Shown piece after piece: positions 1 through 64,000 of a stretch of DNA of 64,000 bases. The notes below the pieces were generated by a model. It did no database searches. It was given only the letters and a program-made list of their open reading frames with translations, and had not been told where the DNA came from. The stretch comes from an uncultured Planktomarina sp. GTDB lineage: Bacteria; Pseudomonadota; Alphaproteobacteria; Rhodobacterales; Rhodobacteraceae. The stretch spans positions 558,001 through 622,000 of the forward strand of contig CAJJBJ010000002.1 in NCBI GenBank assembly GCA_905182455.1, read 5' to 3'. The first letter of the stretch is position 1. Every line of letters starts with the position of its first letter. Both the position numbers and the translations under genes were made by a program.

Positions 1-123
1 GGATCCTATCCGGCCAATAGCGAGACAGAGTTTAGGCCCATTCAGCACGCAATCGTCTGAAAAAGGGCAATTAGCTTTAGCACTAAGGTCTTCTTGGACA
101 TCGTGATTAAAGGGAGCGCTCAT
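1..123 (-). CDS. N-terminal 41 codons of an unrecognised protein (cut by window edge)
   Basis: Reading the minus strand from an ATG at 123 gives an open frame that runs without a stop to position 1, so only the N-terminus is present. A purine-rich ribosome site (GAGGAGC) lies about six bases upstream of the ATG, which supports a real start. The visible peptide begins MSAPFNHDVQEDLSAKANCP and contains three cysteines at residues 19, 25 and 34, with spacing CPFSDDC, which could bind a metal but is too short to classify. I do not recognise the family. The rest of the gene lies to the left of the window. Confidence 0.55.
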   Translation of the reverse strand, partial: MSAPFNHDVQEDLSAKANCPFSDDCVLNGPKLCLAIGRIGS

Positions 124-456
124 AATAAAGCTCCTCTATTTAGGGTCTTATTGTTGAGTAAAGGCGTGAAATATGTAGTAGTAATTAATTGCAGATATAC
201 TGCTTACCGACATGTACAGTTATACAATAAAATGCTGAAAATAAATGTAAAATGACATTATATTACTTATATTCAACTGTTTCTTAGGTACTGGGCCTTG
301 AGAAGTAGTAATACCCAGACAGATTAAACGTGTAGGGAACTCTTTTGGTCAGTAATTTGGTCAACACTATCTCCAGCCCAATACTTGGAAAAAGCTACTT
401 ATGAAAATTTTATCAGTAGGTTAATTACCGTAAGGCCGTTTTGGTCTGCTTGAATT
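124..456. other. Gene-free AT-rich stretch between partial CDS and tRNA-Leu
   Basis: About 330 bases without a convincing reading frame on either strand. It is clearly more A/T-rich than the flanking genes and should hold the promoter of the minus-strand partial gene ending at 123. No inverted repeat, terminator or RNA fold stood out by eye. Confidence 0.5.
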
Positions 457-542
457 TGGTACCCAAGGCCGGACTCGAACCGGCACGCCCGTTAAAGCGG
501 GGGATTTTGAATCCCCTGCGTCTACCATTCCGCCACTTGGGC
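457..542 (-). tRNA. tRNA-Leu, anticodon CAA
   Basis: On the minus strand the 86-base sequence folds as a class II tRNA. The acceptor arm is GCCCAAG pairing with CUUGGGU (the first pair is G-U), the discriminator is A and the CCA end is encoded. The anticodon stem GGGGA/UCCCC encloses the loop UUCAAAA, so the anticodon is CAA (reads UUG, leucine). A long variable arm and a T arm with loop UUCGAGU follow. The long variable arm and anticodon agree with leucine identity. Confidence 0.97.
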
Positions 543-885
543 CCATTATTGTCGTTGGTGGGTCAGTCTAAGAGACCAGAGACACCCCAAAGCACATTAG
601 GCAGGATCGAACCAGAAGCAGCCGGTAAGTGAAACTTCGTATATGGTCCGAATCTTATAGGTTCTCGTATAATGGTTTTCTCGAAGGGTAAAGCCGGATA
701 TTCTATAGAAACGAGAATAAGACGCAGCCAAGATATATCCTTTCACAAAATCTCGACCGTGAATGTTATTTGGCGGTTTAGTGCGGATGAGCAGGCAAAA
801 CTCGCCGACCGATGCGGCCGAGTTCCGGCTATTATTCATACCCGAGTTGTGACACATAATGCCAAATTAACTTCAAGGGCATAGC
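543..885. other. Gene-free stretch upstream of tRNA-Leu and of the YqaA-like gene
   Basis: This 343-base interval separates the minus-strand tRNA from the plus-strand membrane-protein gene, so it should contain both promoters. Short open frames exist on both strands but have no ribosome site, no family resemblance and no neighbour coupling; I treat them as chance. Nothing else is recognisable. Confidence 0.45.
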
Positions 886-1464
886 ATGATAAAACGGATG
901 TATGATTGGACGCTCTCAATGGCAGGGCACCCCCGCGCGCTTTGGGTCTTGGCTTTCGTGGCCTTCATTGAAAGTTCGTTTTTTCCAATTCCACCGGATC
1001 TTCTATTGATCCCTTTGATCCTTGCTGCCCCTACGCGGGCGTTTTGGATCGCCTCTATTGCCGTGGTGGCCTCTGTGGCGGGCGGGGCATTTGGCTATAT
1101 CATCGGCGCCTTTGCCTTTGAGACCCTTGGTCAGCCAATTTTGACCAGCCTTAGCAATGCGGAAAGCATCGCAGAGTTCAATGATAAATTCAACTCCTAT
1201 GGCCTTTGGGCCGTGCTGGTGGCCGGGGTGACCCCCTTCCCTTTCAAAGTAATCACAATCATGTCCGGCTGGACAGGCATGCCCTTTGGAGTTTTCATTG
1301 TCAGCGCCATTGTGGCCCGCGCGCTGCGGTTTTTTGCGGTGGCGGCGTTACTGTATTATTTTGGCCCCCCTATTCGAGACTTCATTGAGCGGCGCTTAGG
1401 GCTGGTCTTCACGTTACTTGTCGTCATATTGATCGCAGGATTTTTCGCTTTTCGCTTTATCTAA
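886..1464 (+). CDS. YqaA/DedA-type (VTT domain) membrane protein
   Basis: The 192-residue protein belongs by pattern to the YqaA branch of the DedA/VTT membrane family. It has an early segment with the ESSFFPIPPD signature (about residues 29-38), two long hydrophobic segments around residues 40-85, a re-entrant-like stretch with the GVTPFPFKV motif near residues 114-122, and two further membrane segments at the C-terminus. Members of the wider family affect membrane lipid distribution and envelope integrity; the exact role of YqaA proteins is not established. The next gene, a DsbB homologue, starts 16 bases downstream, so the two are probably co-transcribed. Confidence 0.85.
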   Translation: MIKRMYDWTLSMAGHPRALWVLAFVAFIESSFFPIPPDLLLIPLILAAPTRAFWIASIAVVASVAGGAFGYIIGAFAFETLGQPILTSLSNAESIAEFNDKFNSYGLWAVLVAGVTPFPFKVITIMSGWTGMPFGVFIVSAIVARALRFFAVAALLYYFGPPIRDFIERRLGLVFTLLVVILIAGFFAFRFI

Positions 1465-1480
1465 ATTCAAGGGACATATT

Positions 1481-1951
1481 ATGACCTCACTGTCACCGCG
1501 CACTATGGCTCTTTATGCCGCTACTGGGTCTGCCTGTTTGCTCGCAGGCGCTTATGTGTTTCAGGCTTTGGGCTATGCGCCCTGCCAAATGTGTTTTTGG
1601 CAACGATACCCCCATGCAATAGCAGCTCTGATTGGAGTGGTCATAGTTGCTATTCCAAGCCGCCTCTTGATCGGCCTTGGCGCTTTGGCAGCCTTCACCA
1701 CCTCGGCTATTGGCGCGTTTCATGCCGGTGTTGAACAAAAATGGTGGGACGGCCCGGCCTCTTGTTCCGGTGATAGTAGCGGGTTGTTGGGGCTGTCTGG
1801 ACAAGACCTGCTGGCCACTGATGTGCTGGACAAGGTTGTGATGTGCGATGAGATTTCTTGGGCTTTCGCAGAGCTTTCAATGCCCGCTTGGAACGCTGTG
1901 TTTTCCGCCCTTCTCTGCGCGGTCTGGCTGATCGCCCTCCGGCGATCCTAG
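1481..1951 (+). CDS. dsbB: DsbB-family disulfide bond formation protein
   Basis: A 156-residue four-helix membrane protein with two periplasmic cysteine pairs. C35-x-x-C38 lies in the PCQMC motif after the first helix, and C95 and C122 lie in the second periplasmic loop. DsbB proteins pass electrons from periplasmic DsbA to membrane quinone, and in this family the first pair contacts the quinone while the second accepts electrons from DsbA. The length suits the shorter alphaproteobacterial DsbB form. It follows the YqaA-like gene closely. No dsbA is in the window. Confidence 0.88.
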   Translation: MTSLSPRTMALYAATGSACLLAGAYVFQALGYAPCQMCFWQRYPHAIAALIGVVIVAIPSRLLIGLGALAAFTTSAIGAFHAGVEQKWWDGPASCSGDSSGLLGLSGQDLLATDVLDKVVMCDEISWAFAELSMPAWNAVFSALLCAVWLIALRRS

Positions 1952-2200
1952 GCAGGCTTTCAGCCCATCTCAGCTGCGCCTGCGAATCCATCGTAGCGGC
2001 GGCAGATTGAGATGAAAAACGACTACCTCCCAGAGCCCTTTGCACTCATGTTTCACGGCAAATTTGCGCCGTATTGCAAAAACTTTGCAGCAAAGTTGAT
2101 TTGAGCATACTCCGAGGGCTCTAAGCAATTGCATCGCATATGTTTGAACAGTAATGTGTCAGACAACTATATATGGGATAATCCCAGACAGGTGGCCAGA

Positions 2201-3715
2201 ATGACAGATGACACAAACACACCCGACAGCGGCGAAACCAAGGCTCCGGCCGTCTCCGCCTATGATGGACCCTCGATCAGCATAACCCAGGAGATGAAGA
2301 CCTCCTATCTCGACTATGCGATGAGTGTGATTGTTAGCCGGGCGATCCCAGATCTGCGGGACGGTTTAAAGCCTGTTCACCGCCGCATTTTATATGCGAT
2401 GCATGAAACCAACAACACGCACGACAAACCCTACCGCAAATCATCGCGCCCTGTGGCTGAGGCCATGGGTAAATATCACCCCCACGGCGACAGCGCAATT
2501 TACGACGCTTTGGTGCGGATGGCGCAAGACTTCTCAATGTCTCTGGTTCTGCTGGACGGCCAAGGCAACTTCGGCTCAATGGATGGCGATAAAGCTGCGG
2601 CTTATCGTTATACAGAAGTGCGGATGGAAAAATCTGCACAGGCACTTTTGGCCGATATCGACAAAGATACGGTGGATTTCCAACTCAACTATGATGGCAA
2701 AGATACCGAGCCCACAGTGTTGCCGGCACGCTATCCCAATATGCTGGTAAATGGGGCCGGTGGTATCGCGGTTGGCATGGCCACGAACATCCCGCCGCAT
2801 AACCTTGGCGAAGTCGTTGACGCGACATTGGCCCTGATCGAAGATCCAGATCTCACATCAGAACAATTGATCGAATATATCCCCGGTCCGGACTTCCCGA
2901 CAGGGGGCGTCATGCTGGGCCGCACCGGCGCGCGCAAAGCTTATCTTGAAGGTCGTGGCAGCGTGATCAACCGGGCCAAAACCCGCTTTGAAGAGCTGCG
3001 CAAAGACCGTTGGGCAATTATCATCGAAGAGATCCCTTATCAGGTGAACAAAGCTGCAATGATTGAGAAGATTGCGGCCGAAGTGCGCGACAAACGCATC
3101 GAAGGCGTGGCGCATGTGCAAGACGAGTCTGATCGCAACGGCGTTCGGGTTGTGGTCGAGCTAAAGCGCGATGCCACCGCCGAAGTTGTTCTTAACCAGC
3201 TGTTTCGCTACACGCCGATGCAAACCTCCTTTGGCTGCAACATGCTGGCGTTAAATGGTGGCCGCCCTGAGCAGCTGACCCTGCGCCGCTTCCTCACCTG
3301 CTTTATTGATTTTCGCGAAGAAGTTGTGGCACGGCGGACCGCCTTCGAACTGCGCAAAGCCCGTGAGCGGAGCCATGTGCTCTGCGGCCTGGCTGTGGCG
3401 GTGACCAATGTTGATGAAATTGTCGCCACTATCCGCAAATCAAGCGATGCCGCAGAAGCGCGTCAGCAATTGATGGTGCGCCGCTGGCCGGCCGAGGATA
3501 TCGCAGGCTACATTCGCCTTATTGATGATCCAACCCAGAAAATGAACGATGACGGTACCTATAACCTGTCTGAAACCCAAGCGCGGGCCATTCTCGAACT
3601 GCGGTTGCAGCGTTTGACGCAGATTGGTGTGAAAGAAGTCACCGACGAGCTGGAAGTCTTGGCCGGTAAGATCAAAGAATATCTCGAGATTTTGTCATCA
3701 CGCGAACGATCATGA
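2201..3715 (+). CDS. gyrA: DNA gyrase subunit A, N-terminal part (gene broken at 3709)
   Basis: This frame encodes the catalytic part of GyrA: winged-helix domain, tower and the start of the coiled coil. The start at 2201 ([10 protein letters not shown]) is preferred over an upstream ATG-like codon at 2129 because conserved sequence begins soon after it. The active-site tyrosine is Y137 in AAAYRYTE. The quinolone-resistance region reads [11 protein letters not shown] with S98 and D102, the unmutated form. The frame stops at 3713-3715 inside a conserved stretch (LSSRER), and the protein continues in another frame from 3712. Restoring one A after 3709 gives ERIMSI and a single protein of about 919 residues. 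As gyrase is essential, either the base is a sequence error or two polypeptides are made through the ATGA overlap. Confidence 0.93.
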
Positions 3716-4959
3716 GCATCATCGCCGAAGAGCTGATGGAAGTGAAAACCAATTTCGCCGTGCCACGTCGGACTGAGATCATCGAATGGTCTGGCGACAT
3801 GATGGATGAAGACCTGATCGAGCGCGAAGAGATGGTTGTGACCGTCACGGCAGGCGGCTATATCAAACGGACCGCTTTGACCGACTTCCGGGCGCAAAAA
3901 CGTGGTGGCAAAGGCCTACAAGGCATGTCGACCAAAGACGAAGATGTGGTCACTACCATGTTTGTGGCCAACACCCATACGCAGCTGCTGTTTTTCAGCA
4001 CTGATGGCATGGCCTATAAAATGAAAACGTGGCGCCTGCCGATGGGTGGACGGACTGCTAAGGGCAAAGCCATTGTAAACATTCTACCGATTCCACCGGG
4101 CGTATCAGTGGCAGCTGTTATGCCAGTGGACCGCGAAGAGGTAGATTGGGGCGATTTGCAAATCGTATTTGCGACAACCCAAGGCGATGTGCGCCGCAAC
4201 CGCCTGTCAGACTTCACCAATGTTCGGTCCAACGGCAAGATTGCGATGAAGCTGCCCGAGGGGGTTGAGCTCGTAAATGCACGGATCTGTAGCGAAGATG
4301 ATGACGTGATGCTGACCACGGACAGTGGCCGGGCCATTCGCTTCTCCTCCACCGATCTGCGGGTGATGAACTCACGCGCCTCAACCGGTGTGCGGGGCAT
4401 CAGGCTCACGGGCTCTGATCGGGTTGTGTCGATGTCGGTGATCCGTCACTTCGAGGCCACCCCAGATGAACGCGTTGCCTATCTCAAAATGCGTCGGGCA
4501 ATGGCCGGTGTCACCGAGGATGAAGCCAGTGATGACGAAGTGCCCACAAATTTCGACCTCAGCCAAGAGCGTTATGCGGAAATGGCAGCTGTTGAAAACT
4601 TGATCTTGACAATCACCCGTGGTGGGTCGGGCAAACTGTCTTCCAGCCATGACTACCCTGTCCGGGGTCGCGGTGGCATGGGCGTTGCAGCCATGGACAA
4701 AGCCATGCGCGGCGGTCCAGTTGTGGCCAGCTTCCCGGTGGAGATGTCAGATCAGATCATGTTAGTGACCAGCAACGGCCAATCTATCCGTTGTCCCATC
4801 GATGGGATTTCGTTCAGATCTCGCAGCGCTGGCGGCGTGCGGGTGTTCAACACCAATGGCGATGAAAAAGTTGTGAGTGTGGCCTATATTCCAGATCAAG
4901 GCGATGATGATCTGGAAGAGGATCAAACGGCCGTTGAAAGACCACAAGCCACTGAATAG
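3712..4959 (+). CDS. gyrA: DNA gyrase subunit A, C-terminal part (continuation after frameshift)
   Basis: This 415-residue frame continues GyrA directly from the broken N-terminal frame. It holds the rest of the coiled coil ([15 protein letters not shown] onward) and the six-bladed DNA-wrapping beta-pinwheel. The GyrA box appears as [10 protein letters not shown] near residue 63; this box is typical of GyrA and is degenerate in ParC, so the gene is gyrA and not parC. The C-terminal tail is acidic, as in other GyrA proteins. The ATG at 3712 overlaps the TGA of the upstream frame as ATGA, which would allow coupled translation if the split were real. No separate ribosome site precedes it, which favours one interrupted gene. 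Confidence 0.9.
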
Positions 4960-4983
4960 GCTTAATATATTCGATAAACGAAC

Positions 4984-5021
4984 ATCACCAGTGCCCTTTG
5001 CGGGTGCTGGTGATTCTTTAT
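4984..5021 (+). terminator. Probable intrinsic terminator of gyrA
   Basis: ATCACCAG at 4984-4991 pairs with CTGGTGAT at 5007-5014. The stem is extended inward by two wobble pairs and three G-C pairs around a five-base loop, and is followed by a short T-rich tail (TCTTTA). It lies 25 bases after the gyrA stop codon. Confidence 0.65.
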
Positions 5022-5416
5022 GGCGGCATAAACCCTGAAGATTGTGCCATGATCCACCCATTACATTTAAAATCTCATATATCAGCGAATATACATATAC
5101 TGAGTTATATGCCACCTAAGCTACGCAGTGCTTCAAATACACCAAACAGGCTCGCTAAATTTCCTCAGGTGAGTTAATAATTTATCAAGATTTTTGAGAT
5201 TAAAGCGCACGTTAACGTGTCTGAACTCAAAATAAGTTTCGTTAGGGTCGTTTTGCCAATCTTGATTTGGTCTTTCGCCGCAACCGATAAGGTTAGTTTG
5301 TTGCAGTGTTATGTTCGGTTTAGGCAATTGGGTTTCTGACTTCACTGCCAGATAAGCAACATGAGTGACGGAATATGATCGCGGTAGCTCCAGTTGATGT
5401 GCGATTGCATTGCTTA
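5022..5416. other. Gene-free AT-rich interval between gyrA and the carboxypeptidase gene
   Basis: About 395 bases with no supported gene. A 70-codon minus-strand frame (5133-5345) would need a GTG start without a clear ribosome site and resembles nothing I know. Both flanking genes converge on this interval, so no promoter is required here; it may be decayed sequence. Confidence 0.4.
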
Positions 5417-5457
5417 AGACACGGCCCCTTGGGTGAGGGGGCCGTGTCTACTTTTTT
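5417..5457 (+). terminator. Strong intrinsic terminator (plus-strand orientation)
   Basis: AGACACGGCCCC at 5417-5428 pairs perfectly with GGGGCCGTGTCT at 5438-5449 around a nine-base loop, followed by six T residues at 5452-5457. The T-tract is on the plus strand, so it stops rightward transcripts. The same hairpin would also form in the transcript of the minus-strand carboxypeptidase gene ending at 5475, but without a good U-tract in that direction. Confidence 0.85.
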
Positions 5458-5474
5458 AAGCCTCTCGGTTGAGC

Positions 5475-6950
5475 TTAAAGGTCGTAAATATCGGAAAATT
5501 TTTGCTTCAAATAGGCCAGCAACGGTGCCTCAGAAGGTTCAAACCCACAGGCATCAGAGATGGTTTGACGTGGCAGCTTCAAGCCACCATGGCATTGCAC
5601 AGTGTCGCGCAGCCAATCGGTTGCTGAAGCAAGATTTCCAACCCGCAAATCTTCATCTAACTGAGGGCAGGCCTCGCGCAGCGTCTCATACAGACAGCCT
5701 GCATAGACATTGCCGAGCGAATAGGTCGGGAAGTAGCCGAACAGGCCTACAGACCAATGGACATCTTGCAAACACCCCTGTGAAGCAGAAGCCACATGAT
5801 AGCCAAAATCAGAATAGAACCGATCATTCCAAGCGGTTTGCAAATCTTTGACCTGCAAATCGCCCGAGACCAATGCACGCTCTAAATCAAAGCGCAGCAG
5901 GACATGCAGGTTATATTGCACCTCATCCGCCTCAGTTCGGATGAAACCTTGGCTTACCGAGTTGACCGATTTGTAAAAGGCCTCCGCTGAAGGAATGCCA
6001 AAATCACCAAAATGCGCCTGCATTTTCGAAAATAGAAACTCGGTAAATGCCCGGCTCCGGCCCAGCTGGTTTTCATAGATGCGGGACTGGCTTTCATGTA
6101 CCCCCATTGACGCGCCCTGCCCTATGGCTGTCAGCAGGTATTTAGGGTCAACATTTTGCTCATAGCAGCCGTGTCCCACCTCATGAATGGTTGAATAAAA
6201 ACAATTGAACGGATCGTCAGGATTGGTCCGAGTGGTGATCCGCACATCTTGGCCAGACCCCGAAGAGAAGGGATGCACCGCCTTATCTATGCGCCCACGT
6301 TTGAGATCATAGCCAAATTTTTCAGCCAATAAGTTAGAAATCTGCAACTGAGCAGCTTCGTCAAAAGGTCCCTGCATCGCCCGCGCTGGTTCTTTTTCCA
6401 AGATCGCACCACGCAGTTCGACCAATCCGGGGCGCAATGCTCCAAACATCTGCTCTAATTCCGCAGCGGATGTGCCCGGCTCATAATCGGCCAACATAGT
6501 GTCATAAACATCAGCGCCTACGGCTAAGGCTTGGCCCTCTTCGCGCTTCAGTGCCAGCACCTCCTCTAACACCGGGGCAAAGGCTACAAAATCATCTGCC
6601 GCCCGCGCCGCGGCCCATTTGCCCTGCGCCATGGAGGTTGTGCTGGCAATTGCTTCGGCCAAATCACCGGGGACTTTGACCGCCCGCTCAAACGACAGTC
6701 TGATCTCTCGCAGCTGCGCCTGTGTCACACCATCTTGAGTGCCGATATGAATTTGGCTCAACCATTCTCCAACCCGCGCATCGCATCGACGTGCGTGTAA
6801 AACACCCTCAAGAGCGGCCATCTCCGCGCCTCGTTGATCGCCAGAGTTTTCCGGCATCATCGTTTCTTGATCCCAGCCCAAACGGCCAGAGACTTGGCTC
6901 AACGCCTGAGTTTGGCTGTCAAATTTCAACAGATCATTTAACGCAGTCAT
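5475..6950 (-). CDS. M32 family metallocarboxypeptidase (carboxypeptidase Taq type)
   Basis: The protein of 491 residues has the M32 zinc motif HEVGH at residues 256-260, followed by the HESQSR motif that marks this family. M32 enzymes are cytoplasmic zinc carboxypeptidases that release C-terminal residues from peptides. The start at 6950 (MTALNDLLKF) is chosen because the preceding heme A synthase gene ends there in an ATGA overlap; a longer frame upstream would run inside that gene. The length and single-domain helical make-up match the usual family size of about 500 residues. Convergent with gyrA. Confidence 0.93.
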   Translation of the reverse strand: MTALNDLLKFDSQTQALSQVSGRLGWDQETMMPENSGDQRGAEMAALEGVLHARRCDARVGEWLSQIHIGTQDGVTQAQLREIRLSFERAVKVPGDLAEAIASTTSMAQGKWAAARAADDFVAFAPVLEEVLALKREEGQALAVGADVYDTMLADYEPGTSAAELEQMFGALRPGLVELRGAILEKEPARAMQGPFDEAAQLQISNLLAEKFGYDLKRGRIDKAVHPFSSGSGQDVRITTRTNPDDPFNCFYSTIHEVGHGCYEQNVDPKYLLTAIGQGASMGVHESQSRIYENQLGRSRAFTEFLFSKMQAHFGDFGIPSAEAFYKSVNSVSQGFIRTEADEVQYNLHVLLRFDLERALVSGDLQVKDLQTAWNDRFYSDFGYHVASASQGCLQDVHWSVGLFGYFPTYSLGNVYAGCLYETLREACPQLDEDLRVGNLASATDWLRDTVQCHGGLKLPRQTISDACGFEPSEAPLLAYLKQKFSDIYDL

Positions 6951-8089
6951 GATTTTAGCCTCACAGAAGTTGCAATCGGATAACCTGCCAAGAACCGCCC
7001 ATGGATCACCGCGAGCCAGAGCAGAATAGCTGTAAACTGATGGAGAATGGCCAAACTCCAAGGCGATGAGTTCATCACAGTCACAACACCCAGGACCATC
7101 TGCAATATCAACAACAAACCAACAGTACCAAAAGCTGCACGGGTCATTTTATGGGCAGAGGCTTTGGCGCGCAGTGCAACCACTATGCCAAAGGCAAACA
7201 GCAGATAGGCGCTCATCCGGTGGATAAACTGCACCAAACCATCATCCTCAAAAAAATTGCGCCACCATGGGGTAAGGCTAAACAGATCTGGCGGTAAAAA
7301 ACCACCGGCCATTAAGGGCCAATCTGTATAATTGCGGCCCGCATCAATGCCCGCCACTAATGCCCCCAGCAACACCTGAAGCGCCACGAAATGCATCAAC
7401 CCCGTGGACATCCCAAACAATTTACGTTCCCGCACCCGGCGCGCTTGCAACAGCTCTGCTTCAGACCGCCCAAACAGCTGAAGGATCCAGAATATATAGC
7501 CCAGCAACGCAAAAGCAGCACCCAGATGTGTCATGAGCCAGTAGGAAGCCACGTCGATTCGAACACCGTCCAATCCAGAATTGACCATCAACCAGCCAAT
7601 AAAACCCTGCAATCCAATGAAAGGCCCAATGGCAAACAGCAATAGCCTGCGGGTTTTAGGTAATTTTCCAAGAGCCAATAAGAGCAAGAACCCTGCGAGC
7701 CACACCAGCCCGATGAATCGGCCCAATTGACGATGCCCCCATTCCCACCAGAAAATGGTTTTAAACTCAGCTAGTGACATGGCGGTGTTCTGCAAGGTGA
7801 ATTCAGCGGTGGTTTTATAAGCTGCAAAAGCCACGTCCCAGGCCGCCACATTCAGCGGCGGCACCGCCCCCATTACCGGATCCCATTCGGTGATCGACAA
7901 GCCACTATCGGTGAGCCGCGTCAAACCACCTACTGTGATCATGATCACAATCAACCCCACCAAAGCCCAAAGCCATAGGCGCACCAAACCGCGCTCCGAA
8001 CCTTCATCGCGGGAGATGGCCCCGACGACTGCGGCTGTGATTTTGGTGTCGTTTCCGACCTCTTCAAAAATACTACGTTTATCAGACAT
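6947..8089 (-). CDS. ctaA: Heme A synthase (COX15/CtaA)
   Basis: A 380-residue polytopic membrane protein of the COX15/CtaA family, which oxidises the C8 methyl group of heme O to make heme A for aa3-type cytochrome oxidases. The signature GGLTRLTDSGLSITEW lies near residues 58-73, and the histidines expected to bind the two hemes occur in membrane segments (EWGHRQLGR, THLGAAFAL, FIHRMSAYLL, LHQFTAILL). About eight membrane segments are visible, and the length is that of the alphaproteobacterial two-repeat form. Its stop overlaps the start of the carboxypeptidase gene (ATGA), so the two are translationally linked. Confidence 0.93.
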   Translation of the reverse strand: MSDKRSIFEEVGNDTKITAAVVGAISRDEGSERGLVRLWLWALVGLIVIMITVGGLTRLTDSGLSITEWDPVMGAVPPLNVAAWDVAFAAYKTTAEFTLQNTAMSLAEFKTIFWWEWGHRQLGRFIGLVWLAGFLLLLALGKLPKTRRLLLFAIGPFIGLQGFIGWLMVNSGLDGVRIDVASYWLMTHLGAAFALLGYIFWILQLFGRSEAELLQARRVRERKLFGMSTGLMHFVALQVLLGALVAGIDAGRNYTDWPLMAGGFLPPDLFSLTPWWRNFFEDDGLVQFIHRMSAYLLFAFGIVVALRAKASAHKMTRAAFGTVGLLLILQMVLGVVTVMNSSPWSLAILHQFTAILLWLAVIHGRFLAGYPIATSVRLKS

Positions 8090-8137
8090 GTCGTGCCCCT
8101 TTGTTGAGGGTTAATCTAGAGCTGGCAGGCTCCGCAT

Positions 8138-8884
8138 TCAACCGCGCTCTTTCCAACGGACCATTTGGCGCATGGTGCCATGCAGGATCTGCACATCGGC
8201 TTTGGTCAAAGGCATCCGTGACCATAGATTTCGCAGGTTCACTTTCATGCTTGCAGCCTTGGTTTTTGGGAAGAAAAATCCTGCCTTATCAAGTCTTTGC
8301 TCAAAGTGTTCAGCCAGTTTTTCAACCTCAAGCCCACTGGCCCATTCTGCCTTGGTCATATCCATCGACTCGGCCGCAATCTCAGACACATGCCGTTGCC
8401 ATTCATAGCTCATCAGCAAGACACATTGTGCCAAGTTCAAAGATGCAAACTGCGGGTTCACCGGCACCGAAATAATGGCGTTGGCACGAATAATATCGTC
8501 ATTTTCAAGTCCCGCCCGTTCAGGGCCAAACATCACGGCCACTTTTTGTCCCGCGGCAATACGTTTCGCCGCTTCGGCCATAGCATGTTCAGGACTAAAA
8601 ACGGGCTTTGTAAGATCACGAGACCGTGCTGTCGTCGCCATCACAAAGGTTGTATCGGCCAAAGCCTCTGCCGTTGTGTCAAACAAGCGGGCCTCGTCAA
8701 GCAACCGCCCAGCTCCGCTGGCCATGGCAACCGCCTTTTGATTGGGCCAGCCATCGCGCGGATCAACAATACGCATATGGTCTAAACCAAAGTTCCACAT
8801 GGCCCGCGCAGCAGCGCCAATGTTTTCGCCCATCTGGGGCCGAATAAGGATGAATGCGGGTTGTTGGAGCAATGAGGGTATCAT
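8138..8884 (-). CDS. trmJ: tRNA (cytidine/uridine-2'-O)-methyltransferase, TrmJ type
   Basis: This 248-residue protein has the SPOUT fold signatures of the TrmH/TrmJ family: an N-terminal motif with RPQMGENIGAAARAMWNFG (residues about 15-33) and a C-terminal knot with GPERAGLENDDI and SLNLAQCVLL. TrmJ methylates the ribose at tRNA position 32 using S-adenosylmethionine. The C-terminal tail of about 80 residues fits the TrmJ dimerisation region rather than the shorter TrmL. It is divergent from the ThiE-like gene, with about 100 bases between starts. Confidence 0.85.
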   Translation of the reverse strand: MIPSLLQQPAFILIRPQMGENIGAAARAMWNFGLDHMRIVDPRDGWPNQKAVAMASGAGRLLDEARLFDTTAEALADTTFVMATTARSRDLTKPVFSPEHAMAEAAKRIAAGQKVAVMFGPERAGLENDDIIRANAIISVPVNPQFASLNLAQCVLLMSYEWQRHVSEIAAESMDMTKAEWASGLEVEKLAEHFEQRLDKAGFFFPKTKAASMKVNLRNLWSRMPLTKADVQILHGTMRQMVRWKERG

Positions 8885-8984
8885 AGTTTCTCATAGCGCC
8901 CACAGCCGCGCGCGACAAGCGGTGGCCAAAGCCAATTTGTCACGCTATAGCGCGATGGACGACAGTCCAATTGGAGCCGAACAG

Positions 8985-9608
8985 ATGAGCACTCAAGACT
9001 TGCCACAGATCTACCTGGTCACGCCCACCGTGCTGGACTTGGAAACCTACCCCGCGCAGCTCGCACGGATATTGGACAGCGTTGACATAGCGTGCCTGCG
9101 CCTCGGCTTGGCCAGCACGGATGAAGATGAAATCGCTCGTACAGCTGACGCCTTACGAGACGTGGCGCATGCCCGCGACATCATGCTTGTGATCGAGCGT
9201 CACGCCTTGATGGTTGACCGGCTTGGATTGGACGGCGTTCATCTGATGAATAGCGGCCGCAATCTGCGCCAATTGCGCAAAGACATGGGCGACGACGTGA
9301 TCCTAGGAGCCTTTTGCAACACATCTCGTCATGAGGGCATCAGCGCCGGAGAAGCCGGAGCCGATTACGTCAGCTTCGGCCCTGTGGCCGCATCGACCTT
9401 AGGCGATGGCAACCAAGTTGATCCTGAGCTTTTGTCTTGGTGGAGCGAAATGATCGAGGTTCCAGTGGTGGTTGAAGGTGGCCTCACACAGGGTTTGATC
9501 CACACCCTGTCCGACAAAGTAGATTTCTTCGCGATTGGCCCAGAAATTTGGAGCACTGAAGATCCGTTGCTTGCCCTTCAAGCGCTGGCAGCAGCCCGAG
9601 AAGGCTAG
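8985..9608 (+). CDS. Divergent thiamine phosphate synthase-like protein (ThiE fold)
   Basis: The 207-residue product aligns by pattern with ThiE/TenI TIM-barrel proteins. It has a YLVTP strand near the N-terminus, the GVHL segment that in ThiE precedes substrate residues, a GADYVSFGPV strand and a late VVVEGGL strand. The usual ThiE features after these points (an Asp after GVHLG and the T-x-T-K loop after the FGPV strand) are not conserved, so catalysis of thiazole-pyrimidine coupling is doubtful. The start at 8985 is set by GGAG at about 8972 with suitable spacing; an ATG at 8955 lacks such a site. A paralogue with altered or lost activity is likely. Confidence 0.7.
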   Translation: MSTQDLPQIYLVTPTVLDLETYPAQLARILDSVDIACLRLGLASTDEDEIARTADALRDVAHARDIMLVIERHALMVDRLGLDGVHLMNSGRNLRQLRKDMGDDVILGAFCNTSRHEGISAGEAGADYVSFGPVAASTLGDGNQVDPELLSWWSEMIEVPVVVEGGLTQGLIHTLSDKVDFFAIGPEIWSTEDPLLALQALAAAREG

Positions 9609-9610
9609 CC

Positions 9611-10444
9611 TTACCTATCAGTGGCCCATGGCAACGCAGAGGCGACTTGAGCCTCTAAATGTCGCGCCATTGCCTTACGATCAGGAAAAGCATTTGCCGC
9701 CACAGGTGGATGATAGACTACCTGCACAGATCCGTGATGCTTGGTTGCCAAAGCTTTTAACAAATGTGTGCTCAAATCGCTGTCACCCCACCAGCCATAA
9801 AACCGTGGGTCCTGTCCTACAGGTGCGTGAAACACCAATGTCACCGCTTGGATCGAGATATCATCGCGCATGTCTGGCATTATGAAGGATTGAAACAAGG
9901 TCGACTTGAACGGCAAGACACGCCTGCCATCCGTTGACGTCCCTTCCGGAAAAAACAACAGCCGATGCCCATGGCGTAATCGGGTTTGAAACATATGCGT
10001 ATGGGACAGCGCTTGCCTTCGGTCGCGCTCAATAAATTGAGTACCCGTGGCGCGCGCCAGCCAACCAATCATCGGCCAGCTGGCCACTTCTGACTTGGCC
10101 ACAAAATAGATATCATCAAAAGCGTTTAGCGCGAAAATATCCAACCAACTGGTGTGATTGGCCACAGCAGCCCCCTCGCCCTGCATCGGCGTGCCAACCA
10201 CCTCAAGACGCATACCAAGAACCCAAAAGGCAAAGCGGCAGACCGATTGGGTAATTTTAGGGGTAAACGGTCGCTCCATGCCATAAATTGGCTTTTCAAT
10301 CATACGCGCCAGCAGCAGTACGACCAATCCGCCGAAGGTATAGAGGCCCATCACCAAACCGCGCCACAGCGCACGCGCCCAGCCCATGGCTGAAACCGGG
10401 GGCGAGTCTGGCTCTTCCTCTGACACCCAAGTCGGTGAAGTCAT
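9611..10444 (-). CDS. olsA: 1-acyl-sn-glycerol-3-phosphate acyltransferase family; probable OlsA
   Basis: A 277-residue PlsC-type acyltransferase. It has the HX4D catalytic motif in NHTSWLD (H97, D102) and the FFPEGTS motif at residues 164-170, after an N-terminal membrane anchor around residues 30-48. It begins with an ATGA overlap at the end of the preceding olsB gene, which points to OlsA, the acyltransferase that adds the second acyl chain to lyso-ornithine lipid. Some OlsA enzymes also act on lysophosphatidic acid, so a role in phospholipid synthesis cannot be excluded. It acts at the inner membrane, using acyl-ACP donors. Confidence 0.85.
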   Translation of the reverse strand: MTSPTWVSEEEPDSPPVSAMGWARALWRGLVMGLYTFGGLVVLLLARMIEKPIYGMERPFTPKITQSVCRFAFWVLGMRLEVVGTPMQGEGAAVANHTSWLDIFALNAFDDIYFVAKSEVASWPMIGWLARATGTQFIERDRRQALSHTHMFQTRLRHGHRLLFFPEGTSTDGRRVLPFKSTLFQSFIMPDMRDDISIQAVTLVFHAPVGQDPRFYGWWGDSDLSTHLLKALATKHHGSVQVVYHPPVAANAFPDRKAMARHLEAQVASALPWATDR

Positions 10445-11259
10445 GAGGCTTCTCCCTTAAAATAGATCGCTTTTTGCCGCATATTCATTGTTTTGATATC
10501 CAAGACTAGACAAACATCAATGGTATTGAATCCGTGGTCAACATAAGCGCCATCTCCAACACCGCCCCCCAACCGCAAATATGCTTTGATCAAGGCTGGC
10601 ATCGCCTTCAGAGCTGCAATCCGATCCACTTGGCCTTGGGGCAATTGCTGCAATGAAACATAATCCGTCGCCACAGCTTTGGGTCGGAGCGCTAAGGGCA
10701 TCATATGTTTTTCATGCAGCAAGGATAGCGATTGCGCCATCCGCTCAATATCGGTGCCCGCAAAACTCGCTGTGCCAAACAAAATTTCGGCCCCTTCGCG
10801 CATCACAAGCTTCGCCAGCACTTGCCAAAGGACAAACATTGCCTCACCGCCCCGATAAGCTTTGCGCAGGCACGATCGGCCCAACTCGATCATCGGGCGT
10901 TTACTGTCTAACAGCGGCAACAGATCAAACTCAGAGGCGCTGTAAAAGCTACCAGCAGCCTCAGCGCCCTGCATCGTCAACAATCGATAAACCCCGACCA
11001 GTTGATCAACAAGTTTCTCACCACGGGACAAGTCTAACAGCATCAAATGCAGGCAATGTGGGTCATAGGCATCTTGCTCAAGCCGACGGTCGTGATCAAT
11101 GCCTGCACCACTGGCCCCCAACTCACGGACAAAGACATCGTAACGCAAGCGCTGCACAGCATGCAGATCTGCGGTGTTTTTAGCAAGCCTCACGGTGAAA
11201 TTTGGAGCTAAATCCATCATATGGCCCACGCATAAGGGATATTTCTCAGGTCCACCCAT
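10441..11259 (-). CDS. olsB: Ornithine-acyl-ACP N-acyltransferase (OlsB)
   Basis: The 272-residue protein shows the OlsB/hemolysin-like GNAT pattern: an N-terminal segment with RLRYDVFVRELGA, an acidic patch with DHDRRLEQDAYDPHC, then the ELGRSC and acyl-ACP binding regions with KAYRGGEAM. OlsB transfers a 3-hydroxyacyl chain from ACP to the alpha-amino group of ornithine, the first step of ornithine-lipid synthesis. The start at 11259 has AGGGA four bases upstream; a start at 11220 is possible but lacks a ribosome site. It forms a two-gene operon with olsA. Ornithine lipids replace phospholipids in many marine alphaproteobacteria under phosphate shortage. Confidence 0.88.
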   Translation of the reverse strand: MGGPEKYPLCVGHMMDLAPNFTVRLAKNTADLHAVQRLRYDVFVRELGASGAGIDHDRRLEQDAYDPHCLHLMLLDLSRGEKLVDQLVGVYRLLTMQGAEAAGSFYSASEFDLLPLLDSKRPMIELGRSCLRKAYRGGEAMFVLWQVLAKLVMREGAEILFGTASFAGTDIERMAQSLSLLHEKHMMPLALRPKAVATDYVSLQQLPQGQVDRIAALKAMPALIKAYLRLGGGVGDGAYVDHGFNTIDVCLVLDIKTMNMRQKAIYFKGEAS

Positions 11260-11319
11260 CGGTCCCTGCTCTTGACAGGTGCGTTAAATTTAGAACTACT
11301 TCTCAACATGTTATAAAGC

Positions 11320-11496
11320 TTAATAAATCAAAATTAAAGCCACACGAGTGCCATCAAGAACAACCTTTCCAGCCTCCGGAAAATTAACAGTGATGTGATT
11401 GTTGATATTTGACTGCACTTGCCCTATCCCCCAATCCAGTTGATTGGGATGCTGCACGCGCTGGCCGGGCTCTAAAAATGAATTTAAGTTTTCCAT
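11320..11496 (-). CDS. DUF3553 small protein
   Basis: A 58-residue minus-strand frame reads MENLNSFLEPGQRVQHPNQL, then a DWGIGQVQSN segment and a VNFPEAGKVVLDGTRVALI segment, the pattern of DUF3553 proteins, which are short and common in alphaproteobacteria. The ribosome site GAGGG lies four bases before the ATG at 11496. The sequence resembles an isolated SH3-like or CarD-like beta fold, but the function is unknown. It is divergent from chpT with only 26 bases between start codons. Confidence 0.85.
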   Translation of the reverse strand: MENLNSFLEPGQRVQHPNQLDWGIGQVQSNINNHITVNFPEAGKVVLDGTRVALILIY

Positions 11497-11522
11497 GGAC
11501 CCTCTTTTTTCGGACCCATCAT

Positions 11523-12101
11523 ATGACAGAAGATCTTTATATAACAGCCCTTGTCACCGCGCGCATGTGCCATGACTTGGCCAGCCCCATCGGCGCAATC
11601 GGCAATGGAATTAAACTGGTTGAAATTACCGGCATAAAATTGGGACAAGAAGGAGATTTGTCTAAAGACAGCCTTGCCTCAGCCATTGCACAACTCAAGG
11701 TGTTTCGGGTTGCATATGGGCAGTTTAAAGGCAGTGACATGCGCAGCGGATCAGAGGTCACAGCCCTGACTGAAGCCTGGAATACCGTTGCCCGCCTACA
11801 GGCCAATCTACAGGAACAAGACAATGCCAAGCGTGATAGGCAGGTATACTTCTTACTTATACAGGCTAAGAAAATAGCCCTGCTTTTGGGTGGCATTGCA
11901 CGGCTTGAGATGACAGATGCTGCATCTGAAACACAGGGGAAAGGCCGTCGGGTTGTTATAGACCCTGAGCTTTGGAGACCACTTCAATCCGGCGCGCACA
12001 TTCAAAACTTGGCCGCCAAACATGTACAATTTGCAATTCTGCAAGCCATGACCGTCAACCCAGTGATTACCACCAAAACAGACCTCACAGTGCGGTTTTA
12101 A
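11523..12101 (+). CDS. chpT: Histidine phosphotransferase ChpT
   Basis: The 192-residue protein has the ChpT helical signature [20 protein letters not shown] near residues 12-31, in which the histidine is the phosphorylated residue, followed by a degenerate ATP-binding-like domain. In Caulobacter and relatives ChpT passes phosphate from the hybrid kinase CckA to CtrA and CpdR, controlling cell cycle, motility or gene-transfer-agent functions. The start at 11523 gives the usual N-terminus; a longer frame from 11409 would run into the DUF3553 gene. No strong ribosome site is visible. The stop codon shares bases with the stop of proA on the other strand. Confidence 0.82.
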
Positions 12102-13354
12102 CCGCGCACTGTGCCATTGCCGCGCACAAGATATTTGAAACTGGTGAGCTGCATCGCGCCCACCGGACCACGTGCATGCATCTTGCCTGTGGCAATGCCT
12201 ATCTCTGCACCCATGCCAAACTCACCACCATCTGCGAATTGAGTAGAGGCATTGTGCATTAATATTGCACTGTCGAGCCGTTCAAAAAAGCGATCTGCAA
12301 CAGCCACATCTTCGGCCATGATGCAATCCGTATGGTTTGAGCCATATTTGCGGATATGAGCAATCGCCTCATCTACATCAGCCACAGTTTTGGCAGCAAT
12401 TTCCATATCAAGAAACTCATGGCCCCAATGATGTGCCTCAGCAGGCTGCGTGCCCACGATCCCCTGAAGGGCCATGTCAGCATCAACCGTGACACCTTTG
12501 GCGATTAAAGCCTTGATCACATCTTGACCCCAAGTTGCGGCAACATCTTTATGCATCAACACACATTCCGCAGCCCCGCAAATCCCAGTCCGGCGGGTTT
12601 TAGCATTTAGCACAACATCGATGGTTTTTTGCGGATCAGCAGAGACATCAATATAGATATGCACAATGCCTTCCAAATGGGCGAAAACAGGCACACGCGC
12701 TTCACGCTGCACCAAGCCCACAAGCCCCTTACCACCGCGCGGCACGATCACATCAATATATTCCACCATGGTGAGCATCTCACTCACTGCCGCACGATCT
12801 CGGGTCGGCACCAGCTGAATGGCCGCTGCAGGCAAGCCCGCAGAGACTAAGCCTTTAACCATTGCCTTGTGAATTGCGGTTGACGAGTGAAACCCCTCCG
12901 AGCCGCCACGTAAGATCACCGCATTGCCCGCCTTCAGGCACAGAGCGCCCGCATCAGCCGTGACATTGGGGCGGCTTTCATAGATCACACCTACCACACC
13001 CAAAGGCGTGCTCACACGTTGGATATGCAGGCCACTTGGACGCTGCCAATCCTCGAGAACTTGCCCCACAGGATCCGCCTGCTCGGCCACAGCGCACAGC
13101 CCGTCAGCGATGCTGCGAATACGCGGCTCGTCCAGCAGCAACCGATCCAACATAGCATCAGACAGGCCCTTATCGCGACCAAAGGCCATGTCTTTGGTGT
13201 TGGCCTCGATGATATCCGCACGGGACGACCAGACATTTTCAGCAGCGCCAATCAGAGCGGCGTATTTGCGCTCCGCGCTGGCAAACCCCAATTCTGCCGC
13301 AGCAGCTTTTGCGTCAATGCCGATCTCTTTCATAGTCGCTAGCACGTCCATCAT
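12098..13354 (-). CDS. proA: Gamma-glutamyl phosphate reductase
   Basis: A 418-residue member of the aldehyde dehydrogenase superfamily. It has the ProA features [18 protein letters not shown] (about residue 118 onward), [12 protein letters not shown], and the catalytic cysteine region [12 protein letters not shown]. ProA reduces gamma-glutamyl phosphate to glutamate semialdehyde in proline synthesis. AAGGATAAG lies just before the start. It is the last gene of the minus-strand obgE-proB-proA group, 24 bases after proB. Its stop codon overlaps that of chpT in the palindrome TTAA. Confidence 0.96.
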
Positions 13355-13378
13355 CTTATCCTTTTCAACTCAATAAAA

Positions 13379-14491
13379 TCAGCCTTGAAAAACCATGTCA
13401 TCGCGGTGGATCAGCGCCCCGCGGCTGGCATAACCTAAAATATGTTCCACCCGTTTGGTGTGGCAGCCCAGTATTTTCTGAGCTTCCACGCTGTCGAACG
13501 CGATCAACCCACAGCCTAAATCTTGGCCATCTTCATGCAGAATGCGCACCAATTCACCACGTGCAAAGTCACCAAAGACCGCTGTCACCCCGGCTGGCAA
13601 AAGGCTCTTGCCCGATTTTAACGCCTGCAAGGCCCCACTGTCCACTTGGACTTGGCCTTGCGGTTTAAGCGATGAAATCCACTGTTTACGCGCCGTTTGA
13701 GGATCGACAGAAGGTAAGAACCATGTGGCATTGGCGCCATTGAGCAAAGTTTGCAACGGGTTTTGCGGTGATCCCAGAGTGATCGCCATGGCGCAGCCCG
13801 CACCCATGGCCATTTTCGCAGCCATAAGCTTGGTTTTCATCCCACCTTTGGACAGGCCTGAACCTGCGTCGCCAGCCATGGCCTCTATTTCAGCCGTCAA
13901 CTCAGTGATCGTGTCAAACCGCAGCGCTGCGGCGTCGTCATTGGGATTGCCAGAATAGAAGCCATCCACATCCGACAACAAGATCAAATGATCAGCGCCC
14001 ACGGTCACAGCAATCTGTGCCGCCAAGCGGTCATTGTCGCCATATCGAATTTCATCGGTAGCCACCGTGTCGTTTTCATTCACAATCGGCACCACACCAT
14101 ACCGCAGAAGTTGGCCTAGCGTGGCGCGCGAATTAAGGTAGCGCCGCCGATCTGCACTGTCTTCCAAAGTCACCAAAACCTGCGCCGCGATCACACCATG
14201 CGGCGCCAGATGTTGCTCATAAGCACGGGCCAATTGGATTTGACCGACTGCCGCAGCCGCTTGGCTTTGCTCTAATGTAAGTTCAGTCAGCCCCAGTCCC
14301 AGCACCGCCCGGCCAAGTGCAATTGATCCTGACGACACCACCACAACATCAACACCCTTGGCACGAAACCCAGCAATGTCTTGGGCTAAGGACGCAAGCC
14401 ACTCCTGCCGTAAAGCCCCACTAACCCGGCCCACCAATAGGGCGGACCCGATCTTGACAACAATACGTTTGGCTTGGGTTAAGGTCGCCAC
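13379..14491 (-). CDS. proB: Glutamate 5-kinase with C-terminal PUA domain
   Basis: This 370-residue protein has the amino-acid kinase fold: [12 protein letters not shown] at the N-terminus, [24 protein letters not shown] and the LLSDVDGFY strand, followed by a PUA domain from about residue 275. ProB phosphorylates glutamate to start proline synthesis and is normally feedback-inhibited by proline. The PUA domain is usual in bacterial ProB. Its start overlaps the end of obgE by 13 bases, so the two are translationally coupled, and proA follows. Confidence 0.96.
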
Positions 14492-15507
14492 GACGGCGCC
14501 TCCGGATCCTCCGAGCGTACAATTTGAATTTGTGTCGCCAAGGTGCGCAGTACCTCAGCCGTGCCCTCGCCGGTGCCACCAGACATGGCCAAGATAGGAG
14601 GGCCACCGGATACGCCGCGCAGAGCACTCAGTGCAAAATCAAGATCATCTTCATCCAACTCATCGATCTTATTTAGAACTGTAACCCTTGGCTTGTTGAT
14701 CAATCCGCTGCCATAGGCCTCTAGCTCATGCATGATGGTGTTGTAATCTTGGCCGATACTGTCTGAGGTCCCGTCAACGATATGCAACAACACCGCACAG
14801 CGCTCAATGTGACCCAAGAACCGGTCACCAATACCACGACCCTCATGGGCCCCTTCAATCAGACCCGGGATATCTGCGATCACAAACTGATCATTATCTA
14901 TCTGCGCCACCCCAAGGCTGGGATAAAGCGTCGTAAAGGCGTAATCGGCAATTTTAGGATGCGCATTAGTCGTTTCGCCCAAAAAGGTTGACTTGCCCGC
15001 ATTGGGCAGACCCACAAGCCCCACTTCTGCAATCAGCTTCAGGTTCAACCACAGCTCACGTTCAACCCCCGCAAGCCCGGCATTAGCCCGGCGCGGTGCT
15101 TGGTTGGTGGAAGATTTGAAATATAAATTGCCAAACCCACCGTTACCGCCCTTGGCAATAATGACTTTCTGACCAATTTCGGTCAAATCGAACAGAATGG
15201 TCTCGCCATCCTCATCCATGATTTGCGTGCCAACCGGCACTTTAAGCGTGATATCATCGCCGTCTTTGCCCGTGCGCTGCTTGCCCATGCCATGTTGGCC
15301 GTTTTTGGCAAAGAAGTGCTGCTGATATCGAAAGTCAATCAGGGTGTTAAGGCCATGAACAGCTTCGACAATCACATCGCCGCCCCGCCCGCCGTTTCCG
15401 CCATCAGGGCCGCCAAATTCAACGTATTTTTCACGCCGAAAAGACACAGCGCCGCCGCCACCGCTGCCGGATCGGATTGTTACTTTGGCTAGGTCGAGAA
15501 ATTTCAT
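14479..15507 (-). CDS. obgE: Obg family GTPase
   Basis: A 342-residue protein with the glycine-rich Obg domain at residues 1-158 ([28 protein letters not shown]-type stretches) followed by a GTPase domain. The P-loop is GLPNAGKST near residue 167, switch II is DIPGLIEGA and the guanine-specificity motif is NKID. ObgE binds the 50S subunit and links ribosome assembly to growth and stress. The C-terminus is short, as in alphaproteobacterial homologues. Placement near rplU-rpmA is common in bacteria; here three small genes lie between. Confidence 0.96.
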
Positions 15508-15509
15508 GT

Positions 15510-16052
15510 TTACGCCTTTAATTCTTCTAGCTTTAGCCGATAGAGGGTAACGGGCGCAGGCTCAAGCCTTGCCTGCGATTTAGCCATCCCTGACCCTGAT
15601 TGTTTGAACCCCAATTTGCGCAAAACGGCGCCACTTGCGGGATTATCCTCAAAATGATTTGCCCCAATTTCACTTAGATCAAATCTTGGGCCAAAGGTCT
15701 TTAAAAAGCACCACATAGCTTCGGTGGCATATCCTTGGCCCCAATAGGCAGGATCAATGAAATAGGCGCAGCTTTGATTTTCCGGCCCCGGGGCTTTATC
15801 CAAACCAAGTGAGCCAATCACACCAACCTCCGACAAAACAATGGCCGCCCAAAACCCCGGACGCCCGCGAAACAGACTGCGCACACTCCAAGTTTTCACT
15901 TCATCCTCAACCCAAGGCGATGTGACAGTTGCCAACGTAGGCGCCACCGATGGATGCCCGCCGATCCTTTGCATCGCTTGCCAATCATCTAGCAGCAACT
16001 CGCGTATGAGAAGGCCAACGGTGGTTAGGATGAAAGAACAATCGTCGATCAT
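15510..16052 (-). CDS. GNAT family N-acetyltransferase (RimJ/RimL-like)
   Basis: A 180-residue GNAT protein. The acetyl-CoA pyrophosphate loop is GQGYATEA (about residue 120) after a typical YFIDPAYWG strand, and the C-terminal [14 protein letters not shown]-like pattern (here [15 protein letters not shown]) is that of RimJ/RimL acetyltransferases. Such enzymes acetylate N-termini of ribosomal proteins or small amines; the substrate here is unknown. It starts three bases after the stop of another GNAT gene and ends two bases before obgE, so it sits inside one transcription unit. Confidence 0.85.
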
Positions 16053-16055
16053 CTC

Positions 16056-16592
16056 TCATTCCATGTTCCGTAAGTAAGTCCATGTCGCGACCATGGTTTT
16101 GCGCGCCACGCAGTAGGTCTCAGCATCGCCTAAATAGGTAAACCCCATATCGCTGAGAACCCGCGCTGAGCGAGCATTGTCTTGAAATACTTCGGCAAAC
16201 ATCGTTTTACTGGCCTGAGGATTGGCTGTAATCAAAGCCTGTACCGCTTCGCGGGCCAGCCCCATGCTCCAATAGGCAGGAGCCAACCAATAGCCCAGTT
16301 CGCCTTGACGGCGATCCAGCCGTTTCAGACCGATCACCCCCACAACTTCCGCCAAATCCGCCCCAGAGCCATCCAAGATCCAAACATCTTCAACCCGTGC
16401 CGGATTTTGCGCCTGCTCAATAAACGCCTCAGGTGCGCCCGGCGGTAAAGGATGCGGGATGGAGCGCGTAGGGCCAGAGACGCGAATGTCGCCCGCGTAA
16501 AGCCCAATGAGCCCTGCATCCGATTTCCGGATTGGGCGCAAAACCAAGCGGCTCGTCTCAAGTGTGGGTTGCGTGCGAATGGGCTCGATCAT
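16056..16592 (-). CDS. GNAT family N-acetyltransferase (RimJ/RimL-like), second copy
   Basis: The protein of 178 residues has the RimJ/RimL pattern: LETSRLVLRPIRKSDA at the N-terminus, the strand GELGYWLAPAYW, a CoA loop SMGLAREAV (the usual second glycine-rich position is altered) and DNARSARVLSDMGF. The start at 16592 (MIEPIRTQP) is chosen because it overlaps the LysE-family gene stop as ATGA; the longer open frame upstream lies inside that gene. It is related to the following GNAT gene only at family level, so a recent duplication is unlikely. Confidence 0.85.
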   Translation of the reverse strand: MIEPIRTQPTLETSRLVLRPIRKSDAGLIGLYAGDIRVSGPTRSIPHPLPPGAPEAFIEQAQNPARVEDVWILDGSGADLAEVVGVIGLKRLDRRQGELGYWLAPAYWSMGLAREAVQALITANPQASKTMFAEVFQDNARSARVLSDMGFTYLGDAETYCVARKTMVATWTYLRNME

Positions 16593-17197
16593 GCGAATAA
16601 AGCTCCACCAAACAGCGCGTAAAACACGGTAACAACTGTTAAAACGGCCAAGCCTATAAAAACGAGCCGCTCCGCACGCGTGCCTTGGATGGTGCGTGCA
16701 ATCAATTGCCCTGCCCCAGCCCAAAGCGGATGCAGCACGGTTTGGCACAGCAGCAAAACAATAGCGATGCTCAAAGTGGCTGAGAAGGTACTGGCGCCGG
16801 GCACCACAAAACTGGTGAAAGCGGCGGTGATCATGCCCCAAGCTTTCGGGTTTAAAGGATGCACTATCAGCCCTGCAACAAAGCCGGGCGGTGGGCCGTC
16901 ACTTTGCCCCGGTTTCAACCGCATATTGGCAACCCGCCACGCCAGATAGATGATATAGGCGGCCGATAGGTATTTCATCGCTAGAAACACTGCAGGCCAG
17001 CTCGCAGCCAGTTGCATCAGTCCAAACCCCAAGGGCCAGATGATCAACTGCTTACCCACCACCACACCCGCCACAAAGGGCAAAGCCCGCCGTAGACCGT
17101 AGCCTGCTCCTGTCGCCAAGAGCGCCATATTTGCTGGACCCGGAGTGCCGATTTGCGCCACAGAAAATATGATCAAAGCAATGATTTCAACGGGCAT
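16589..17197 (-). CDS. LysE/RhtB family amino acid exporter
   Basis: A 202-residue membrane protein with the LysE family N-terminal signature, in which a helix is followed by the GTPGPANM motif near residues 18-25, and about six membrane segments in total. LysE/RhtB proteins export amino acids such as lysine, threonine, homoserine or leucine; the substrate cannot be deduced. A good ribosome site (GAGAGG) precedes the ATG. It begins the LysE-GNAT-GNAT-obgE-proB-proA run after the rpmA terminator. Confidence 0.88.
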   Translation of the reverse strand: MPVEIIALIIFSVAQIGTPGPANMALLATGAGYGLRRALPFVAGVVVGKQLIIWPLGFGLMQLAASWPAVFLAMKYLSAAYIIYLAWRVANMRLKPGQSDGPPPGFVAGLIVHPLNPKAWGMITAAFTSFVVPGASTFSATLSIAIVLLLCQTVLHPLWAGAGQLIARTIQGTRAERLVFIGLAVLTVVTVFYALFGGALFA

Positions 17198-17274
17198 AGA
17201 GCCTCTCCAGCGTGACTGAGTGGGGGCACCTGCCCCATGGTGTATGATGCATCTTCGGCGGGCGAATTAAATAG

Positions 17275-17303
17275 AAAAAGGGACCGGCCTTTCAGCCGAT
17301 CCC
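17275..17303 (-). terminator. Intrinsic terminator after rpmA
   Basis: Read on the minus strand, GGGATCGGC and GCCGGTCCC form a nine-pair stem (one G-U pair) around a short loop, followed by five T residues (A residues at 17275-17279 on the plus strand). It lies about 30 bases past the rpmA stop and separates the ribosomal protein operon from the LysE gene. Confidence 0.85.
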
Positions 17304-17331
17304 CTTAAAACTTAAACCTGAAGGGTTCGGC

Positions 17332-17601
17332 CTATTCAGCGGCCTCCGCCACGGGGACGACTGAGATGAATTGGCGGCTTTTGAGACCTTTGTGAAATTT
17401 CACATTGCCTTCAACAACAGCAAAAATCGTATGATCTTTGCCCATGCCTACGCCTTCACCCGGCCAAAACTTTGTGCCGCGCTGACGTACGATGATGTTG
17501 CCGGGAATAGCATCCTGGCCGCCATACAATTTTACGCCCAAGCGACGACCCGCTGAGTCGCGACCGTTCCGGGATGAACCACCTGCTTTTTTGTGTGCCA
17601 T
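17332..17601 (-). CDS. rpmA: 50S ribosomal protein L27
   Basis: An 89-residue L27. It starts [20 protein letters not shown], the standard bacterial N-terminus that reaches toward the peptidyl transferase centre, and contains the [17 protein letters not shown] core. The gene follows rplU with six bases between them, the conserved bacterial order rplU-rpmA, and is followed by a strong terminator. Confidence 0.98.
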
Positions 17602-17607
17602 CTGCGA

Positions 17608-18174
17608 TTACTCCTTTTCAGCTGCTGGTTTTTTAGCTGCTGGTTTTTTGACAGCTGGTTTCTTTGCTGCCGGCTTTTTAGCTGCTGGCTTTTCAACCGC
17701 AGGTTTTGCAACTGCAGGCTTTTTAGCCGCTGCTGGTTTTGCCGCAGCAGCAGGCGCTGCTTTCTTAGCCGCTGGTTTTTTGGCTGCAGGTGCAGCCTCA
17801 ACAACAGCTACAGAAACGTAAGGAACCGAACCGGCTCCGATCGCTGCTTTAACGCCAGATTTCTCGGCACCCTTTTCAAGAATATCCTTGATGCGAACCA
17901 AGGTCAATTTCTGGCGGTGGCCTTTTGTGCGCTTGGAAGAGTGCTTCCGACGACGCTTAACAAAGTTAATTGTTTTTGGGCCTTTGATCTGGTCGATGAC
18001 TTCCGCTTGGACGCCAGCTCCCTCGATCATTGGTGCACCAACAGTGCTGCCAACCATCAAAACTTCGTTGAATTGGATCATATCGCCGGCATCAGCTGCC
18101 AGCTTCTCAACGCGCAAAACATCACCGGATTGTACCCGATATTGCTTGCCGCCGGTTTTCATTACCGCAAACAT
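17608..18174 (-). CDS. rplU: 50S ribosomal protein L21 with long Ala/Lys/Pro-rich C-terminal tail
   Basis: Residues 1 to about 103 are a normal L21 (start MFAVMKTGGKQYRV; basic FVKRRRKHSSKRTKGHRQ region at 71-88). The usual protein ends near there, but this one continues to residue 188. From about residue 126 the tail consists of repeats of the AAKKPAAKKPAV type, like the tail of histone H1. The start at 18174 is preferred because AAGGAAA lies just upstream; an in-frame start at 18237 would add an unconserved leader. The tail is in frame and ends with its own stop, so it is a true extension. rpmA follows after six bases. Confidence 0.93.
   Translation of the reverse strand: MFAVMKTGGKQYRVQSGDVLRVEKLAADAGDMIQFNEVLMVGSTVGAPMIEGAGVQAEVIDQIKGPKTINFVKRRRKHSSKRTKGHRQKLTLVRIKDILEKGAEKSGVKAAIGAGSVPYVSVAVVEAAPAAKKPAAKKAAPAAAAKPAAAKKPAVAKPAVEKPAAKKPAAKKPAVKKPAAKKPAAEKE
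17611..17799 (-). repeat. Short tandem repeats encoding the L21 Lys-Ala-Pro tail
   Basis: The plus strand shows many degenerate copies of a 12-15 base unit rich in GCTGCTGGTTTTTTA. They encode AKKPA-type units in L21. Such repeats can change in copy number by slippage, so the tail length may differ between strains. Confidence 0.8.
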
Positions 18175-18264
18175 TTGCGTTTCCTTTGTTTCTTCGCGCT
18201 TTTTGGTCCCCAATTTGGGCGTTTTGGCCGTGGCCACCTGAAGCTGCGCGCCTAATTTAATAGA

Positions 18265-18283
18265 CGTATTACACTAAAATACG
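18265..18283. promoter_or_regulatory. Inverted repeat in the rplU leader
   Basis: CGTATT at 18265-18270 and AATACG at 18278-18283 form perfect six-base arms with a seven-base spacer, about 90 bases upstream of the rplU start. It could be an operator or a leader hairpin. The arms are short, so chance is possible. Confidence 0.3.
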
Positions 18284-18340
18284 AGGTTTTAGGCCGTACT
18301 GGGCGCTTATCCATGCGTTACCCAACAGAGTCAAGCCTAT

Positions 18341-19165
18341 TCAGAGCTCTTGGCTGGGTGTTAATTTCACCATCTCAACGGCCATTTTCTCATAGCGATC
18401 TGCCATAATCGTAAAGTGGATAGCATTCATCAACGCATAGACTTCTATCATCATTTCCGTGGCCAATGCGTCCCGGTAGGCTTGCATCTCAACATCGGTG
18501 AAATCGCGGTAGGTGTAGGCGTTTGACATCACAAGCCCTCGCTCAATTACCGCCCGGGCCTCTTCATCTTGCTGAGCTAACATCGCGCGCAAATCTAGCT
18601 CGTCAAAACGCTGCTCAATCAGCCCTGCCGCAGAGGCCGCCATCAAAAACCGCACTTGCACTTCGCGGTAGGATTTGATGCTGGCACCGACAGATCCAAT
18701 GCTCTCAGCCATGTCGAGGAAATACTGCGGCTGCGGTGAGGACCGTGCCATCAAGGCCGCGGCCAAAAGCTCTCCGTCCTCGCGCCGGTCTGCACTGTCC
18801 AGGAAATGGCTCTCGTTTTCAGCGACAACCAGCCGTTGGCCGAGCTCTGAGCCATAAAACGCGGCAGCATGTTCCAAAACATCGTCCTGCAAGGCCTGTT
18901 GCAAAATCTCGAGAGCATCACGTTTCAGCGCTTCCGGTTCAAACAAGCGATCTGCAAGTCGGGTCCAGCTCAACCCAAAATCATCCGCATCCAAACCCAG
19001 CATGGTCGGCGCATCTCGCGCCGAGACTCGCAGGGATTCCAAAGATACATCAAATCCGGTGACCTGCATAAACTCAACAATTTGCGTACGCTCCGCCGCA
19101 CTCAAAGGCATGGAAGCCACCATAAAAACGAATATGCTAAATACCGACCGTCTCAGATATGCCAT
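18341..19165 (-). CDS. Secreted protein with a DUF2059 domain
   Basis: A 274-residue protein with an N-terminal signal peptide (hydrophobic stretch at residues 8-22 ending LSAAE). The C-terminal part carries the DUF2059 pattern, YRDFTDVEMQAYRDALATE near residues 216-234, a helical domain of unknown function found in periplasmic proteins. The middle resembles a second, degenerate copy of the same helical unit (AAAFYGSELGQRLV). It is probably periplasmic. It is transcribed away from tRNA-Ser. Nothing in the neighbours suggests a role. Confidence 0.75.
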   Translation of the reverse strand: MAYLRRSVFSIFVFMVASMPLSAAERTQIVEFMQVTGFDVSLESLRVSARDAPTMLGLDADDFGLSWTRLADRLFEPEALKRDALEILQQALQDDVLEHAAAFYGSELGQRLVVAENESHFLDSADRREDGELLAAALMARSSPQPQYFLDMAESIGSVGASIKSYREVQVRFLMAASAAGLIEQRFDELDLRAMLAQQDEEARAVIERGLVMSNAYTYRDFTDVEMQAYRDALATEMMIEVYALMNAIHFTIMADRYEKMAVEMVKLTPSQEL

Positions 19166-19279
19166 GGTGCAGCTCCCCTGTGCTATATCTCAATCTATTG
19201 TGCCACGCAGCAATTTCAATCTACAATCGACCTTGCGCCGCGTCAGCTCTATGAATAAACCCTCCCCATCACTAAGTGC

Positions 19280-19369
19280 GGAGAGGTGCCGGAGTGGACG
19301 AACGGGACGGATTCGAAATCCGTTGTACCTGCAAGGGTACCCAGGGTTCGAATCCCTGTCTCTCTGCCA
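19280..19369 (+). tRNA. tRNA-Ser, anticodon CGA
   Basis: The 90-base class II tRNA has acceptor strands GGAGAGG and UCUCUCU (G-U at both ends), discriminator G and an encoded CCA. The anticodon stem ACGGA/UCCGU encloses UUCGAAA, so the anticodon is CGA (reads UCG, serine). A long variable arm (GUACC...GGUAC) and a T loop UUCGAAU follow. The long variable arm and discriminator G agree with serine identity. Confidence 0.97.
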
Positions 19370-19547
19370 CAATGTTCAGTTATCTATTTGATTTACGCTC
19401 TTAACTTCACGTTAAGGAGAAAGTCTTGTCACACATTTTGGATACACAAAGACCACCACACATCATAATTCGGCCTTGGCAAATCTAGTAAAACATGGCT
19501 CAAGACAGAGGCGCCCAAATTCACGCTCGGCCCAAAGGAGACAGGTC

Positions 19548-20762
19548 ATGAGCCCCAAAGCAATAATCGTCGGTGGCGGCATAGGCGGTTTAAGCGCCGC
19601 CATTTGCTTGAGCTTGATGGGCTGGCGGGTGCGGGTACTCGAACAAGCTGCCAAAATTTCTGAAATTGGGGCTGGTGTGCAAATCAGCCCCAACGGCGTC
19701 AAAATCCTTGACAAAATTGGGGTCATGCCCCGGCTAGAGGTTGATCTTTTTGAGCCTGAGTCCATCGAAATTCGCATGGGCATATCAGGGCGCAGGCTGC
19801 TCGATCTGCCGATAAAAGCCGTGGCCACGCATCGCTGGGGCGCGCGTTACATTCAAATTCACCGGGTAGATTTGATTGCAGCCCTCTCCGCGCGACTGTC
19901 GGAGCTTCAGGGCAATGCCCTTCAAACCGGTGCTAAGGTGACCAGCTACAGGCAAACCGAAGAAGGTGCTGACGTTGTTTTGGCGGACAATAGTGTTGTA
20001 TCTGGAAATTTGGTGATTGGGGCGGATGGCATCCACTCCACAATTCGCCGTCAAATGCTCGGTCCCGATGTTCCGCGTTTCACCGGCAATATCGCTTGGC
20101 GGGCCTTGGTGCCTGTCGCACGTTTGGGGGATCTGGCACCACCACCCACAGGCTGCATTTGGGCTGGTCGCCACAAACACGCCGTGACCACTCGCGTGCG
20201 GGCCGGGACTGTGGTCAATTTTGTCGGCATTGTTGAACAGACGAATTGGCAACAAGAAAACTGGAAAACCGAAGGGGCAAAGAAAGATGCTCTGTCTGAT
20301 TTTCAAGGTTGGGATCCACGCATTTTGGCGGTGATACAAGAAGCTGACACTCTGCACAAATGGGCACTTTTTGACCGTGCGCCCCTGCCCCAATGGCATG
20401 AGAAACATGTGGTCTTACTCGGAGATTCCGCCCATCCAATGCTGCCTTCAATGGCGCAGGGGGCAGTGCAATCCATCGAGGATGCTTATGTATTGACCCA
20501 GTGCCTCACAGCCAATCACAAGGGCATCCCATCAGCCTGTTCTGCATATTTCGACCAACGCATCAAACGCACAGCACGGGTGCAACAGGTGTCCGCGCAA
20601 AATTTGAAGTTGTTTCACAAATCCACCCTACCCGCGCAACTCTTCTCTTATGTCCCAATATGGGTTGCAGGAAAATTCGCCCCTGGCTTGGTGCAACGGC
20701 GCAATGATTGGCTTTATGGGGAGAATTTAATTTTAGTAAACGCTCAGAGAGAGCATTCTTAG
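19548..20762 (+). CDS. FAD-dependent aromatic-type monooxygenase (salicylate hydroxylase-like)
   Basis: A 404-residue class A flavoprotein monooxygenase. It has the N-terminal FAD motif VGGGIGGLSAAICLSLMG, the DG motif IGADGIHSTIR near residue 160 and the GD motif GDSAHPMLPSMAQGA near residues 290-304. Such enzymes hydroxylate aromatic acids with NAD(P)H and oxygen; similarity in layout is to salicylate or 3-hydroxybenzoate hydroxylases, but the substrate is unknown. AAAGGAG lies seven bases before the ATG at 19548, which decides the start. No aromatic ring-cleavage genes are nearby. Confidence 0.82.
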   Translation: MSPKAIIVGGGIGGLSAAICLSLMGWRVRVLEQAAKISEIGAGVQISPNGVKILDKIGVMPRLEVDLFEPESIEIRMGISGRRLLDLPIKAVATHRWGARYIQIHRVDLIAALSARLSELQGNALQTGAKVTSYRQTEEGADVVLADNSVVSGNLVIGADGIHSTIRRQMLGPDVPRFTGNIAWRALVPVARLGDLAPPPTGCIWAGRHKHAVTTRVRAGTVVNFVGIVEQTNWQQENWKTEGAKKDALSDFQGWDPRILAVIQEADTLHKWALFDRAPLPQWHEKHVVLLGDSAHPMLPSMAQGAVQSIEDAYVLTQCLTANHKGIPSACSAYFDQRIKRTARVQQVSAQNLKLFHKSTLPAQLFSYVPIWVAGKFAPGLVQRRNDWLYGENLILVNAQREHS

Positions 20763-20802
20763 GCTTTCCTACCGGGAGAAAGTGATCTATTTGCCGACAA
20801 AT

Positions 20803-20819
20803 ATTGTATAAAATACAAT
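20803..20819. promoter_or_regulatory. Perfect inverted repeat upstream of the RND operon
   Basis: ATTGTAT at 20803-20809 and ATACAAT at 20813-20819 are perfect seven-base arms separated by AAA, about 90 bases before the TTG start of the adaptor gene. The repeat contains a TATAAA element that could serve as a -10 box, so a repressor binding here would block transcription. A TetR- or MarR-type operator is plausible, but no regulator gene is adjacent. Confidence 0.5.
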
Positions 20820-20910
20820 TGAATTACACACTTGGTCTGAAAAATCTCGAGGCGCCTTGGTCAAGTAACACGCGTCGCAGCAACATATAATTTGAATTCA
20901 CGAGGGTAAG

Positions 20911-22160
20911 TTGAAAAAAGTTTTAGGATACATTGGTGTAGGACTTCGTGAAGTCTTTTGGATCGCGATTGCTGGTGGCGTTATTTTTGGTGGCATCACA
21001 GGTTTTAATTATCTAGGTGAAAATCGTACAATCGTAGAGGCAGCACCCGTAGTCCGCCCCGTGACCTTGGTAGAAACCATTGACCTTGAGGCCATCGCAA
21101 CCCCACTTCCCATTCGTGGTGAAGGCTTTGTGCAGCCATTCCGTATTGCCAATTTGGCCAGCCAAGTTGGTGGTCAGGTAATAGGTCTACACCCTGCAAT
21201 CACCGAACGCGGTATTTTCAAACAGGGTGATATCTTGGTCAGGCTCGATGACAGCGCTGAGCGCGCCAGCTTGACACAAACTATCGCAAATATAGAGGGC
21301 ACACAGGCCCGTTAGATCTTAACTCTATTTTACTGCAACGTACCGAGTCCCTGAGGGCTAGGGAGATTGCCAGCCAAGCAGCGCTGGACCAGGTACGCAG
21401 CAAGCAAGCAGAACTCGACGCGAGCCTAAACAGTTTGAAGGCGGGAAAAAAATCAGCAGAAGTTGCACTGGAACGCAAATTAGTAGTGGCGCCTTTTGAT
21501 GGAGCAGTGCTCTCGAAATCAGTCGAAATTGGCACTGTCGTCAATGGAGGGCAATCAATTGCTGAGATTTTCACCCAAGATCGTATGGAAATTGACGTGG
21601 CCGTGCGCGAAGCTGATGCAGCTCTGGTTCCGGGCTTGTTTGCAGACGCACCCACAGCCGCCAGTGTGACTGTAAAATTTGCTGGGAAAACCTTCCTTTG
21701 GGCCGCACATGTGTCGCGAGTGGCACCCAATCTTGATGTGCGTACCCGGACACTGACCGTAACAGTTGAGCTGGATGATGGCACAGCCATTGGCGCTCAA
21801 GGTGGCGAAATCTTAGCCTCAGGCGCCCCACCAGCACTGATCAACTCATTCGCCAAAGTTGTAATCCAAGGCATTCGCCCCGAGAGCACCTACCCGATCC
21901 CGTCAACCGCACTGCGCGGGGGCAAATATCTGTGGCTATTTGACAACTCTGATCCAGATGCGAGTATTTTAAGCATTATTCCAGCCGAGTTGATCCATGT
22001 GGACGGAGAAACGTCCTACGTCAAAATCAACCCTCTGCCGACGCAATCCCGGCTGATTACCACAGCGCTGTCGACGGCCCAAGAGGGCATGCAGCTGCGC
22101 GACGTTAGAGATAAGGTTACGACTGCTCCAACCGCATCGGAGCAAGCAGAAGATGAATAG
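20911..22160 (+). pseudogene. RND efflux periplasmic adaptor (HlyD/AcrA family), frameshifted
   Basis: The first frame (20911-21315) begins at a TTG with GAGGGTAAG directly before it and holds a membrane anchor (residues 11-29) and the first half of the biotinyl-lipoyl domain (GEGFVQPFRIANLASQVGGQV). It stops at 21315. The reading continues in another frame with LDLNSILLQRTESL, a helical hairpin, the second lipoyl half (KLVVAPFDGAVLSKSVEIGT) and a beta-barrel domain to 22160. Restoring one T at about 21312 (CGT TTA GAT) joins the two into a complete protein of about 416 residues. Adaptors link the inner-membrane RND pump to an outer-membrane channel. The stop overlaps the pump gene start by eight bases. 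A sequence error is as likely as true inactivation. Confidence 0.85.
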
Positions 22161-25100
22161 CATCATTAAATGGATGACAGAACATCCGGTCGCCTCAAAT
22201 CTGATCACAATATTTGTGGTGGTTTTGGGTGTTATGAGCGCCATTCAAATGCCGCAGAAAACCTTTCCAGATTTCACCTTAGATTCGGTAAGCGTGAGTG
22301 TTGGCTATCCCGGCGCCTCTCCCGTCGAAATTCAAGACAGCATCGTACGCCCAATAGAAGACCAACTGTCCAGCATTGATGGCATCGACAGCATCACAGC
22401 CACAATCAGCGAGGGACGCGGCAGTGTGAACGTGTCCTTCCTGCGCGGTGAAGATATCAAGGCCAAGCTGGACGAGATCAAAACCGAAGTTGATCGCATC
22501 AATGTATTTCCAGTTGATGCCGATGAACCCTCTGTTTTACAGGCCAATAACAATTCAAGGGTTTTGGAGATTGCCCTGCATGGAGATGCCACGGAGGCTG
22601 TTCTCAAAGAAGAAGCGGAGCGTTTGAAAGACGAGCTGGTGGCCTTGGACTCGATTTCTTATGTCGAGATTGGCAGCACCCGCGACTATGAAATTTCAAT
22701 TGAAGTGTCGCGCGACACCTTGCGCGCCTATGGGATCACCATGGCCGAGGTTGCCCGCGTGATTGAGCAAAATTCGCTGGAATTACCCGGAGGTTCAATC
22801 AAAACCAACACTGTGGCAATCCCCATCCGCACCACGGGCCGCAACTATACGCAAAGCGATTTTGAAAACATCATCATCCGTACCAATCCTGACGGTGGTC
22901 GAGTCTATCTACGTGATATCGCACGGGTGATTGATGGCTTTGAAGATACGGATCTTTCGGCAAATTTCAACGGCGAAAACGCCGTCTCCATCAATGTATT
23001 TCGAGTGGGCGACGAACAGGTTTTGACCATCGTTGATGATGCGATTACCTACCTTGATACTAAATTCCGCCCCAGCCTTGAGGACGGTATTGATACCACA
23101 ATTTGGCAAAATGAAGCGACCAACCTGCAAGACCGCATTGATCTTTTGATTAATAATGCGGCCATCGGCCTAGTTTTGGTGATCCTCTGCTTGGCGCTAT
23201 TTTTAGATATTCGACTGGCCTTTTGGTCCGCCGTGGGCATTGGCGTATCGTTTACCGCTACCTTCGCCATCATGGGCGCGCTCGGGATGTCGATCAACAT
23301 GATCTCTCTATTTGGATTTATTTTGGCCATTGGTATAGTGGTGGATAACGCGATTGTGGTGAGCGAAAACATCTATACCAACAGCGAAAAAGGGATGACG
23401 GCCTTACAAGCCGCCGTCAAAGGTACGCAACGGATTGCGGTCCCTGTGGTTTTTTCGGCCCTTACAACAATCGTAGCCTTCTGGCCCCTCACCCAACTGC
23501 CCGGCGTATTGGGCAAATTTCTAACGGACATCCCGATTGTGGTGATGGTAGTATTGAGCCTTTCTCTGGTGCAGGCGCTTTTGATTTTGCCGCGTAATCT
23601 GTCAAATCTGGACGTCTCACCAAACTTTCGCCCCAATCTCGTCTTTCGCGCGTTGAACGTCGTGCGTGCGATGGTCGATGGATTTATGCAGTGGTTCATC
23701 CGAGTACCGCTCGATGCAGTGTTGCGGTTTACAACGAATGGCTTTGCAATCTTAATCCCAATGGCCGCGTCTGTGGCGCTGATGATCATGACCGTGGGGC
23801 TTTTGTCTTTTGGCTACGTAAAGTTTAACTTCTTTCCCTCAATTGACGGTGATTTTGTAACCGCCAGCATTGAGATGAACGATGGTACGACCTTTGAGAT
23901 GACCCAACAAGTTGCCGAAGATGTGCGCGATGCCGCCCAACGGGCCGGGGCTTTGTTGCAAGCCAAACTTCCCCAATCAGCTCCTAAGGTTGTGGTCGGT
24001 GTCAATATGGTCGTGGGCCAAGGTGTGGCCGCAGGTGGCCCAAGTGGTGGCGACGCCGCTGGCGGAGCGACAATTGCAAATGTCGTCGTGCAGATCACTG
24101 ATCCAACGTCACGCGACTGGGAGACAACGGAATTTGAAACTGCATGGCGTACCGAAATTGGCCTTGTGGCCTCGGTCAAATCTCTGACTGTATCAGCCGA
24201 GCTGATCGGCGCAGGCGATGCTGTGGCAATTGAAATGTCGCTTCCAGATGGTCAAGATATCACGCCCGTTGTGACGGAACTACGCGAAGGTCTGCGTCAA
24301 ATTCCTGGCCTATTCTCGATTAAGGACGACAATTCGGCAGGTCGATTAGAATACCGCTTAGCCCTGCGTGAGGAAGCCCGCCTCTATGGTGTGACCCTGT
24401 CTGAATTGGCTAATCAAACCCGGGCTGGCTTTTTTGGACTTGAAGCCACAAGCGTGCAGCGTGGAGCTGATAATGTGGCCGTGATGGTGCGTTACCCCAA
24501 AGATGAGCGCAACACCCTATCAGACCTGCTCTCCACATGGATCACAACCCCCAGCGGCGACCAAATTCCGCTTGGAACTGTAGCCAAGATTGAAGAAGGT
24601 CAAGCACCTGCGCAAATTCTGCGCCGCAATGGCCGGCAAGTCACCACCTTGACCGCAGATCTGGATCTGGCAGTGGCCACCAGTTCGGAGGTAAACGCCT
24701 TGATTGAGGCGGATATTTTGCCGGCGTTGATTGCAAAGTACAGTGATTTGATCATCACATCTGGCGGCGAGCAGCGTCAACAATCGGATGCGCAAGCGGC
24801 GCTTGGTCAGGCCTTGGGCATCGCTCTGTTCATAATTTTTGCTCTGTTGGCCTTGGTGTTTCGCTCCTATGTGCAGCCCATTGTGGTCATGTCCGCCATC
24901 CCCCTCGGCCTGATTGGCGCTGTGACCGGCCATTACATCATGGGCATCCCCCTTACAATCCTGTCGATCTTTGGAATCATCGGTTTGGCCGGGGTTGTCA
25001 TCAACAACTCGCTGGTAATGGTGGATGTATTCAATGAGCATATCAAAAATGGCATTGCTGTGCGTGAGGCGGTGATTTTAGGCACCAAGCAACGGTTTAG

Positions 25101-25365
25101 ACCCATATTGCTAACATCACTCACCACATTTTTGGGAGTTTACCCACTGATCATGGAAACCTCCCTGCAAGCGCAATTTTTGATCCCCTTGGCGGTGTCA
25201 ATTGGCTATGGCGTGCTGTTTGGCACAGTCATCATCGTGCTCACTGTGCCGGCGATTTTCATGGCTCAAGACTATGTGAGCCGTGGTTTGCGTGCGATCT
25301 ATGCGGCAGTATTTTCAAAGCCCGATCCAATCGATCCAACAGCGGAAGGGCAAAACGGGCTTTAG
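22153..25365 (+). CDS. RND family efflux transporter permease (AcrB-like)
   Basis: The protein of 1070 residues has the RND layout: a first membrane helix at residues 15-35, a porter domain (PDFTLDSVSVSVGYPGASP onward), a cluster of helices at about 330-480, a second porter domain and a second helix cluster from about 880. The TM4 proton-relay region reads GIVVDNAIVVSEN, with one of the two aspartates found in AcrB. It exports toxic or amphipathic compounds by proton exchange across the cell envelope, together with the adaptor encoded upstream. No outer-membrane channel gene is adjacent. The length and intact frame suggest a functional pump, so the neighbouring adaptor break may be an artefact. 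Confidence 0.9.
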   Translation: MNSIIKWMTEHPVASNLITIFVVVLGVMSAIQMPQKTFPDFTLDSVSVSVGYPGASPVEIQDSIVRPIEDQLSSIDGIDSITATISEGRGSVNVSFLRGEDIKAKLDEIKTEVDRINVFPVDADEPSVLQANNNSRVLEIALHGDATEAVLKEEAERLKDELVALDSISYVEIGSTRDYEISIEVSRDTLRAYGITMAEVARVIEQNSLELPGGSIKTNTVAIPIRTTGRNYTQSDFENIIIRTNPDGGRVYLRDIARVIDGFEDTDLSANFNGENAVSINVFRVGDEQVLTIVDDAITYLDTKFRPSLEDGIDTTIWQNEATNLQDRIDLLINNAAIGLVLVILCLALFLDIRLAFWSAVGIGVSFTATFAIMGALGMSINMISLFGFILAIGIVVDNAIVVSENIYTNSEKGMTALQAAVKGTQRIAVPVVFSALTTIVAFWPLTQLPGVLGKFLTDIPIVVMVVLSLSLVQALLILPRNLSNLDVSPNFRPNLVFRALNVVRAMVDGFMQWFIRVPLDAVLRFTTNGFAILIPMAASVALMIMTVGLLSFGYVKFNFFPSIDGDFVTASIEMNDGTTFEMTQQVAEDVRDAAQRAGALLQAKLPQSAPKVVVGVNMVVGQGVAAGGPSGGDAAGGATIANVVVQITDPTSRDWETTEFETAWRTEIGLVASVKSLTVSAELIGAGDAVAIEMSLPDGQDITPVVTELREGLRQIPGLFSIKDDNSAGRLEYRLALREEARLYGVTLSELANQTRAGFFGLEATSVQRGADNVAVMVRYPKDERNTLSDLLSTWITTPSGDQIPLGTVAKIEEGQAPAQILRRNGRQVTTLTADLDLAVATSSEVNALIEADILPALIAKYSDLIITSGGEQRQQSDAQAALGQALGIALFIIFALLALVFRSYVQPIVVMSAIPLGLIGAVTGHYIMGIPLTILSIFGIIGLAGVVINNSLVMVDVFNEHIKNGIAVREAVILGTKQRFRPILLTSLTTFLGVYPLIMETSLQAQFLIPLAVSIGYGVLFGTVIIVLTVPAIFMAQDYVSRGLRAIYAAVFSKPDPIDPTAEGQNGL

Positions 25366-25482
25366 GCCTGCGGAACGTTTTGATGGCGCCGTTCAGGTCT
25401 GAAAGAACCAAGCCAAAAGTCCGACTTGAATGACAAAGCATGCCGCAAACACAATGGCGAACCGCTTGAAGTGGTGCCACCT

Positions 25483-25758
25483 TTAGTCCTGTTTGGAAAA
25501 AAATCCGCCATAGCCCCCTGAGACGCAGGTCAAAATTTGCTCAAACAAGAACCCAAATATAAATAATAGATGGGCCGTACCAGAGGCGCGGCCTGCACCA
25601 TTTGCCATTACCAACGCCATAAATGCACCCGTTATGTACACCAAATGTCCGTGTATCCAAAGGCCTAGAAACAGCGCGCCAACAATGGTGAAAATCATAA
25701 GACCCCAAGGTCTGCGCCTCTCTTGATACCAGTTGGTTTTCTTGTTGATGAATATCAT
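25483..25758 (-). CDS. Small membrane protein, unrecognised
   Basis: A frame of 91 residues starting at an ATG at 25758, with AGGAAA ten to twelve bases upstream. It contains two or three hydrophobic segments (GLMIFTIVGALFLGLWIHG, then an HLVYITGAFMALVMA stretch and LLFIFGFLFEQI). A longer frame to 25782 would need GTG and lacks a better site. I do not recognise the family. Hydrophobic pattern and ribosome site support a real gene, but its size leaves doubt. Its promoter would lie between 25759 and the YtoQ-family gene. Confidence 0.55.
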   Translation of the reverse strand: MIFINKKTNWYQERRRPWGLMIFTIVGALFLGLWIHGHLVYITGAFMALVMANGAGRASGTAHLLFIFGFLFEQILTCVSGGYGGFFSKQD

Positions 25759-25810
25759 GGGCCATTTCCTGCCTCCCTGCACCGACTAAGGATCTGGACT
25801 GGGGACAAAC

Positions 25811-26257
25811 TTAACCAGGCAAAGTGCCAGTCATGACATAGCGCAATGCCGCGGCCACCTGTTGCGGGGTTTCAGCCACCACAAGAGCCGACGCATCGAC
25901 TTCTTTCAAAGCATGCTGATTATCGGCCCCATGCATAACAATCAGAGCCTTGCCCAAAGCGACGGCATAGCCCGCGTCAAAAGCCGCGTTCCATTGTTTG
26001 TATTTCTCACCAAAGCGCACCACAATTACATCCGCCTGCTCAATCCCGTTGCGGGTGCGAATAGCGTTGAGCTGAGCACCCTTGCGATCATACCAAAACT
26101 TATCAGCCTCCGCGCCTAAAATCGCCACGCCACAATCATCGCTAGCAGCATGATCGGTGACGGGGCCATCAAATGTCACAGTCAGGTCGTCACAAGCAGC
26201 AATGATCTGGTCCCGCCAGTCGGTATGAATTTCGCCAGATAGATAAACACGCATCAT
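25811..26257 (-). CDS. YtoQ family protein
   Basis: A 148-residue protein starting MMRVYLSGEIHTDWR. It has the YtoQ pattern: an N-terminal YLSGEIHTDWRD strand-turn, FDGPVTDHAASD, and a central KFWYDRKGAQLNAIRTRNGI region. The fold appears related to nucleoside 2-deoxyribosyltransferase-like proteins, but the biochemical function is not established. Either of two adjacent ATG codons may be used. The glycerate kinase gene ends upstream, about 70 bases away, on the same strand. Confidence 0.78.
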   Translation of the reverse strand: MMRVYLSGEIHTDWRDQIIAACDDLTVTFDGPVTDHAASDDCGVAILGAEADKFWYDRKGAQLNAIRTRNGIEQADVIVVRFGEKYKQWNAAFDAGYAVALGKALIVMHGADNQHALKEVDASALVVAETPQQVAAALRYVMTGTLPG

Positions 26258-26327
26258 TTTGTCCTGTTTCTAATTTGAGTTTCAGTATGGGATTGTGATT
26301 GATCCGCTCGGCCTTGGCTCTAACAAA

Positions 26328-27539
26328 TCACGGTCGGATCAAAATTCCAAGGTCAGCCACATTGGTGCCGGTGCCACCTGTGATCAGCAAAGCGCCAGCC
26401 GCAGCCAGTGCCGGATAGGAATCATTATTGGTCAGCCGTTTCTCAGGATTAACTCCAGCACCGCGCAATGAGGCGATACTGCTCTCACACACCACCCCGC
26501 CAGCCGCATCCGTAGGGCCATCCCGACCATCGGTGCCCGCTTGCAAATACAGCCAAGGCCCCTGCCAGCCCTCTTGTTCAGCCAACAACGCCACGCGCAA
26601 TGCCAGTTCCTGATTGCGCCCACCCCGTCCAGTGCCCGTCAGTTTAACCGTCGTTTCACCGCCAAACAGATGGGTCCCAGGCCCCGCGGCCACCACGCGC
26701 GCCGCAGCCTCGGCAACATCGCCCACCAAAGGCCGTTTATGCACCTGAGCCAACGGCAGATAACCTGCCATGGCCGCCAAACTGATGCCATTAGAGCCGA
26801 TCAGAATATTTGTGGCCTTAGGCAAGTCGATGATCTCATCTGCCTGTTCCAAGGCCAATCTCACCCCGACGGGAACACCGGCCCAAAGTCCCAAACCCTC
26901 AAGCGCCGCGCGCGCTTGCGCCCGCGTGCCTATAGGCGAGACTGTGGGCCCGCTGGCCACAGCACGTAAATCATCACCAATCACATCCGACAGGATCAAA
27001 GCAGTCACCGCACTTGGCGCCGCATAGCGCAGCATGCCCCCGCCTTTGAGAGCTGAAAGCTGTTGGCGAATAAGGTTCATCACCTCAATATCAGCACCAC
27101 TCGCCAGCAAAAGCGCGTTCAGGTCCATCTTATCTTGCAAAGAAATCCCGGCTGCAGGCGCTGGTAACAACGCCGAGCCTCCCCCCGAGATCAGGCAGAG
27201 CACCGGTTGTTCAGCTTTTGCTGCTCTTTGCAGCGCCGCGATCACGGCTTGACTGGCCTGCAATCCTATTTGATCCGGAATTGGATGGGCTGCTGCGAAC
27301 ACCTGTGCACCTTTTATATTAATCACATTTTCCGGATTGGTCACAACCAACACCTCCGGCAGAGCCCCCAATATTGACTGGGCCATACGCGCCATGCTGA
27401 CCGCAGCCTTACCCACTGCAATCAAAGTCGGCGCTTGCTCAAATGCCGGTAAGGCCCTGCTAACGGCTTCCGCGGGATCAGCAGCCGCAACACCAGCTAA
27501 AAATGCCTTTAGGGCTTGGTCGTACAGGGGATGTATCAT
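26328..27539 (-). CDS. Glycerate 2-kinase (GckA/TtuD, MOFRL family)
   Basis: The 403-residue protein has the DUF4147 N-terminal domain with LIAVGKAAVSMARMA (about residue 38), the LISGGGSALLPAPA motif near residue 117 and a C-terminal MOFRL domain with GGETTVKLTGTGRGGRNQELAL and AGTDGRDGPTDAAGG. These enzymes phosphorylate D-glycerate to 2-phosphoglycerate; older annotations call them hydroxypyruvate reductase. It fits glyoxylate or sugar-acid use. AGAGG precedes the ATG. No tartronate semialdehyde reductase is next to it. Confidence 0.9.
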   Translation of the reverse strand: MIHPLYDQALKAFLAGVAAADPAEAVSRALPAFEQAPTLIAVGKAAVSMARMAQSILGALPEVLVVTNPENVINIKGAQVFAAAHPIPDQIGLQASQAVIAALQRAAKAEQPVLCLISGGGSALLPAPAAGISLQDKMDLNALLLASGADIEVMNLIRQQLSALKGGGMLRYAAPSAVTALILSDVIGDDLRAVASGPTVSPIGTRAQARAALEGLGLWAGVPVGVRLALEQADEIIDLPKATNILIGSNGISLAAMAGYLPLAQVHKRPLVGDVAEAAARVVAAGPGTHLFGGETTVKLTGTGRGGRNQELALRVALLAEQEGWQGPWLYLQAGTDGRDGPTDAAGGVVCESSIASLRGAGVNPEKRLTNNDSYPALAAAGALLITGGTGTNVADLGILIRP

Positions 27540-27704
27540 GCGATGCCTCTTAAGTTGCGCTTAAGCTATCCAATGGCGGACAAAATGAACATATCTAGTG
27601 GCCCTACAAAATCAGGGCGCATAAAAATAAAATGTGAAAAAAGCCGTGTGGTGCCCGGCAAATTCGTGCAAACTGAGTTTTAACCCATCACGTAAGGATA
27701 AACT

Positions 27705-28103
27705 ATGAGCACATTTGACGAAGACCTTTTTTTAAAAGGGTTAGACCAACGCAAAGCCACCCTGGGCACGGACTATGTCACCAACAACCTTGCCGCGGCA
27801 GATGACTTCACACGGCCGTTCCAAGAGGCCATGACCGCTTGGTGCTGGGGCTTTGGCTGGGGCGATGATGTCATAGATGCCAAGACCAGATCCATGATGA
27901 ACTTGTCAATGATTGGGGCCTTAGGCAAGATGCATGAATGGGAATTGCATTGCAAAGGTGCCCTAAATAACGGCGTAACGGTCGAAGAGATTCGTGCAAT
28001 AATCCATGTGATCGGCATTTATTGTGGCGTGCCACAATCGCTCGAATGTTTCAGGTCTGCCCGTAAGGTTTTGACAGAATCGGGCTTGCTTGAGGCACAA
28101 TGA
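27705..28103 (+). CDS. Carboxymuconolactone decarboxylase family protein
   Basis: A 132-residue all-helical protein of the gamma-carboxymuconolactone decarboxylase/AhpD-like family, with the MNLSMIGALGKMHEWELHCKGALNNGVT segment in which E and H of EWELH mark the family site. There is no CxxC pair, so it is not an AhpD peroxidase. The ribosome site TAAGGAT precedes the ATG. The substrate is unknown. It lies 85 bases upstream of the FadH-type reductase gene and may be co-transcribed with it. Confidence 0.82.
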   Translation: MSTFDEDLFLKGLDQRKATLGTDYVTNNLAAADDFTRPFQEAMTAWCWGFGWGDDVIDAKTRSMMNLSMIGALGKMHEWELHCKGALNNGVTVEEIRAIIHVIGIYCGVPQSLECFRSARKVLTESGLLEAQ

Positions 28104-28155
28104 ATTGGCGTATTTCCGTGACGGAAGGCTTGCAATACGGCCTCGAACCCAATGA

Positions 28156-31865
<3,710 letters not shown>

Positions 31866-31997
31866 TTGGAACCTACTCCCTGAATTATAGGTAGTCTTAA
31901 GCAGATTTTCGCGGTGCGGCTAGTGTGTTGCGTGCGTTAGGTGGCAAAACCTCAAAAGGGGGCGTGGCGCATTACAGGGTCTAACTAACATTGCAGT

Positions 31998-32095
31998 AAC
32001 TGTGAGCTATCTTTCACGTGACAACAATCACAGTTTTTTGTCGTATTTGATGCTAAAATCGCCGAGCAATCGTTTGATTGCCGCTCTAACTGTGA
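31998..32095. promoter_or_regulatory. Three copies of AACTGTGA upstream of betA
   Basis: AACTGTGA occurs at 31998-32005 and 32088-32095, and its exact reverse complement TCACAGTT at 32028-32035. The start points are offset by 30 and 60 bases, close to whole turns of the helix, and the last copy lies 25 bases before the betA start. This suggests a multi-site operator, although the binding protein is unknown. Confidence 0.5.
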
Positions 32096-32120
32096 CAAGC
32101 TACTTTAAATTGGAGGCACT

Positions 32121-33782
32121 ATGGAAGCTGATTTTGTAATCATCGGATCTGGATCAGCAGGTTCAGCCATGGCAGCGCGCCTATCTGAAGATGGGAAATA
32201 TTCAGTTTTGGTGCTGGAATACGGCGGGACAGATGCGGGCCCCTTCATCCAAATGCCGGGCGCCCTCTCCTATCCAATGAATATGCCCCGTTATGATTGG
32301 GGCTATTTTTCCGAACCTGAGCCACATCTTGGCGGCCGTAAACTGGCCTGTCCAAGAGGTAAAGTGATAGGTGGTTCCTCCTCCATCAATGGTATGGTCT
32401 ATGTGCGCGGTCATGCCGGCGATTACGATCACTGGGCAGACAGCGGCGCTGATGGCTGGTCTTATGCGGATGTGCTTCCTTATTTTCTGCGGATGGAGAA
32501 TTGGCATGAAAGCGGACAGGGCGGGGATCCCGATTGGCGCGGCACTGATGGGCCTTTGCACATCACCCGGGGCAAACGTGATATTCCCTTGCATCAAGCT
32601 TTTGTCGAAGCGGGATGCCAAGCCGGTTTTGAAGTTACAAAAGATTATAACGGCGAACAGCAAGAAGGCTTTTCGCCGATGGAGCAAACGGTCTGGAAAG
32701 GCCAACGATGGTCTGCTGCCAATGCTTACCTTAAGCCGGCGTTGAAACGACCCAATCTTACGCTGCATAAATGCCTCGCGCGGCGCATCATCATAGAAGG
32801 TAGCCGCGCCGTCGGGGTCGAAATACAACGGGGACAAACCATCTCTGTGGTGCGCGCCCGACGTGAGGTCATTCTTGCCGCTTCTGCGATAAATTCACCC
32901 AAACTGTTAATGCTATCGGGCATCGGTCCTGCAAATCATTTGACCAAGATGGGCATTGAGGTCATCGCTGACCGTCCCGGCGTCGGGCAAAACCTTCAGG
33001 ATCATCTCGAACTCTATATCCAACAAGCCTGCCTACAACCGATCACCCTGTTCAAATATTGGAACCTATTTGGAAAAATGCGCGTGGGCTTGGAATGGCT
33101 GATCAACAAATCCGGACCGGGGTCCTCTAACGCTTTTGAATCTTGCGCCTTTTTGCGCTCAAAGCCTGGCGTGCGGTATCCCGATATCCAATATCATTTT
33201 TTGCCAATTGCGGTTCGCTATGACGGACAGGCCGCAGCCGAAGGCCATGGATTTCAGGCCCATGTGGGGCCCATGCGGTCTCCGTCGCGGGGATCTGTCA
33301 CCCTGCGCTCTTCGGATCCCGCAGAGGATCCTAATATCCTGTTTAACTATATGTCAGATCCGCAAGACTGGGCCGATTTTCGCCATTGCATCCACCTCAC
33401 GCGGTCAATCTTTGGACAATCGGCCTTTGATCCCTTCCGGGGCAAGGAAATTCAGCCAGGCACAGATGTACAAAGCGATGCAGAACTTGATGCCTTCATC
33501 TCTGAGCATGTGGAAAGTGCCTATCATCCTTGCGGGACCTGTAAGATAGGTCGCGCTGATGATCCAATGGCGGTGGTTGATCCTGAATGTCGGGTGATAG
33601 GAGTTGACAGGCTGAGGGTGGTGGACAGTTCCATCTTTCCGCGCATCCCAAATGGAAATCTCAACGGACCGTCCATTATGGTTGGGGAAAAAGGTGCAGA
33701 TATCATTCTGGGCCGTTCGCCCCTGCCCAAGGACAACCGTGAGCCTTGGATCAATCCTCGTTGGGAAACCTCCGACAGGTAA
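32121..33782 (+). CDS. betA: GMC oxidoreductase, probable choline dehydrogenase
   Basis: A 553-residue FAD enzyme of the GMC family. It has the N-terminal motif [19 protein letters not shown], the [18 protein letters not shown] segment (GMC signature 1) and the C-terminal [10 protein letters not shown] motif with the catalytic histidine. Throughout its length the pattern follows BetA (for example [38 protein letters not shown]), so choline to betaine aldehyde is the likely reaction; related alcohol dehydrogenases are the alternative. GGAGG lies seven bases before the ATG. No betB, betC or betI is adjacent. Confidence 0.83.
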
Positions 33783-33839
33783 CTCCACAAAGTTCAGACC
33801 CGCGCCGCTGCATTCACTGCCAGCGGCGCGGGCAAGCTT

Positions 33840-34484
33840 TTAGGACACAATCTTGCCCAAAGTTGAAGCGCGCAATTCCGCTTCTGTGATGCCATCTGCG
33901 GTTTCAATAATAGACAAACCACCCTCAACCACATCGAGAACACCAAGATTGGTGATGATGCGGTCCACAACACCGGCTCCGGTCAACGGCAAGCTACACG
34001 CGGGCAGAATTTTGCTTTCGCCTTTTTTGTTGGTGTGGTCCATAACCACAACAACACGGCCAACACCAGCCACTAAGTCCATTGCCCCGCCCATGCCTTT
34101 GACCAGCTTGCCCGGGATCATCCAATTGGCCAAATCGCCAGTCTCTGAAACCTCCATAGCGCCCAAGATGGCCATAGCGATCTTGCCGCCACGGATCATG
34201 CCAAAGGAGGTAGCACTGTCAAAATAAGAGGTTTGCGGCAGCTCCGTGATGGTTTGCTTGCCCGCATTAATCAGGTCAGCGTCCACTTCATCCTCGGTTG
34301 GAAAAGGACCCATACCCAGCATGCCATTTTCCGATTGCAGCGTCACTTCCACACCCTCGGGGATATAGTTGGACACCAAAGTCGGGATGCCAATACCAAG
34401 GTTCACATAAGTGCCATCTTCCAACTCAAGAGCAGCACGGGCCGCCATTTGGTTGCGATCCCAGCCTTTTGTCTCAGCAGCCAT
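33840..34484 (-). CDS. scoB: 3-oxoacid CoA-transferase, subunit B
   Basis: A 214-residue beta subunit with the [12 protein letters not shown] motif near residue 51, where the glutamate is the residue that forms the enzyme-CoA thioester, and the [21 protein letters not shown] segment. With subunit A it moves CoA between succinyl-CoA and acetoacetate or a similar 3-oxoacid, feeding ketone-body or fatty-acid carbon to acetyl-CoA. The start overlaps the stop of scoA by one base (TAATG). Confidence 0.92.
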
Positions 34485-35179
34485 TATGATTCCCTCACTG
34501 TGCGTTGCTCAATACGTTTTTCGTGGGTGCCTTGGATCAGGCGGTGCACGTAGATGCCGGGCAAATGGATCAAATCAGGATCAAGACTGCCAGTCGGGAC
34601 AATCTCTTCAACCTCTGCCACGCAAATTTTGCCACACATGGCCGCTGGTGGATTAAAGTTGCGGGCGGTTTTGCGGAACACCAGATTACCAGTTTCATCG
34701 GCCTTCCAAGCTTTCACAATCGATACATCCGCAAACAGGCCGGTTTCGAGAATATAGGTCTCGCCGTTGAACTCTTTATGCTCTTTTCCCTCAGCAATCA
34801 CCGTGCCCACACCTGTTTTGGTGTAAAAGCCGGGGATGCCACAGCCTGCGGAGCGCATGCGTTCGGCCAATGTGCCTTGCGGATTGAACTCAAGTTCCAA
34901 TTCGCCAGACAGATATTGCTGCATAAAGGTGTCGTTCTCGCCCACATAGGACGCGATCATTTTCTTGACCTGACGGGTTTGCAGCAAAATCCCAATACCA
35001 AAATCATCCACACCCGCATTGTTCGACGCGAAGGTAAGGTTTTGTGTCCCAGCATCGCGAATGGCGGCCAGTAAGTTTTCGGGCAAGCCACAAAGGCCAA
35101 AGCCGCCCGCTGCGATAAACATCCCATCAAACAACAAACCCTCAAGGGCCTCATTGGCTGATCCATATATCTTTTTCAT
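34484..35179 (-). CDS. scoA: 3-oxoacid CoA-transferase, subunit A
   Basis: The 231-residue alpha subunit has the family start [12 protein letters not shown], the [13 protein letters not shown] glycine-rich loop (about residue 26) and the [15 protein letters not shown] and [13 protein letters not shown] segments. It pairs with scoB, which it overlaps by one base. It follows the DmdA-like gene on the same strand after 145 bases containing a hairpin, so co-transcription is possible but not certain. Confidence 0.92.
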
Positions 35180-35288
35180 AAGTGATCTGTCCCGTAACGC
35201 TTTTCAGGTTTCAAAAACCACCAATAGTCAGTTGGGTCAAGCCTCAGCGCGGTGTTTGTCGTGGAAGAACCGTCACAGAGAGACGCGC

Positions 35289-35312
35289 GGGGCATGTCCT
35301 GAGACAGGCCCC
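35289..35312. other. Intercistronic hairpin between the DmdA-like gene and scoA
   Basis: GGGGCATGTC at 35289-35298 and GACAGGCCCC at 35303-35312 pair with one mismatch around a CTGA loop. No T-tract follows in either direction, so it may be an mRNA processing or stability element rather than a terminator. Confidence 0.4.
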
Positions 35313-35324
35313 GGCTCATTGTCA

Positions 35325-36431
35325 TCACAAAAACGGGATATCAACCAACGAGGCTTGAACCTCTCGACCTGCTGATCGCCGCAGGGTCACGGCCTCACCC
35401 ACGTGACAGGAGCGAGATATCAACGCGTAGCCGATGTTCTTTTGCAATCGTGGCGACCAAACGCAATTGGTCATATCCCCAACCTTCTGACCATCTACAA
35501 GAATATCTTCCCAATGAAAGGCCAAAGGATCCGGCGATTCGCCCTCCAAAATCAAGCCAAGTTGGTGTCGTTTAGGACCCTCTGCATGAATTCGGCGTAG
35601 GGCCTGAATGCCCACCACATTATCCGCTACGTCGAGATCAATATAGTTACCAAGCCGAACCTCATACGGATTGGTGGTGTCGTCACTGTCTGACCCGCAA
35701 CTGACTAGCCCACTTTCCGTACGTTCCGGCGATGTTGGGCCACCATTGCCGATGGCATAGGGCTGGCCTGCCTCTTTCACGATTTTCCAAAGCTCGTCGC
35801 CGCGTTTGCCATCGCGCAGATAAATCTCAAACCCACCTTGTTTCGACCAGCCAGACCGCTGCACCGCCACCGGGATGCCGTTGATTTCCGTTTCGGAAAA
35901 CCAGAAGTATTTCAGATCATGTACCCAATCACCAAAGATCGAAGACACGACAGCCGCCGATTTAGGCCCCTGTACCGCCAAAGGAGAAACATCCGGCTCG
36001 GTGATTTTGACGTTTAAGCGACGTTCCGCTGCAATCGCACGGGCCCAAAACCAGATATCGCTATCTGCAATAGAAAACCAATACAAATCTTCTCGCAGTT
36101 TCAGCATGATAGGATCATTGATAAGCACGCCATCATGATTGCACATCGGTACGTATTTGCCCTGACCAATCTTACATTTAGACAAATCGCGTGGGCTTAG
36201 GATTTGTGCCAGTTTGCCCGCATCGGGGCCCTCCAGCTGGACCTGACGTTCGACGCCCACATCCCACATCACTACACCGTTTATGAGATCCCAATATTCC
36301 TTGTCCTTATCGCCAAAACTGGCGGGTAAAATCATGCGATTGTAGATAGAGGCGCTGGTGCATCCTTCTGCCATGATCGAATTAAAAAAGGGGGACGGCC
36401 TTAAACGCGCCGTTGGGAAAACCTGAAACAT
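35325..36431 (-). CDS. DmdA/GcvT-family demethylase homologue
   Basis: A 368-residue protein of the aminomethyltransferase (GcvT) fold. Its pattern follows DMSP demethylase DmdA: an N-terminal TARLRPSPF, then SIYNRMILP, MWDVGVERQVQLEG, LSPRDLSKCKIGQGKYVP, INDP, FSIADSDI, SPLAVQGPKS and ARSGWSKQGG-like (here QRSGWSKQGGFEIYL) segments, ending near DIPFL. DmdA demethylates dimethylsulfoniopropionate with tetrahydrofolate as acceptor. Non-DmdA relatives act on glycine betaine derivatives, sarcosine or unknown N- and S-methyl compounds, so the substrate is not certain. AGGA lies upstream of the ATG. It is divergent from the LysR gene and upstream of scoAB. Confidence 0.72.
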   Translation of the reverse strand: MFQVFPTARLRPSPFFNSIMAEGCTSASIYNRMILPASFGDKDKEYWDLINGVVMWDVGVERQVQLEGPDAGKLAQILSPRDLSKCKIGQGKYVPMCNHDGVLINDPIMLKLREDLYWFSIADSDIWFWARAIAAERRLNVKITEPDVSPLAVQGPKSAAVVSSIFGDWVHDLKYFWFSETEINGIPVAVQRSGWSKQGGFEIYLRDGKRGDELWKIVKEAGQPYAIGNGGPTSPERTESGLVSCGSDSDDTTNPYEVRLGNYIDLDVADNVVGIQALRRIHAEGPKRHQLGLILEGESPDPLAFHWEDILVDGQKVGDMTNCVWSPRLQKNIGYALISRSCHVGEAVTLRRSAGREVQASLVDIPFL

Positions 36432-36532
36432 TTTTGCAGTCCTGATTTGATATATCCGACCGCACTAATCTAAATTTTATTTCGCCGGGAGTACTCTCAC
36501 CGACAAACATTCGGCATTCTGCGACACTAGGC

Positions 36533-36538
36533 TATAAT
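36533..36538 (+). promoter_or_regulatory. Possible -10 element for the LysR gene
   Basis: A perfect TATAAT lies 55 bases before the LysR-type start in the divergent interval 36432-36592. Seventeen bases upstream there is only a weak -35 (TTCGGC). LysR autoregulation from this interval is usual. Confidence 0.35.
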
Positions 36539-36592
36539 ATCGCGTAATGAATTATACTGGACATTTTGCTCACCGCCAGTAATTCCTAAATA

Positions 36593-37480
36593 ATGGTAGT
36601 TACATTTAAACATTTAGAGGCCTTTGTTTGGGTTGCGGATCTGACAAGCTTTGTTCGCGCCAGCGAACGCCTTAACACCACTCAGCCCAATATTAGCAGT
36701 CGTATCGCCACCCTCGAAGGTTTAATCGGGACACCTTTGTTTGATCGTAATGGCGCAAAGGTTCATCTTACTTCAAAGGGGCAACAGTTGATGAGCCATG
36801 CCCGGGCCGTCTTAGCGGCACGGGATCAGTTTTTGCAAGCCGCCGATGAGAAAGCCCTTACACAGGGTATTTTGCGGCTCGGTGTCACAGAAATGATCGT
36901 GCATGCATGGCTGCGGACCTTCACCTTGGCTTTGAAGGCCATGTTTCCGAATTTGGCGGTCGAGCTGACGGTTGACATGGCAGCTGAATTGGAACGCGGC
37001 CTGCATGCGCGGCAATTGGATCTGGCTTTGATCAATGGGCCGTTTCAGTATCCCGCCGCCTCCGAGCCTCTTGGACGGTATCCGATGATTTGGGTGGCCG
37101 CCCCCAGCTTGGGCCTCTCGGGGCCCTTACGCACTGAGGATTTGGCAGCCCATCCAATTTTAACCCATGCACGCGGGTCTTGGCCACACCGGTTGGTGGC
37201 AGATCATTTTCATGTGCGGTCTGCGCGCTTGGTGCCCTCCTCCAATCTTGCCGCCTGCTTACAGATGACCGTAGATGGCATGGGCGTGGCTGTTTTACCC
37301 AAGGCAATGGCCAACCGAGAGCTCGCAGAGGGGGCGCTTGTCACGTTGGACTATCCTTGGACTCCCGATGACCTGGACTTCCAAGCCCGCTATCAATCCG
37401 AAAAAGCCCCCGGCCATGTGGCAAAAGCGGCCAGCTTGGCGGCCCAGGTTGCGACAGACTTCGCAGCAGTTAATCAATAA
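36593..37480 (+). CDS. LysR family transcriptional regulator
   Basis: A 295-residue regulator with an N-terminal winged helix-turn-helix (TFKHLEAFVWVADLTSFVRA, then ERLNTTQPNISSRIATLEGL at about residues 24-43) and a C-terminal effector domain from about residue 90. LysR proteins usually control the divergent or adjacent genes in response to a small molecule. Here they would be the DmdA-like-scoAB genes on one side and hyuA onward on the other, starting 85 bases downstream. No ribosome site is clear before the ATG. Confidence 0.9.
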   Translation: MVVTFKHLEAFVWVADLTSFVRASERLNTTQPNISSRIATLEGLIGTPLFDRNGAKVHLTSKGQQLMSHARAVLAARDQFLQAADEKALTQGILRLGVTEMIVHAWLRTFTLALKAMFPNLAVELTVDMAAELERGLHARQLDLALINGPFQYPAASEPLGRYPMIWVAAPSLGLSGPLRTEDLAAHPILTHARGSWPHRLVADHFHVRSARLVPSSNLAACLQMTVDGMGVAVLPKAMANRELAEGALVTLDYPWTPDDLDFQARYQSEKAPGHVAKAASLAAQVATDFAAVNQ

Positions 37481-37564
37481 ATTTTATTTATCGGATTAAT
37501 GAGTTCAAATAATTTCCCATAATGCAGAGAGGCGCAGTATCCTCCCATTAACTTGGAGGATTTT

Positions 37565-39652
37565 ATGCAGGATAAATCTATTCGCCTCGGCGTGGACATT
37601 GGTGGCACATTTACAGACGTGGTTTTGGAACATGGCAAAGAGCTGTTTTCTACCAAGGTCTTGACCACCTACACGGCCCCAGAGAATGCCATCATCGACG
37701 GGATGCACCGCGTCTGTCAGCAATCTGGCATTGATCCAGCCCGGATCAGTCAGATCATCCACGGCACCACTCTGGCTACCAATGCCTTGATTGAACGGCG
37801 CGGCGCGAAAACGGCTCTTATCACTACGGAAGGGTTCCGCGATGTGATCGAGATGCGCACCGAGAGCCGGTTTGAGCAATATGATCTCAATCTGACCCTA
37901 CCGCCCCCCCTGCTGCCCCGCAACTTCCGCTATACCATCGATGAACGGATGCAGGCCGACGGCCAAGTGCTCAAACCTTTGCATCGCGCTGACATTGAAA
38001 CCTTGATTGATGAGATCAATGCGGCAGGTTTTGAAAGCGTGGCGGTTGGATTGCTCCACTCCTATGTGAATGACGCCCATGAGCGGCTGGTGGCCGAGGT
38101 CTTGGCCGAGCGGATGCCTCAGGCCATGGTCTCACTGTCATCGCAAGTCAGCCCCCAGATGCGCGAATATGAGCGGTTTAATACCACAATCGCCAATGCC
38201 TATATCAAACCCTTGATGAAATCCTACCTTGGCCGCCTCAAGGGGCAATTGGCCGATGAAGGTGCAGATTGTCCGATTTTTTTGATGCATTCCGGCGGCG
38301 GAATTATAAGCCTTGAGAATGCAGCAGAATTTCCCGTCAGATTGGTTGAATCAGGTCCCGCGGGCGGCGCGGTCTTTGCGGCCCATATCGCCGCGCGTCA
38401 TGGTTTGGATAAGGTGCTGTCCTTCGACATGGGCGGCACGACCGCGAAAATTTGTTTAATCAAAAACCAGGCTCCGAAAACCGCAAGGGTTTTTGAAGTC
38501 GCCCGAACCTACCGATTTAAGAAAGGTTCCGGCATGCCCATCTCAATACCGGTTATTGATATGGTTGAGATTGGCGCAGGCGGTGGCTCCTTGGCACATG
38601 TGGACAGCATGCGCCAAATCAGAGTCGGACCCGAAAGCGCAGGCTCAGAGCCCGGCCCGGCCTGCTATGGCCGAGGTGGCGCCCGCCCAGCTGTCACAGA
38701 TGCAGATTTGGTATTGGGCCGTTTAGATCCCGCCAATTTTGCAGGTGGCACCATTCCCTTGGACGCAGCGGCCAGCCGTCTGGCCCTGCAAACGCAATTG
38801 GGTGATCCGCTGGACATGGACGCCGAAACCTCAGCTTTCGGACTGGCGGAAGTGGTGGACGAAAACATGGCCAATGCCGCCCGCGTGCATGCAGTGGAGA
38901 ATGGTGAAGATCTCAGCGAATATACCATGATCGCCTTTGGCGGCGCAGCCCCTTTACATGCGGGTCGGCTCTGCGAAAAACTGGGGATCGCACGCATGTT
39001 GGTCCCGGCCGGTGCCGGTGTTGGATCGGCCATCGGATTTTTGCGCGCGCCCTTCAGCTTTGAGGCCAACCGCAGCCAATTCATGCGCCTCTCAGACTTT
39101 GATGCCCCAGCGATCACGATGCTGTTGAATGAGCTCAAAGTTGAGGCCACAGCCTTTGTGCGCAGCTGCGACGCACAGGCTGAAATTCAAGCACAGTATA
39201 AAGTTTATATGCGCTATTCCGGCCAAGGCTGGGAAATACCGGTGCAATTGACCGCAACGCAAGCCAAAACCCCTGATCTTGCCACCTTCCAAGCGCTGTT
39301 CGAACAAGAATACGCAGCGCTGTTTGGCCGGGTTGTAGAGGCCATGGATGTGGAGATCACCGTTTGGTCAGTTAACGCCACAACGCCTACACAATCGGTC
39401 ACGCCTGTGGATGCCGTGGCCAGCCTGCCCCTTATGACGACCAAGACACAACGGGCTCTGTTTGATCCCGCCACCGCTGCCGTTGCGCAAGCGTCGGAGG
39501 TTTTGCGGTCAGACATGACACCCGGCGCATGTATTGCCGGGCCAGCTGTGATCACCGAAGATGAAACCACAATCATTGTGCCTACTTCTCGCAGGGCCAT
39601 AGCCCTCGCCGATGGCTGCATCGATATTTCTGACAAAGGAGCGGACCTATGA
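37565..39652 (+). CDS. hyuA: Hydantoinase/oxoprolinase subunit A
   Basis: The 695-residue protein has the HyuA pattern: an ATP-binding actin-like N-terminus LGVDIGGTFTDVVLEHG, an IIHGTTLATNALIERRGAKTAL segment, SGPAGGAVFAAHIAA, SFDMGGTTAKICLI and an EIGAGGGSLAHVD segment. Such subunits work with HyuB in ATP-dependent opening of cyclic amides (5-oxoproline, N-methylhydantoin) or in acetone/acetophenone-type carboxylation; which one cannot be told from sequence. The start at 37565 follows GGAGG. The stop overlaps hyuB as ATGA. Confidence 0.9.
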   Translation: MQDKSIRLGVDIGGTFTDVVLEHGKELFSTKVLTTYTAPENAIIDGMHRVCQQSGIDPARISQIIHGTTLATNALIERRGAKTALITTEGFRDVIEMRTESRFEQYDLNLTLPPPLLPRNFRYTIDERMQADGQVLKPLHRADIETLIDEINAAGFESVAVGLLHSYVNDAHERLVAEVLAERMPQAMVSLSSQVSPQMREYERFNTTIANAYIKPLMKSYLGRLKGQLADEGADCPIFLMHSGGGIISLENAAEFPVRLVESGPAGGAVFAAHIAARHGLDKVLSFDMGGTTAKICLIKNQAPKTARVFEVARTYRFKKGSGMPISIPVIDMVEIGAGGGSLAHVDSMRQIRVGPESAGSEPGPACYGRGGARPAVTDADLVLGRLDPANFAGGTIPLDAAASRLALQTQLGDPLDMDAETSAFGLAEVVDENMANAARVHAVENGEDLSEYTMIAFGGAAPLHAGRLCEKLGIARMLVPAGAGVGSAIGFLRAPFSFEANRSQFMRLSDFDAPAITMLLNELKVEATAFVRSCDAQAEIQAQYKVYMRYSGQGWEIPVQLTATQAKTPDLATFQALFEQEYAALFGRVVEAMDVEITVWSVNATTPTQSVTPVDAVASLPLMTTKTQRALFDPATAAVAQASEVLRSDMTPGACIAGPAVITEDETTIIVPTSRRAIALADGCIDISDKGADL

Positions 39653-41373
39653 GCGCGCAACCTCCGGCCAACTACCCCTCAATAGTACAATATCAGGTGA
39701 TGTGGAACCGATTGATCTCTGTGGTTGAAGAGCAGGCCCAAGCCTTGGTACGCACAGCATTTTCGACCTCTGTGCGCGAGGCCGGAGATTTGTCTGCTGG
39801 GGTCTACGATCAAGATGGCAATATGCTCGCGCAAGCGGTCACCGGAACGCCGGGTCATGTGAATGCCATGGCCGATGCCGTCGCCCATTTCATCCGCAGG
39901 ATTGGCCGCGAAAACTTTGCCGAGGGGGATATCTATATCACAAATGATCCTTGGGAAGGCACCGGACATTTACATGATATAACCATCGTAACCCCAAGTT
40001 TTTACGATGAAGTCTTTGTTGGATTTTTCGGATGCACCGCCCATATTGTCGACATTGGAGGTCGTGGCTTTGGCGCGGATGCCAACAGCGTTTACGAAGA
40101 AGGTCTGTATATCCCAATTATGAAATTTGCCGATCGCGGCGTTGTGGACAAAACCTTGGTGCGAATTATACGTGGCAATGTGCGCGAACCAGATCAACTG
40201 GTTGGCGATGTTTACGCTCTGGCAACCTGCAATGAAATTGGGCATCGCCGTTTGATCGAGATGATGCAGGAATTTGGCCTTGCAGATCTAACGGGCATTG
40301 CAGATTTTATCCTCAGCAATTCACGCAGCGCTACTTTAGAGCGCATCAATGCGCTGACCCCCGGTACCGCCCATGGAGAGATGCGCAGCGATGGCTATTC
40401 GCATCCGGTAGATCTCAAAGTACGCCTAAGCATCGAAAAAAATCGCATGGTTTGCGATTTTGAAGGCACCTCGGGGCTGGACAAAAAAGGCATTAACTGT
40501 CCCTTGGTCTATACAAAAGCCTATGCATGCTACGCGCTCAAATGTGCCGTGGCACCAGACATTCCCAACAATGCCGCCAGCCTCGCACCTTTTGAGGTCA
40601 TGGCGCCAGAAAACACCATCGTGAATGCCTTGCATCCTGCCCCCGTGGCGTTGCGTCACGTCATTGGTCATATGGTGCCCGACGCGGTTTATGCGGCTTT
40701 AGATCAATTGCTGCCAAATATGGTTCCCGCCGAAGGCGCAGGCTGTCTGTGTAATTTCCAAGTATCCTTGCGGCCACGCACCGGTGCGCCAGCGCCTTTA
40801 CATGCGCGGCGCGCAGAGGTTTTGACATTTAACTCCGGCGGTTCTGGCGCTCGACCAACCCTAGATGGTATGAACGCCACAGCCTTCCCCAGCGGCGTAA
40901 TGACCATGCCCGTTGAAGCCACCGAGCAAGTGGGTCCGGTGATCATTTGGCGCAAAGAGTTGCGGCCCGACAGCGGCGGCGCAGGGCGCCATCGCGGCGG
41001 GTTGGGCCAATATATGGAAGTGGGCGCACAGGAAGGTCATGAGTTTGACATTCAAGCGATGTTTGACCGGGTCAATCACCCCGCGAACGGGCGTCAAGGC
41101 GGTGACATTGGCGGAGCCACCACCATCGGACTGGACGACGGCACAGTTATGCGCGGCAAGGGCAAGCAATTTGTGCCCCATGGCCGCCGTGTCATGATGG
41201 CGTTTCCCGGCGGGGCGGGCTATGGTCCTGTGGCCGAACGATCAAGGGCGGAGATCCTTCGAGACCTTGCAGGCGGCTACATTTCGCCGCAAGCTGCGGC
41301 CCAAGCATACGGGCTGGACTCAGACACAATCGATGACACCCTAAAGCGCGCTCGTAATGGAGAGGTATTCTAA
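39649..41373 (+). CDS. hyuB: Hydantoinase/oxoprolinase subunit B
   Basis: A 574-residue HyuB protein: QYQVMWNRLISVVEEQAQAL at the N-terminus, then the SAGVYDQDGNMLAQAVTGTPGHVN and DIYITNDPWEGTGHLHD segments and the late SGGAGRHRGGLGQ motif. It forms the complex with HyuA that hydrolyses a cyclic amide with ATP. The ATGA overlap with hyuA and a one-base gap to the next gene show tight co-expression in a 1:1 ratio. Confidence 0.92.
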   Translation: MSAQPPANYPSIVQYQVMWNRLISVVEEQAQALVRTAFSTSVREAGDLSAGVYDQDGNMLAQAVTGTPGHVNAMADAVAHFIRRIGRENFAEGDIYITNDPWEGTGHLHDITIVTPSFYDEVFVGFFGCTAHIVDIGGRGFGADANSVYEEGLYIPIMKFADRGVVDKTLVRIIRGNVREPDQLVGDVYALATCNEIGHRRLIEMMQEFGLADLTGIADFILSNSRSATLERINALTPGTAHGEMRSDGYSHPVDLKVRLSIEKNRMVCDFEGTSGLDKKGINCPLVYTKAYACYALKCAVAPDIPNNAASLAPFEVMAPENTIVNALHPAPVALRHVIGHMVPDAVYAALDQLLPNMVPAEGAGCLCNFQVSLRPRTGAPAPLHARRAEVLTFNSGGSGARPTLDGMNATAFPSGVMTMPVEATEQVGPVIIWRKELRPDSGGAGRHRGGLGQYMEVGAQEGHEFDIQAMFDRVNHPANGRQGGDIGGATTIGLDDGTVMRGKGKQFVPHGRRVMMAFPGGAGYGPVAERSRAEILRDLAGGYISPQAAAQAYGLDSDTIDDTLKRARNGEVF

Positions 41374-41374
41374 G

Positions 41375-42583
41375 ATGGCTTTGGCACCTAGCGCCCCTAA
41401 ATCAAACCATTATGATGTCATCATTGTCGGTGGCGCGATGTACGGCAGCTCAGTCGCTTGGTGGTTGTCGCGCAATTCAGACTTTAACGGCTCAATCTTG
41501 GTGGTTGAGCGCGACATGAGCTTTGAGTTTACTTCAACCAGTCACACAAATTCCTGCATACGCCAACAATTCTCCAACCCCACCAACATCCAAATTAGCC
41601 AATTCGGAGCGGAGTTTATCAACAACTTCCAAAGCTTTTTTGACAATGATCCAAGGGTACCAGAAATCCATATCCAAGCGTTTGGTTATATGTATATTGC
41701 GGACACACCAGAGTTTGCGGCGACCCTGAAAGACAGCCAAGCCATACAGGCCAAGCTGGGTGCTGGCACGCAGCATATGACGGCCGCTCAGATCAAAGCC
41801 GACTATCCATTTTATATGGTCGATGACATTGTGGCGGCCAATCACAACCGGATCAATGAGGGCTATTTTGACGGTGCGACCATCTTTGATTGGTGCAAAC
41901 GTGTGGCGCGTGAAAAAGGCACAGAGTACATTGAAAATGAGGTGATATCCATTGAAGTAAAAGGGAAACGTGTCACCAGAGTGACCCTTAAGTCCGGTAA
42001 AAATATGTCCTGTGGAACTCTGGTCAATTGTGCAGGGCCCCGCGCCGTTGAAACCGCCCGCATGGCCGGGCTGTATCTGCCGGTTGAGCCACGCAAGCGT
42101 TATACTTTCATCTTTGACGCACAAAGCCCGTTGGAGTGTGACCTGCCCTTAACCATCGATCCCTCCGGCGTGCATATGCGCTCGGAAGGCAGCTATTATC
42201 TGGCTGGCTGCCCTCCAGATGACGATCCGGCGGTGGATTATGATGACTTCACTCAAGATCACACAATCTGGCAAGAGAAGGTCTGGCCGATCATTGCAAC
42301 CCGCATACCGCAGTTTGACGCCATCAAGCTGGTCAACAGTTGGGCGGGCCATTATGCCTATAATACCTTTGACCAAAACGCCGTCATTGGACCCCACCAT
42401 GAGGTTGAAAACTTCATCTTTTCTAATGGATTTTCAGGGCATGGTTTCCAGCAATCCATGGCCATGGGCCGCGGCTTGTCAGAGATCATCACCTATGGCA
42501 CCTATCGCAGTATTGACCTCACCCCCTTCGCGTACAAACGCATTGCCGAAGGCAAACCCTTTACCGAAAAGGCCGTAATATAA
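41375..42583 (+). CDS. FAD-dependent amino acid/amine oxidase (DAO, sarcosine oxidase-like)
   Basis: A 402-residue flavoprotein of the DAO superfamily with the N-terminal dinucleotide motif VIIVGGAMYGSSVAWWLS (about residues 19-36), a late NSWAGHYAYNTFDQNAVIG segment and the C-terminal GFSGHGFQQSMAMGRGLSE motif common to sarcosine, glycine and dimethylglycine oxidases or dehydrogenases. It probably oxidises a secondary amine or imino acid released by the hydantoinase encoded upstream; this link is an inference. The start at 41375 comes one base after the hyuB stop, with GGAGAGG upstream. Confidence 0.82.
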   Translation: MALAPSAPKSNHYDVIIVGGAMYGSSVAWWLSRNSDFNGSILVVERDMSFEFTSTSHTNSCIRQQFSNPTNIQISQFGAEFINNFQSFFDNDPRVPEIHIQAFGYMYIADTPEFAATLKDSQAIQAKLGAGTQHMTAAQIKADYPFYMVDDIVAANHNRINEGYFDGATIFDWCKRVAREKGTEYIENEVISIEVKGKRVTRVTLKSGKNMSCGTLVNCAGPRAVETARMAGLYLPVEPRKRYTFIFDAQSPLECDLPLTIDPSGVHMRSEGSYYLAGCPPDDDPAVDYDDFTQDHTIWQEKVWPIIATRIPQFDAIKLVNSWAGHYAYNTFDQNAVIGPHHEVENFIFSNGFSGHGFQQSMAMGRGLSEIITYGTYRSIDLTPFAYKRIAEGKPFTEKAVI

Positions 42584-43419
42584 TGAAAAAACTCGTGTTA
42601 ACTGGGGCCGGTGGCCGTTTAGGCTCTTATCTTCGCGAACCCTTGAGCAAAATGTGCGATGAGTTGGTCTCAACCGATTGGGTGGAGGATATCGACACGC
42701 TTTATCCTGGTGAGAGTTATGTCAAAGCGGATCTTGGGTCGTTAGAGCAAATGGAGGCCGTGCTTGAGGATGCGGATATGGTGGTGCATTTTGGTGCTAT
42801 TGGTGACGAGGCCGCTTGGGACGCGATCCTACATTCCAACATCATCGGCGCTTACAATGTTTGGGAGGCCGCCGCGCGCAAGGGTCTGCGCCGGGTTGTT
42901 TATGCAAGCTCAATCCATGCGGTGGGCATGTATCCCAAGACCCAACGCATCGACACCGAAGTGCCGCATCGCCCCGATACCTATTACGGCTTGGCCAAAT
43001 GTTTTGCAGAAGATTTGGGCAGTCTCTATTGGGATAAAAAGGGCATGGAAAGCGTGCATCTGCGGATCTTATCCGCCGCTCAGGTCAACAATCCGCGATC
43101 TCTGGGCACGTGGTTGTCTTACGATGACCTCATTCATCTGGTGGAGCGAGCGATAACCACGCCGATCACCGGGTTTTCCATTGTTTACGGCGTCTCCAAC
43201 AATGACCGAGCAACGGTAGATAATCACAAAGCCAGCTTTTTGGGCTACCGGCCGAAAGACAATGCCGAGCAATTTTCCAAAGCCGTTTTCGCCGAAGCCA
43301 CTCCTGCCGATCCAACAGATCCTGGTCAAATGTGCCAAGGCGGGCCGTTTGCCTCGGTTGAGATCGGATTTTCTGGCACAGCCAGCATGAACATTGTGCA
43401 GGACAAAAAAGAAATCTAA
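42583..43419 (+). CDS. NAD-dependent epimerase/dehydratase, uronate dehydrogenase-like
   Basis: The 278-residue short-chain dehydrogenase has the extended-type Rossmann motif LTGAGGRLGSYLREPL (residues 5-20) and the catalytic YxxxK as YYGLAK near residue 135, with serine in YASSIHAVG. The pattern resembles uronate dehydrogenases, which oxidise galacturonate or glucuronate to aldarolactones. In this operon the substrate may instead be a lactone or ring compound related to the oxidase product. TAATG overlap with the preceding gene. Confidence 0.8.
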   Translation: MKKLVLTGAGGRLGSYLREPLSKMCDELVSTDWVEDIDTLYPGESYVKADLGSLEQMEAVLEDADMVVHFGAIGDEAAWDAILHSNIIGAYNVWEAAARKGLRRVVYASSIHAVGMYPKTQRIDTEVPHRPDTYYGLAKCFAEDLGSLYWDKKGMESVHLRILSAAQVNNPRSLGTWLSYDDLIHLVERAITTPITGFSIVYGVSNNDRATVDNHKASFLGYRPKDNAEQFSKAVFAEATPADPTDPGQMCQGGPFASVEIGFSGTASMNIVQDKKEI

Positions 43420-43436
43420 AACAACATCTAAGTCGT

Positions 43437-43457
43437 GCGGCCCAACAGTTGGGCCGC
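43437..43457. other. Near-perfect palindromic hairpin between epimerase and OYE genes
   Basis: GCGGCCCAAC at 43437-43446 and GTTGGGCCGC at 43448-43457 are perfect ten-base arms with one base between, so the RNA loop would be a few bases. No T-tract follows. It lies 17 bases after the epimerase stop and could protect the upstream mRNA or partly stop transcription. Confidence 0.55.
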
Positions 43458-43480
43458 GCCCAACCTTAGAAAGTCACGCA

Positions 43481-44572
43481 ATGACCGCGCTGTTCACTCC
43501 GTTAAAGATCAAAGATGTTACCCTAAAAAACCGCATCGGCATGGCCCCCATGTGCCAATATTCCGCAGTGGATGGAGTTATGAACGATTGGCACCGCCAT
43601 CATTTGGGAGCTCGCGCCATGGGCGGTGCAGGTTTGATCATTTGTGAAGCCACCGCAGTTTGCCCCGAAGGGCGGATCAGCCCCGGCTGTTTGGGCCTTT
43701 GGAATGACACGCAAATGCAAGCCGTGGCGCCGATTAATGCCTTTATTGAATGCATGGGTGCGGTGCCTGCGATTCAAATCGGGCATTCTGGCCGTAAAGG
43801 CAGCGCGCATGTGCCGTGGGAGGGCGGCGCGCATATTGCCGACCACGACCCACGGGGCTGGCCAACCTGTAGCCCCACATCCGAAGCCTTTGATCCCGAT
43901 GGCACGCGTTTATGGAAAGCGCCAAATGAAATGAGCCTCGACGACATCACAGCCATGACAGGCCATTTTGTTGAAACCGCCAAACGGGCGCTAGAGTCAG
44001 GCTATAAAATACTCGAGCTGCACGCAGCGCATGGCTATCTGCCGCATTCCTTTCTCACCCCACTGATCAATACCCGCACCGATGCTTATGGCGGAGATCT
44101 GCGCGGCCGGGCGCGGTTCTTGTTGGAAACCGTCGAAGCCGTTCGGGCTGTTTGGCCCGAGCATCTGCCACTGGCAACAAGAATTTCAATCCACGATTGG
44201 ATTGAAGGTGGTCACAGATTGAAGGAGAACATCCAGATTGCCAAATGGCTTAAAGAAGCAGGCGTTGATATGGTCGATTGCTCCGGCGGTGGCGCCACCC
44301 CAAAGGCCCGCGGCAGCATCGGCGAGCGCACCTCGAGCCAAGTTGATCTTGCGGGTGAATTGCGCGCGGCCACAGGCCTTAGGACCATGGCTGTGGGCTA
44401 TATCACCGATGCCAAGCAGGCCAATGCTCTGATCGAAAATGGAACCTGCGACATCACCCTTCTGGGACGCCAATTGCTGCGCAATCCCCATTGGCCAACC
44501 CATGCGGCCCAAGAGCTTGGGGTCGATCCCAAACCGCACATGCCCGTGCAATATCATGTTGTAGCAGGCTAG
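43481..44572 (+). CDS. NADH:flavin oxidoreductase, old yellow enzyme family (YqjM-like)
   Basis: A 363-residue OYE barrel: LKNRIGMAPMCQYSAVDGV near residues 15-33 (the cysteine in this position is typical of the thermophilic-like YqjM class), the IQIGHSGRKGSAH segment, the HAAHGYLPHSFLTPLINTRTD motif and a late GRQLLRNP. These enzymes reduce activated double bonds with FMN and NAD(P)H. The start at 43481 begins the conserved sequence; the longer upstream frame overlaps the epimerase and the hairpin. The substrate is unknown. Confidence 0.88.
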   Translation: MTALFTPLKIKDVTLKNRIGMAPMCQYSAVDGVMNDWHRHHLGARAMGGAGLIICEATAVCPEGRISPGCLGLWNDTQMQAVAPINAFIECMGAVPAIQIGHSGRKGSAHVPWEGGAHIADHDPRGWPTCSPTSEAFDPDGTRLWKAPNEMSLDDITAMTGHFVETAKRALESGYKILELHAAHGYLPHSFLTPLINTRTDAYGGDLRGRARFLLETVEAVRAVWPEHLPLATRISIHDWIEGGHRLKENIQIAKWLKEAGVDMVDCSGGGATPKARGSIGERTSSQVDLAGELRAATGLRTMAVGYITDAKQANALIENGTCDITLLGRQLLRNPHWPTHAAQELGVDPKPHMPVQYHVVAG

Positions 44573-44655
44573 CTGACGTGGGCCAAACCAACTGTTGCAG
44601 CCCGGCGCGGGACGACAGAGACCGCCTAACGCCCATCTCACAAACGGGAGTTGGG

Positions 44656-45504
44656 GTGCATTTGGGCGCGCTATGTGACATACTCGGCGGTTCTGGCCTG
44701 ATTGGCACCAATCACCCGGTGATCAAGCCAGATGGTGAAGGCCCGCTGCGAAAGTCCAAGATCAAACCGTTTCGCATCGGCCAAACGCCAGTAAGCAACC
44801 GCGAATTTGCGGCCTTCGTAGACGAGACCAGCTTTGTGAGCGAGGCCGAGCGCTTTGGTTGGTCATTTGTCTTCTACGCGCAGGTGCCAAAATCTCAACA
44901 AACGGTGCAAGGCTCACAGGGGGCCCAATGGTGGCGGCGGGTGGATGGGGCCACATGGAACCAGCCCACTGGCCCACACAGCCCTGCCTATGACCCGGAT
45001 CATCCAGCGGTTCATCTGTCTTGGAACGACGCGCAGGCTTATTGCACATGGGCCGGTGGACGCCTGCCCCGTGAGGCAGAGTGGGAGCATGCAGCGCGCG
45101 GCGGCTTGGGCAATGTGATCTATCCTTGGGGCAATGCAGATCCCGACGACAGCCACCACCTGCCCTGCAACATCTGGCAAGGCCAGTTTCCAACCCATAA
45201 CATGGCCACCGATGGCTATGCCTTCACCAGCCCGGCACAGTCATTTGCGGCGAATGGGTACGGGCTTTATGGTATGGCGGGCAATGTTTGGGATTGGACG
45301 GCGGATCTATTTCGCATCAAATCCCTCTCGAAATCCGGTAAAGCACAGGCCGCCACCATGCGCGGCTATAGACTAATCAAGGGCGGCAGCTATTTGTGCC
45401 ACGCCTCCTATTGCACCCGCTACCGCATTGCAGCGCGCACCGGAAACTCACCTGACAGTTCAACCGGCCACACTGGATTTCGCATTGTATTTGATTATGA
45501 TTGA
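44656..45504 (+). CDS. Formylglycine-generating enzyme (SUMF1 family)
   Basis: A protein of about 282 residues that follows the FGE pattern over its whole length: IKPFRIGQTPVSNREFAAFV, HPAVHLSWNDAQAYCTWAGG, RLPREAEWEHAARGG, a GLYGMAGNVWDW motif and a late GGSYLCHASYCTRYRIAAR. The two catalytic cysteines are present as C248-x4-C253. FGE oxidises a cysteine in CxPxR of sulfatases to formylglycine, with copper and oxygen. No sulfatase is in the window. I chose GTG at 44656, which has GGGAG six bases upstream; no ATG fits the conserved start. Related FGE-fold enzymes (EgtB type) lack this cysteine pair. Confidence 0.82.
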   Translation: MHLGALCDILGGSGLIGTNHPVIKPDGEGPLRKSKIKPFRIGQTPVSNREFAAFVDETSFVSEAERFGWSFVFYAQVPKSQQTVQGSQGAQWWRRVDGATWNQPTGPHSPAYDPDHPAVHLSWNDAQAYCTWAGGRLPREAEWEHAARGGLGNVIYPWGNADPDDSHHLPCNIWQGQFPTHNMATDGYAFTSPAQSFAANGYGLYGMAGNVWDWTADLFRIKSLSKSGKAQAATMRGYRLIKGGSYLCHASYCTRYRIAARTGNSPDSSTGHTGFRIVFDYD

Positions 45505-45551
45505 GCGTCTAAATTTAAATTAATTTTTCCACATAAGTAACTTTAATATAT

Positions 45552-46409
45552 TTATATTCCATGAGATCCGCTATAAGAGTTGAGCGGTGCTTCCACAAAA
45601 CCCTCAAGGGTTTTTGGCTTGTATATTTCAATGACCAAAGGATAGCAGGACGCGGTATCGCTGGAATGTTCATCGCCGCAATCTCCGCCCGGACAAGCTG
45701 AGAGGCCCAATGTAATATCCGTTTGCGCCTCTAGCTCAATGAAGTCTCCGGGACGTACCGGGCTGGCCTTCATGAAATACTGATGCGTGTCTTGGGTGAA
45801 CCCTGTCAACATGAAGACATTCATAACATCATGCACATGCGTCTCAGCCTCGGCCAAACTCAGGCCAAAGTGATCCGCCATAGCCCGCGTGAGGTTTGAG
45901 TGGCAGCAATGGTGATAATCCGCTCCACTCAGCAAGCGCCCCGTATAAGGATCGCATCGGGTGCCGATGACATCATGCACCGAGCCGCCATCTGCGTCAT
46001 AGCCATACCAATCCAAAGTATCCTGGGTGATATGCGCCAAAGGCCGCATATAGGGCAGGTTTGACCATAGGCTGTCTCCGGTACTCACATGGGTACCATG
46101 CAAAGCACGGGTTTTACCGCTGTAGAAGCGTTCTGCAATATTGTGGGTGTTCCAAATATTCAGATCCCCAACCTGTGGCCCCTCCACGGATAAAATTCGT
46201 GCAAAATGACCGGCAGACAGATCAACGCAGGCGGCTTGACGCGCGGGTACCTTAACCGATTGCACCAACTCAGCCCCTGCCTGGCGCGCTTGCGCTTCTG
46301 CAAGATTCACTTCGGGCAATGTATCAATCGGGTAGCATACCAACACGTCGGTCGTGCGACGCGCTGCGGCATCTTCAGGCTCTGGATGGTTGGGGCGGTC
46401 AAGTTTCAT
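45552..46409 (-). CDS. DUF1989 (urea carboxylase-associated) family protein
   Basis: The 285-residue protein has the DUF1989 pattern: a VPARQAACVDLSAGHFARIL segment, GDLNIWNTHNIAERFY, then HCCHSNLTRAMA and DVMNVFMLTGFTQDTHQYF, and a C-terminal CPGGDC cysteine cluster. Such proteins occur with urea carboxylase and guanidine or amine degradation genes; cysteines and histidines suggest a metal site. Biochemical function is not settled. It is divergent from the diaminopropionate lyase-like gene and shares the promoter interval 46410-46528 with it, so the two are probably co-regulated. Confidence 0.85.
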   Translation of the reverse strand: MKLDRPNHPEPEDAAARRTTDVLVCYPIDTLPEVNLAEAQARQAGAELVQSVKVPARQAACVDLSAGHFARILSVEGPQVGDLNIWNTHNIAERFYSGKTRALHGTHVSTGDSLWSNLPYMRPLAHITQDTLDWYGYDADGGSVHDVIGTRCDPYTGRLLSGADYHHCCHSNLTRAMADHFGLSLAEAETHVHDVMNVFMLTGFTQDTHQYFMKASPVRPGDFIELEAQTDITLGLSACPGGDCGDEHSSDTASCYPLVIEIYKPKTLEGFVEAPLNSYSGSHGI

Positions 46410-46528
46410 CGGGCAATCCTTTAGGGCGGTCGCACAACTTTAGGCGCCTCACGTCGACTGTCAATTCTACACTGTCACTAGTCGTTTCTGTACTTGCCCT
46501 TTATAGGTCTTTCGGGTCAGCTGGAACC

Positions 46529-47579
46529 ATGGAAATTTTACAAAACCCGCACCGCAACACTGGCCTGAACGTAGAGATTTTACGTGACATGCCCGCTCCA
46601 TCAACCAATGCCTCTCAGGTGCAAGCCTTGCTGGCACGCTGCCCCAGTGCTGCCGTCACCCCGCTGGTGCAGGCCGCAGAAATGGCAGCTGATTTGGATG
46701 TTGGACAGATCAGCATCAAGGACGAGCGTGCCCGTATGGGACTTGGCAGCTTCAAGGCCCTCGGAGCCTCTTATGTGATCGCCTATTCCGCCCTGATTGA
46801 TGGGCAAGATCAGAGCCAAAAGACCTATGTGACCGCCAGCGCTGGAAACCATGGCTTAAGTGTGGCCGCTGGGGCCAAAGCATTTGGCGCTGCCTCAGTT
46901 GTGTTCATTAGTAAAACCGTGCCGGAAGCCTTTGCCAAAAGATTGGCCGCCCAAGGGGCGCAGGTGATGCGGGCTGGAAAGACTTACGAACAAAGCATGG
47001 CAGCCGCACAGGATGCGGCGCGCGACAATGGCTGGTCGCTGCTGTCTGATAGCTCTTGGCCCGGCTACTTTGAACCGAGCCACCGTTTGATGGAGGGTTA
47101 TACTGCCTTGATGGCAGAGACTGATGAGCAAATGCAGACTCCAAGTCATATTTTCCTGCAGGCCGGTGTGGGTGGCCTCGCAGGCGCAGCTGCTGCCATG
47201 GCCCGCAAGCTCTGGGGTCAAACACCTGTTATTGTCGTTGTGGAACCAAGCCACGCCCCCGCCCTACATGGCTGCATCATAGCCGGGGACTTTCATAGCC
47301 GCCACAGGCCCTGACAGCGCTATGGGCCGTCTCGATTGCAAAGAGGCCTCCTTAATCGCGCTAAAAGGACTAGCCCATGACGCCGATGTCTTTGCCCTTA
47401 TCAGCGAGGCGGAAGGCCAAGCTGGCGCGGATTATGCAGCCGCCTATAGGATGGAAAGCACAGCCTCCGGCGCCGCTGGGTTGGCTGGTCTATTGGCCTC
47501 ACAAGCGCATCGCGTGGCGCTCAAACTCGACAGCAATTCGCATGTGATGCTGATCATGTCAGAAGGACCAGAAGAATGA
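46529..47579 (+). pseudogene. PLP-dependent diaminopropionate ammonia-lyase-like protein, frameshifted
   Basis: The first frame (from ATG 46529) has the fold-type II PLP pattern: ERARMGLGSFKALGASYV with the lysine that binds PLP, VTASAGNHGLSVAAGAKAFGA, and HIFLQAGVGGLAGAAAA. It stops at 47312-47314, and the protein resumes in another frame with AATGPDSAMGRLDCKEASLI to the stop at 47579. Removing one G from the run GGGG at 47285-47288 restores one protein of about 349 residues. Related enzymes turn 2,3-diaminopropionate, serine or threonine into 2-oxoacid and ammonia. The stop overlaps the M24 gene start as ATGA, which shows that the second part was under selection as a gene end. Confidence 0.82.
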
Positions 47580-48721
47580 CCAAAGGGTTTCCCGCTCAGG
47601 AATTCAAAACGCGCGTCGCTAAGGCGCAAGCCTATATGGCTCAACAGGGGTTGGATGCGATTTTGCTCACCACAGAGCCCGATGTACGCTATTTCACAGG
47701 CTACCTGACCCGGTTTTGGGAAAGCCCCTGTCGTCCATGGTTTTTAGTGATCCCTTCCACAGGCGATCCAATCGCTGTTATTCCTTCAATTGGCGCTGTC
47801 TTGATGGCGCGGACGTGGATCACAGACATCCGCACATGGCGCGCGCCAGATTTGGACGATGACGGCGTGAGCCTCCTGGCCGATACCCTGCGCAACATCG
47901 GCCCACGCATTGTCACTCCGAGCGGACTGCAATCATATTTACGCATGCCACTGACTGACTTCACACGCTTGAATGCAGCCCTGCCACAACCGATTGGTGC
48001 AGATGGCGGAATCGTCCAAGCCCTTCGCTTGGTGAAATCCGACGCGGAGATTAAAAAGATCCGCACCGCGTGCCAGATCGCCAACCGTGCCTTTGCTCGG
48101 GTGCCTGAAATCGCACAGGCGGGTGTGCCTCTGGAACGGGTCTACCGAGACTTTCAACGCCTGTGCTTGGACGAAGGCGCAGATTGGGTGCCATATCTCG
48201 CAGGTGCGGCGGCACCGGGTGGCTACGGCGATGTGATTTCGCCCGCCGATGACCGTCCCCTTGCGGCAGGTGATGTTTTGATGCTGGACACAGGCTTGGT
48301 GCATGATGGCTATTTCTGTGACTTTGATCGCAACTTCGCAGTGGGAGATGTGAGCGCCGAAGTGGACGCGGCCCATGGCGCTTTAATCGAGGCCACCCAT
48401 GCCGCTTTTTTTGCCGCACGACCGGGTGCTAGTGCAGCAGATCTGTTTCACGTGATGGATAAGATCGTGACCGGTGGGGCTGGCGGGTCCGACGCTGGAC
48501 GTTATGGCCATGGCTTAGGCATGAACCTGACCGAATGGCCCAGCCTGATTCCAACAGACGCTACGGCCTTGACCTCTGGCATGGTGCTGACCTTAGAACC
48601 TGGCATTGAAATTGCCCCAGGTATGGCGCTGGTCCATGAAGAAAATATCGTGATACGCGACACCGGCGCGGAGTGGCTCAGCCAACCCTACGGCCATGTC
48701 ATGACGAGGTTAAGCACATGA
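47576..48721 (+). CDS. M24 family metallopeptidase (Xaa-Pro aminopeptidase/dipeptidase-like)
   Basis: A 381-residue M24 protein: a creatinase N-terminal domain (residues about 10-140) and a pita-bread catalytic domain. The metal ligands are visible in LMLDTGLVHDGYFCDFDRNF (two Asp), YGHGLGM (His), TLEPGIE (Glu) and HEENIV (Glu). M24 enzymes hydrolyse Xaa-Pro peptides, creatine or ectoine. In an operon with a PLP lyase and a racemase-like enzyme a catabolic amidohydrolase role is likely. An ectoine hydrolase (DoeA/EutD) role was considered but the N-terminal pattern does not support it clearly. Confidence 0.85.
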   Translation: MTKGFPAQEFKTRVAKAQAYMAQQGLDAILLTTEPDVRYFTGYLTRFWESPCRPWFLVIPSTGDPIAVIPSIGAVLMARTWITDIRTWRAPDLDDDGVSLLADTLRNIGPRIVTPSGLQSYLRMPLTDFTRLNAALPQPIGADGGIVQALRLVKSDAEIKKIRTACQIANRAFARVPEIAQAGVPLERVYRDFQRLCLDEGADWVPYLAGAAAPGGYGDVISPADDRPLAAGDVLMLDTGLVHDGYFCDFDRNFAVGDVSAEVDAAHGALIEATHAAFFAARPGASAADLFHVMDKIVTGGAGGSDAGRYGHGLGMNLTEWPSLIPTDATALTSGMVLTLEPGIEIAPGMALVHEENIVIRDTGAEWLSQPYGHVMTRLST

Positions 48722-49458
48722 GCTTATTCTCATATACATCTGTAAGTATTGAACCAACCCGTATCGGTGTTATCGTTTTGCAATCTGACGAGACCATTGA
48801 GCGAGACCTTATGGCCATGCGCGGTGATGCGGATGTATTCGTGAGCCGTGTGCCCAGCGGGCAAGAAGTCACGGCAGAAACCTTACAATCCATGGCGGCA
48901 CATATCGCAGCCTCCGCCAGCCTCTTTCCCCAAACCATTGGCTTTGACGCTGTGGGATATGGCTGCACCTCAGGCACCGCTCAAATCGGGGTCAGCGAAA
49001 TTGAACGGCTGGTAAAATCGGGCACGCAGACAAAAACCGTCAGCCAGCCCGTCTCGGCGCTGGTGGCCGCGTGTCAGCATTTGGGCCTCAAACGCATCGC
49101 CTTTCTGTCCCCCTATATCGAGAGTGTCAGCGCAAATCTGCGGCAGGTTTTACAAGATAATGGCGTTGAGACTCCGGCCTTCGGAACCTTTGGCGAGGCG
49201 GAGGAATCCAAAGTGGTGCGCATTTCGGGCGCATCAGTGATGGAAGCCGCTACAGAATTGGTCCGCGGCGCTCAGGTTGACGGCATCTTTCTTAGTTGCA
49301 CCAACCTGCGCACTTTGGATTTGATCACACAATTGGAAGCGGCGCTCAACATGCCAGTGTTGTCCAGCAATCTGGTGCTGGCGTGGCATTTGGCGCAGCT
49401 GTCCGGCAACCCCGAGGCCTTAAGCGGCCCCGGGCGTCTGTTTGCACCTTTAGCCTAG
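48718..49458 (+). CDS. Asp/Glu racemase superfamily protein (maleate isomerase/EutA-like)
   Basis: The 246-residue protein has the two-cysteine pattern of the Asp/Glu racemase and maleate cis-trans isomerase superfamily: GYGCTSGTAQIG near residues 80-91 and IFLSCTNLRTLD near residues 198-209. The start ATG at 48718 overlaps the M24 stop as ATGA. Relatives isomerise maleate, decarboxylate arylmalonates or take part in ectoine degradation. The exact reaction is unknown. Its stop codon shares the palindrome CTAG with putA on the opposite strand. Confidence 0.82.
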   Translation: MSLFSYTSVSIEPTRIGVIVLQSDETIERDLMAMRGDADVFVSRVPSGQEVTAETLQSMAAHIAASASLFPQTIGFDAVGYGCTSGTAQIGVSEIERLVKSGTQTKTVSQPVSALVAACQHLGLKRIAFLSPYIESVSANLRQVLQDNGVETPAFGTFGEAEESKVVRISGASVMEAATELVRGAQVDGIFLSCTNLRTLDLITQLEAALNMPVLSSNLVLAWHLAQLSGNPEALSGPGRLFAPLA

Positions 49459-52400
49459 CTGGCCATTAGCGCGGCATCGCCCCCTGCGGCGGTGGTATTG
49501 ATACAGATGGATTGCTCACGCAGCAACCATGTCTCAAAGCCCTCATCCATAAGCAAAGGCACAATCGGCCCCTCACGCAGGCTGAGGGTTTGACGGATGC
49601 TCTTTGCGTCAGCGCCTGCATAGATCACCGCGTCCAAATCTGCTATCTTACTCAAATACTCATGCCCCAAGGATGCTGCCACGGCACGGCACCCCAACGC
49701 ACGGGCGCGTCGGGCGTTCTGTTCAGCGCCTCGCCCTATGCACAAGACACGTGCCCTTGGCGTCAAAACATAACGGTTCGACTCTCCGGTTGGTCCCGGC
49801 AAGTCTTCCACCTCATACGTCACCTGCGCTGGCTTGACTTCCAAGGCCGCAGTCACCTGCTCTAGTGACAGCACCGGCGGCATATCTCCATGGTCGCTCA
49901 ACGGGTGTTGCGCCGCAAAGCGTGGCAGATAGCGTGGCCCACCAGCCTTGGGACCCGTTCCACTTAATCCATGTCCGCCAAAGGGTTGTGATCCGACTAC
50001 CGCACCAATTTGATTGCGGTTGATATAGAGATTACCCACATCAATCCGGCTCACTATCCGTTGCACCCGGTCGTCAATCCTACTGTGAAAACCGAACGTA
50101 AGGCCATAACCACTGGCATTGATGTCATCGATCACACGGTCCAAATCTTTGGCCGCAAAAGTGGCCAAATGCAGCACAGGTCCGAAGATTTCTTCGCTCA
50201 AGGCCCCTATGCCTTGCACTGCAACAACCGTTGGCGCCACGAATGTACCTGTGTCAGGCGCTCGGGTTTGAAATAGGATCTCACTCTGCGCGATATAGTG
50301 CAAGATTTTGACCTGCGCTGCGCTGTCAATGACCGGACCAACATCACAGTCTGCATTCGCAGGGTTCCCGACAACCAAAGTCTGCATCGCGCCAAACAAC
50401 ATCTGTTGGAATTCCGCCGCGATATCCTGTTGCACATAAAGTACCCGCAAGGCTGAGCACCGCTGACCAGCCGATTGAAATGCGCTGATCAGCACATCCC
50501 CAACAGCCTGTTCCAACAGCGCGGTGCTGTCGACAATCATTGCGTTCAAACCGCCTGTTTCTGCAATCAAAGGCGCCTGAGGTGCGAGAGTATCTGCCAT
50601 TGTGCGGTTGATCCGCTGTGCGGTGGCGGTGGAGCCTGTAAAACACACACCCGACAAGGCGGGGGCGCTGCATAGGACAGGCCCCACAACTGCGCCTTCT
50701 CCGGGAACCAAATGCAAGCATGCCTCAGGCACGCCAGCCTGGTGCAACAGATCCACGGCAACATGGGCAATCATACTGGTGGATTCAGCTGGCTTGGCTA
50801 ACACCCCATTGCCCGCCGCCAAAGCCGCCGCAATTTGTCCCGTGAAAATGGCCAAAGGGAAATTCCAAGGGCTGATACAGGTGAAAATACCGTCACCGGA
50901 AAATTGCTGCCGATCAGCTTCAGCCGCATAATACCTTAGAAAATCGACAGCCTCACGCAGCTCACCAATGCAATCGGACAAGGTTTTGCCAGCTTCATGG
51001 GTCAACAATGCGAACAGTTCTCCCGCATGGGCCTCATACAGATCTGCCGCTTGGCGCAGCACATGAGCGCGTGTGCTTGGGTCTGCGTCCCAAGGAGTCG
51101 CTGCCTCGACAGTCCGCGCCGCTTGTTGCGGTGATAAATACCGGACCTGTCCTATTCGCGTGCCGGTTGCTGGATTTATGACCGCTTGGATTTCACCCAC
51201 ATCCCCAAAATCCCAATCTTGTGGAGTGGCGCGTGCCGCTTGTAATTCTGCCAGCACCAAAGGATTCGATAAATCGAAACCCATAGAGTTGGGACGCATT
51301 GGCGCAAAAATATCCTGTGGATCGGCAATCTGTGGTCCTGCCTCACCCAATTTTTCAAACGGATCAGCCGCGACCAATGCTGAGGGCACATCGGCGTCAA
51401 AAATTTGATTTACAAAGGATGAATTGGCACCGTTTTCCAGCAATCTGCGCACCAAATAGGCCAGCAAGTCGCTGTGATGACCCACCGGCGCATAAATCCG
51501 ACACTTAACCCCCTGCCGTTTGACCACTTGATCATGCAGGGCCTCTCCCATGCCATGCAACCGCTGAAACTCAAAGTCAGAGGTGCCTTGCTCAGCGGCA
51601 CCATGCAAAACGGCCGCGATGGTATGGGCGTTATGGGTGGCAAACTGCGGGTAAATCCGATCGGACATGGCCAGCAACTTGGCCGCGCAACAGATGTAAT
51701 TGATATCTGTATGAGATTTGGCTGCAAGAACTGGGAAGCCAGGAAGGCTTTCTACTTGCGCCAATTTAATCTCCGTGTCCCAATAAGCACCTTTGACCAA
51801 TCGCACCATAATGCGGCGATCCAACCGTTCGGCCAAGTGATAAAGCCAATCGATCACATGGGCGGCCCGCTTGCCATAAGCCTGCACCACGACACCAAAA
51901 CCGTCCCAACCCGCGAGGCTCGGCTCCGACAAAACAGCTTCAATCACATCCAAAGACAGATCCAACCGCGCCGCTTCCTCTGCATCTATATTCAGTCCAA
52001 TGCCCGCCGATTTAGCCAGAAGGGCCAATGAGCGGGCGCGTGGCACAAGATCCCGCATTACATGATCTCTGTGCAGCAAATCATAAGTCGGATGCAGCGC
52101 CGAAAGTTTAATCGAAATGCCGGGGTTTGTGCGGATATCATCGCCCGAAGCCGCCCTAGAGATTTGGGCAATCGCATCTGCATAAGCCATGTGATAGCTA
52201 CGGGCATCCGCATCATTCACCGCCGCCTCGCCCAGCATATCATAGCTATAGCTATAGGACTGCGCTTCAAGTATCCCGGCGCGCTTGATGGCCTTTTGAA
52301 TGGTTTGGCCCAGCACAAATTGCTGACCCATCTCTCGCATTACCCGCGCCACGGCTTGGCGGATCACCGGCTCACCCAAACGTTTGATCGCACCGCGCAA

Positions 52401-52814
52401 GACGCCAGCTACACCTTTGCCGGGCTCATCCAACACCTGCCCAGTTACAAATAATGCCCATGTAGTGGCATTCACCAAGGTAGAATGGCTGTCACCCAAA
52501 TGTTTACCCCATTCCGAGGGCGCAATCTTGTCTTCAATCAAAGCATCCATCGTGGCGGCATCCGGCACGCGTAGCAAGGCCTCAGCCAGACACATCAGAG
52601 CTACGCCTTCATCAGAAGACAGCCCGTATTCGCCCAAAAACAATTCCATCATAGACGGTTTGGCAGAATGGCGCAGCTGTTCGACCATGGCGCAGGCATG
52701 TTTGGCAATGTCTTCGCGGGCTTCAGCACCAGGAGCAAAGGCCGCTAAAGCCGCAAGTACATCTGTGTCAGAAATAAATGTCTTCGAACGCATGTCCGCG
52801 CGAATTGTATCCAT
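49455..52814 (-). CDS. putA: Bifunctional proline dehydrogenase / P5C dehydrogenase (PutA, no RHH domain)
   Basis: A protein of about 1119 residues. An N-terminal arm (1-140) is followed by the FAD proline dehydrogenase barrel (to about 460, with ISIKLSALHPTYD and MVRLVKGAYWD), then an aldehyde dehydrogenase domain (about 530-960) with the active cysteine in FQSAGQRCSALR and glutamate in LIAETGGLNAMI, and a C-terminal domain. There is no ribbon-helix-helix DNA-binding domain, so unlike E. coli PutA it should not repress its own gene. It converts proline to glutamate at the inner membrane, passing electrons to quinone. The ATG at 52814 overlaps the stop of the ornithine cyclodeaminase gene (TGATG). 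Confidence 0.95.
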   Translation of the reverse strand: MDTIRADMRSKTFISDTDVLAALAAFAPGAEAREDIAKHACAMVEQLRHSAKPSMMELFLGEYGLSSDEGVALMCLAEALLRVPDAATMDALIEDKIAPSEWGKHLGDSHSTLVNATTWALFVTGQVLDEPGKGVAGVLRGAIKRLGEPVIRQAVARVMREMGQQFVLGQTIQKAIKRAGILEAQSYSYSYDMLGEAAVNDADARSYHMAYADAIAQISRAASGDDIRTNPGISIKLSALHPTYDLLHRDHVMRDLVPRARSLALLAKSAGIGLNIDAEEAARLDLSLDVIEAVLSEPSLAGWDGFGVVVQAYGKRAAHVIDWLYHLAERLDRRIMVRLVKGAYWDTEIKLAQVESLPGFPVLAAKSHTDINYICCAAKLLAMSDRIYPQFATHNAHTIAAVLHGAAEQGTSDFEFQRLHGMGEALHDQVVKRQGVKCRIYAPVGHHSDLLAYLVRRLLENGANSSFVNQIFDADVPSALVAADPFEKLGEAGPQIADPQDIFAPMRPNSMGFDLSNPLVLAELQAARATPQDWDFGDVGEIQAVINPATGTRIGQVRYLSPQQAARTVEAATPWDADPSTRAHVLRQAADLYEAHAGELFALLTHEAGKTLSDCIGELREAVDFLRYYAAEADRQQFSGDGIFTCISPWNFPLAIFTGQIAAALAAGNGVLAKPAESTSMIAHVAVDLLHQAGVPEACLHLVPGEGAVVGPVLCSAPALSGVCFTGSTATAQRINRTMADTLAPQAPLIAETGGLNAMIVDSTALLEQAVGDVLISAFQSAGQRCSALRVLYVQQDIAAEFQQMLFGAMQTLVVGNPANADCDVGPVIDSAAQVKILHYIAQSEILFQTRAPDTGTFVAPTVVAVQGIGALSEEIFGPVLHLATFAAKDLDRVIDDINASGYGLTFGFHSRIDDRVQRIVSRIDVGNLYINRNQIGAVVGSQPFGGHGLSGTGPKAGGPRYLPRFAAQHPLSDHGDMPPVLSLEQVTAALEVKPAQVTYEVEDLPGPTGESNRYVLTPRARVLCIGRGAEQNARRARALGCRAVAASLGHEYLSKIADLDAVIYAGADAKSIRQTLSLREGPIVPLLMDEGFETWLLREQSICINTTAAGGDAALMAS

Positions 52815-53872
52815 CAAAGCACTCCTTTGGCGCGATTGACCATGCCAAACAAGTCGCGCGGGTCATCTGGATCAGCGAGCAAGTCCAAATCGATATAATG
52901 GCCGGTGCGTTCTAATTGATCGCGCACATAGCGCAAAGCAGAGAAATCTTCCGTCGCAAAGCCTACACTGTCAAACAAGGTGATTTGCCGATCCGAACTT
53001 CGACCTGGCAGCTGCCCCGTGATCACTTGCCACAATTCTGTGACGGGATGATCTGGGTCCAAAGCCTGAATTTCGCCCTCAATCCGTGTTTGCGGTGGGT
53101 ATTCCACAAAAATATCAGAGCGTAGCAAAATATCACGGTGCAGCTCTGTCTTGCCTGGGCAATCACCGCCAATCGCATTTATATGCACCCCTGATCCGAC
53201 CATATTATCGGTTAAAACAGTCGCGTTTTGCTTGTCTGCGGTGCAGGTAGTGATAATATCCGCCCCGGTGACAGCTGCCTCCGCGGTTGTGCAAATCGTG
53301 ACATCAAGTCCGGAGTTTTCCAAGTTTTTTACAGCCTTATGCGTGGCTCGGGCATCGACATCATACAGCCGCACGGCAGTGATTCCTACAATTTCTTGAA
53401 AAGCCAGTGCTTGAAATTCGCATTGTGCGCCATTGCCGATCAACGCCATTGTACTCGCGCGCTTGGGAGCCAGATATTTGGCCGCCATTGCGCTAGTCGC
53501 GGCGGTGCGCAGGGCGGTCAGCACGGTCATTTCTGAAAACAACACCGGATATCCGTTGGACACTTGAGCCAACACGCCAAAAGCGGTCACCGTTTGAAAG
53601 CCACGGGCCATATTCGCCGGATGGCCGTTTACATATTTAAAGCCATAATACTCACCGTCAGACGTGGGCATCAATTCGATCACCCCCTCTTCAGAATGCG
53701 CGCCAATTCTTGGAGTTTTGTCAAACAATGGCCAACGGGTGAAATCTGCCTCAATATAAGCACAAATTTCGCGCATCATTTGACCAGGACCAATCGAATT
53801 GACAATCCGCATCATGTCTTGCACCGAAACGAATGGCACCATGGCCAAAGCTGAAGGGTTGAGATTGGGCAT
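52814..53872 (-). CDS. ocd: Ornithine cyclodeaminase
   Basis: The 352-residue protein is of the ornithine cyclodeaminase/mu-crystallin family: SEMTVLTALRTAATSAMAAK, the NAD-binding segment LIGNGAQCEFQALAF, and the IGGDCPGKTELHRDIL segment with the aspartate typical of true cyclodeaminases. It turns ornithine directly into proline and ammonia. The pattern and its position between arginase and putA make this assignment strong; alanine dehydrogenase-type relatives are less likely. It starts one base after the arginase stop and overlaps the putA start. Confidence 0.93.
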   Translation of the reverse strand: MPNLNPSALAMVPFVSVQDMMRIVNSIGPGQMMREICAYIEADFTRWPLFDKTPRIGAHSEEGVIELMPTSDGEYYGFKYVNGHPANMARGFQTVTAFGVLAQVSNGYPVLFSEMTVLTALRTAATSAMAAKYLAPKRASTMALIGNGAQCEFQALAFQEIVGITAVRLYDVDARATHKAVKNLENSGLDVTICTTAEAAVTGADIITTCTADKQNATVLTDNMVGSGVHINAIGGDCPGKTELHRDILLRSDIFVEYPPQTRIEGEIQALDPDHPVTELWQVITGQLPGRSSDRQITLFDSVGFATEDFSALRYVRDQLERTGHYIDLDLLADPDDPRDLFGMVNRAKGVL

Positions 53873-53873
53873 G

Positions 53874-54803
53874 TCATAGTCCTCTCGTGCGGCGATCCAA
53901 TACCTTCCGACCCAAAAGCGAGGCCGTTAGATCACACATTAGCGTTGCGGTTTTGCCTCGAATGTCGAGGAACGGGTTCAATTCAGTAAGATCAAGTGAG
54001 CTGGCCAAGCCGCTGTCATGGATCAGTTCCATGATCAGGTGTGCTTCGCGAAAAGTAGCACCGCCTGGGACGGTAGTGCCCACGGCAGGGGCAATTTCTG
54101 GGTCCAGAAAATCCACATCAAAGCTGACATGCAAAAGCCCATTTGCCGCCGTAACCCGCTGCAAAAATGCCTCCATTGGTTTAGCCACGCCCAATTCGTC
54201 AATCCGGCGCATGTCATAAACGTCTATGCCCAAGTCGCGGATAAACTGGTGCTCGGCCTCATCCACCGACCGCAGACCCATCATACAAATATTGGCAGGA
54301 TCCAACGGGGCCAGTACGGGAGGGAAAATGCCCTCAAAGCTGGGCATACCAAGCGCATAAGCCATAGGAGTCCCATGCAAATGCCCGCTCACTGTGCTGG
54401 TCAATGTGTTCATATCGGGGTGAGCATCGAGCCACAGTACAAATTGTGGCCGCCCAACAGCTGCGGCCGCTTGGGCCACGCCAGTCAATGTACCTGCCGC
54501 CATCGAATGATCGCCACCAATGAAGATCGGGAAAGTATCTTGGGCTGCAAGTTCAGCAGCGCGGCTTTGAATGTCACGTGTCCATGCCACAATTTCCGAG
54601 AGTTTTTTGAGATGCGTGGGGCCAGAGACCTCAGGGATATCTGTCGGAAAGGGTAAATCCCCCAAATCTGACAGGCCAAACCCCTGGCTCGTGACAACAT
54701 CACCCAAGCCCGCAGTGCGAAAAGCATCTGGGCCCATCAGACAGCCACCCCGGCCGGTGCCAGCCTGCAATGGCAGGCCTAAGATTGTACAATGACGGGT
54801 CAT
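53874..54803 (-). CDS. Arginase
   Basis: A 309-residue ureohydrolase with manganese ligands in GGDHS (96-100), DAHPD (126-130) and DVDFLDP (229-235). The order and spacing match arginase, which splits arginine into ornithine and urea; agmatinase or formiminoglutamase are less likely because ornithine cyclodeaminase follows. The start at 54803 (MTRHCTILG) has GGAG seven bases upstream, better than the ATG at 54821. The gene opens the three-gene unit arginase-ocd-putA and is divergent from an Lrp/AsnC gene. Confidence 0.92.
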   Translation of the reverse strand: MTRHCTILGLPLQAGTGRGGCLMGPDAFRTAGLGDVVTSQGFGLSDLGDLPFPTDIPEVSGPTHLKKLSEIVAWTRDIQSRAAELAAQDTFPIFIGGDHSMAAGTLTGVAQAAAAVGRPQFVLWLDAHPDMNTLTSTVSGHLHGTPMAYALGMPSFEGIFPPVLAPLDPANICMMGLRSVDEAEHQFIRDLGIDVYDMRRIDELGVAKPMEAFLQRVTAANGLLHVSFDVDFLDPEIAPAVGTTVPGGATFREAHLIMELIHDSGLASSLDLTELNPFLDIRGKTATLMCDLTASLLGRKVLDRRTRGL

Positions 54804-54851
54804 AAGTAGCTCCAAAAGCATGTATTTTTCGAGACATTGTCATGATCCATC

Positions 54852-54879
54852 TTGAACAATGAGCCTAAATAGTGTTCAA
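54852..54879. promoter_or_regulatory. Probable Lrp-type operator between arginase and regulator genes
   Basis: TTGAACA at 54852-54858 and TGTTCAA at 54873-54879 are perfect seven-base arms with 14 bases between, in the A/T-rich divergent interval. A third related site, GATCAAT, follows at 54894. Placement and symmetry suit an Lrp/AsnC dimer or octamer that senses arginine or ornithine. Confidence 0.55.
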
Positions 54880-54921
54880 TATATATAATTAGTGATCAAT
54901 TTTTAGGAACTTTTATACAAA

Positions 54922-55350
54922 ATGACTAGACTAGATGACATCGATCGAAAAATCATTGCGCGCCTTCAAATCGATGGCCGCGCCACGGTCACAACTTTGG
55001 CCGGAGTATTGGAACTTGCACGTGGTACGGTGCAGACCCGCCTGACCAGATTGATCGACAGCCGCACCATCAAACGCTTCACAATCGATTTAAACACTCT
55101 GGAAGCCAATGAGTTGGTGCGCGCTGTGATGATGATCGAAGTGCGGGGCAATACTGCCAACGCCGTACAGAAAGCTCTCAAGCGCATGCCCGAGGTCTCG
55201 GCGTTGCATCGCACCTGTGGGGTATGGGATTTGGTGGTCGAGCTGGAAACCACCAGCCTATATGAGTTTGACAGCGTGTTGTCGCGGATCAGAGAACTCC
55301 CTGGCGTATCAAACTCCGAGACCTGCCCCTTGCTGCGGCGTGTTAGCTGA
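54922..55350 (+). CDS. Lrp/AsnC family transcriptional regulator
   Basis: A 142-residue protein with an N-terminal helix-turn-helix (LDDIDRKIIARLQIDGRATV, then LELARGTVQTRLTRLIDSRTI) and a C-terminal ligand-binding RAM domain (LVRAVMMIEVRGNTA onward, GVWDLVVELETTSL). Such regulators of the ArcR/PutR type activate amino acid catabolic operons on binding the amino acid. It faces the arginase-ocd-putA operon, its probable target, with an inverted repeat between them. Its end overlaps the end of the convergent hydrolase gene by eight bases. Confidence 0.92.
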   Translation: MTRLDDIDRKIIARLQIDGRATVTTLAGVLELARGTVQTRLTRLIDSRTIKRFTIDLNTLEANELVRAVMMIEVRGNTANAVQKALKRMPEVSALHRTCGVWDLVVELETTSLYEFDSVLSRIRELPGVSNSETCPLLRRVS

Positions 55351-56158
55351 ACGGCTGCGCGTTAAGGAATTTCAAAATCGGGGCGGTGAACGCCTCTGGA
55401 TCCTCCATCATGCCCAAATGCTTTAGCTTTGGCACAATCAAACTTTGCGCCCCAGCTATTTCACTCGCAATCTCGTGGCTCATATCCGGCGTAGAACCAG
55501 TGTCATTCTCACAGGTGATAACCAATGCGGGATGGCGGATTGCCGGGCTTGGCCGGATCAACTCGCGCACCCCATGCGCCAAGACCCAAGCAGACTGACC
55601 ATAGCTCACAGGATCCGCCGCAAGCCGCCAATCTGTCACCCGCGCGGGCGCATCAGTTCCAGAGGTCAAAAACTCAGGCGTGAACCATCGATCCAGCGCG
55701 GCTGCCATTGTGGCCATAGCCCCTTTGTCTAAGGCTTTGCGGGCGCGTTCTTCGACGGCGGCCTGCATATCCGTTCCACGGTCATGGGGAGAATTTACAA
55801 TCACCAATGACCGCAGCATATCAGGGTGATCCATTGCAAAGCGCCGGTTGATCATCCCCCCAATCGAAAAGCCCACGAGATGCGCCGGGCCCAAGGCGGT
55901 TTCCTGCAACATTCCAGATATTTGCTCAGAAAACACCTTTAAGCTCAGATCTTCGCGCGCTGCCGCACTGGTCTCATGGCCAAAGAGATCATAGGTGAGC
56001 ACCCTATAACGGGCCGATAAGGCAGGCAGATGCGCCTCCCAGAACTGCGATGACAGCCCCAAACCATGGATCAACACCACTGCTGGCGCGCCCTGCGGCC
56101 CATGCAGCGCATAGGCGGTGCCATCGGAGGCCTTAAACACCGGCAGGGTTGTCCACAT
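55343..56158 (-). CDS. Alpha/beta hydrolase (3-oxoadipate enol-lactonase-like)
   Basis: The 271-residue protein has the alpha/beta hydrolase pattern: oxyanion-hole motif LIHGLGLSSQFW near residue 27, nucleophile elbow GFSIGGMINR with serine near residue 95, an acid in CENDTGSTPD and the catalytic histidine in KLKHLGMMEDPE. Layout is that of enol-lactonases and carboxylesterases. The start at 56158 (MWTTLPVF) overlaps the end of the DUF1185 gene by 26 bases and is the best fit to the family. It is the last gene of a four-gene minus-strand operon of unknown pathway. Confidence 0.82.
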   Translation of the reverse strand: MWTTLPVFKASDGTAYALHGPQGAPAVVLIHGLGLSSQFWEAHLPALSARYRVLTYDLFGHETSAAAREDLSLKVFSEQISGMLQETALGPAHLVGFSIGGMINRRFAMDHPDMLRSLVIVNSPHDRGTDMQAAVEERARKALDKGAMATMAAALDRWFTPEFLTSGTDAPARVTDWRLAADPVSYGQSAWVLAHGVRELIRPSPAIRHPALVITCENDTGSTPDMSHEIASEIAGAQSLIVPKLKHLGMMEDPEAFTAPILKFLNAQPFS

Positions 56159-56730
56159 CACGGCCCATATCACGCAAATCATCATAGCGATTGCCAATCC
56201 GGTGCAGCGGGTGCCCGCCAATTGACGCGCCCAAGGCAATCAAAATCTCATCGTCGGCCGGCGCATCTGGCACAGTGGTGTGAATGGTTTGATAGTGGCT
56301 GCGCATGCCACCATCATCTTTGTGCATCAAAGGGATCATCAAAGAGGTGCCCGCCGCACCCCGTGTATTGGTGAACGCCAAATAAGACTTGGCGTTGATT
56401 GCTTCTCGGAATTGATTGCCGAAATGCAACGTGTGGGTCATGGCTTGGGCATGTTCAATTTCGCCCCCCATGCCAACAATGCTAGCCTTGCCGCAGCCTT
56501 CAAGCGCATCGCCACAGACCTCCAGCAACATATCCGTCAGCAGCTTACCCAAGACAGGTCCATGCTCCTTGAATTTCAGGGCGCAGGTGTTCCACCCAAC
56601 CTCGACCAAACCACGGATTTTTCACAATCGCAATCGCGCTCACCAATTTGGTGGGTACTTGCACGGCCTTGCCGCCCTCTTCAAAGGTGGTTTGCACAAG
56701 TGTTAGAGTGCGACGAATTACAATACTCAT
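56133..56730 (-). pseudogene. DUF1185 (amino acid synthesis family) protein, frameshifted
   Basis: The N-terminus (MSIVIRRTLTLVQTTFEEGG to KNPWFGRGWVE) lies in one frame from ATG 56730, with AAAGGA upstream. The rest (KEHGPVLGKLL, GKASIVGMGGEIEHAQAM, IPLMHKDDGGMRSHY, PDAPADDEILIALG) lies in another frame ending at 56133. Removing one base from the TT at 56572-56573 restores EIKEHG and a single protein of about 198 residues, the normal family size. DUF1185 proteins are of unknown biochemistry and often sit with luciferase-like monooxygenases and hydrolases in amide or heterocycle catabolism. Both neighbours are intact, so the break may be an artefact. Confidence 0.8.
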
Positions 56731-56740
56731 GGGATATCCT

Positions 56741-57775
56741 TTAGGTAAATTCAGGCATGACATGATCGATGAAGCTTTGCAAAGACCGCTTTTGCACATC
56801 CATCTCAAGACCCATCGACGCGTAATAGATGAAGGCATCCACGCCCAAAGCCTCATAAGTCCGCAGTTTTTCAATGACTGTCTCTGGACTGCCGAACATG
56901 AGGTTTTCTTCCAGCATTTTGGGCTCAACCCGCACGTTACCTTCCAGCTCCTCCGCTGGCACGTTGTCGGCAAAACCATTGCGTACGTCACCAGTTTTGG
57001 TCATCACATTGCCAAACTTTCCTAAAACATTGCGAATGGCCACCATGGCCGCGTTGCGATCATCCTCGGTCTCATAAACCGCCGTATGGCGCATCAGAGC
57101 AAAGCTGCCAGACCATGTCCCCCCCGCCTTAGTGATTGCCTCATCCAATTGAGATTTATACTTCTCAGCCTCAGCGAAGGGCATACTGAAGGGCCAACAC
57201 ATGATGTTGCAATCATGGGCCACCGCATAATCAAAGGTGATCGGAGAGCGCGCAGCCACCCACATCGGCACCGTCTCTTGCAAAGGTTTTGGGCAAGAGG
57301 TTGCGGCTGGGAACTGCCAATATTGCCCATCATGGGTCACATCGCCTTGCCACAGCTTGCGCACTAAGGGCAGCATTTCTTGCATATAGCGCCAGCTGTC
57401 CGTCTGTACGAGACCAGGCTTCATACGGTCAAATTCACGCTGATAAGCGCCCGAACCAAGGCCCAGCTCCAAACGCCCCCCAGACAAAAGGTCCACCATC
57501 GCAGCCTCTCCGGCGAGATTGATTGGATGCCAATAGGCCGCGTTGGCCACGCCGCACCCTAGTCGGATATTTTGCGTATGATCTGCCCACCATGTCATGA
57601 TCTGAAACGGGTTTGGCGCGATGGTCATCTCCAAAGCATGATGCTCTGCGGCCCAAGCAATCTTAAACCCAGCCCGATCGGCCATCTGCACCATGTCGAT
57701 CACATGATCTCGCACTGCAACCATATCAGTTTGCGCGTCCATACGTTCTAAGTTTATTGCAATATGAAATTTCAT
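56741..57775 (-). CDS. LLM class flavin-dependent monooxygenase (luciferase-like)
   Basis: A 344-residue bacterial luciferase-family barrel starting MKFHIAINLERMD. It contains ADRAGFKIAWAAEHHALEM near residue 35, the RLGCGVANAAYWHPINLAGEAAM and GGRLELGLGSGAYQREFDRM segments and a C-terminal GSPETVIEKL. Such enzymes use reduced flavin and oxygen to hydroxylate or cleave substrates, including sulfonates, amines and cyclic compounds. The start at 57775 is four bases after the aldehyde dehydrogenase stop. The substrate is unknown; position with an aldehyde dehydrogenase suggests that it yields an aldehyde. Confidence 0.88.
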   Translation of the reverse strand: MKFHIAINLERMDAQTDMVAVRDHVIDMVQMADRAGFKIAWAAEHHALEMTIAPNPFQIMTWWADHTQNIRLGCGVANAAYWHPINLAGEAAMVDLLSGGRLELGLGSGAYQREFDRMKPGLVQTDSWRYMQEMLPLVRKLWQGDVTHDGQYWQFPAATSCPKPLQETVPMWVAARSPITFDYAVAHDCNIMCWPFSMPFAEAEKYKSQLDEAITKAGGTWSGSFALMRHTAVYETEDDRNAAMVAIRNVLGKFGNVMTKTGDVRNGFADNVPAEELEGNVRVEPKMLEENLMFGSPETVIEKLRTYEALGVDAFIYYASMGLEMDVQKRSLQSFIDHVMPEFT

Positions 57776-57779
57776 GGGG

Positions 57780-59231
57780 TCACCGAGGTTGAAACGGATT
57801 GGCGATTGGCTCATCCGATAGGTTGATCCAAATGGTTTTAGCGCGGGTGTAGTCATACATGGCCTGCAACCCCGCCTCGCGGCCATGACCTGAAGTTTTC
57901 ACCCCACCAAATTCGGCAATCGGTGAAATCATACGGTAGGTGTTCACCCAAACCATGCCAGACTTCAGCTTCTTTGCCATTCGGATTTGACGCGCGCCAT
58001 CGCGGGTAAACAGGCCAGCAGCCAAACCATGTTTGGTATCATTGGCCAGCTCGATAGCCTCTGCTTCAGTCGTGAAGCGCTGAACGGCGAGAACTGGGCC
58101 GAAGAGCTCCGTGTCAACGATGGTCATATCTTGGCGTGGACATTCGATGATTGTGGGTTCAAAGAACAAACCCGGCCCCGGTATCCGCTTACCGCCACAT
58201 AAAATACGCCCACCCTCTTGCTCGGCAATCGCAACTTGCGTCTCGATATGGGCAATCTGGCCTGTGGTGCAAAGTGGGCCCATTTCCGTTTCTTCGGCCT
58301 GCGGGTCACCAATCACCAGAGCTTTTGCGATGGCCACTATCCGTTCGAGGAAATCATCGGCAATATCTTCATGCAGATACAGCCGCGAGCCCGCCACGCA
58401 GGATTGGCCACTGGCCGCAAAAATGCCCGCCACCGCACCATTCACTGCACTCTCGATATTGGCGTCATCAAATACGATAAAGGGGGACTTGCCACCTAGC
58501 TCAAGGCTCACCTCTGCAAAATTTTCTGCAGAGTTGATGATCACCTGCGCCGCAGCGGAAAAGCCGCCCGTAAAAGCCACCCGCGCCACCTTTGCGTGAC
58601 GTGTCAGTTCGCGCCCGCAGACAGCCCCATGCCCGGTGATGATATTGACCACCCCCGGCGGAATCTCGGCTTGCGCCACTAATTTTCCAAATGCCAAAAG
58701 TGGGGCACTGGCATGTTCGCTGGCTTTCATGACCATCGTGTTTCCCGCCGCTAAGGCTGGACCCAATTTGGTTGCCATCAAAAACATCTGGCTGTTCCAC
58801 GGGATCACAGCCGCAATCACACCCAGTGGCTCGCGGTCGGTGAACACAAACATATCGGGCTTGTCGATGGGCAGCGTATCACCACTGACCTTATCGGCAG
58901 CCCCCGCAAAAAAATGTAAATATTCAGCAATATAAGTTGCCTGCCACGCTGTCTCTTTGAACATCTTGCCCGTGTCGCGGGTCTCAATCCGGCCAATTTC
59001 TTCAGAATGAGCGGCCAAAAGATCCGCGAGCAGTGCCAAATGCTTACCCCTTTGCGTGGCTGTCATAGCCCCCCAAGGCCCCTCGAGCGCCGCCTCAGCC
59101 GCATCTACAGCACGATTTACATCCACAGCCGTGGCCTCAGGAATCGTCGCCCAAACTTCTCCTGTGGACGGATCCATACAGTCAAACGAAACCCCATCAG
59201 ACGCTGCACACCATGCGCCGTCGATCAGCAT
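57780..59231 (-). CDS. Aldehyde dehydrogenase (NAD(P)-dependent)
   Basis: A 483-residue aldehyde dehydrogenase with PLGVIAAVIPWNSQMFLMAT, the glutamate motif LELGGKSPF near residue 245 and the active cysteine in FAASGQSCVAGSRLY near residue 283. The pattern resembles enzymes for betaine, amino or phenylacetaldehydes. The start is doubtful. The ATG at 59231 has only a weak site, whereas an ATG at 59254-59256 has a strong GAGGG site but is out of frame by one base; removing one base near 59232 would give MAQIETLRNLIDGAW and 491 residues, a common N-terminus for the family. It is the first gene of the operon ending with the hydrolase. Confidence 0.9.
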   Translation of the reverse strand: MLIDGAWCAASDGVSFDCMDPSTGEVWATIPEATAVDVNRAVDAAEAALEGPWGAMTATQRGKHLALLADLLAAHSEEIGRIETRDTGKMFKETAWQATYIAEYLHFFAGAADKVSGDTLPIDKPDMFVFTDREPLGVIAAVIPWNSQMFLMATKLGPALAAGNTMVMKASEHASAPLLAFGKLVAQAEIPPGVVNIITGHGAVCGRELTRHAKVARVAFTGGFSAAAQVIINSAENFAEVSLELGGKSPFIVFDDANIESAVNGAVAGIFAASGQSCVAGSRLYLHEDIADDFLERIVAIAKALVIGDPQAEETEMGPLCTTGQIAHIETQVAIAEQEGGRILCGGKRIPGPGLFFEPTIIECPRQDMTIVDTELFGPVLAVQRFTTEAEAIELANDTKHGLAAGLFTRDGARQIRMAKKLKSGMVWVNTYRMISPIAEFGGVKTSGHGREAGLQAMYDYTRAKTIWINLSDEPIANPFQPR

Positions 59232-59443
59232 TTCTCAATGTTTCTATTTGCGCCATAGGACCCTCAAAATATTTGGTACAGGTTGGACCTTAGCAAACAT
59301 CTATAATATAGAAAGAAAAATTATAGCGATAAATGTTTTGGAAAATACCGTCTTCTGGCGAACTAAGGACACGGCTGTAAGGCGTTGTTTTTAAGAGGTG
59401 GAAGGATTAGCACCAGACGCCAAAGCGCCGCGTGCTAATCGTG

Positions 59444-59735
59444 TTAAGCTAGGCTCACGCCATGCAGACGCTCAGATCTGCGGCGCAGTAATTCAACCGT
59501 GGTGAGCAGCAAGATCGAGATGATCACCAAAATTGTAACCACCGCCGAAATTGTGGGTGAAAATCTGCTCACGGATACCGCTGAACATTTACCTTGGGAT
59601 CTTGCGCTGACGCACATTTGCCAATTGTAAAACTGCAACAACTTCATCAAAGCTGGTGACGAACGCAAACAAGGCGCCTGAAATCACACCCATAATATCA
59701 ATGGCATTTGCACCTTAAAGAAGGTCCAAATCTAC
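59444..59735 (-). pseudogene. Decayed C-terminal remnant of an ABC transporter permease (PotC-like)
   Basis: On the minus strand this stretch matches, with frame changes and one in-frame stop, the last 90 or so codons of the PotC-like gene next door. Recognisable segments are VQMPLIL at about 59725, a broken SFDEVVAVL region, then SPTISAVVTILV and LLRRRSERLHG, against SPTILAVATILV and LLRRRSERLRG in the intact gene. It differs by many substitutions, so it is an older paralogue, not a fresh copy. The remaining bases of the 509-base gap 59257-59765 hold only the aldehyde dehydrogenase promoter region. Confidence 0.8.
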
Positions 59736-59765
59736 ATATTTATACATATTAGAAATTTAGTGTAT

Positions 59766-60980
59766 TTAGCCCGGGCTCAGCCCGCGCAGCCTCTCTGAGC
59801 GCCGGCGTAACAATTCAAGTGTCAGAAGTAACACAACGGAAACACCGACAAGTATAGTAGCCACAGCCAAAATAGTAGGACTAATCTGTTCACGAAGACC
59901 TATAAACATCTGCCAAGGAAGCGTTTTTTGACTAGCGGAGCCAATGAACATAACAACGACGACTTCATCAAACGAGGTAATAAACGCGAACAACCCACCA
60001 GAGATTACCCCGGGCATAATTAACGGCATTTGAACCTTGAAAAAAGTTTTTACCGGACCGGCTCCCATACTGGACGCGGCGCGCGTGAGGGATTTATCAA
60101 ACCCAACGAGCGTTGCCGTCACTGTGATGATTACAAACGGGATCCCCAAAACTGCGTGAGCCAAAATAACTTTGATGTAGCCGACCAAGTTTTTATCAAG
60201 CCCCAAGGTATTCTCCATAAAGTTACCCAGGGTCGAGTAGAAGAAGAACATACCCATCGCCGAAATAATCAGAGGCACTATCATAGGCGAAATAAGGATA
60301 GCCATAATTGCACGCTTAGCCGGTACATGGCTTTGACTAAGACCAATAGCGGCAAGCGTCCCAAGCGAAACTGAAATAACCGTCGCAAACGGAGCAATGA
60401 TTAGTGAATTCCAAAACGAACGTTGCCAATCGCCGTTGTTAAAAAAGTCCTGATAGTGCTTGAGAGAATAGCCTGCTGGGTCCAGACGTAACATTTCAGG
60501 GGTGAAAGTAAAATAATTCTGAGCGTTGAAAGACAAAGGTATTACAACGAGAACGGGCGCGATTAAGAAAGTAAAGATCAAACCGCAAATTACCCTAAAA
60601 CCATAATACCATAAGACCTGTCCAGAGGTCAGATAGGGCTTCAATTTAGCACGATAACCGCCTTCATAAATCCAATAGAAGAACCAACCAAAAAACCACC
60701 CAAACAGCGCACCAAAAAATCCACTAATAGGCCCAAAAAATACTAGCCCTAAAACAGTTAAAGGAACGGGTAAAAGTAGACGTGTAACTTTTCGACTCAA
60801 ATATTTTGTTGAAATGATCACGTAGGCGAGAAAGACAGAGACTGTTGCAACAAGAACAAGTCCGACTAGCGCCGATCCAAAAGTAGGGCCAAAAAATACG
60901 CCAAAAAAGCCCCCCATAAGCCCCATCACAGGCAATACGAAAGACAAAGGGCGTCGCGGCAACTCGTGAGATATAACCAT
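59766..60980 (-). CDS. ABC transporter permease, PotC-like, with N-terminal membrane extension
   Basis: The 404-residue protein has a standard PotC-type permease in residues about 140-404, with the EAA loop LTRAASSMGAGPVKTFFKVQ that contacts the ATPase. Unlike normal PotC (about 260 residues), residues 1-135 add three or four extra hydrophobic segments rich in glycine and phenylalanine (GGFFGVFFGPTFG; FFGPISGFFGALFGWFFGW). Its partner permease, binding protein and ATPase lie upstream on the same strand. It imports a polyamine or similar cation, but the substrate is inferred only from family. Coding sequence is more A/T-rich than in the rest of the window. Confidence 0.88.
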   Translation of the reverse strand: MVISHELPRRPLSFVLPVMGLMGGFFGVFFGPTFGSALVGLVLVATVSVFLAYVIISTKYLSRKVTRLLLPVPLTVLGLVFFGPISGFFGALFGWFFGWFFYWIYEGGYRAKLKPYLTSGQVLWYYGFRVICGLIFTFLIAPVLVVIPLSFNAQNYFTFTPEMLRLDPAGYSLKHYQDFFNNGDWQRSFWNSLIIAPFATVISVSLGTLAAIGLSQSHVPAKRAIMAILISPMIVPLIISAMGMFFFYSTLGNFMENTLGLDKNLVGYIKVILAHAVLGIPFVIITVTATLVGFDKSLTRAASSMGAGPVKTFFKVQMPLIMPGVISGGLFAFITSFDEVVVVMFIGSASQKTLPWQMFIGLREQISPTILAVATILVGVSVVLLLTLELLRRRSERLRGLSPG

Positions 60981-60984
60981 TTTA

Positions 60985-62259
60985 TTAGCCCCCCAGCTTT
61001 ACATTGTCTATTCCAACAATTTTATCATAAGCCCAGTAGAGAATTAAAACGGCTACAAGCAAAATTGTTCCGAGTGCCGCAGCCAAGCCCCAATTCATTG
61101 ACTGAAAAATATGGTAAGCTATGCGATTGGAAATAAAGACGCCTTTATTACCACCTACAATTTCTGGAGTGATGTAGTAACCAATTGAAAGTATAAAAAC
61201 TAATATGGATCCAGCTCCAATTCCTGGCACTGATTGTGGAAAATAAATCCGCCAAAACGCTGTCCAATTGGTAGCACCAAGAGATTTTGCTGCCCGTAGA
61301 TAGGTCGGCGGAATCGACTGCATAACAGAGTACATCGGCAGAATCATAAACGGCAACAAAATATGTGTCATCGCAATGACAGTGCCTAACTGATTATTGA
61401 TCAAAGCCAAACGGCCAGTTTCTTCAATCATACCAAGTGCGACCAGAAGGTCATTGATAACTCCCTGCTGTTGCAACATGACTTTCCATGCAGACGTACG
61501 AACAAGCAAAGAGGTCCAGAACGGTAAGAGGACCAAAATCATCAACAAGTTTGCCTGCCGCATTGGTAAGTTGGCAAGAAGCCACGCCACCGGATAACTC
61601 AATAAAATACAGGACATCGTTATTACCAGGGATATAATCAGCGTTCGCTTGAAAAGCGTCACCAAAATTTGTCTATCTTCAGGCTGAAATTCAGGCCCAG
61701 AAACCGTCTTCCGCATATCAATTGAATTTAAAAAATATCCGCTGGTATACCGAGAGCTGTGAGTTTTAAGAGTTTGCCAGACAGCAATATCGGCCCAACC
61801 CTTATGTGTTTCTATGAGCTTGGCTTTAAAAGATGTATCCGCCTCAAGATCCCATTTCTTTGCTTGGCGAGCTGTTTTTTTAAAAAGCGAAGCCATACCA
61901 GATTTTTCATAATTTAAACGTAAACCAACCCGAGTATGATCCTTTGCTTTTGCTGCCCGCTGAAGGTCTCCTGCAAAAGCCGAATAAACAATTTCATCAG
62001 GCAATTCACCCGACTCAGCATCCCAACTATGTAACGCGACAACAGTTTTGGGCAGTATTTCAGAGACAATATCATTTTCGACCGAGCGGAAAAGCATAGA
62101 TGCTATAGGAAAAAGAAAAGTGAATAAAACAAATATAAGTAGCGGTGATATCAGGAGCAGAGCCCGAACTTTTTGCCGCCTTAACGCTATTGCCAAGCTT
62201 CTTTTAAGGGGCTTTCCGTCCATAGTCATCATTGGGCCGTTGTCGTCAGTATAGCTCAT
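60985..62259 (-). CDS. ABC transporter permease, PotB-like, with large periplasmic insert
   Basis: A 424-residue PotB-type permease. Helix 1 lies at about residues 32-54. It is followed by an unusual hydrophilic stretch of about 140 residues (PKTVVALHSWDAESGELPDE onward) before the permease core, which carries the EAA motif LRAAKSLGATNWTAFWRIYF. By topology the insert should be periplasmic, where it could contact the binding protein. The gene ends four bases before the PotC-like start. A hairpin terminator separates it from the binding-protein gene upstream. Confidence 0.88.
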   Translation of the reverse strand: MSYTDDNGPMMTMDGKPLKRSLAIALRRQKVRALLLISPLLIFVLFTFLFPIASMLFRSVENDIVSEILPKTVVALHSWDAESGELPDEIVYSAFAGDLQRAAKAKDHTRVGLRLNYEKSGMASLFKKTARQAKKWDLEADTSFKAKLIETHKGWADIAVWQTLKTHSSRYTSGYFLNSIDMRKTVSGPEFQPEDRQILVTLFKRTLIISLVITMSCILLSYPVAWLLANLPMRQANLLMILVLLPFWTSLLVRTSAWKVMLQQQGVINDLLVALGMIEETGRLALINNQLGTVIAMTHILLPFMILPMYSVMQSIPPTYLRAAKSLGATNWTAFWRIYFPQSVPGIGAGSILVFILSIGYYITPEIVGGNKGVFISNRIAYHIFQSMNWGLAAALGTILLVAVLILYWAYDKIVGIDNVKLGG

Positions 62260-62293
62260 ATTGCCCCCATAGTCGGCTTAACGTCCAAAATAG

Positions 62294-62330
62294 CTAAAAA
62301 AATTAAGAAAAGGGCCAAAAGGCCCTTTTC
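62294..62330 (-). terminator. Terminator or attenuator between binding-protein and PotB-like genes
   Basis: GAAAAGGGCC and GGCCCTTTTC (62307-62316 and 62321-62330) are perfect ten-base arms around four bases. On the minus strand a T-rich run follows (A residues at 62294-62306). It lies just after the binding-protein stop, an arrangement that gives more binding protein than permease. Confidence 0.85.
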
Positions 62331-62343
62331 AATATTAAGTGTA

Positions 62344-63435
62344 TTATTGAGCAAGCCAAGCTTGGAACTTAGACTCTATGTCGTCTTTATAATCCGCCCA
62401 GAAAGCGTAGTTCATAAGGAACGTATTTGTCGAGTTTGCAGGATCAGTTGGCATGTGAGGCGCCATGTCGATACCTAGTTCCGCATGCTTATCGACCAAA
62501 AGGGCTGACGAAGCGCGTGTCGGGCCATAGCTGATCCATTTAGACTGATCGGCAAGACGCTGTGTGTCAGTTGCAAATCGCACATAGTGCAGCGCACGTG
62601 CTTGACGCTCTGGGCTAAGACCGGTTGGGATAATCCAGCCGTCAAGATCATAAATTTGACCGTCCCAAAGCATTGAAACTGGCTGATTTTGCTCTTCTAT
62701 CAAGGCAAATAAGCGGCCATTGAAAGTAGAACCCATGACGACTTCGCCATCGGCAAGCAATTGTGGTGTATCGGCACCAGCTGACCACCAGATCACGTCA
62801 TCTTTGATGGTATCAAGTTTAGCAAGAGCTTGATCCTGACCAGCGGCAGTTTCCAACATCGGATAAATGTCTGCTTTAGCTACGCCATCACACAATAGCG
62901 CCCACTCCATGTTGGAAAGAGCACCCTTTTTTAACGAACGCTTGCCAGGATACGTTTCGGTATCAAAAAGTGCACAAATGCTTGTTGGAGGCGTACTGCC
63001 AACCATATCGTTACGATAGCCCACTGTGTATGAATAAACGATCTGTGGAATAAAGCAGTCTGATACGATAAAATCACCAAAATCGACTGAAGCAAGAGTT
63101 CCATCGGGTGCGTCGGCCAACATGAAATCATGATCGATTTCCATTGCAAGACCTTCGTCGCAAAGTTGCATCGCAGGACCAGCTTCAACGTCGACAACAT
63201 CCCAAGTTAGATTGCCCGCTTCATTCATAGCACGCAATTTTGGCACTGCCGTACCGGCACTTTCATCATTAATGATAGTGACGCCGGTATTTGCTGTATA
63301 GGGCTCATGATAAGCTTTAAGTTGTGATTTTGAATAAGCCCCACCCCAAGAAACGATAGTCATTTCCTCGGCAAGTGCTAATCCTGCAAATAGCGAAAGT
63401 GCCGCCGTTGCAAAAACAGTTTTTGTAAATTTCAT
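62344..63435 (-). CDS. ABC transporter periplasmic substrate-binding protein, PotD-like
   Basis: A 363-residue secreted binding protein. A signal peptide (KFTKTVFATAALSLFAGLALA) precedes the mature start EEMTIVSWGGAYSKSQ, which is typical of the PotD/spermidine-putrescine group. Later segments include VPKLRAMNEAGNLTWDVVD, YPGKRSLKKGALSNMEWALL and DGWIIPTGLSPERQA. The start at 63435 has GGGAG upstream; a longer frame to 63546 would add an unconserved leader. It delivers the substrate to the permease pair encoded downstream. The ligand cannot be fixed from sequence; polyamines, betaines and small amines are all possible. Confidence 0.9.
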   Translation of the reverse strand: MKFTKTVFATAALSLFAGLALAEEMTIVSWGGAYSKSQLKAYHEPYTANTGVTIINDESAGTAVPKLRAMNEAGNLTWDVVDVEAGPAMQLCDEGLAMEIDHDFMLADAPDGTLASVDFGDFIVSDCFIPQIVYSYTVGYRNDMVGSTPPTSICALFDTETYPGKRSLKKGALSNMEWALLCDGVAKADIYPMLETAAGQDQALAKLDTIKDDVIWWSAGADTPQLLADGEVVMGSTFNGRLFALIEEQNQPVSMLWDGQIYDLDGWIIPTGLSPERQARALHYVRFATDTQRLADQSKWISYGPTRASSALLVDKHAELGIDMAPHMPTDPANSTNTFLMNYAFWADYKDDIESKFQAWLAQ

Positions 63436-63546
63436 TACATTCTCCCACACGTCCCGTTCTTTATGAAAAAAAATTGCGTTACGGGTTAAACAGCAAATTT
63501 TTTTATATTCATCTGCAATCAAAGCAGATGATATGGCTTGCATCAC

Positions 63547-64000
63547 CTATGCGTCTAACGCGTGACAATCAGATGGCAACCACCCGATCTCAATCTGGGC
63601 GCCAGGCTCCAAACGCACCTGATCAGGCGCGTTACGAGTCTTAACTATAAAATCATCATTGCCGGCTACTCGCAGGCGGGTGCGAAAAATATCGCCCATG
63701 TAAATAAATTCCAGAACTTCTGCGGTCAGCGTATGCGCACCGGGTTGCAAACGTTCTTTTTTAAACTCTACCCGTTCCGGCCTGATTGAAACCCTAGTAC
63801 GTTCGCCGGCTTTGGAGACATTGACTGGATTGCAATCAATTAATCCCCCGCCGTCAAGCTGTACCAAAGCAACACCGTTGGCAATCTCTTTGACGACGCC
63901 CTCCAGTGTGTTGTTCTCACCAATAAACTGGGCAACAAAGCTGTTTTGCGGAGACTCATATAACTCATCTGGCGGGGCTAACTGCTGAATACGGCCATCA
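63547..64000 (-). CDS. ABC transporter ATP-binding protein, PotA-like, C-terminal part (cut by window edge)
   Basis: The frame runs from the right edge (DGRIQQLAPPDELYESPQNS) to a stop at 63547-63549, giving about 150 C-terminal residues. It holds the end of the ATPase domain with QQLAPPDELY and FVAQFIGENN, then the TOBE domain with VSIRPERVEFK and EFIYMGDIFRTRLRVAG, typical of PotA-type importers. The Walker motifs lie outside the window. It is followed by the binding-protein gene after about 110 bases, giving the order ATPase-binding protein-permease-permease. Confidence 0.9.
   Translation of the reverse strand, partial: DGRIQQLAPPDELYESPQNSFVAQFIGENNTLEGVVKEIANGVALVQLDGGGLIDCNPVNVSKAGERTRVSIRPERVEFKKERLQPGAHTLTAEVLEFIYMGDIFRTRLRVAGNDDFIVKTRNAPDQVRLEPGAQIEIGWLPSDCHALDA

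Follow-up and report, generated by a model that had tools for sequence, protein, structure and literature searches.

The genes of a PLP fold-type-II lyase, an M24 'pita-bread' hydrolase and a EutA-like racemase form a conserved trio, which probably breaks down a small nitrogen-rich molecule that the cell imports. The trio lies in a window of 64,000 nucleotides from an uncultured Planktomarina sp., the whole stretch of DNA analyzed here. Its genomic context points to ectoine-like chemistry, and the substrate is most likely ectoine-like itself, either a cyclic amidine or a diamino or hydroxy-diamino acid with an N-acyl group. We give about an even chance to the reading that the trio is a variant Eut-like catabolic module, to which a PotD-type importer would bring an amino-acid-derived, nitrogen-rich solute. 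The original prediction was partly confirmed in its observations and partly supported in its interpretation; its description of a catabolic-looking set (hydrolase, isomerase and lyase) matching no nameable pathway is supported. Searches of an open-licence library returned no description of the trio cluster, and among the papers listed there only one, on uric acid, bore on the lyase.

The DUF1989 gene (45552..46409, minus strand) encodes a close relative of the solved protein 3di4 and was recognized by profile match, with 157 bits against PF09347 (gathering score 27). As predicted, it diverges from the PLP lyase gene, at a spacing of 119 bp. The N-terminal part of the lyase (46529..47314, plus strand) stops at a premature TGA and the conserved C-terminal part (about 47301..47579, plus strand) lies in another frame, the one that reaches the first ATGA joint. 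The M24 hydrolase gene (47576..48721, plus strand) and the gene of a EutA / arylmalonate-decarboxylase-like racemase or isomerase (48718..49458, plus strand) follow, with the family identities that had been proposed for them. The claim of three coupled genes with two ATGA joints held for both joints, but the PLP gene is not a single open frame; this break, near 47.30 kb, had been overlooked. With no intact lyase frame in the assembly, the module in the window genome (G000) may be dead or mis-assembled. Among the family matches listed, internal stops occurred only in the two lyase pieces of this genome, and a programmed frameshift was rejected because the lyase of the compared relatives has one open frame. 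The named loci closest to the four genes of the window are those of Planktomarina.

To describe the conservation of the unit we used 248 sampled genomes of the family Rhodobacteraceae, of which 91 contained the M24 gene (at least 56% identity). The lyase gene lay directly upstream of it in at least 76 of the 91 genomes and the racemase gene directly downstream in at least 81; at least 67 had both, in the same order and on one strand, and the gene arrangement is therefore not due to chance. These counts rest on all 127 M24 matches, the 87 best-scoring lyase matches and 118 racemase matches drawn chiefly from the upper part of the ranking, without lower-placed ones such as G033, G004 and G109, and the co-occurrence and co-location tests here and below ignore shared ancestry. 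The full arrangement was present in 71 of 80 named loci; the lyase was absent from six, L110 having just 1.25 kb of upstream sequence. The genome-context search proposed with the original prediction covered four families, and the lyase, M24 and racemase genes did recur together, but the DUF1989 gene was an optional partner and not a fixed one.

The DUF1989 gene and the trio were no more than 10 kb apart in 7 of 84 genomes (tables read by eye). It was rejected as a fixed member because no trio-cluster gene stood beside DUF1989 in 18 loci picked at sites remote from the trio; 16 of these 18 shared a recurrent neighbor that we take, by sequence, to be DeoD. The window protein shares its domain with the carboxyguanidine deiminase/UAAP proteins and with TMAO demethylase (Tdm), and its Cys152 and Cys168 have the same spacing as the zinc cysteines Cys263/Cys279 that the available part of PMC12560246 gives for Tdm. 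However, it scored far under the cut-offs of Tdm and of the UAAP models TIGR03424 (48.8 versus 284.7 bits) and TIGR03425 (27 versus 205.95 bits). Our literature search on DUF1989 found papers on the domain, plus SPO0365 in a table.

Active-site residues were compared in relatives among 120 loci, 100 or 109 of which entered each count (identity limits of 45% for the lyase, 54% for M24 and 41% for the racemase). The fold of the lyase was closest to DAPAL (Z 45.5, 1.8 Å, 335 residues; threonine deaminase, Z 40.2), with the diaminopropionate ammonia-lyase YgeX as best match, and Lys76 and Asp174, which correspond to YgeX Lys77 and Asp189, were each kept in 100 of 100 proteins. At the position of YgeX Asp120, however, all 100 trio lyases compared have Ala, identity to YgeX is 27%, and the lyase motif is SAGNHG versus TDGNHG in YgeX. 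We take Lys77, Asp120 and Asp189 of YgeX to be catalytic. The cut-off of the diaminopropionate ammonia-lyase model PRK08206 (276 bits) was reached neither by the two window pieces (203.7 and 35.1 bits) nor by three intact trio lyases (234.2, 254.9 and 245.5 bits). Judged by sequence, the trio lyase differs from typical diaminopropionate lyases, and diaminopropionate, which had been suggested as a substrate, is weakened by the missed cut-off and the absence of Asp120. These observations bear on a 2,3-diaminopropionate or ureido-acid route resembling the last steps of reductive uric acid degradation, in which, according to the part of PMC12507026 available, YgeY and YgeX convert albizziin to pyruvate. 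That precedent, the fold nearest to YgeX and the type B cassettes, in which an M20 enzyme accompanies a DAPAL that exceeds the family cut-off, all favor such a route; the uric acid pathway, too, has a PLP lyase as terminal enzyme. We nevertheless consider it improbable, given the lyase scores, the Ala at Asp120 and an M20 gene in only 14 of the 80 named trio loci. The uric acid pathway, as listed in that part of the paper (YgeW, YgeX, YgeY, HyuA and SsnA), includes neither an M24 enzyme nor a racemase.

In the M24 protein, residues Asp238, Asp249, His312, Glu341 and Glu355 were kept in 109 of 109 proteins, and by alignment and recall we take them to be the metal ligands. Its best sequence matches among solved structures were dipeptidases and prolidases, and it scored 100.8 bits with the model of the Xaa-Pro dipeptidase PepQ. 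Together with the full metal site and the shared fold, this would suit an imino-dipeptide degradation in which the M24 enzyme is a prolidase and the racemase and a serine/threonine deaminase act downstream. The PepQ score is nevertheless far from the cut-off of 630 bits; the prolidase PH motif aligns at Val220-Ile221, with no His at positions 219–224 in the 109 proteins, and the second prolidase His position is Thr319 in 109 of 109. Both histidines presumably have a role in M24 peptidases, and we regard the imino-dipeptide reading as very improbable. The fold comparison gave near-equal values for prolidase 5cde (Z 35.5; 2.6 Å, 361) and EutD 6twk (Z 35.4; 3.1 Å, 367), and a value of Z 33.6 for creatinase 1chm (3.1 Å, 367); the structure thus does not separate prolidase from EutD, a caveat to the Eut-like module.

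Each trio protein shares its superfamily (EutA-like racemase, PLP fold II or M24) with an enzyme of ectoine/5-hydroxyectoine catabolism (eutABCDE, doeABCD). The original prediction named orthology to the ectoine eut genes as its refutation; the test was run and non-orthology was borne out, all three proteins falling far below the eut cut-offs. The M24 hydrolase scored 60.2 bits with the EutD/DoeA equivalog TIGR02993 (cut-off 613), formed a clade separate from DoeA in a quick tree, and keeps its metal-ligand residues where aligned DoeA proteins differ. The window lyase piece scored 51.0 and 72.6 bits with the EutB models TIGR02991 (413.35) and PRK07476 (413), and the intact lyase of L083 scored 51.1 and 60.6 bits. 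The racemase reached PF17645 (74.2 versus 25.9 bits) but neither PF01177 (21.5 versus 31) nor the EutA equivalog TIGR02990 (135.1 versus 318); its profile places it within the Asp/Glu racemase and AMDase superfamily, and its two cysteines, Cys83 and Cys194, were kept in 109 of 109 proteins. Direct eut orthology was rejected, and neither EutC nor EutE is part of the trio.

In a minority of genomes the trio is physically clustered with DoeA, DoeB, eutB or eutC. Locus L181 combines the trio and importer with aminotransferase, DoeA-like, ArgE-like M20, EutB-like, EutC-like and agmatinase-like genes; L180 has the same set minus eutB, eutC and agmatinase, and L061 contains the trio, the importer, EutB-like, EutC-like, DoeA-type and M20 genes and DUF1989. 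In L108, DoeA and DoeB above their cut-offs adjoin the trio, and L138 has 62–63% homologues. The distance between DoeA and the trio was 10 kb or less in 6 of 73 genomes (DoeA positions covering 148 of 156 genomes). Among 61 fully flanked named trio loci, doeA was present in 12, doeB in three, and eutB and eutC in none. Against the Eut-like module stand the majority of trio loci, which have no eut or doe gene in the flanking DNA examined, and the origin of many linked loci in Ruegeria. The trio and the ectoine hydrolase are also separable, since G000 gave no DoeA match at E 1e-100, an absence that is not certain because the genome is 95.8% complete, and the high-scoring DoeA of the relative G045 lies 546 kb from its trio.

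Could the trio offer a different way to degrade ectoine or 5-hydroxyectoine itself? The M24 enzyme would then open the ring instead of EutD, or handle the gamma-acetyl isomer, the racemase would perform the EutA inversion, and the PLP enzyme would dehydrate and deaminate a hydroxylated diamino acid. In the part of PMC5924519 available, the published scheme proposes inversion for EutA, elimination for EutB and reduction for EutC, with EutD as the hydrolase; the trio has three of these superfamilies. The same part states that DoeA makes alpha- and gamma-ADABA 2:1 and that gamma-ADABA is seemingly not a DoeB substrate. Both points favor this route, as do the SAGNHG motif and the presence of DoeA in 77 of 91 trio genomes versus 79 of 157 others. 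We consider it unlikely all the same: G045 has both DoeA and the trio at separate loci, the trio loci have no fixed deacetylase, and L181 carries eutB, eutC and a DoeA-like gene besides the trio, which therefore is not a simple replacement of them.

The importer genes of the window encode PotC-like (59766..60980) and PotB-like (60985..62259) ABC permeases and an SBP_bac_8 substrate-binding protein (62344..63546), all on the minus strand, the last 12.9 kb from the racemase gene. Relatives of this binding protein co-localize either with the trio or with a hydrolase of the DoeA type. A distance of 10 kb or less separated the PotD-type binding protein from the trio in 14 of 75 genomes (about 0.4 expected) and from a DoeA-type gene in 39 of 108 (about 0.6 expected); the expectations assume uniform gene positions and a genome size of 3.9 Mb and take no account of phylogeny or contig ends. 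The counts cover 130 typed genomes of 196 with the importer, leaving out weaker matches, second copies, seven matches of 58–64% identity (G217, G130, G048, G132, G013, G148 and G242) and G045, whose match was outside those listed. Between trio and importer lie candidate partners on the minus strand, an alpha/beta hydrolase (55343..56239; a 30–32% relative occurs near the trio in Ruegeria loci), a luciferase-like monooxygenase (56741..57886) and an aldehyde dehydrogenase (57780..59231).

The predicted link to the adjoining arginine operon was not borne out. PutA-OCD-arginase sits between trio and importer in L086, L087 and L097 but is absent from L036, L083, L084 and L085, so that it is a lineage-specific insertion, and the operon was rejected as a functional partner. 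The nearby OCD protein is the ornithine cyclodeaminase PRK07589 (564.7 versus 350 bits) and stays below the EutC model (111.3 versus 471.65 bits). The upstream HyuA-HyuB-FAD oxidase block was rejected as a general partner because, among 86 HyuA genomes viewed by eye, HyuA was within about 12 kb of the trio only in G000 and G045; it occurs in 7 of 80 named loci, six from Planktomarina or IMCC1909, plus L118.

A second broken gene, also overlooked by the original prediction, encodes an AA_synth (PF06684) protein (56136..56730, minus strand; break at about 56.1–56.7 kb) that is intact in L083 and L036. Both convincing frame breaks fall in the same catabolic neighborhood, and the genome measures 2.12 Mb versus 3.3 Mb in G045, as would suit a remnant whose genes are no longer needed. 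This reading, compatible with the others, is possible but doubtful, because the M24 and racemase genes are intact and both breaks, seen in a single assembly, may be assembly errors.

For the variant Eut-like module we infer a substrate, an order of reactions and an importer serving the trio as follows. The PotD-type ABC importer would take up the amino-acid-derived, nitrogen-rich solute, and the metal-dependent M24 enzyme would hydrolyse a C-N bond, either opening a ring or removing an acyl group. The EutA-like enzyme, with its two cysteines, would invert a stereocenter, and the PLP lyase would then eliminate a beta-substituent, releasing ammonia and leaving a 2-oxo acid. Only tentatively do we consider a new catabolic route, present in roughly one third of the Rhodobacteraceae genomes sampled, whose substrate would be a marine amino acid of the cyclic amidine or cyclic guanidine kind, though not ectoine; here M24 would open the ring, the EutA-like enzyme would invert, a lyase of a new DAPAL branch would free ammonia, and DUF1989 could be an optional deiminase. 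If so, the eut operon would be only one instance of a reusable toolkit made up of EutA-like, M24 and PLP enzymes, and the type B, Photobacterium and Aminobacter clusters, the last with a cystathionine beta-lyase in place of DAPAL, would be further ones. The trio also warns against the automatic names 'diaminopropionate ammonia-lyase' and 'Xaa-Pro peptidase' for its genes, and its presence in over a third of the sampled family genomes, some with a linked importer, makes it a concrete target.

The original prediction described a DUF1989 gene diverging from a row of three genes with two ATGA joints, and coordinates and domain matches bear this out. The DUF1989 gene (45552-46409, minus strand) is separated by 119 bp from the divergent gene of a PLP fold-type-II lyase, behind which come those of an M24 hydrolase (47576-48721) and a EutA/arylmalonate-decarboxylase-like protein (48718-49458), hereafter the racemase; both ATGA joints were found in the sequence. 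Lyase, M24 hydrolase and racemase (the trio) are one conserved unit. An M24 protein of at least 56% identity occurred in 91 of 248 Rhodobacteraceae genomes, with the lyase directly upstream in 76 (best-scoring lyase matches), the racemase directly downstream in 81 (racemase matches mostly top-scoring), both in 67 and neither in one. Among 80 named loci the lyase was seen in 74, the racemase in 77 and both in 71. No lyase was seen in two Sulfitobacter loci (one with little upstream sequence covered), two of Ruegeria atlantica, one of Pseudooceanicola and one of an unclassified alphaproteobacterium, and no racemase in three loci.

The lyase gene is not a single open frame: frame 1 stops at a TGA at 47314, and the conserved C-terminal part lies in another frame, reaching to 47579. 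In the alignment, lyases of the Planktomarina relatives, the nearest named loci to the window, span the break in one open frame, and among the family matches listed stops occur only in the two lyase pieces of the window's genome (2.12 Mb, 95.8% complete). A second break lies in an AA_synth (PF06684) gene (approximately 56136-56730, minus strand), intact in the Planktomarina loci L083 and L036. Frame-split proteins numbered seven of 74 with a match of at least 45%, the 74 coming from four relative loci and hence being partly redundant; four were the lyase, two AA_synth and one a low-identity frame, which we take to be spurious. The lyase and AA_synth breaks may be either real decay or assembly error, and the module in this one genome is possibly non-functional or mis-assembled.

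Clear orthology to the ectoine eut genes, sought for each gene, was not found: the trio members all scored under the eut cut-offs, the racemase at 135.1 versus 318 bits for EutA, the lyase piece at 51 versus 413 for EutB and the M24 hydrolase at 60.2 versus 613 for EutD. Two papers (PMC5924519, PMC13188858) describe ring opening by EutD and, as proposals, the EutABC conversions, in which EutA would invert, EutB dehydrate and EutC reduce. The trio contains the superfamilies of EutA, EutB and EutD, not that of EutC, and we read it as a putative further use of the Eut-scheme chemistry. Two cysteines are conserved in all 109 trio racemases from loci with a match; the EutA aligned with them has two as well. 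A second EutA-like racemase stands beside a cystathionine beta-lyase homologue in a Planktomarina relative (L073), clusters with such a homologue in Aminobacter (L080), and is also encoded on L074, a short contig from the genome that contains the window.

A quick tree built from 95 M24 rows placed the DoeA proteins, a second M24 family found in the Ruegeria clusters, and the proteins of the trio and of type B cassettes in separate groups on long branches; SH-aLRT support was 84 for the side that joins trio and type B proteins and 92 for the group of trio proteins. Five residues, assigned as putative metal ligands by alignment, are kept in all 109 trio M24 proteins from loci with a match, whereas aligned DoeA proteins have other residues at several of these positions. 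Val220-Ile221 is where the aligned prolidases have their PH motif, no His occurs at positions 219-224 in any of the 109, and a second prolidase His is Thr319 in every one. The model of the trio M24 protein (mean pLDDT 85.2, with low confidence at 307-320, a stretch that includes His312 and Thr319) was as near in fold to a prolidase as to EutD. A further M24 protein (L160:17008-18228), encoded behind the importer (see below), contains GHSFGILSHYYGREA, a stretch that we take to resemble creatinase; its relatives (at least 60%) occur in 20 of the 80 named loci.

The fold nearest to the predicted structure of the L083 lyase (pLDDT 91.0) was E. coli diaminopropionate ammonia-lyase (DAPAL; Z 45.5), and three intact trio lyases scored 234-255, below the DAPAL cut-off of 276. 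Asp120 of the DAPAL YgeX is Ala in 100 of 100 trio lyases, while Lys77 and Asp189 are retained; Asp120 and Asp189 presumably have functional roles. Unlike the trio lyases, the type B DAPAL of Aliiroseovarius scored 475.6 and has a TDGNHG motif. Type B cassettes (AsnC, M20, DAPAL, M24, racemase) occur in Rhodobacteraceae, and the loci L077, L068, L071 and L079 include a similar set in Photobacterium, which adds a TRAP transporter. The precedent for YgeX as an end-step from a ureido acid, given in a 2025 paper (PMC12507026), fits type B better than the trio.

Of the 61 named loci with full flanks, 27 (11 from Ruegeria) have the binding protein of a PotD-type ABC importer, 16 (8) have DUF1989, 12 (6) DoeA, three DoeB, and none eutB or eutC. 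The importer was present in 15 of the 16 loci with DUF1989 versus 12 of the 45 without; an M20 gene was seen in 14 of all 80 named trio loci. In the window the binding protein (62344-63546, minus strand) lies 12.9 kb from the racemase, with an arginine block in between. Three loci carry more complete gene sets. L181 has importer, racemase, M24, lyase, DUF1989, a class III aminotransferase, an agmatinase-like enzyme, eutC, eutB, and DoeA-like and ArgE-like genes. Its EutB passed one NCBIfam EutB model (429.6 versus 413) and narrowly missed another (407.2 versus 413.35); its EutC-like protein passed the general cyclodeaminase model (462 versus 408) and missed the EutC model (437.7 versus 471.65); its DoeA-like protein was under the DoeA cut-off (574.9 versus 613), and its M20 protein passed the acetylornithine deacetylase model (360.1 versus 297.7). 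L180 has importer, racemase, M24, lyase, AsnC, aminotransferase, DoeA-like, ArgE-like and DUF1989 genes, and L061 has importer, racemase, M24, lyase, eutC, eutB, DoeA (621.2 versus 613), an M20 gene and DUF1989. DoeA (650.3 versus 613) and DoeB (519.5 versus 402.7) adjoin the trio in L108, and homologues of both, at similar identity, occur in L138.

Across the 248 genomes, in counts that take no account of shared ancestry, 14 of the 75 genomes with both among the matches listed have the importer protein no more than 10 kb from the trio, and 39 of 108 have it equally near a DoeA-type gene, where uniform placement would predict about 0.4 and 0.6; DoeA and trio are this close in six of 73, and DoeA was present in 77 of 91 trio genomes versus 79 of 157 others. 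The DoeA-type hydrolase to which the importer is strongly linked mostly scored under the TIGR02993 cut-off (G036, G067 and G141 are among the exceptions), and this pairing may be a second ectoine-type system. The link of the trio to ectoine is weakened because the window's genome had no DoeA match at E 1e-100 and because 546 kb separate DoeA from the trio in a relative (G045).

The original prediction also placed the module next to an arginine operon. A block of PutA, ornithine cyclodeaminase and arginase genes does follow (49455-54821) and recurs in the Planktomarina loci L086, L087 and L097, but it is missing from L036, L083, L084 and L085. Upstream of DUF1989 (36593-43419) are LysR, hydantoinase A and B, FAD oxidase and epimerase genes, a block found directly behind the trio in L118 (11920-18760).

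DUF1989 relatives (E 1e-60 or better) were present in 169 of 248 genomes, namely 84 of 91 with the trio versus 85 of 157 others, shared ancestry being ignored. For those distant from the trio, one neighbouring gene recurs in 16 of 18 loci (L162-L179); we take it to encode a purine nucleoside phosphorylase. The window protein scored far under the UAAP and TMAO demethylase (Tdm) cut-offs; its Cys152 and Cys168 have the same spacing as a pair among the three zinc cysteines reported for Tdm (PMC12560246). It is perhaps a deiminase; the family includes a carboxyguanidine deiminase (PMC11271267).

The proposal of a breakdown route outside the pathways we could name is partly supported: the trio passes no eut cut-off, and we treat DUF1989, with its recurrent non-trio neighbour, as an optional rather than a fixed partner. 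The trio is a real, conserved, uncharacterised putative catabolic module, akin in kind to ectoine degradation yet built from different subfamilies.
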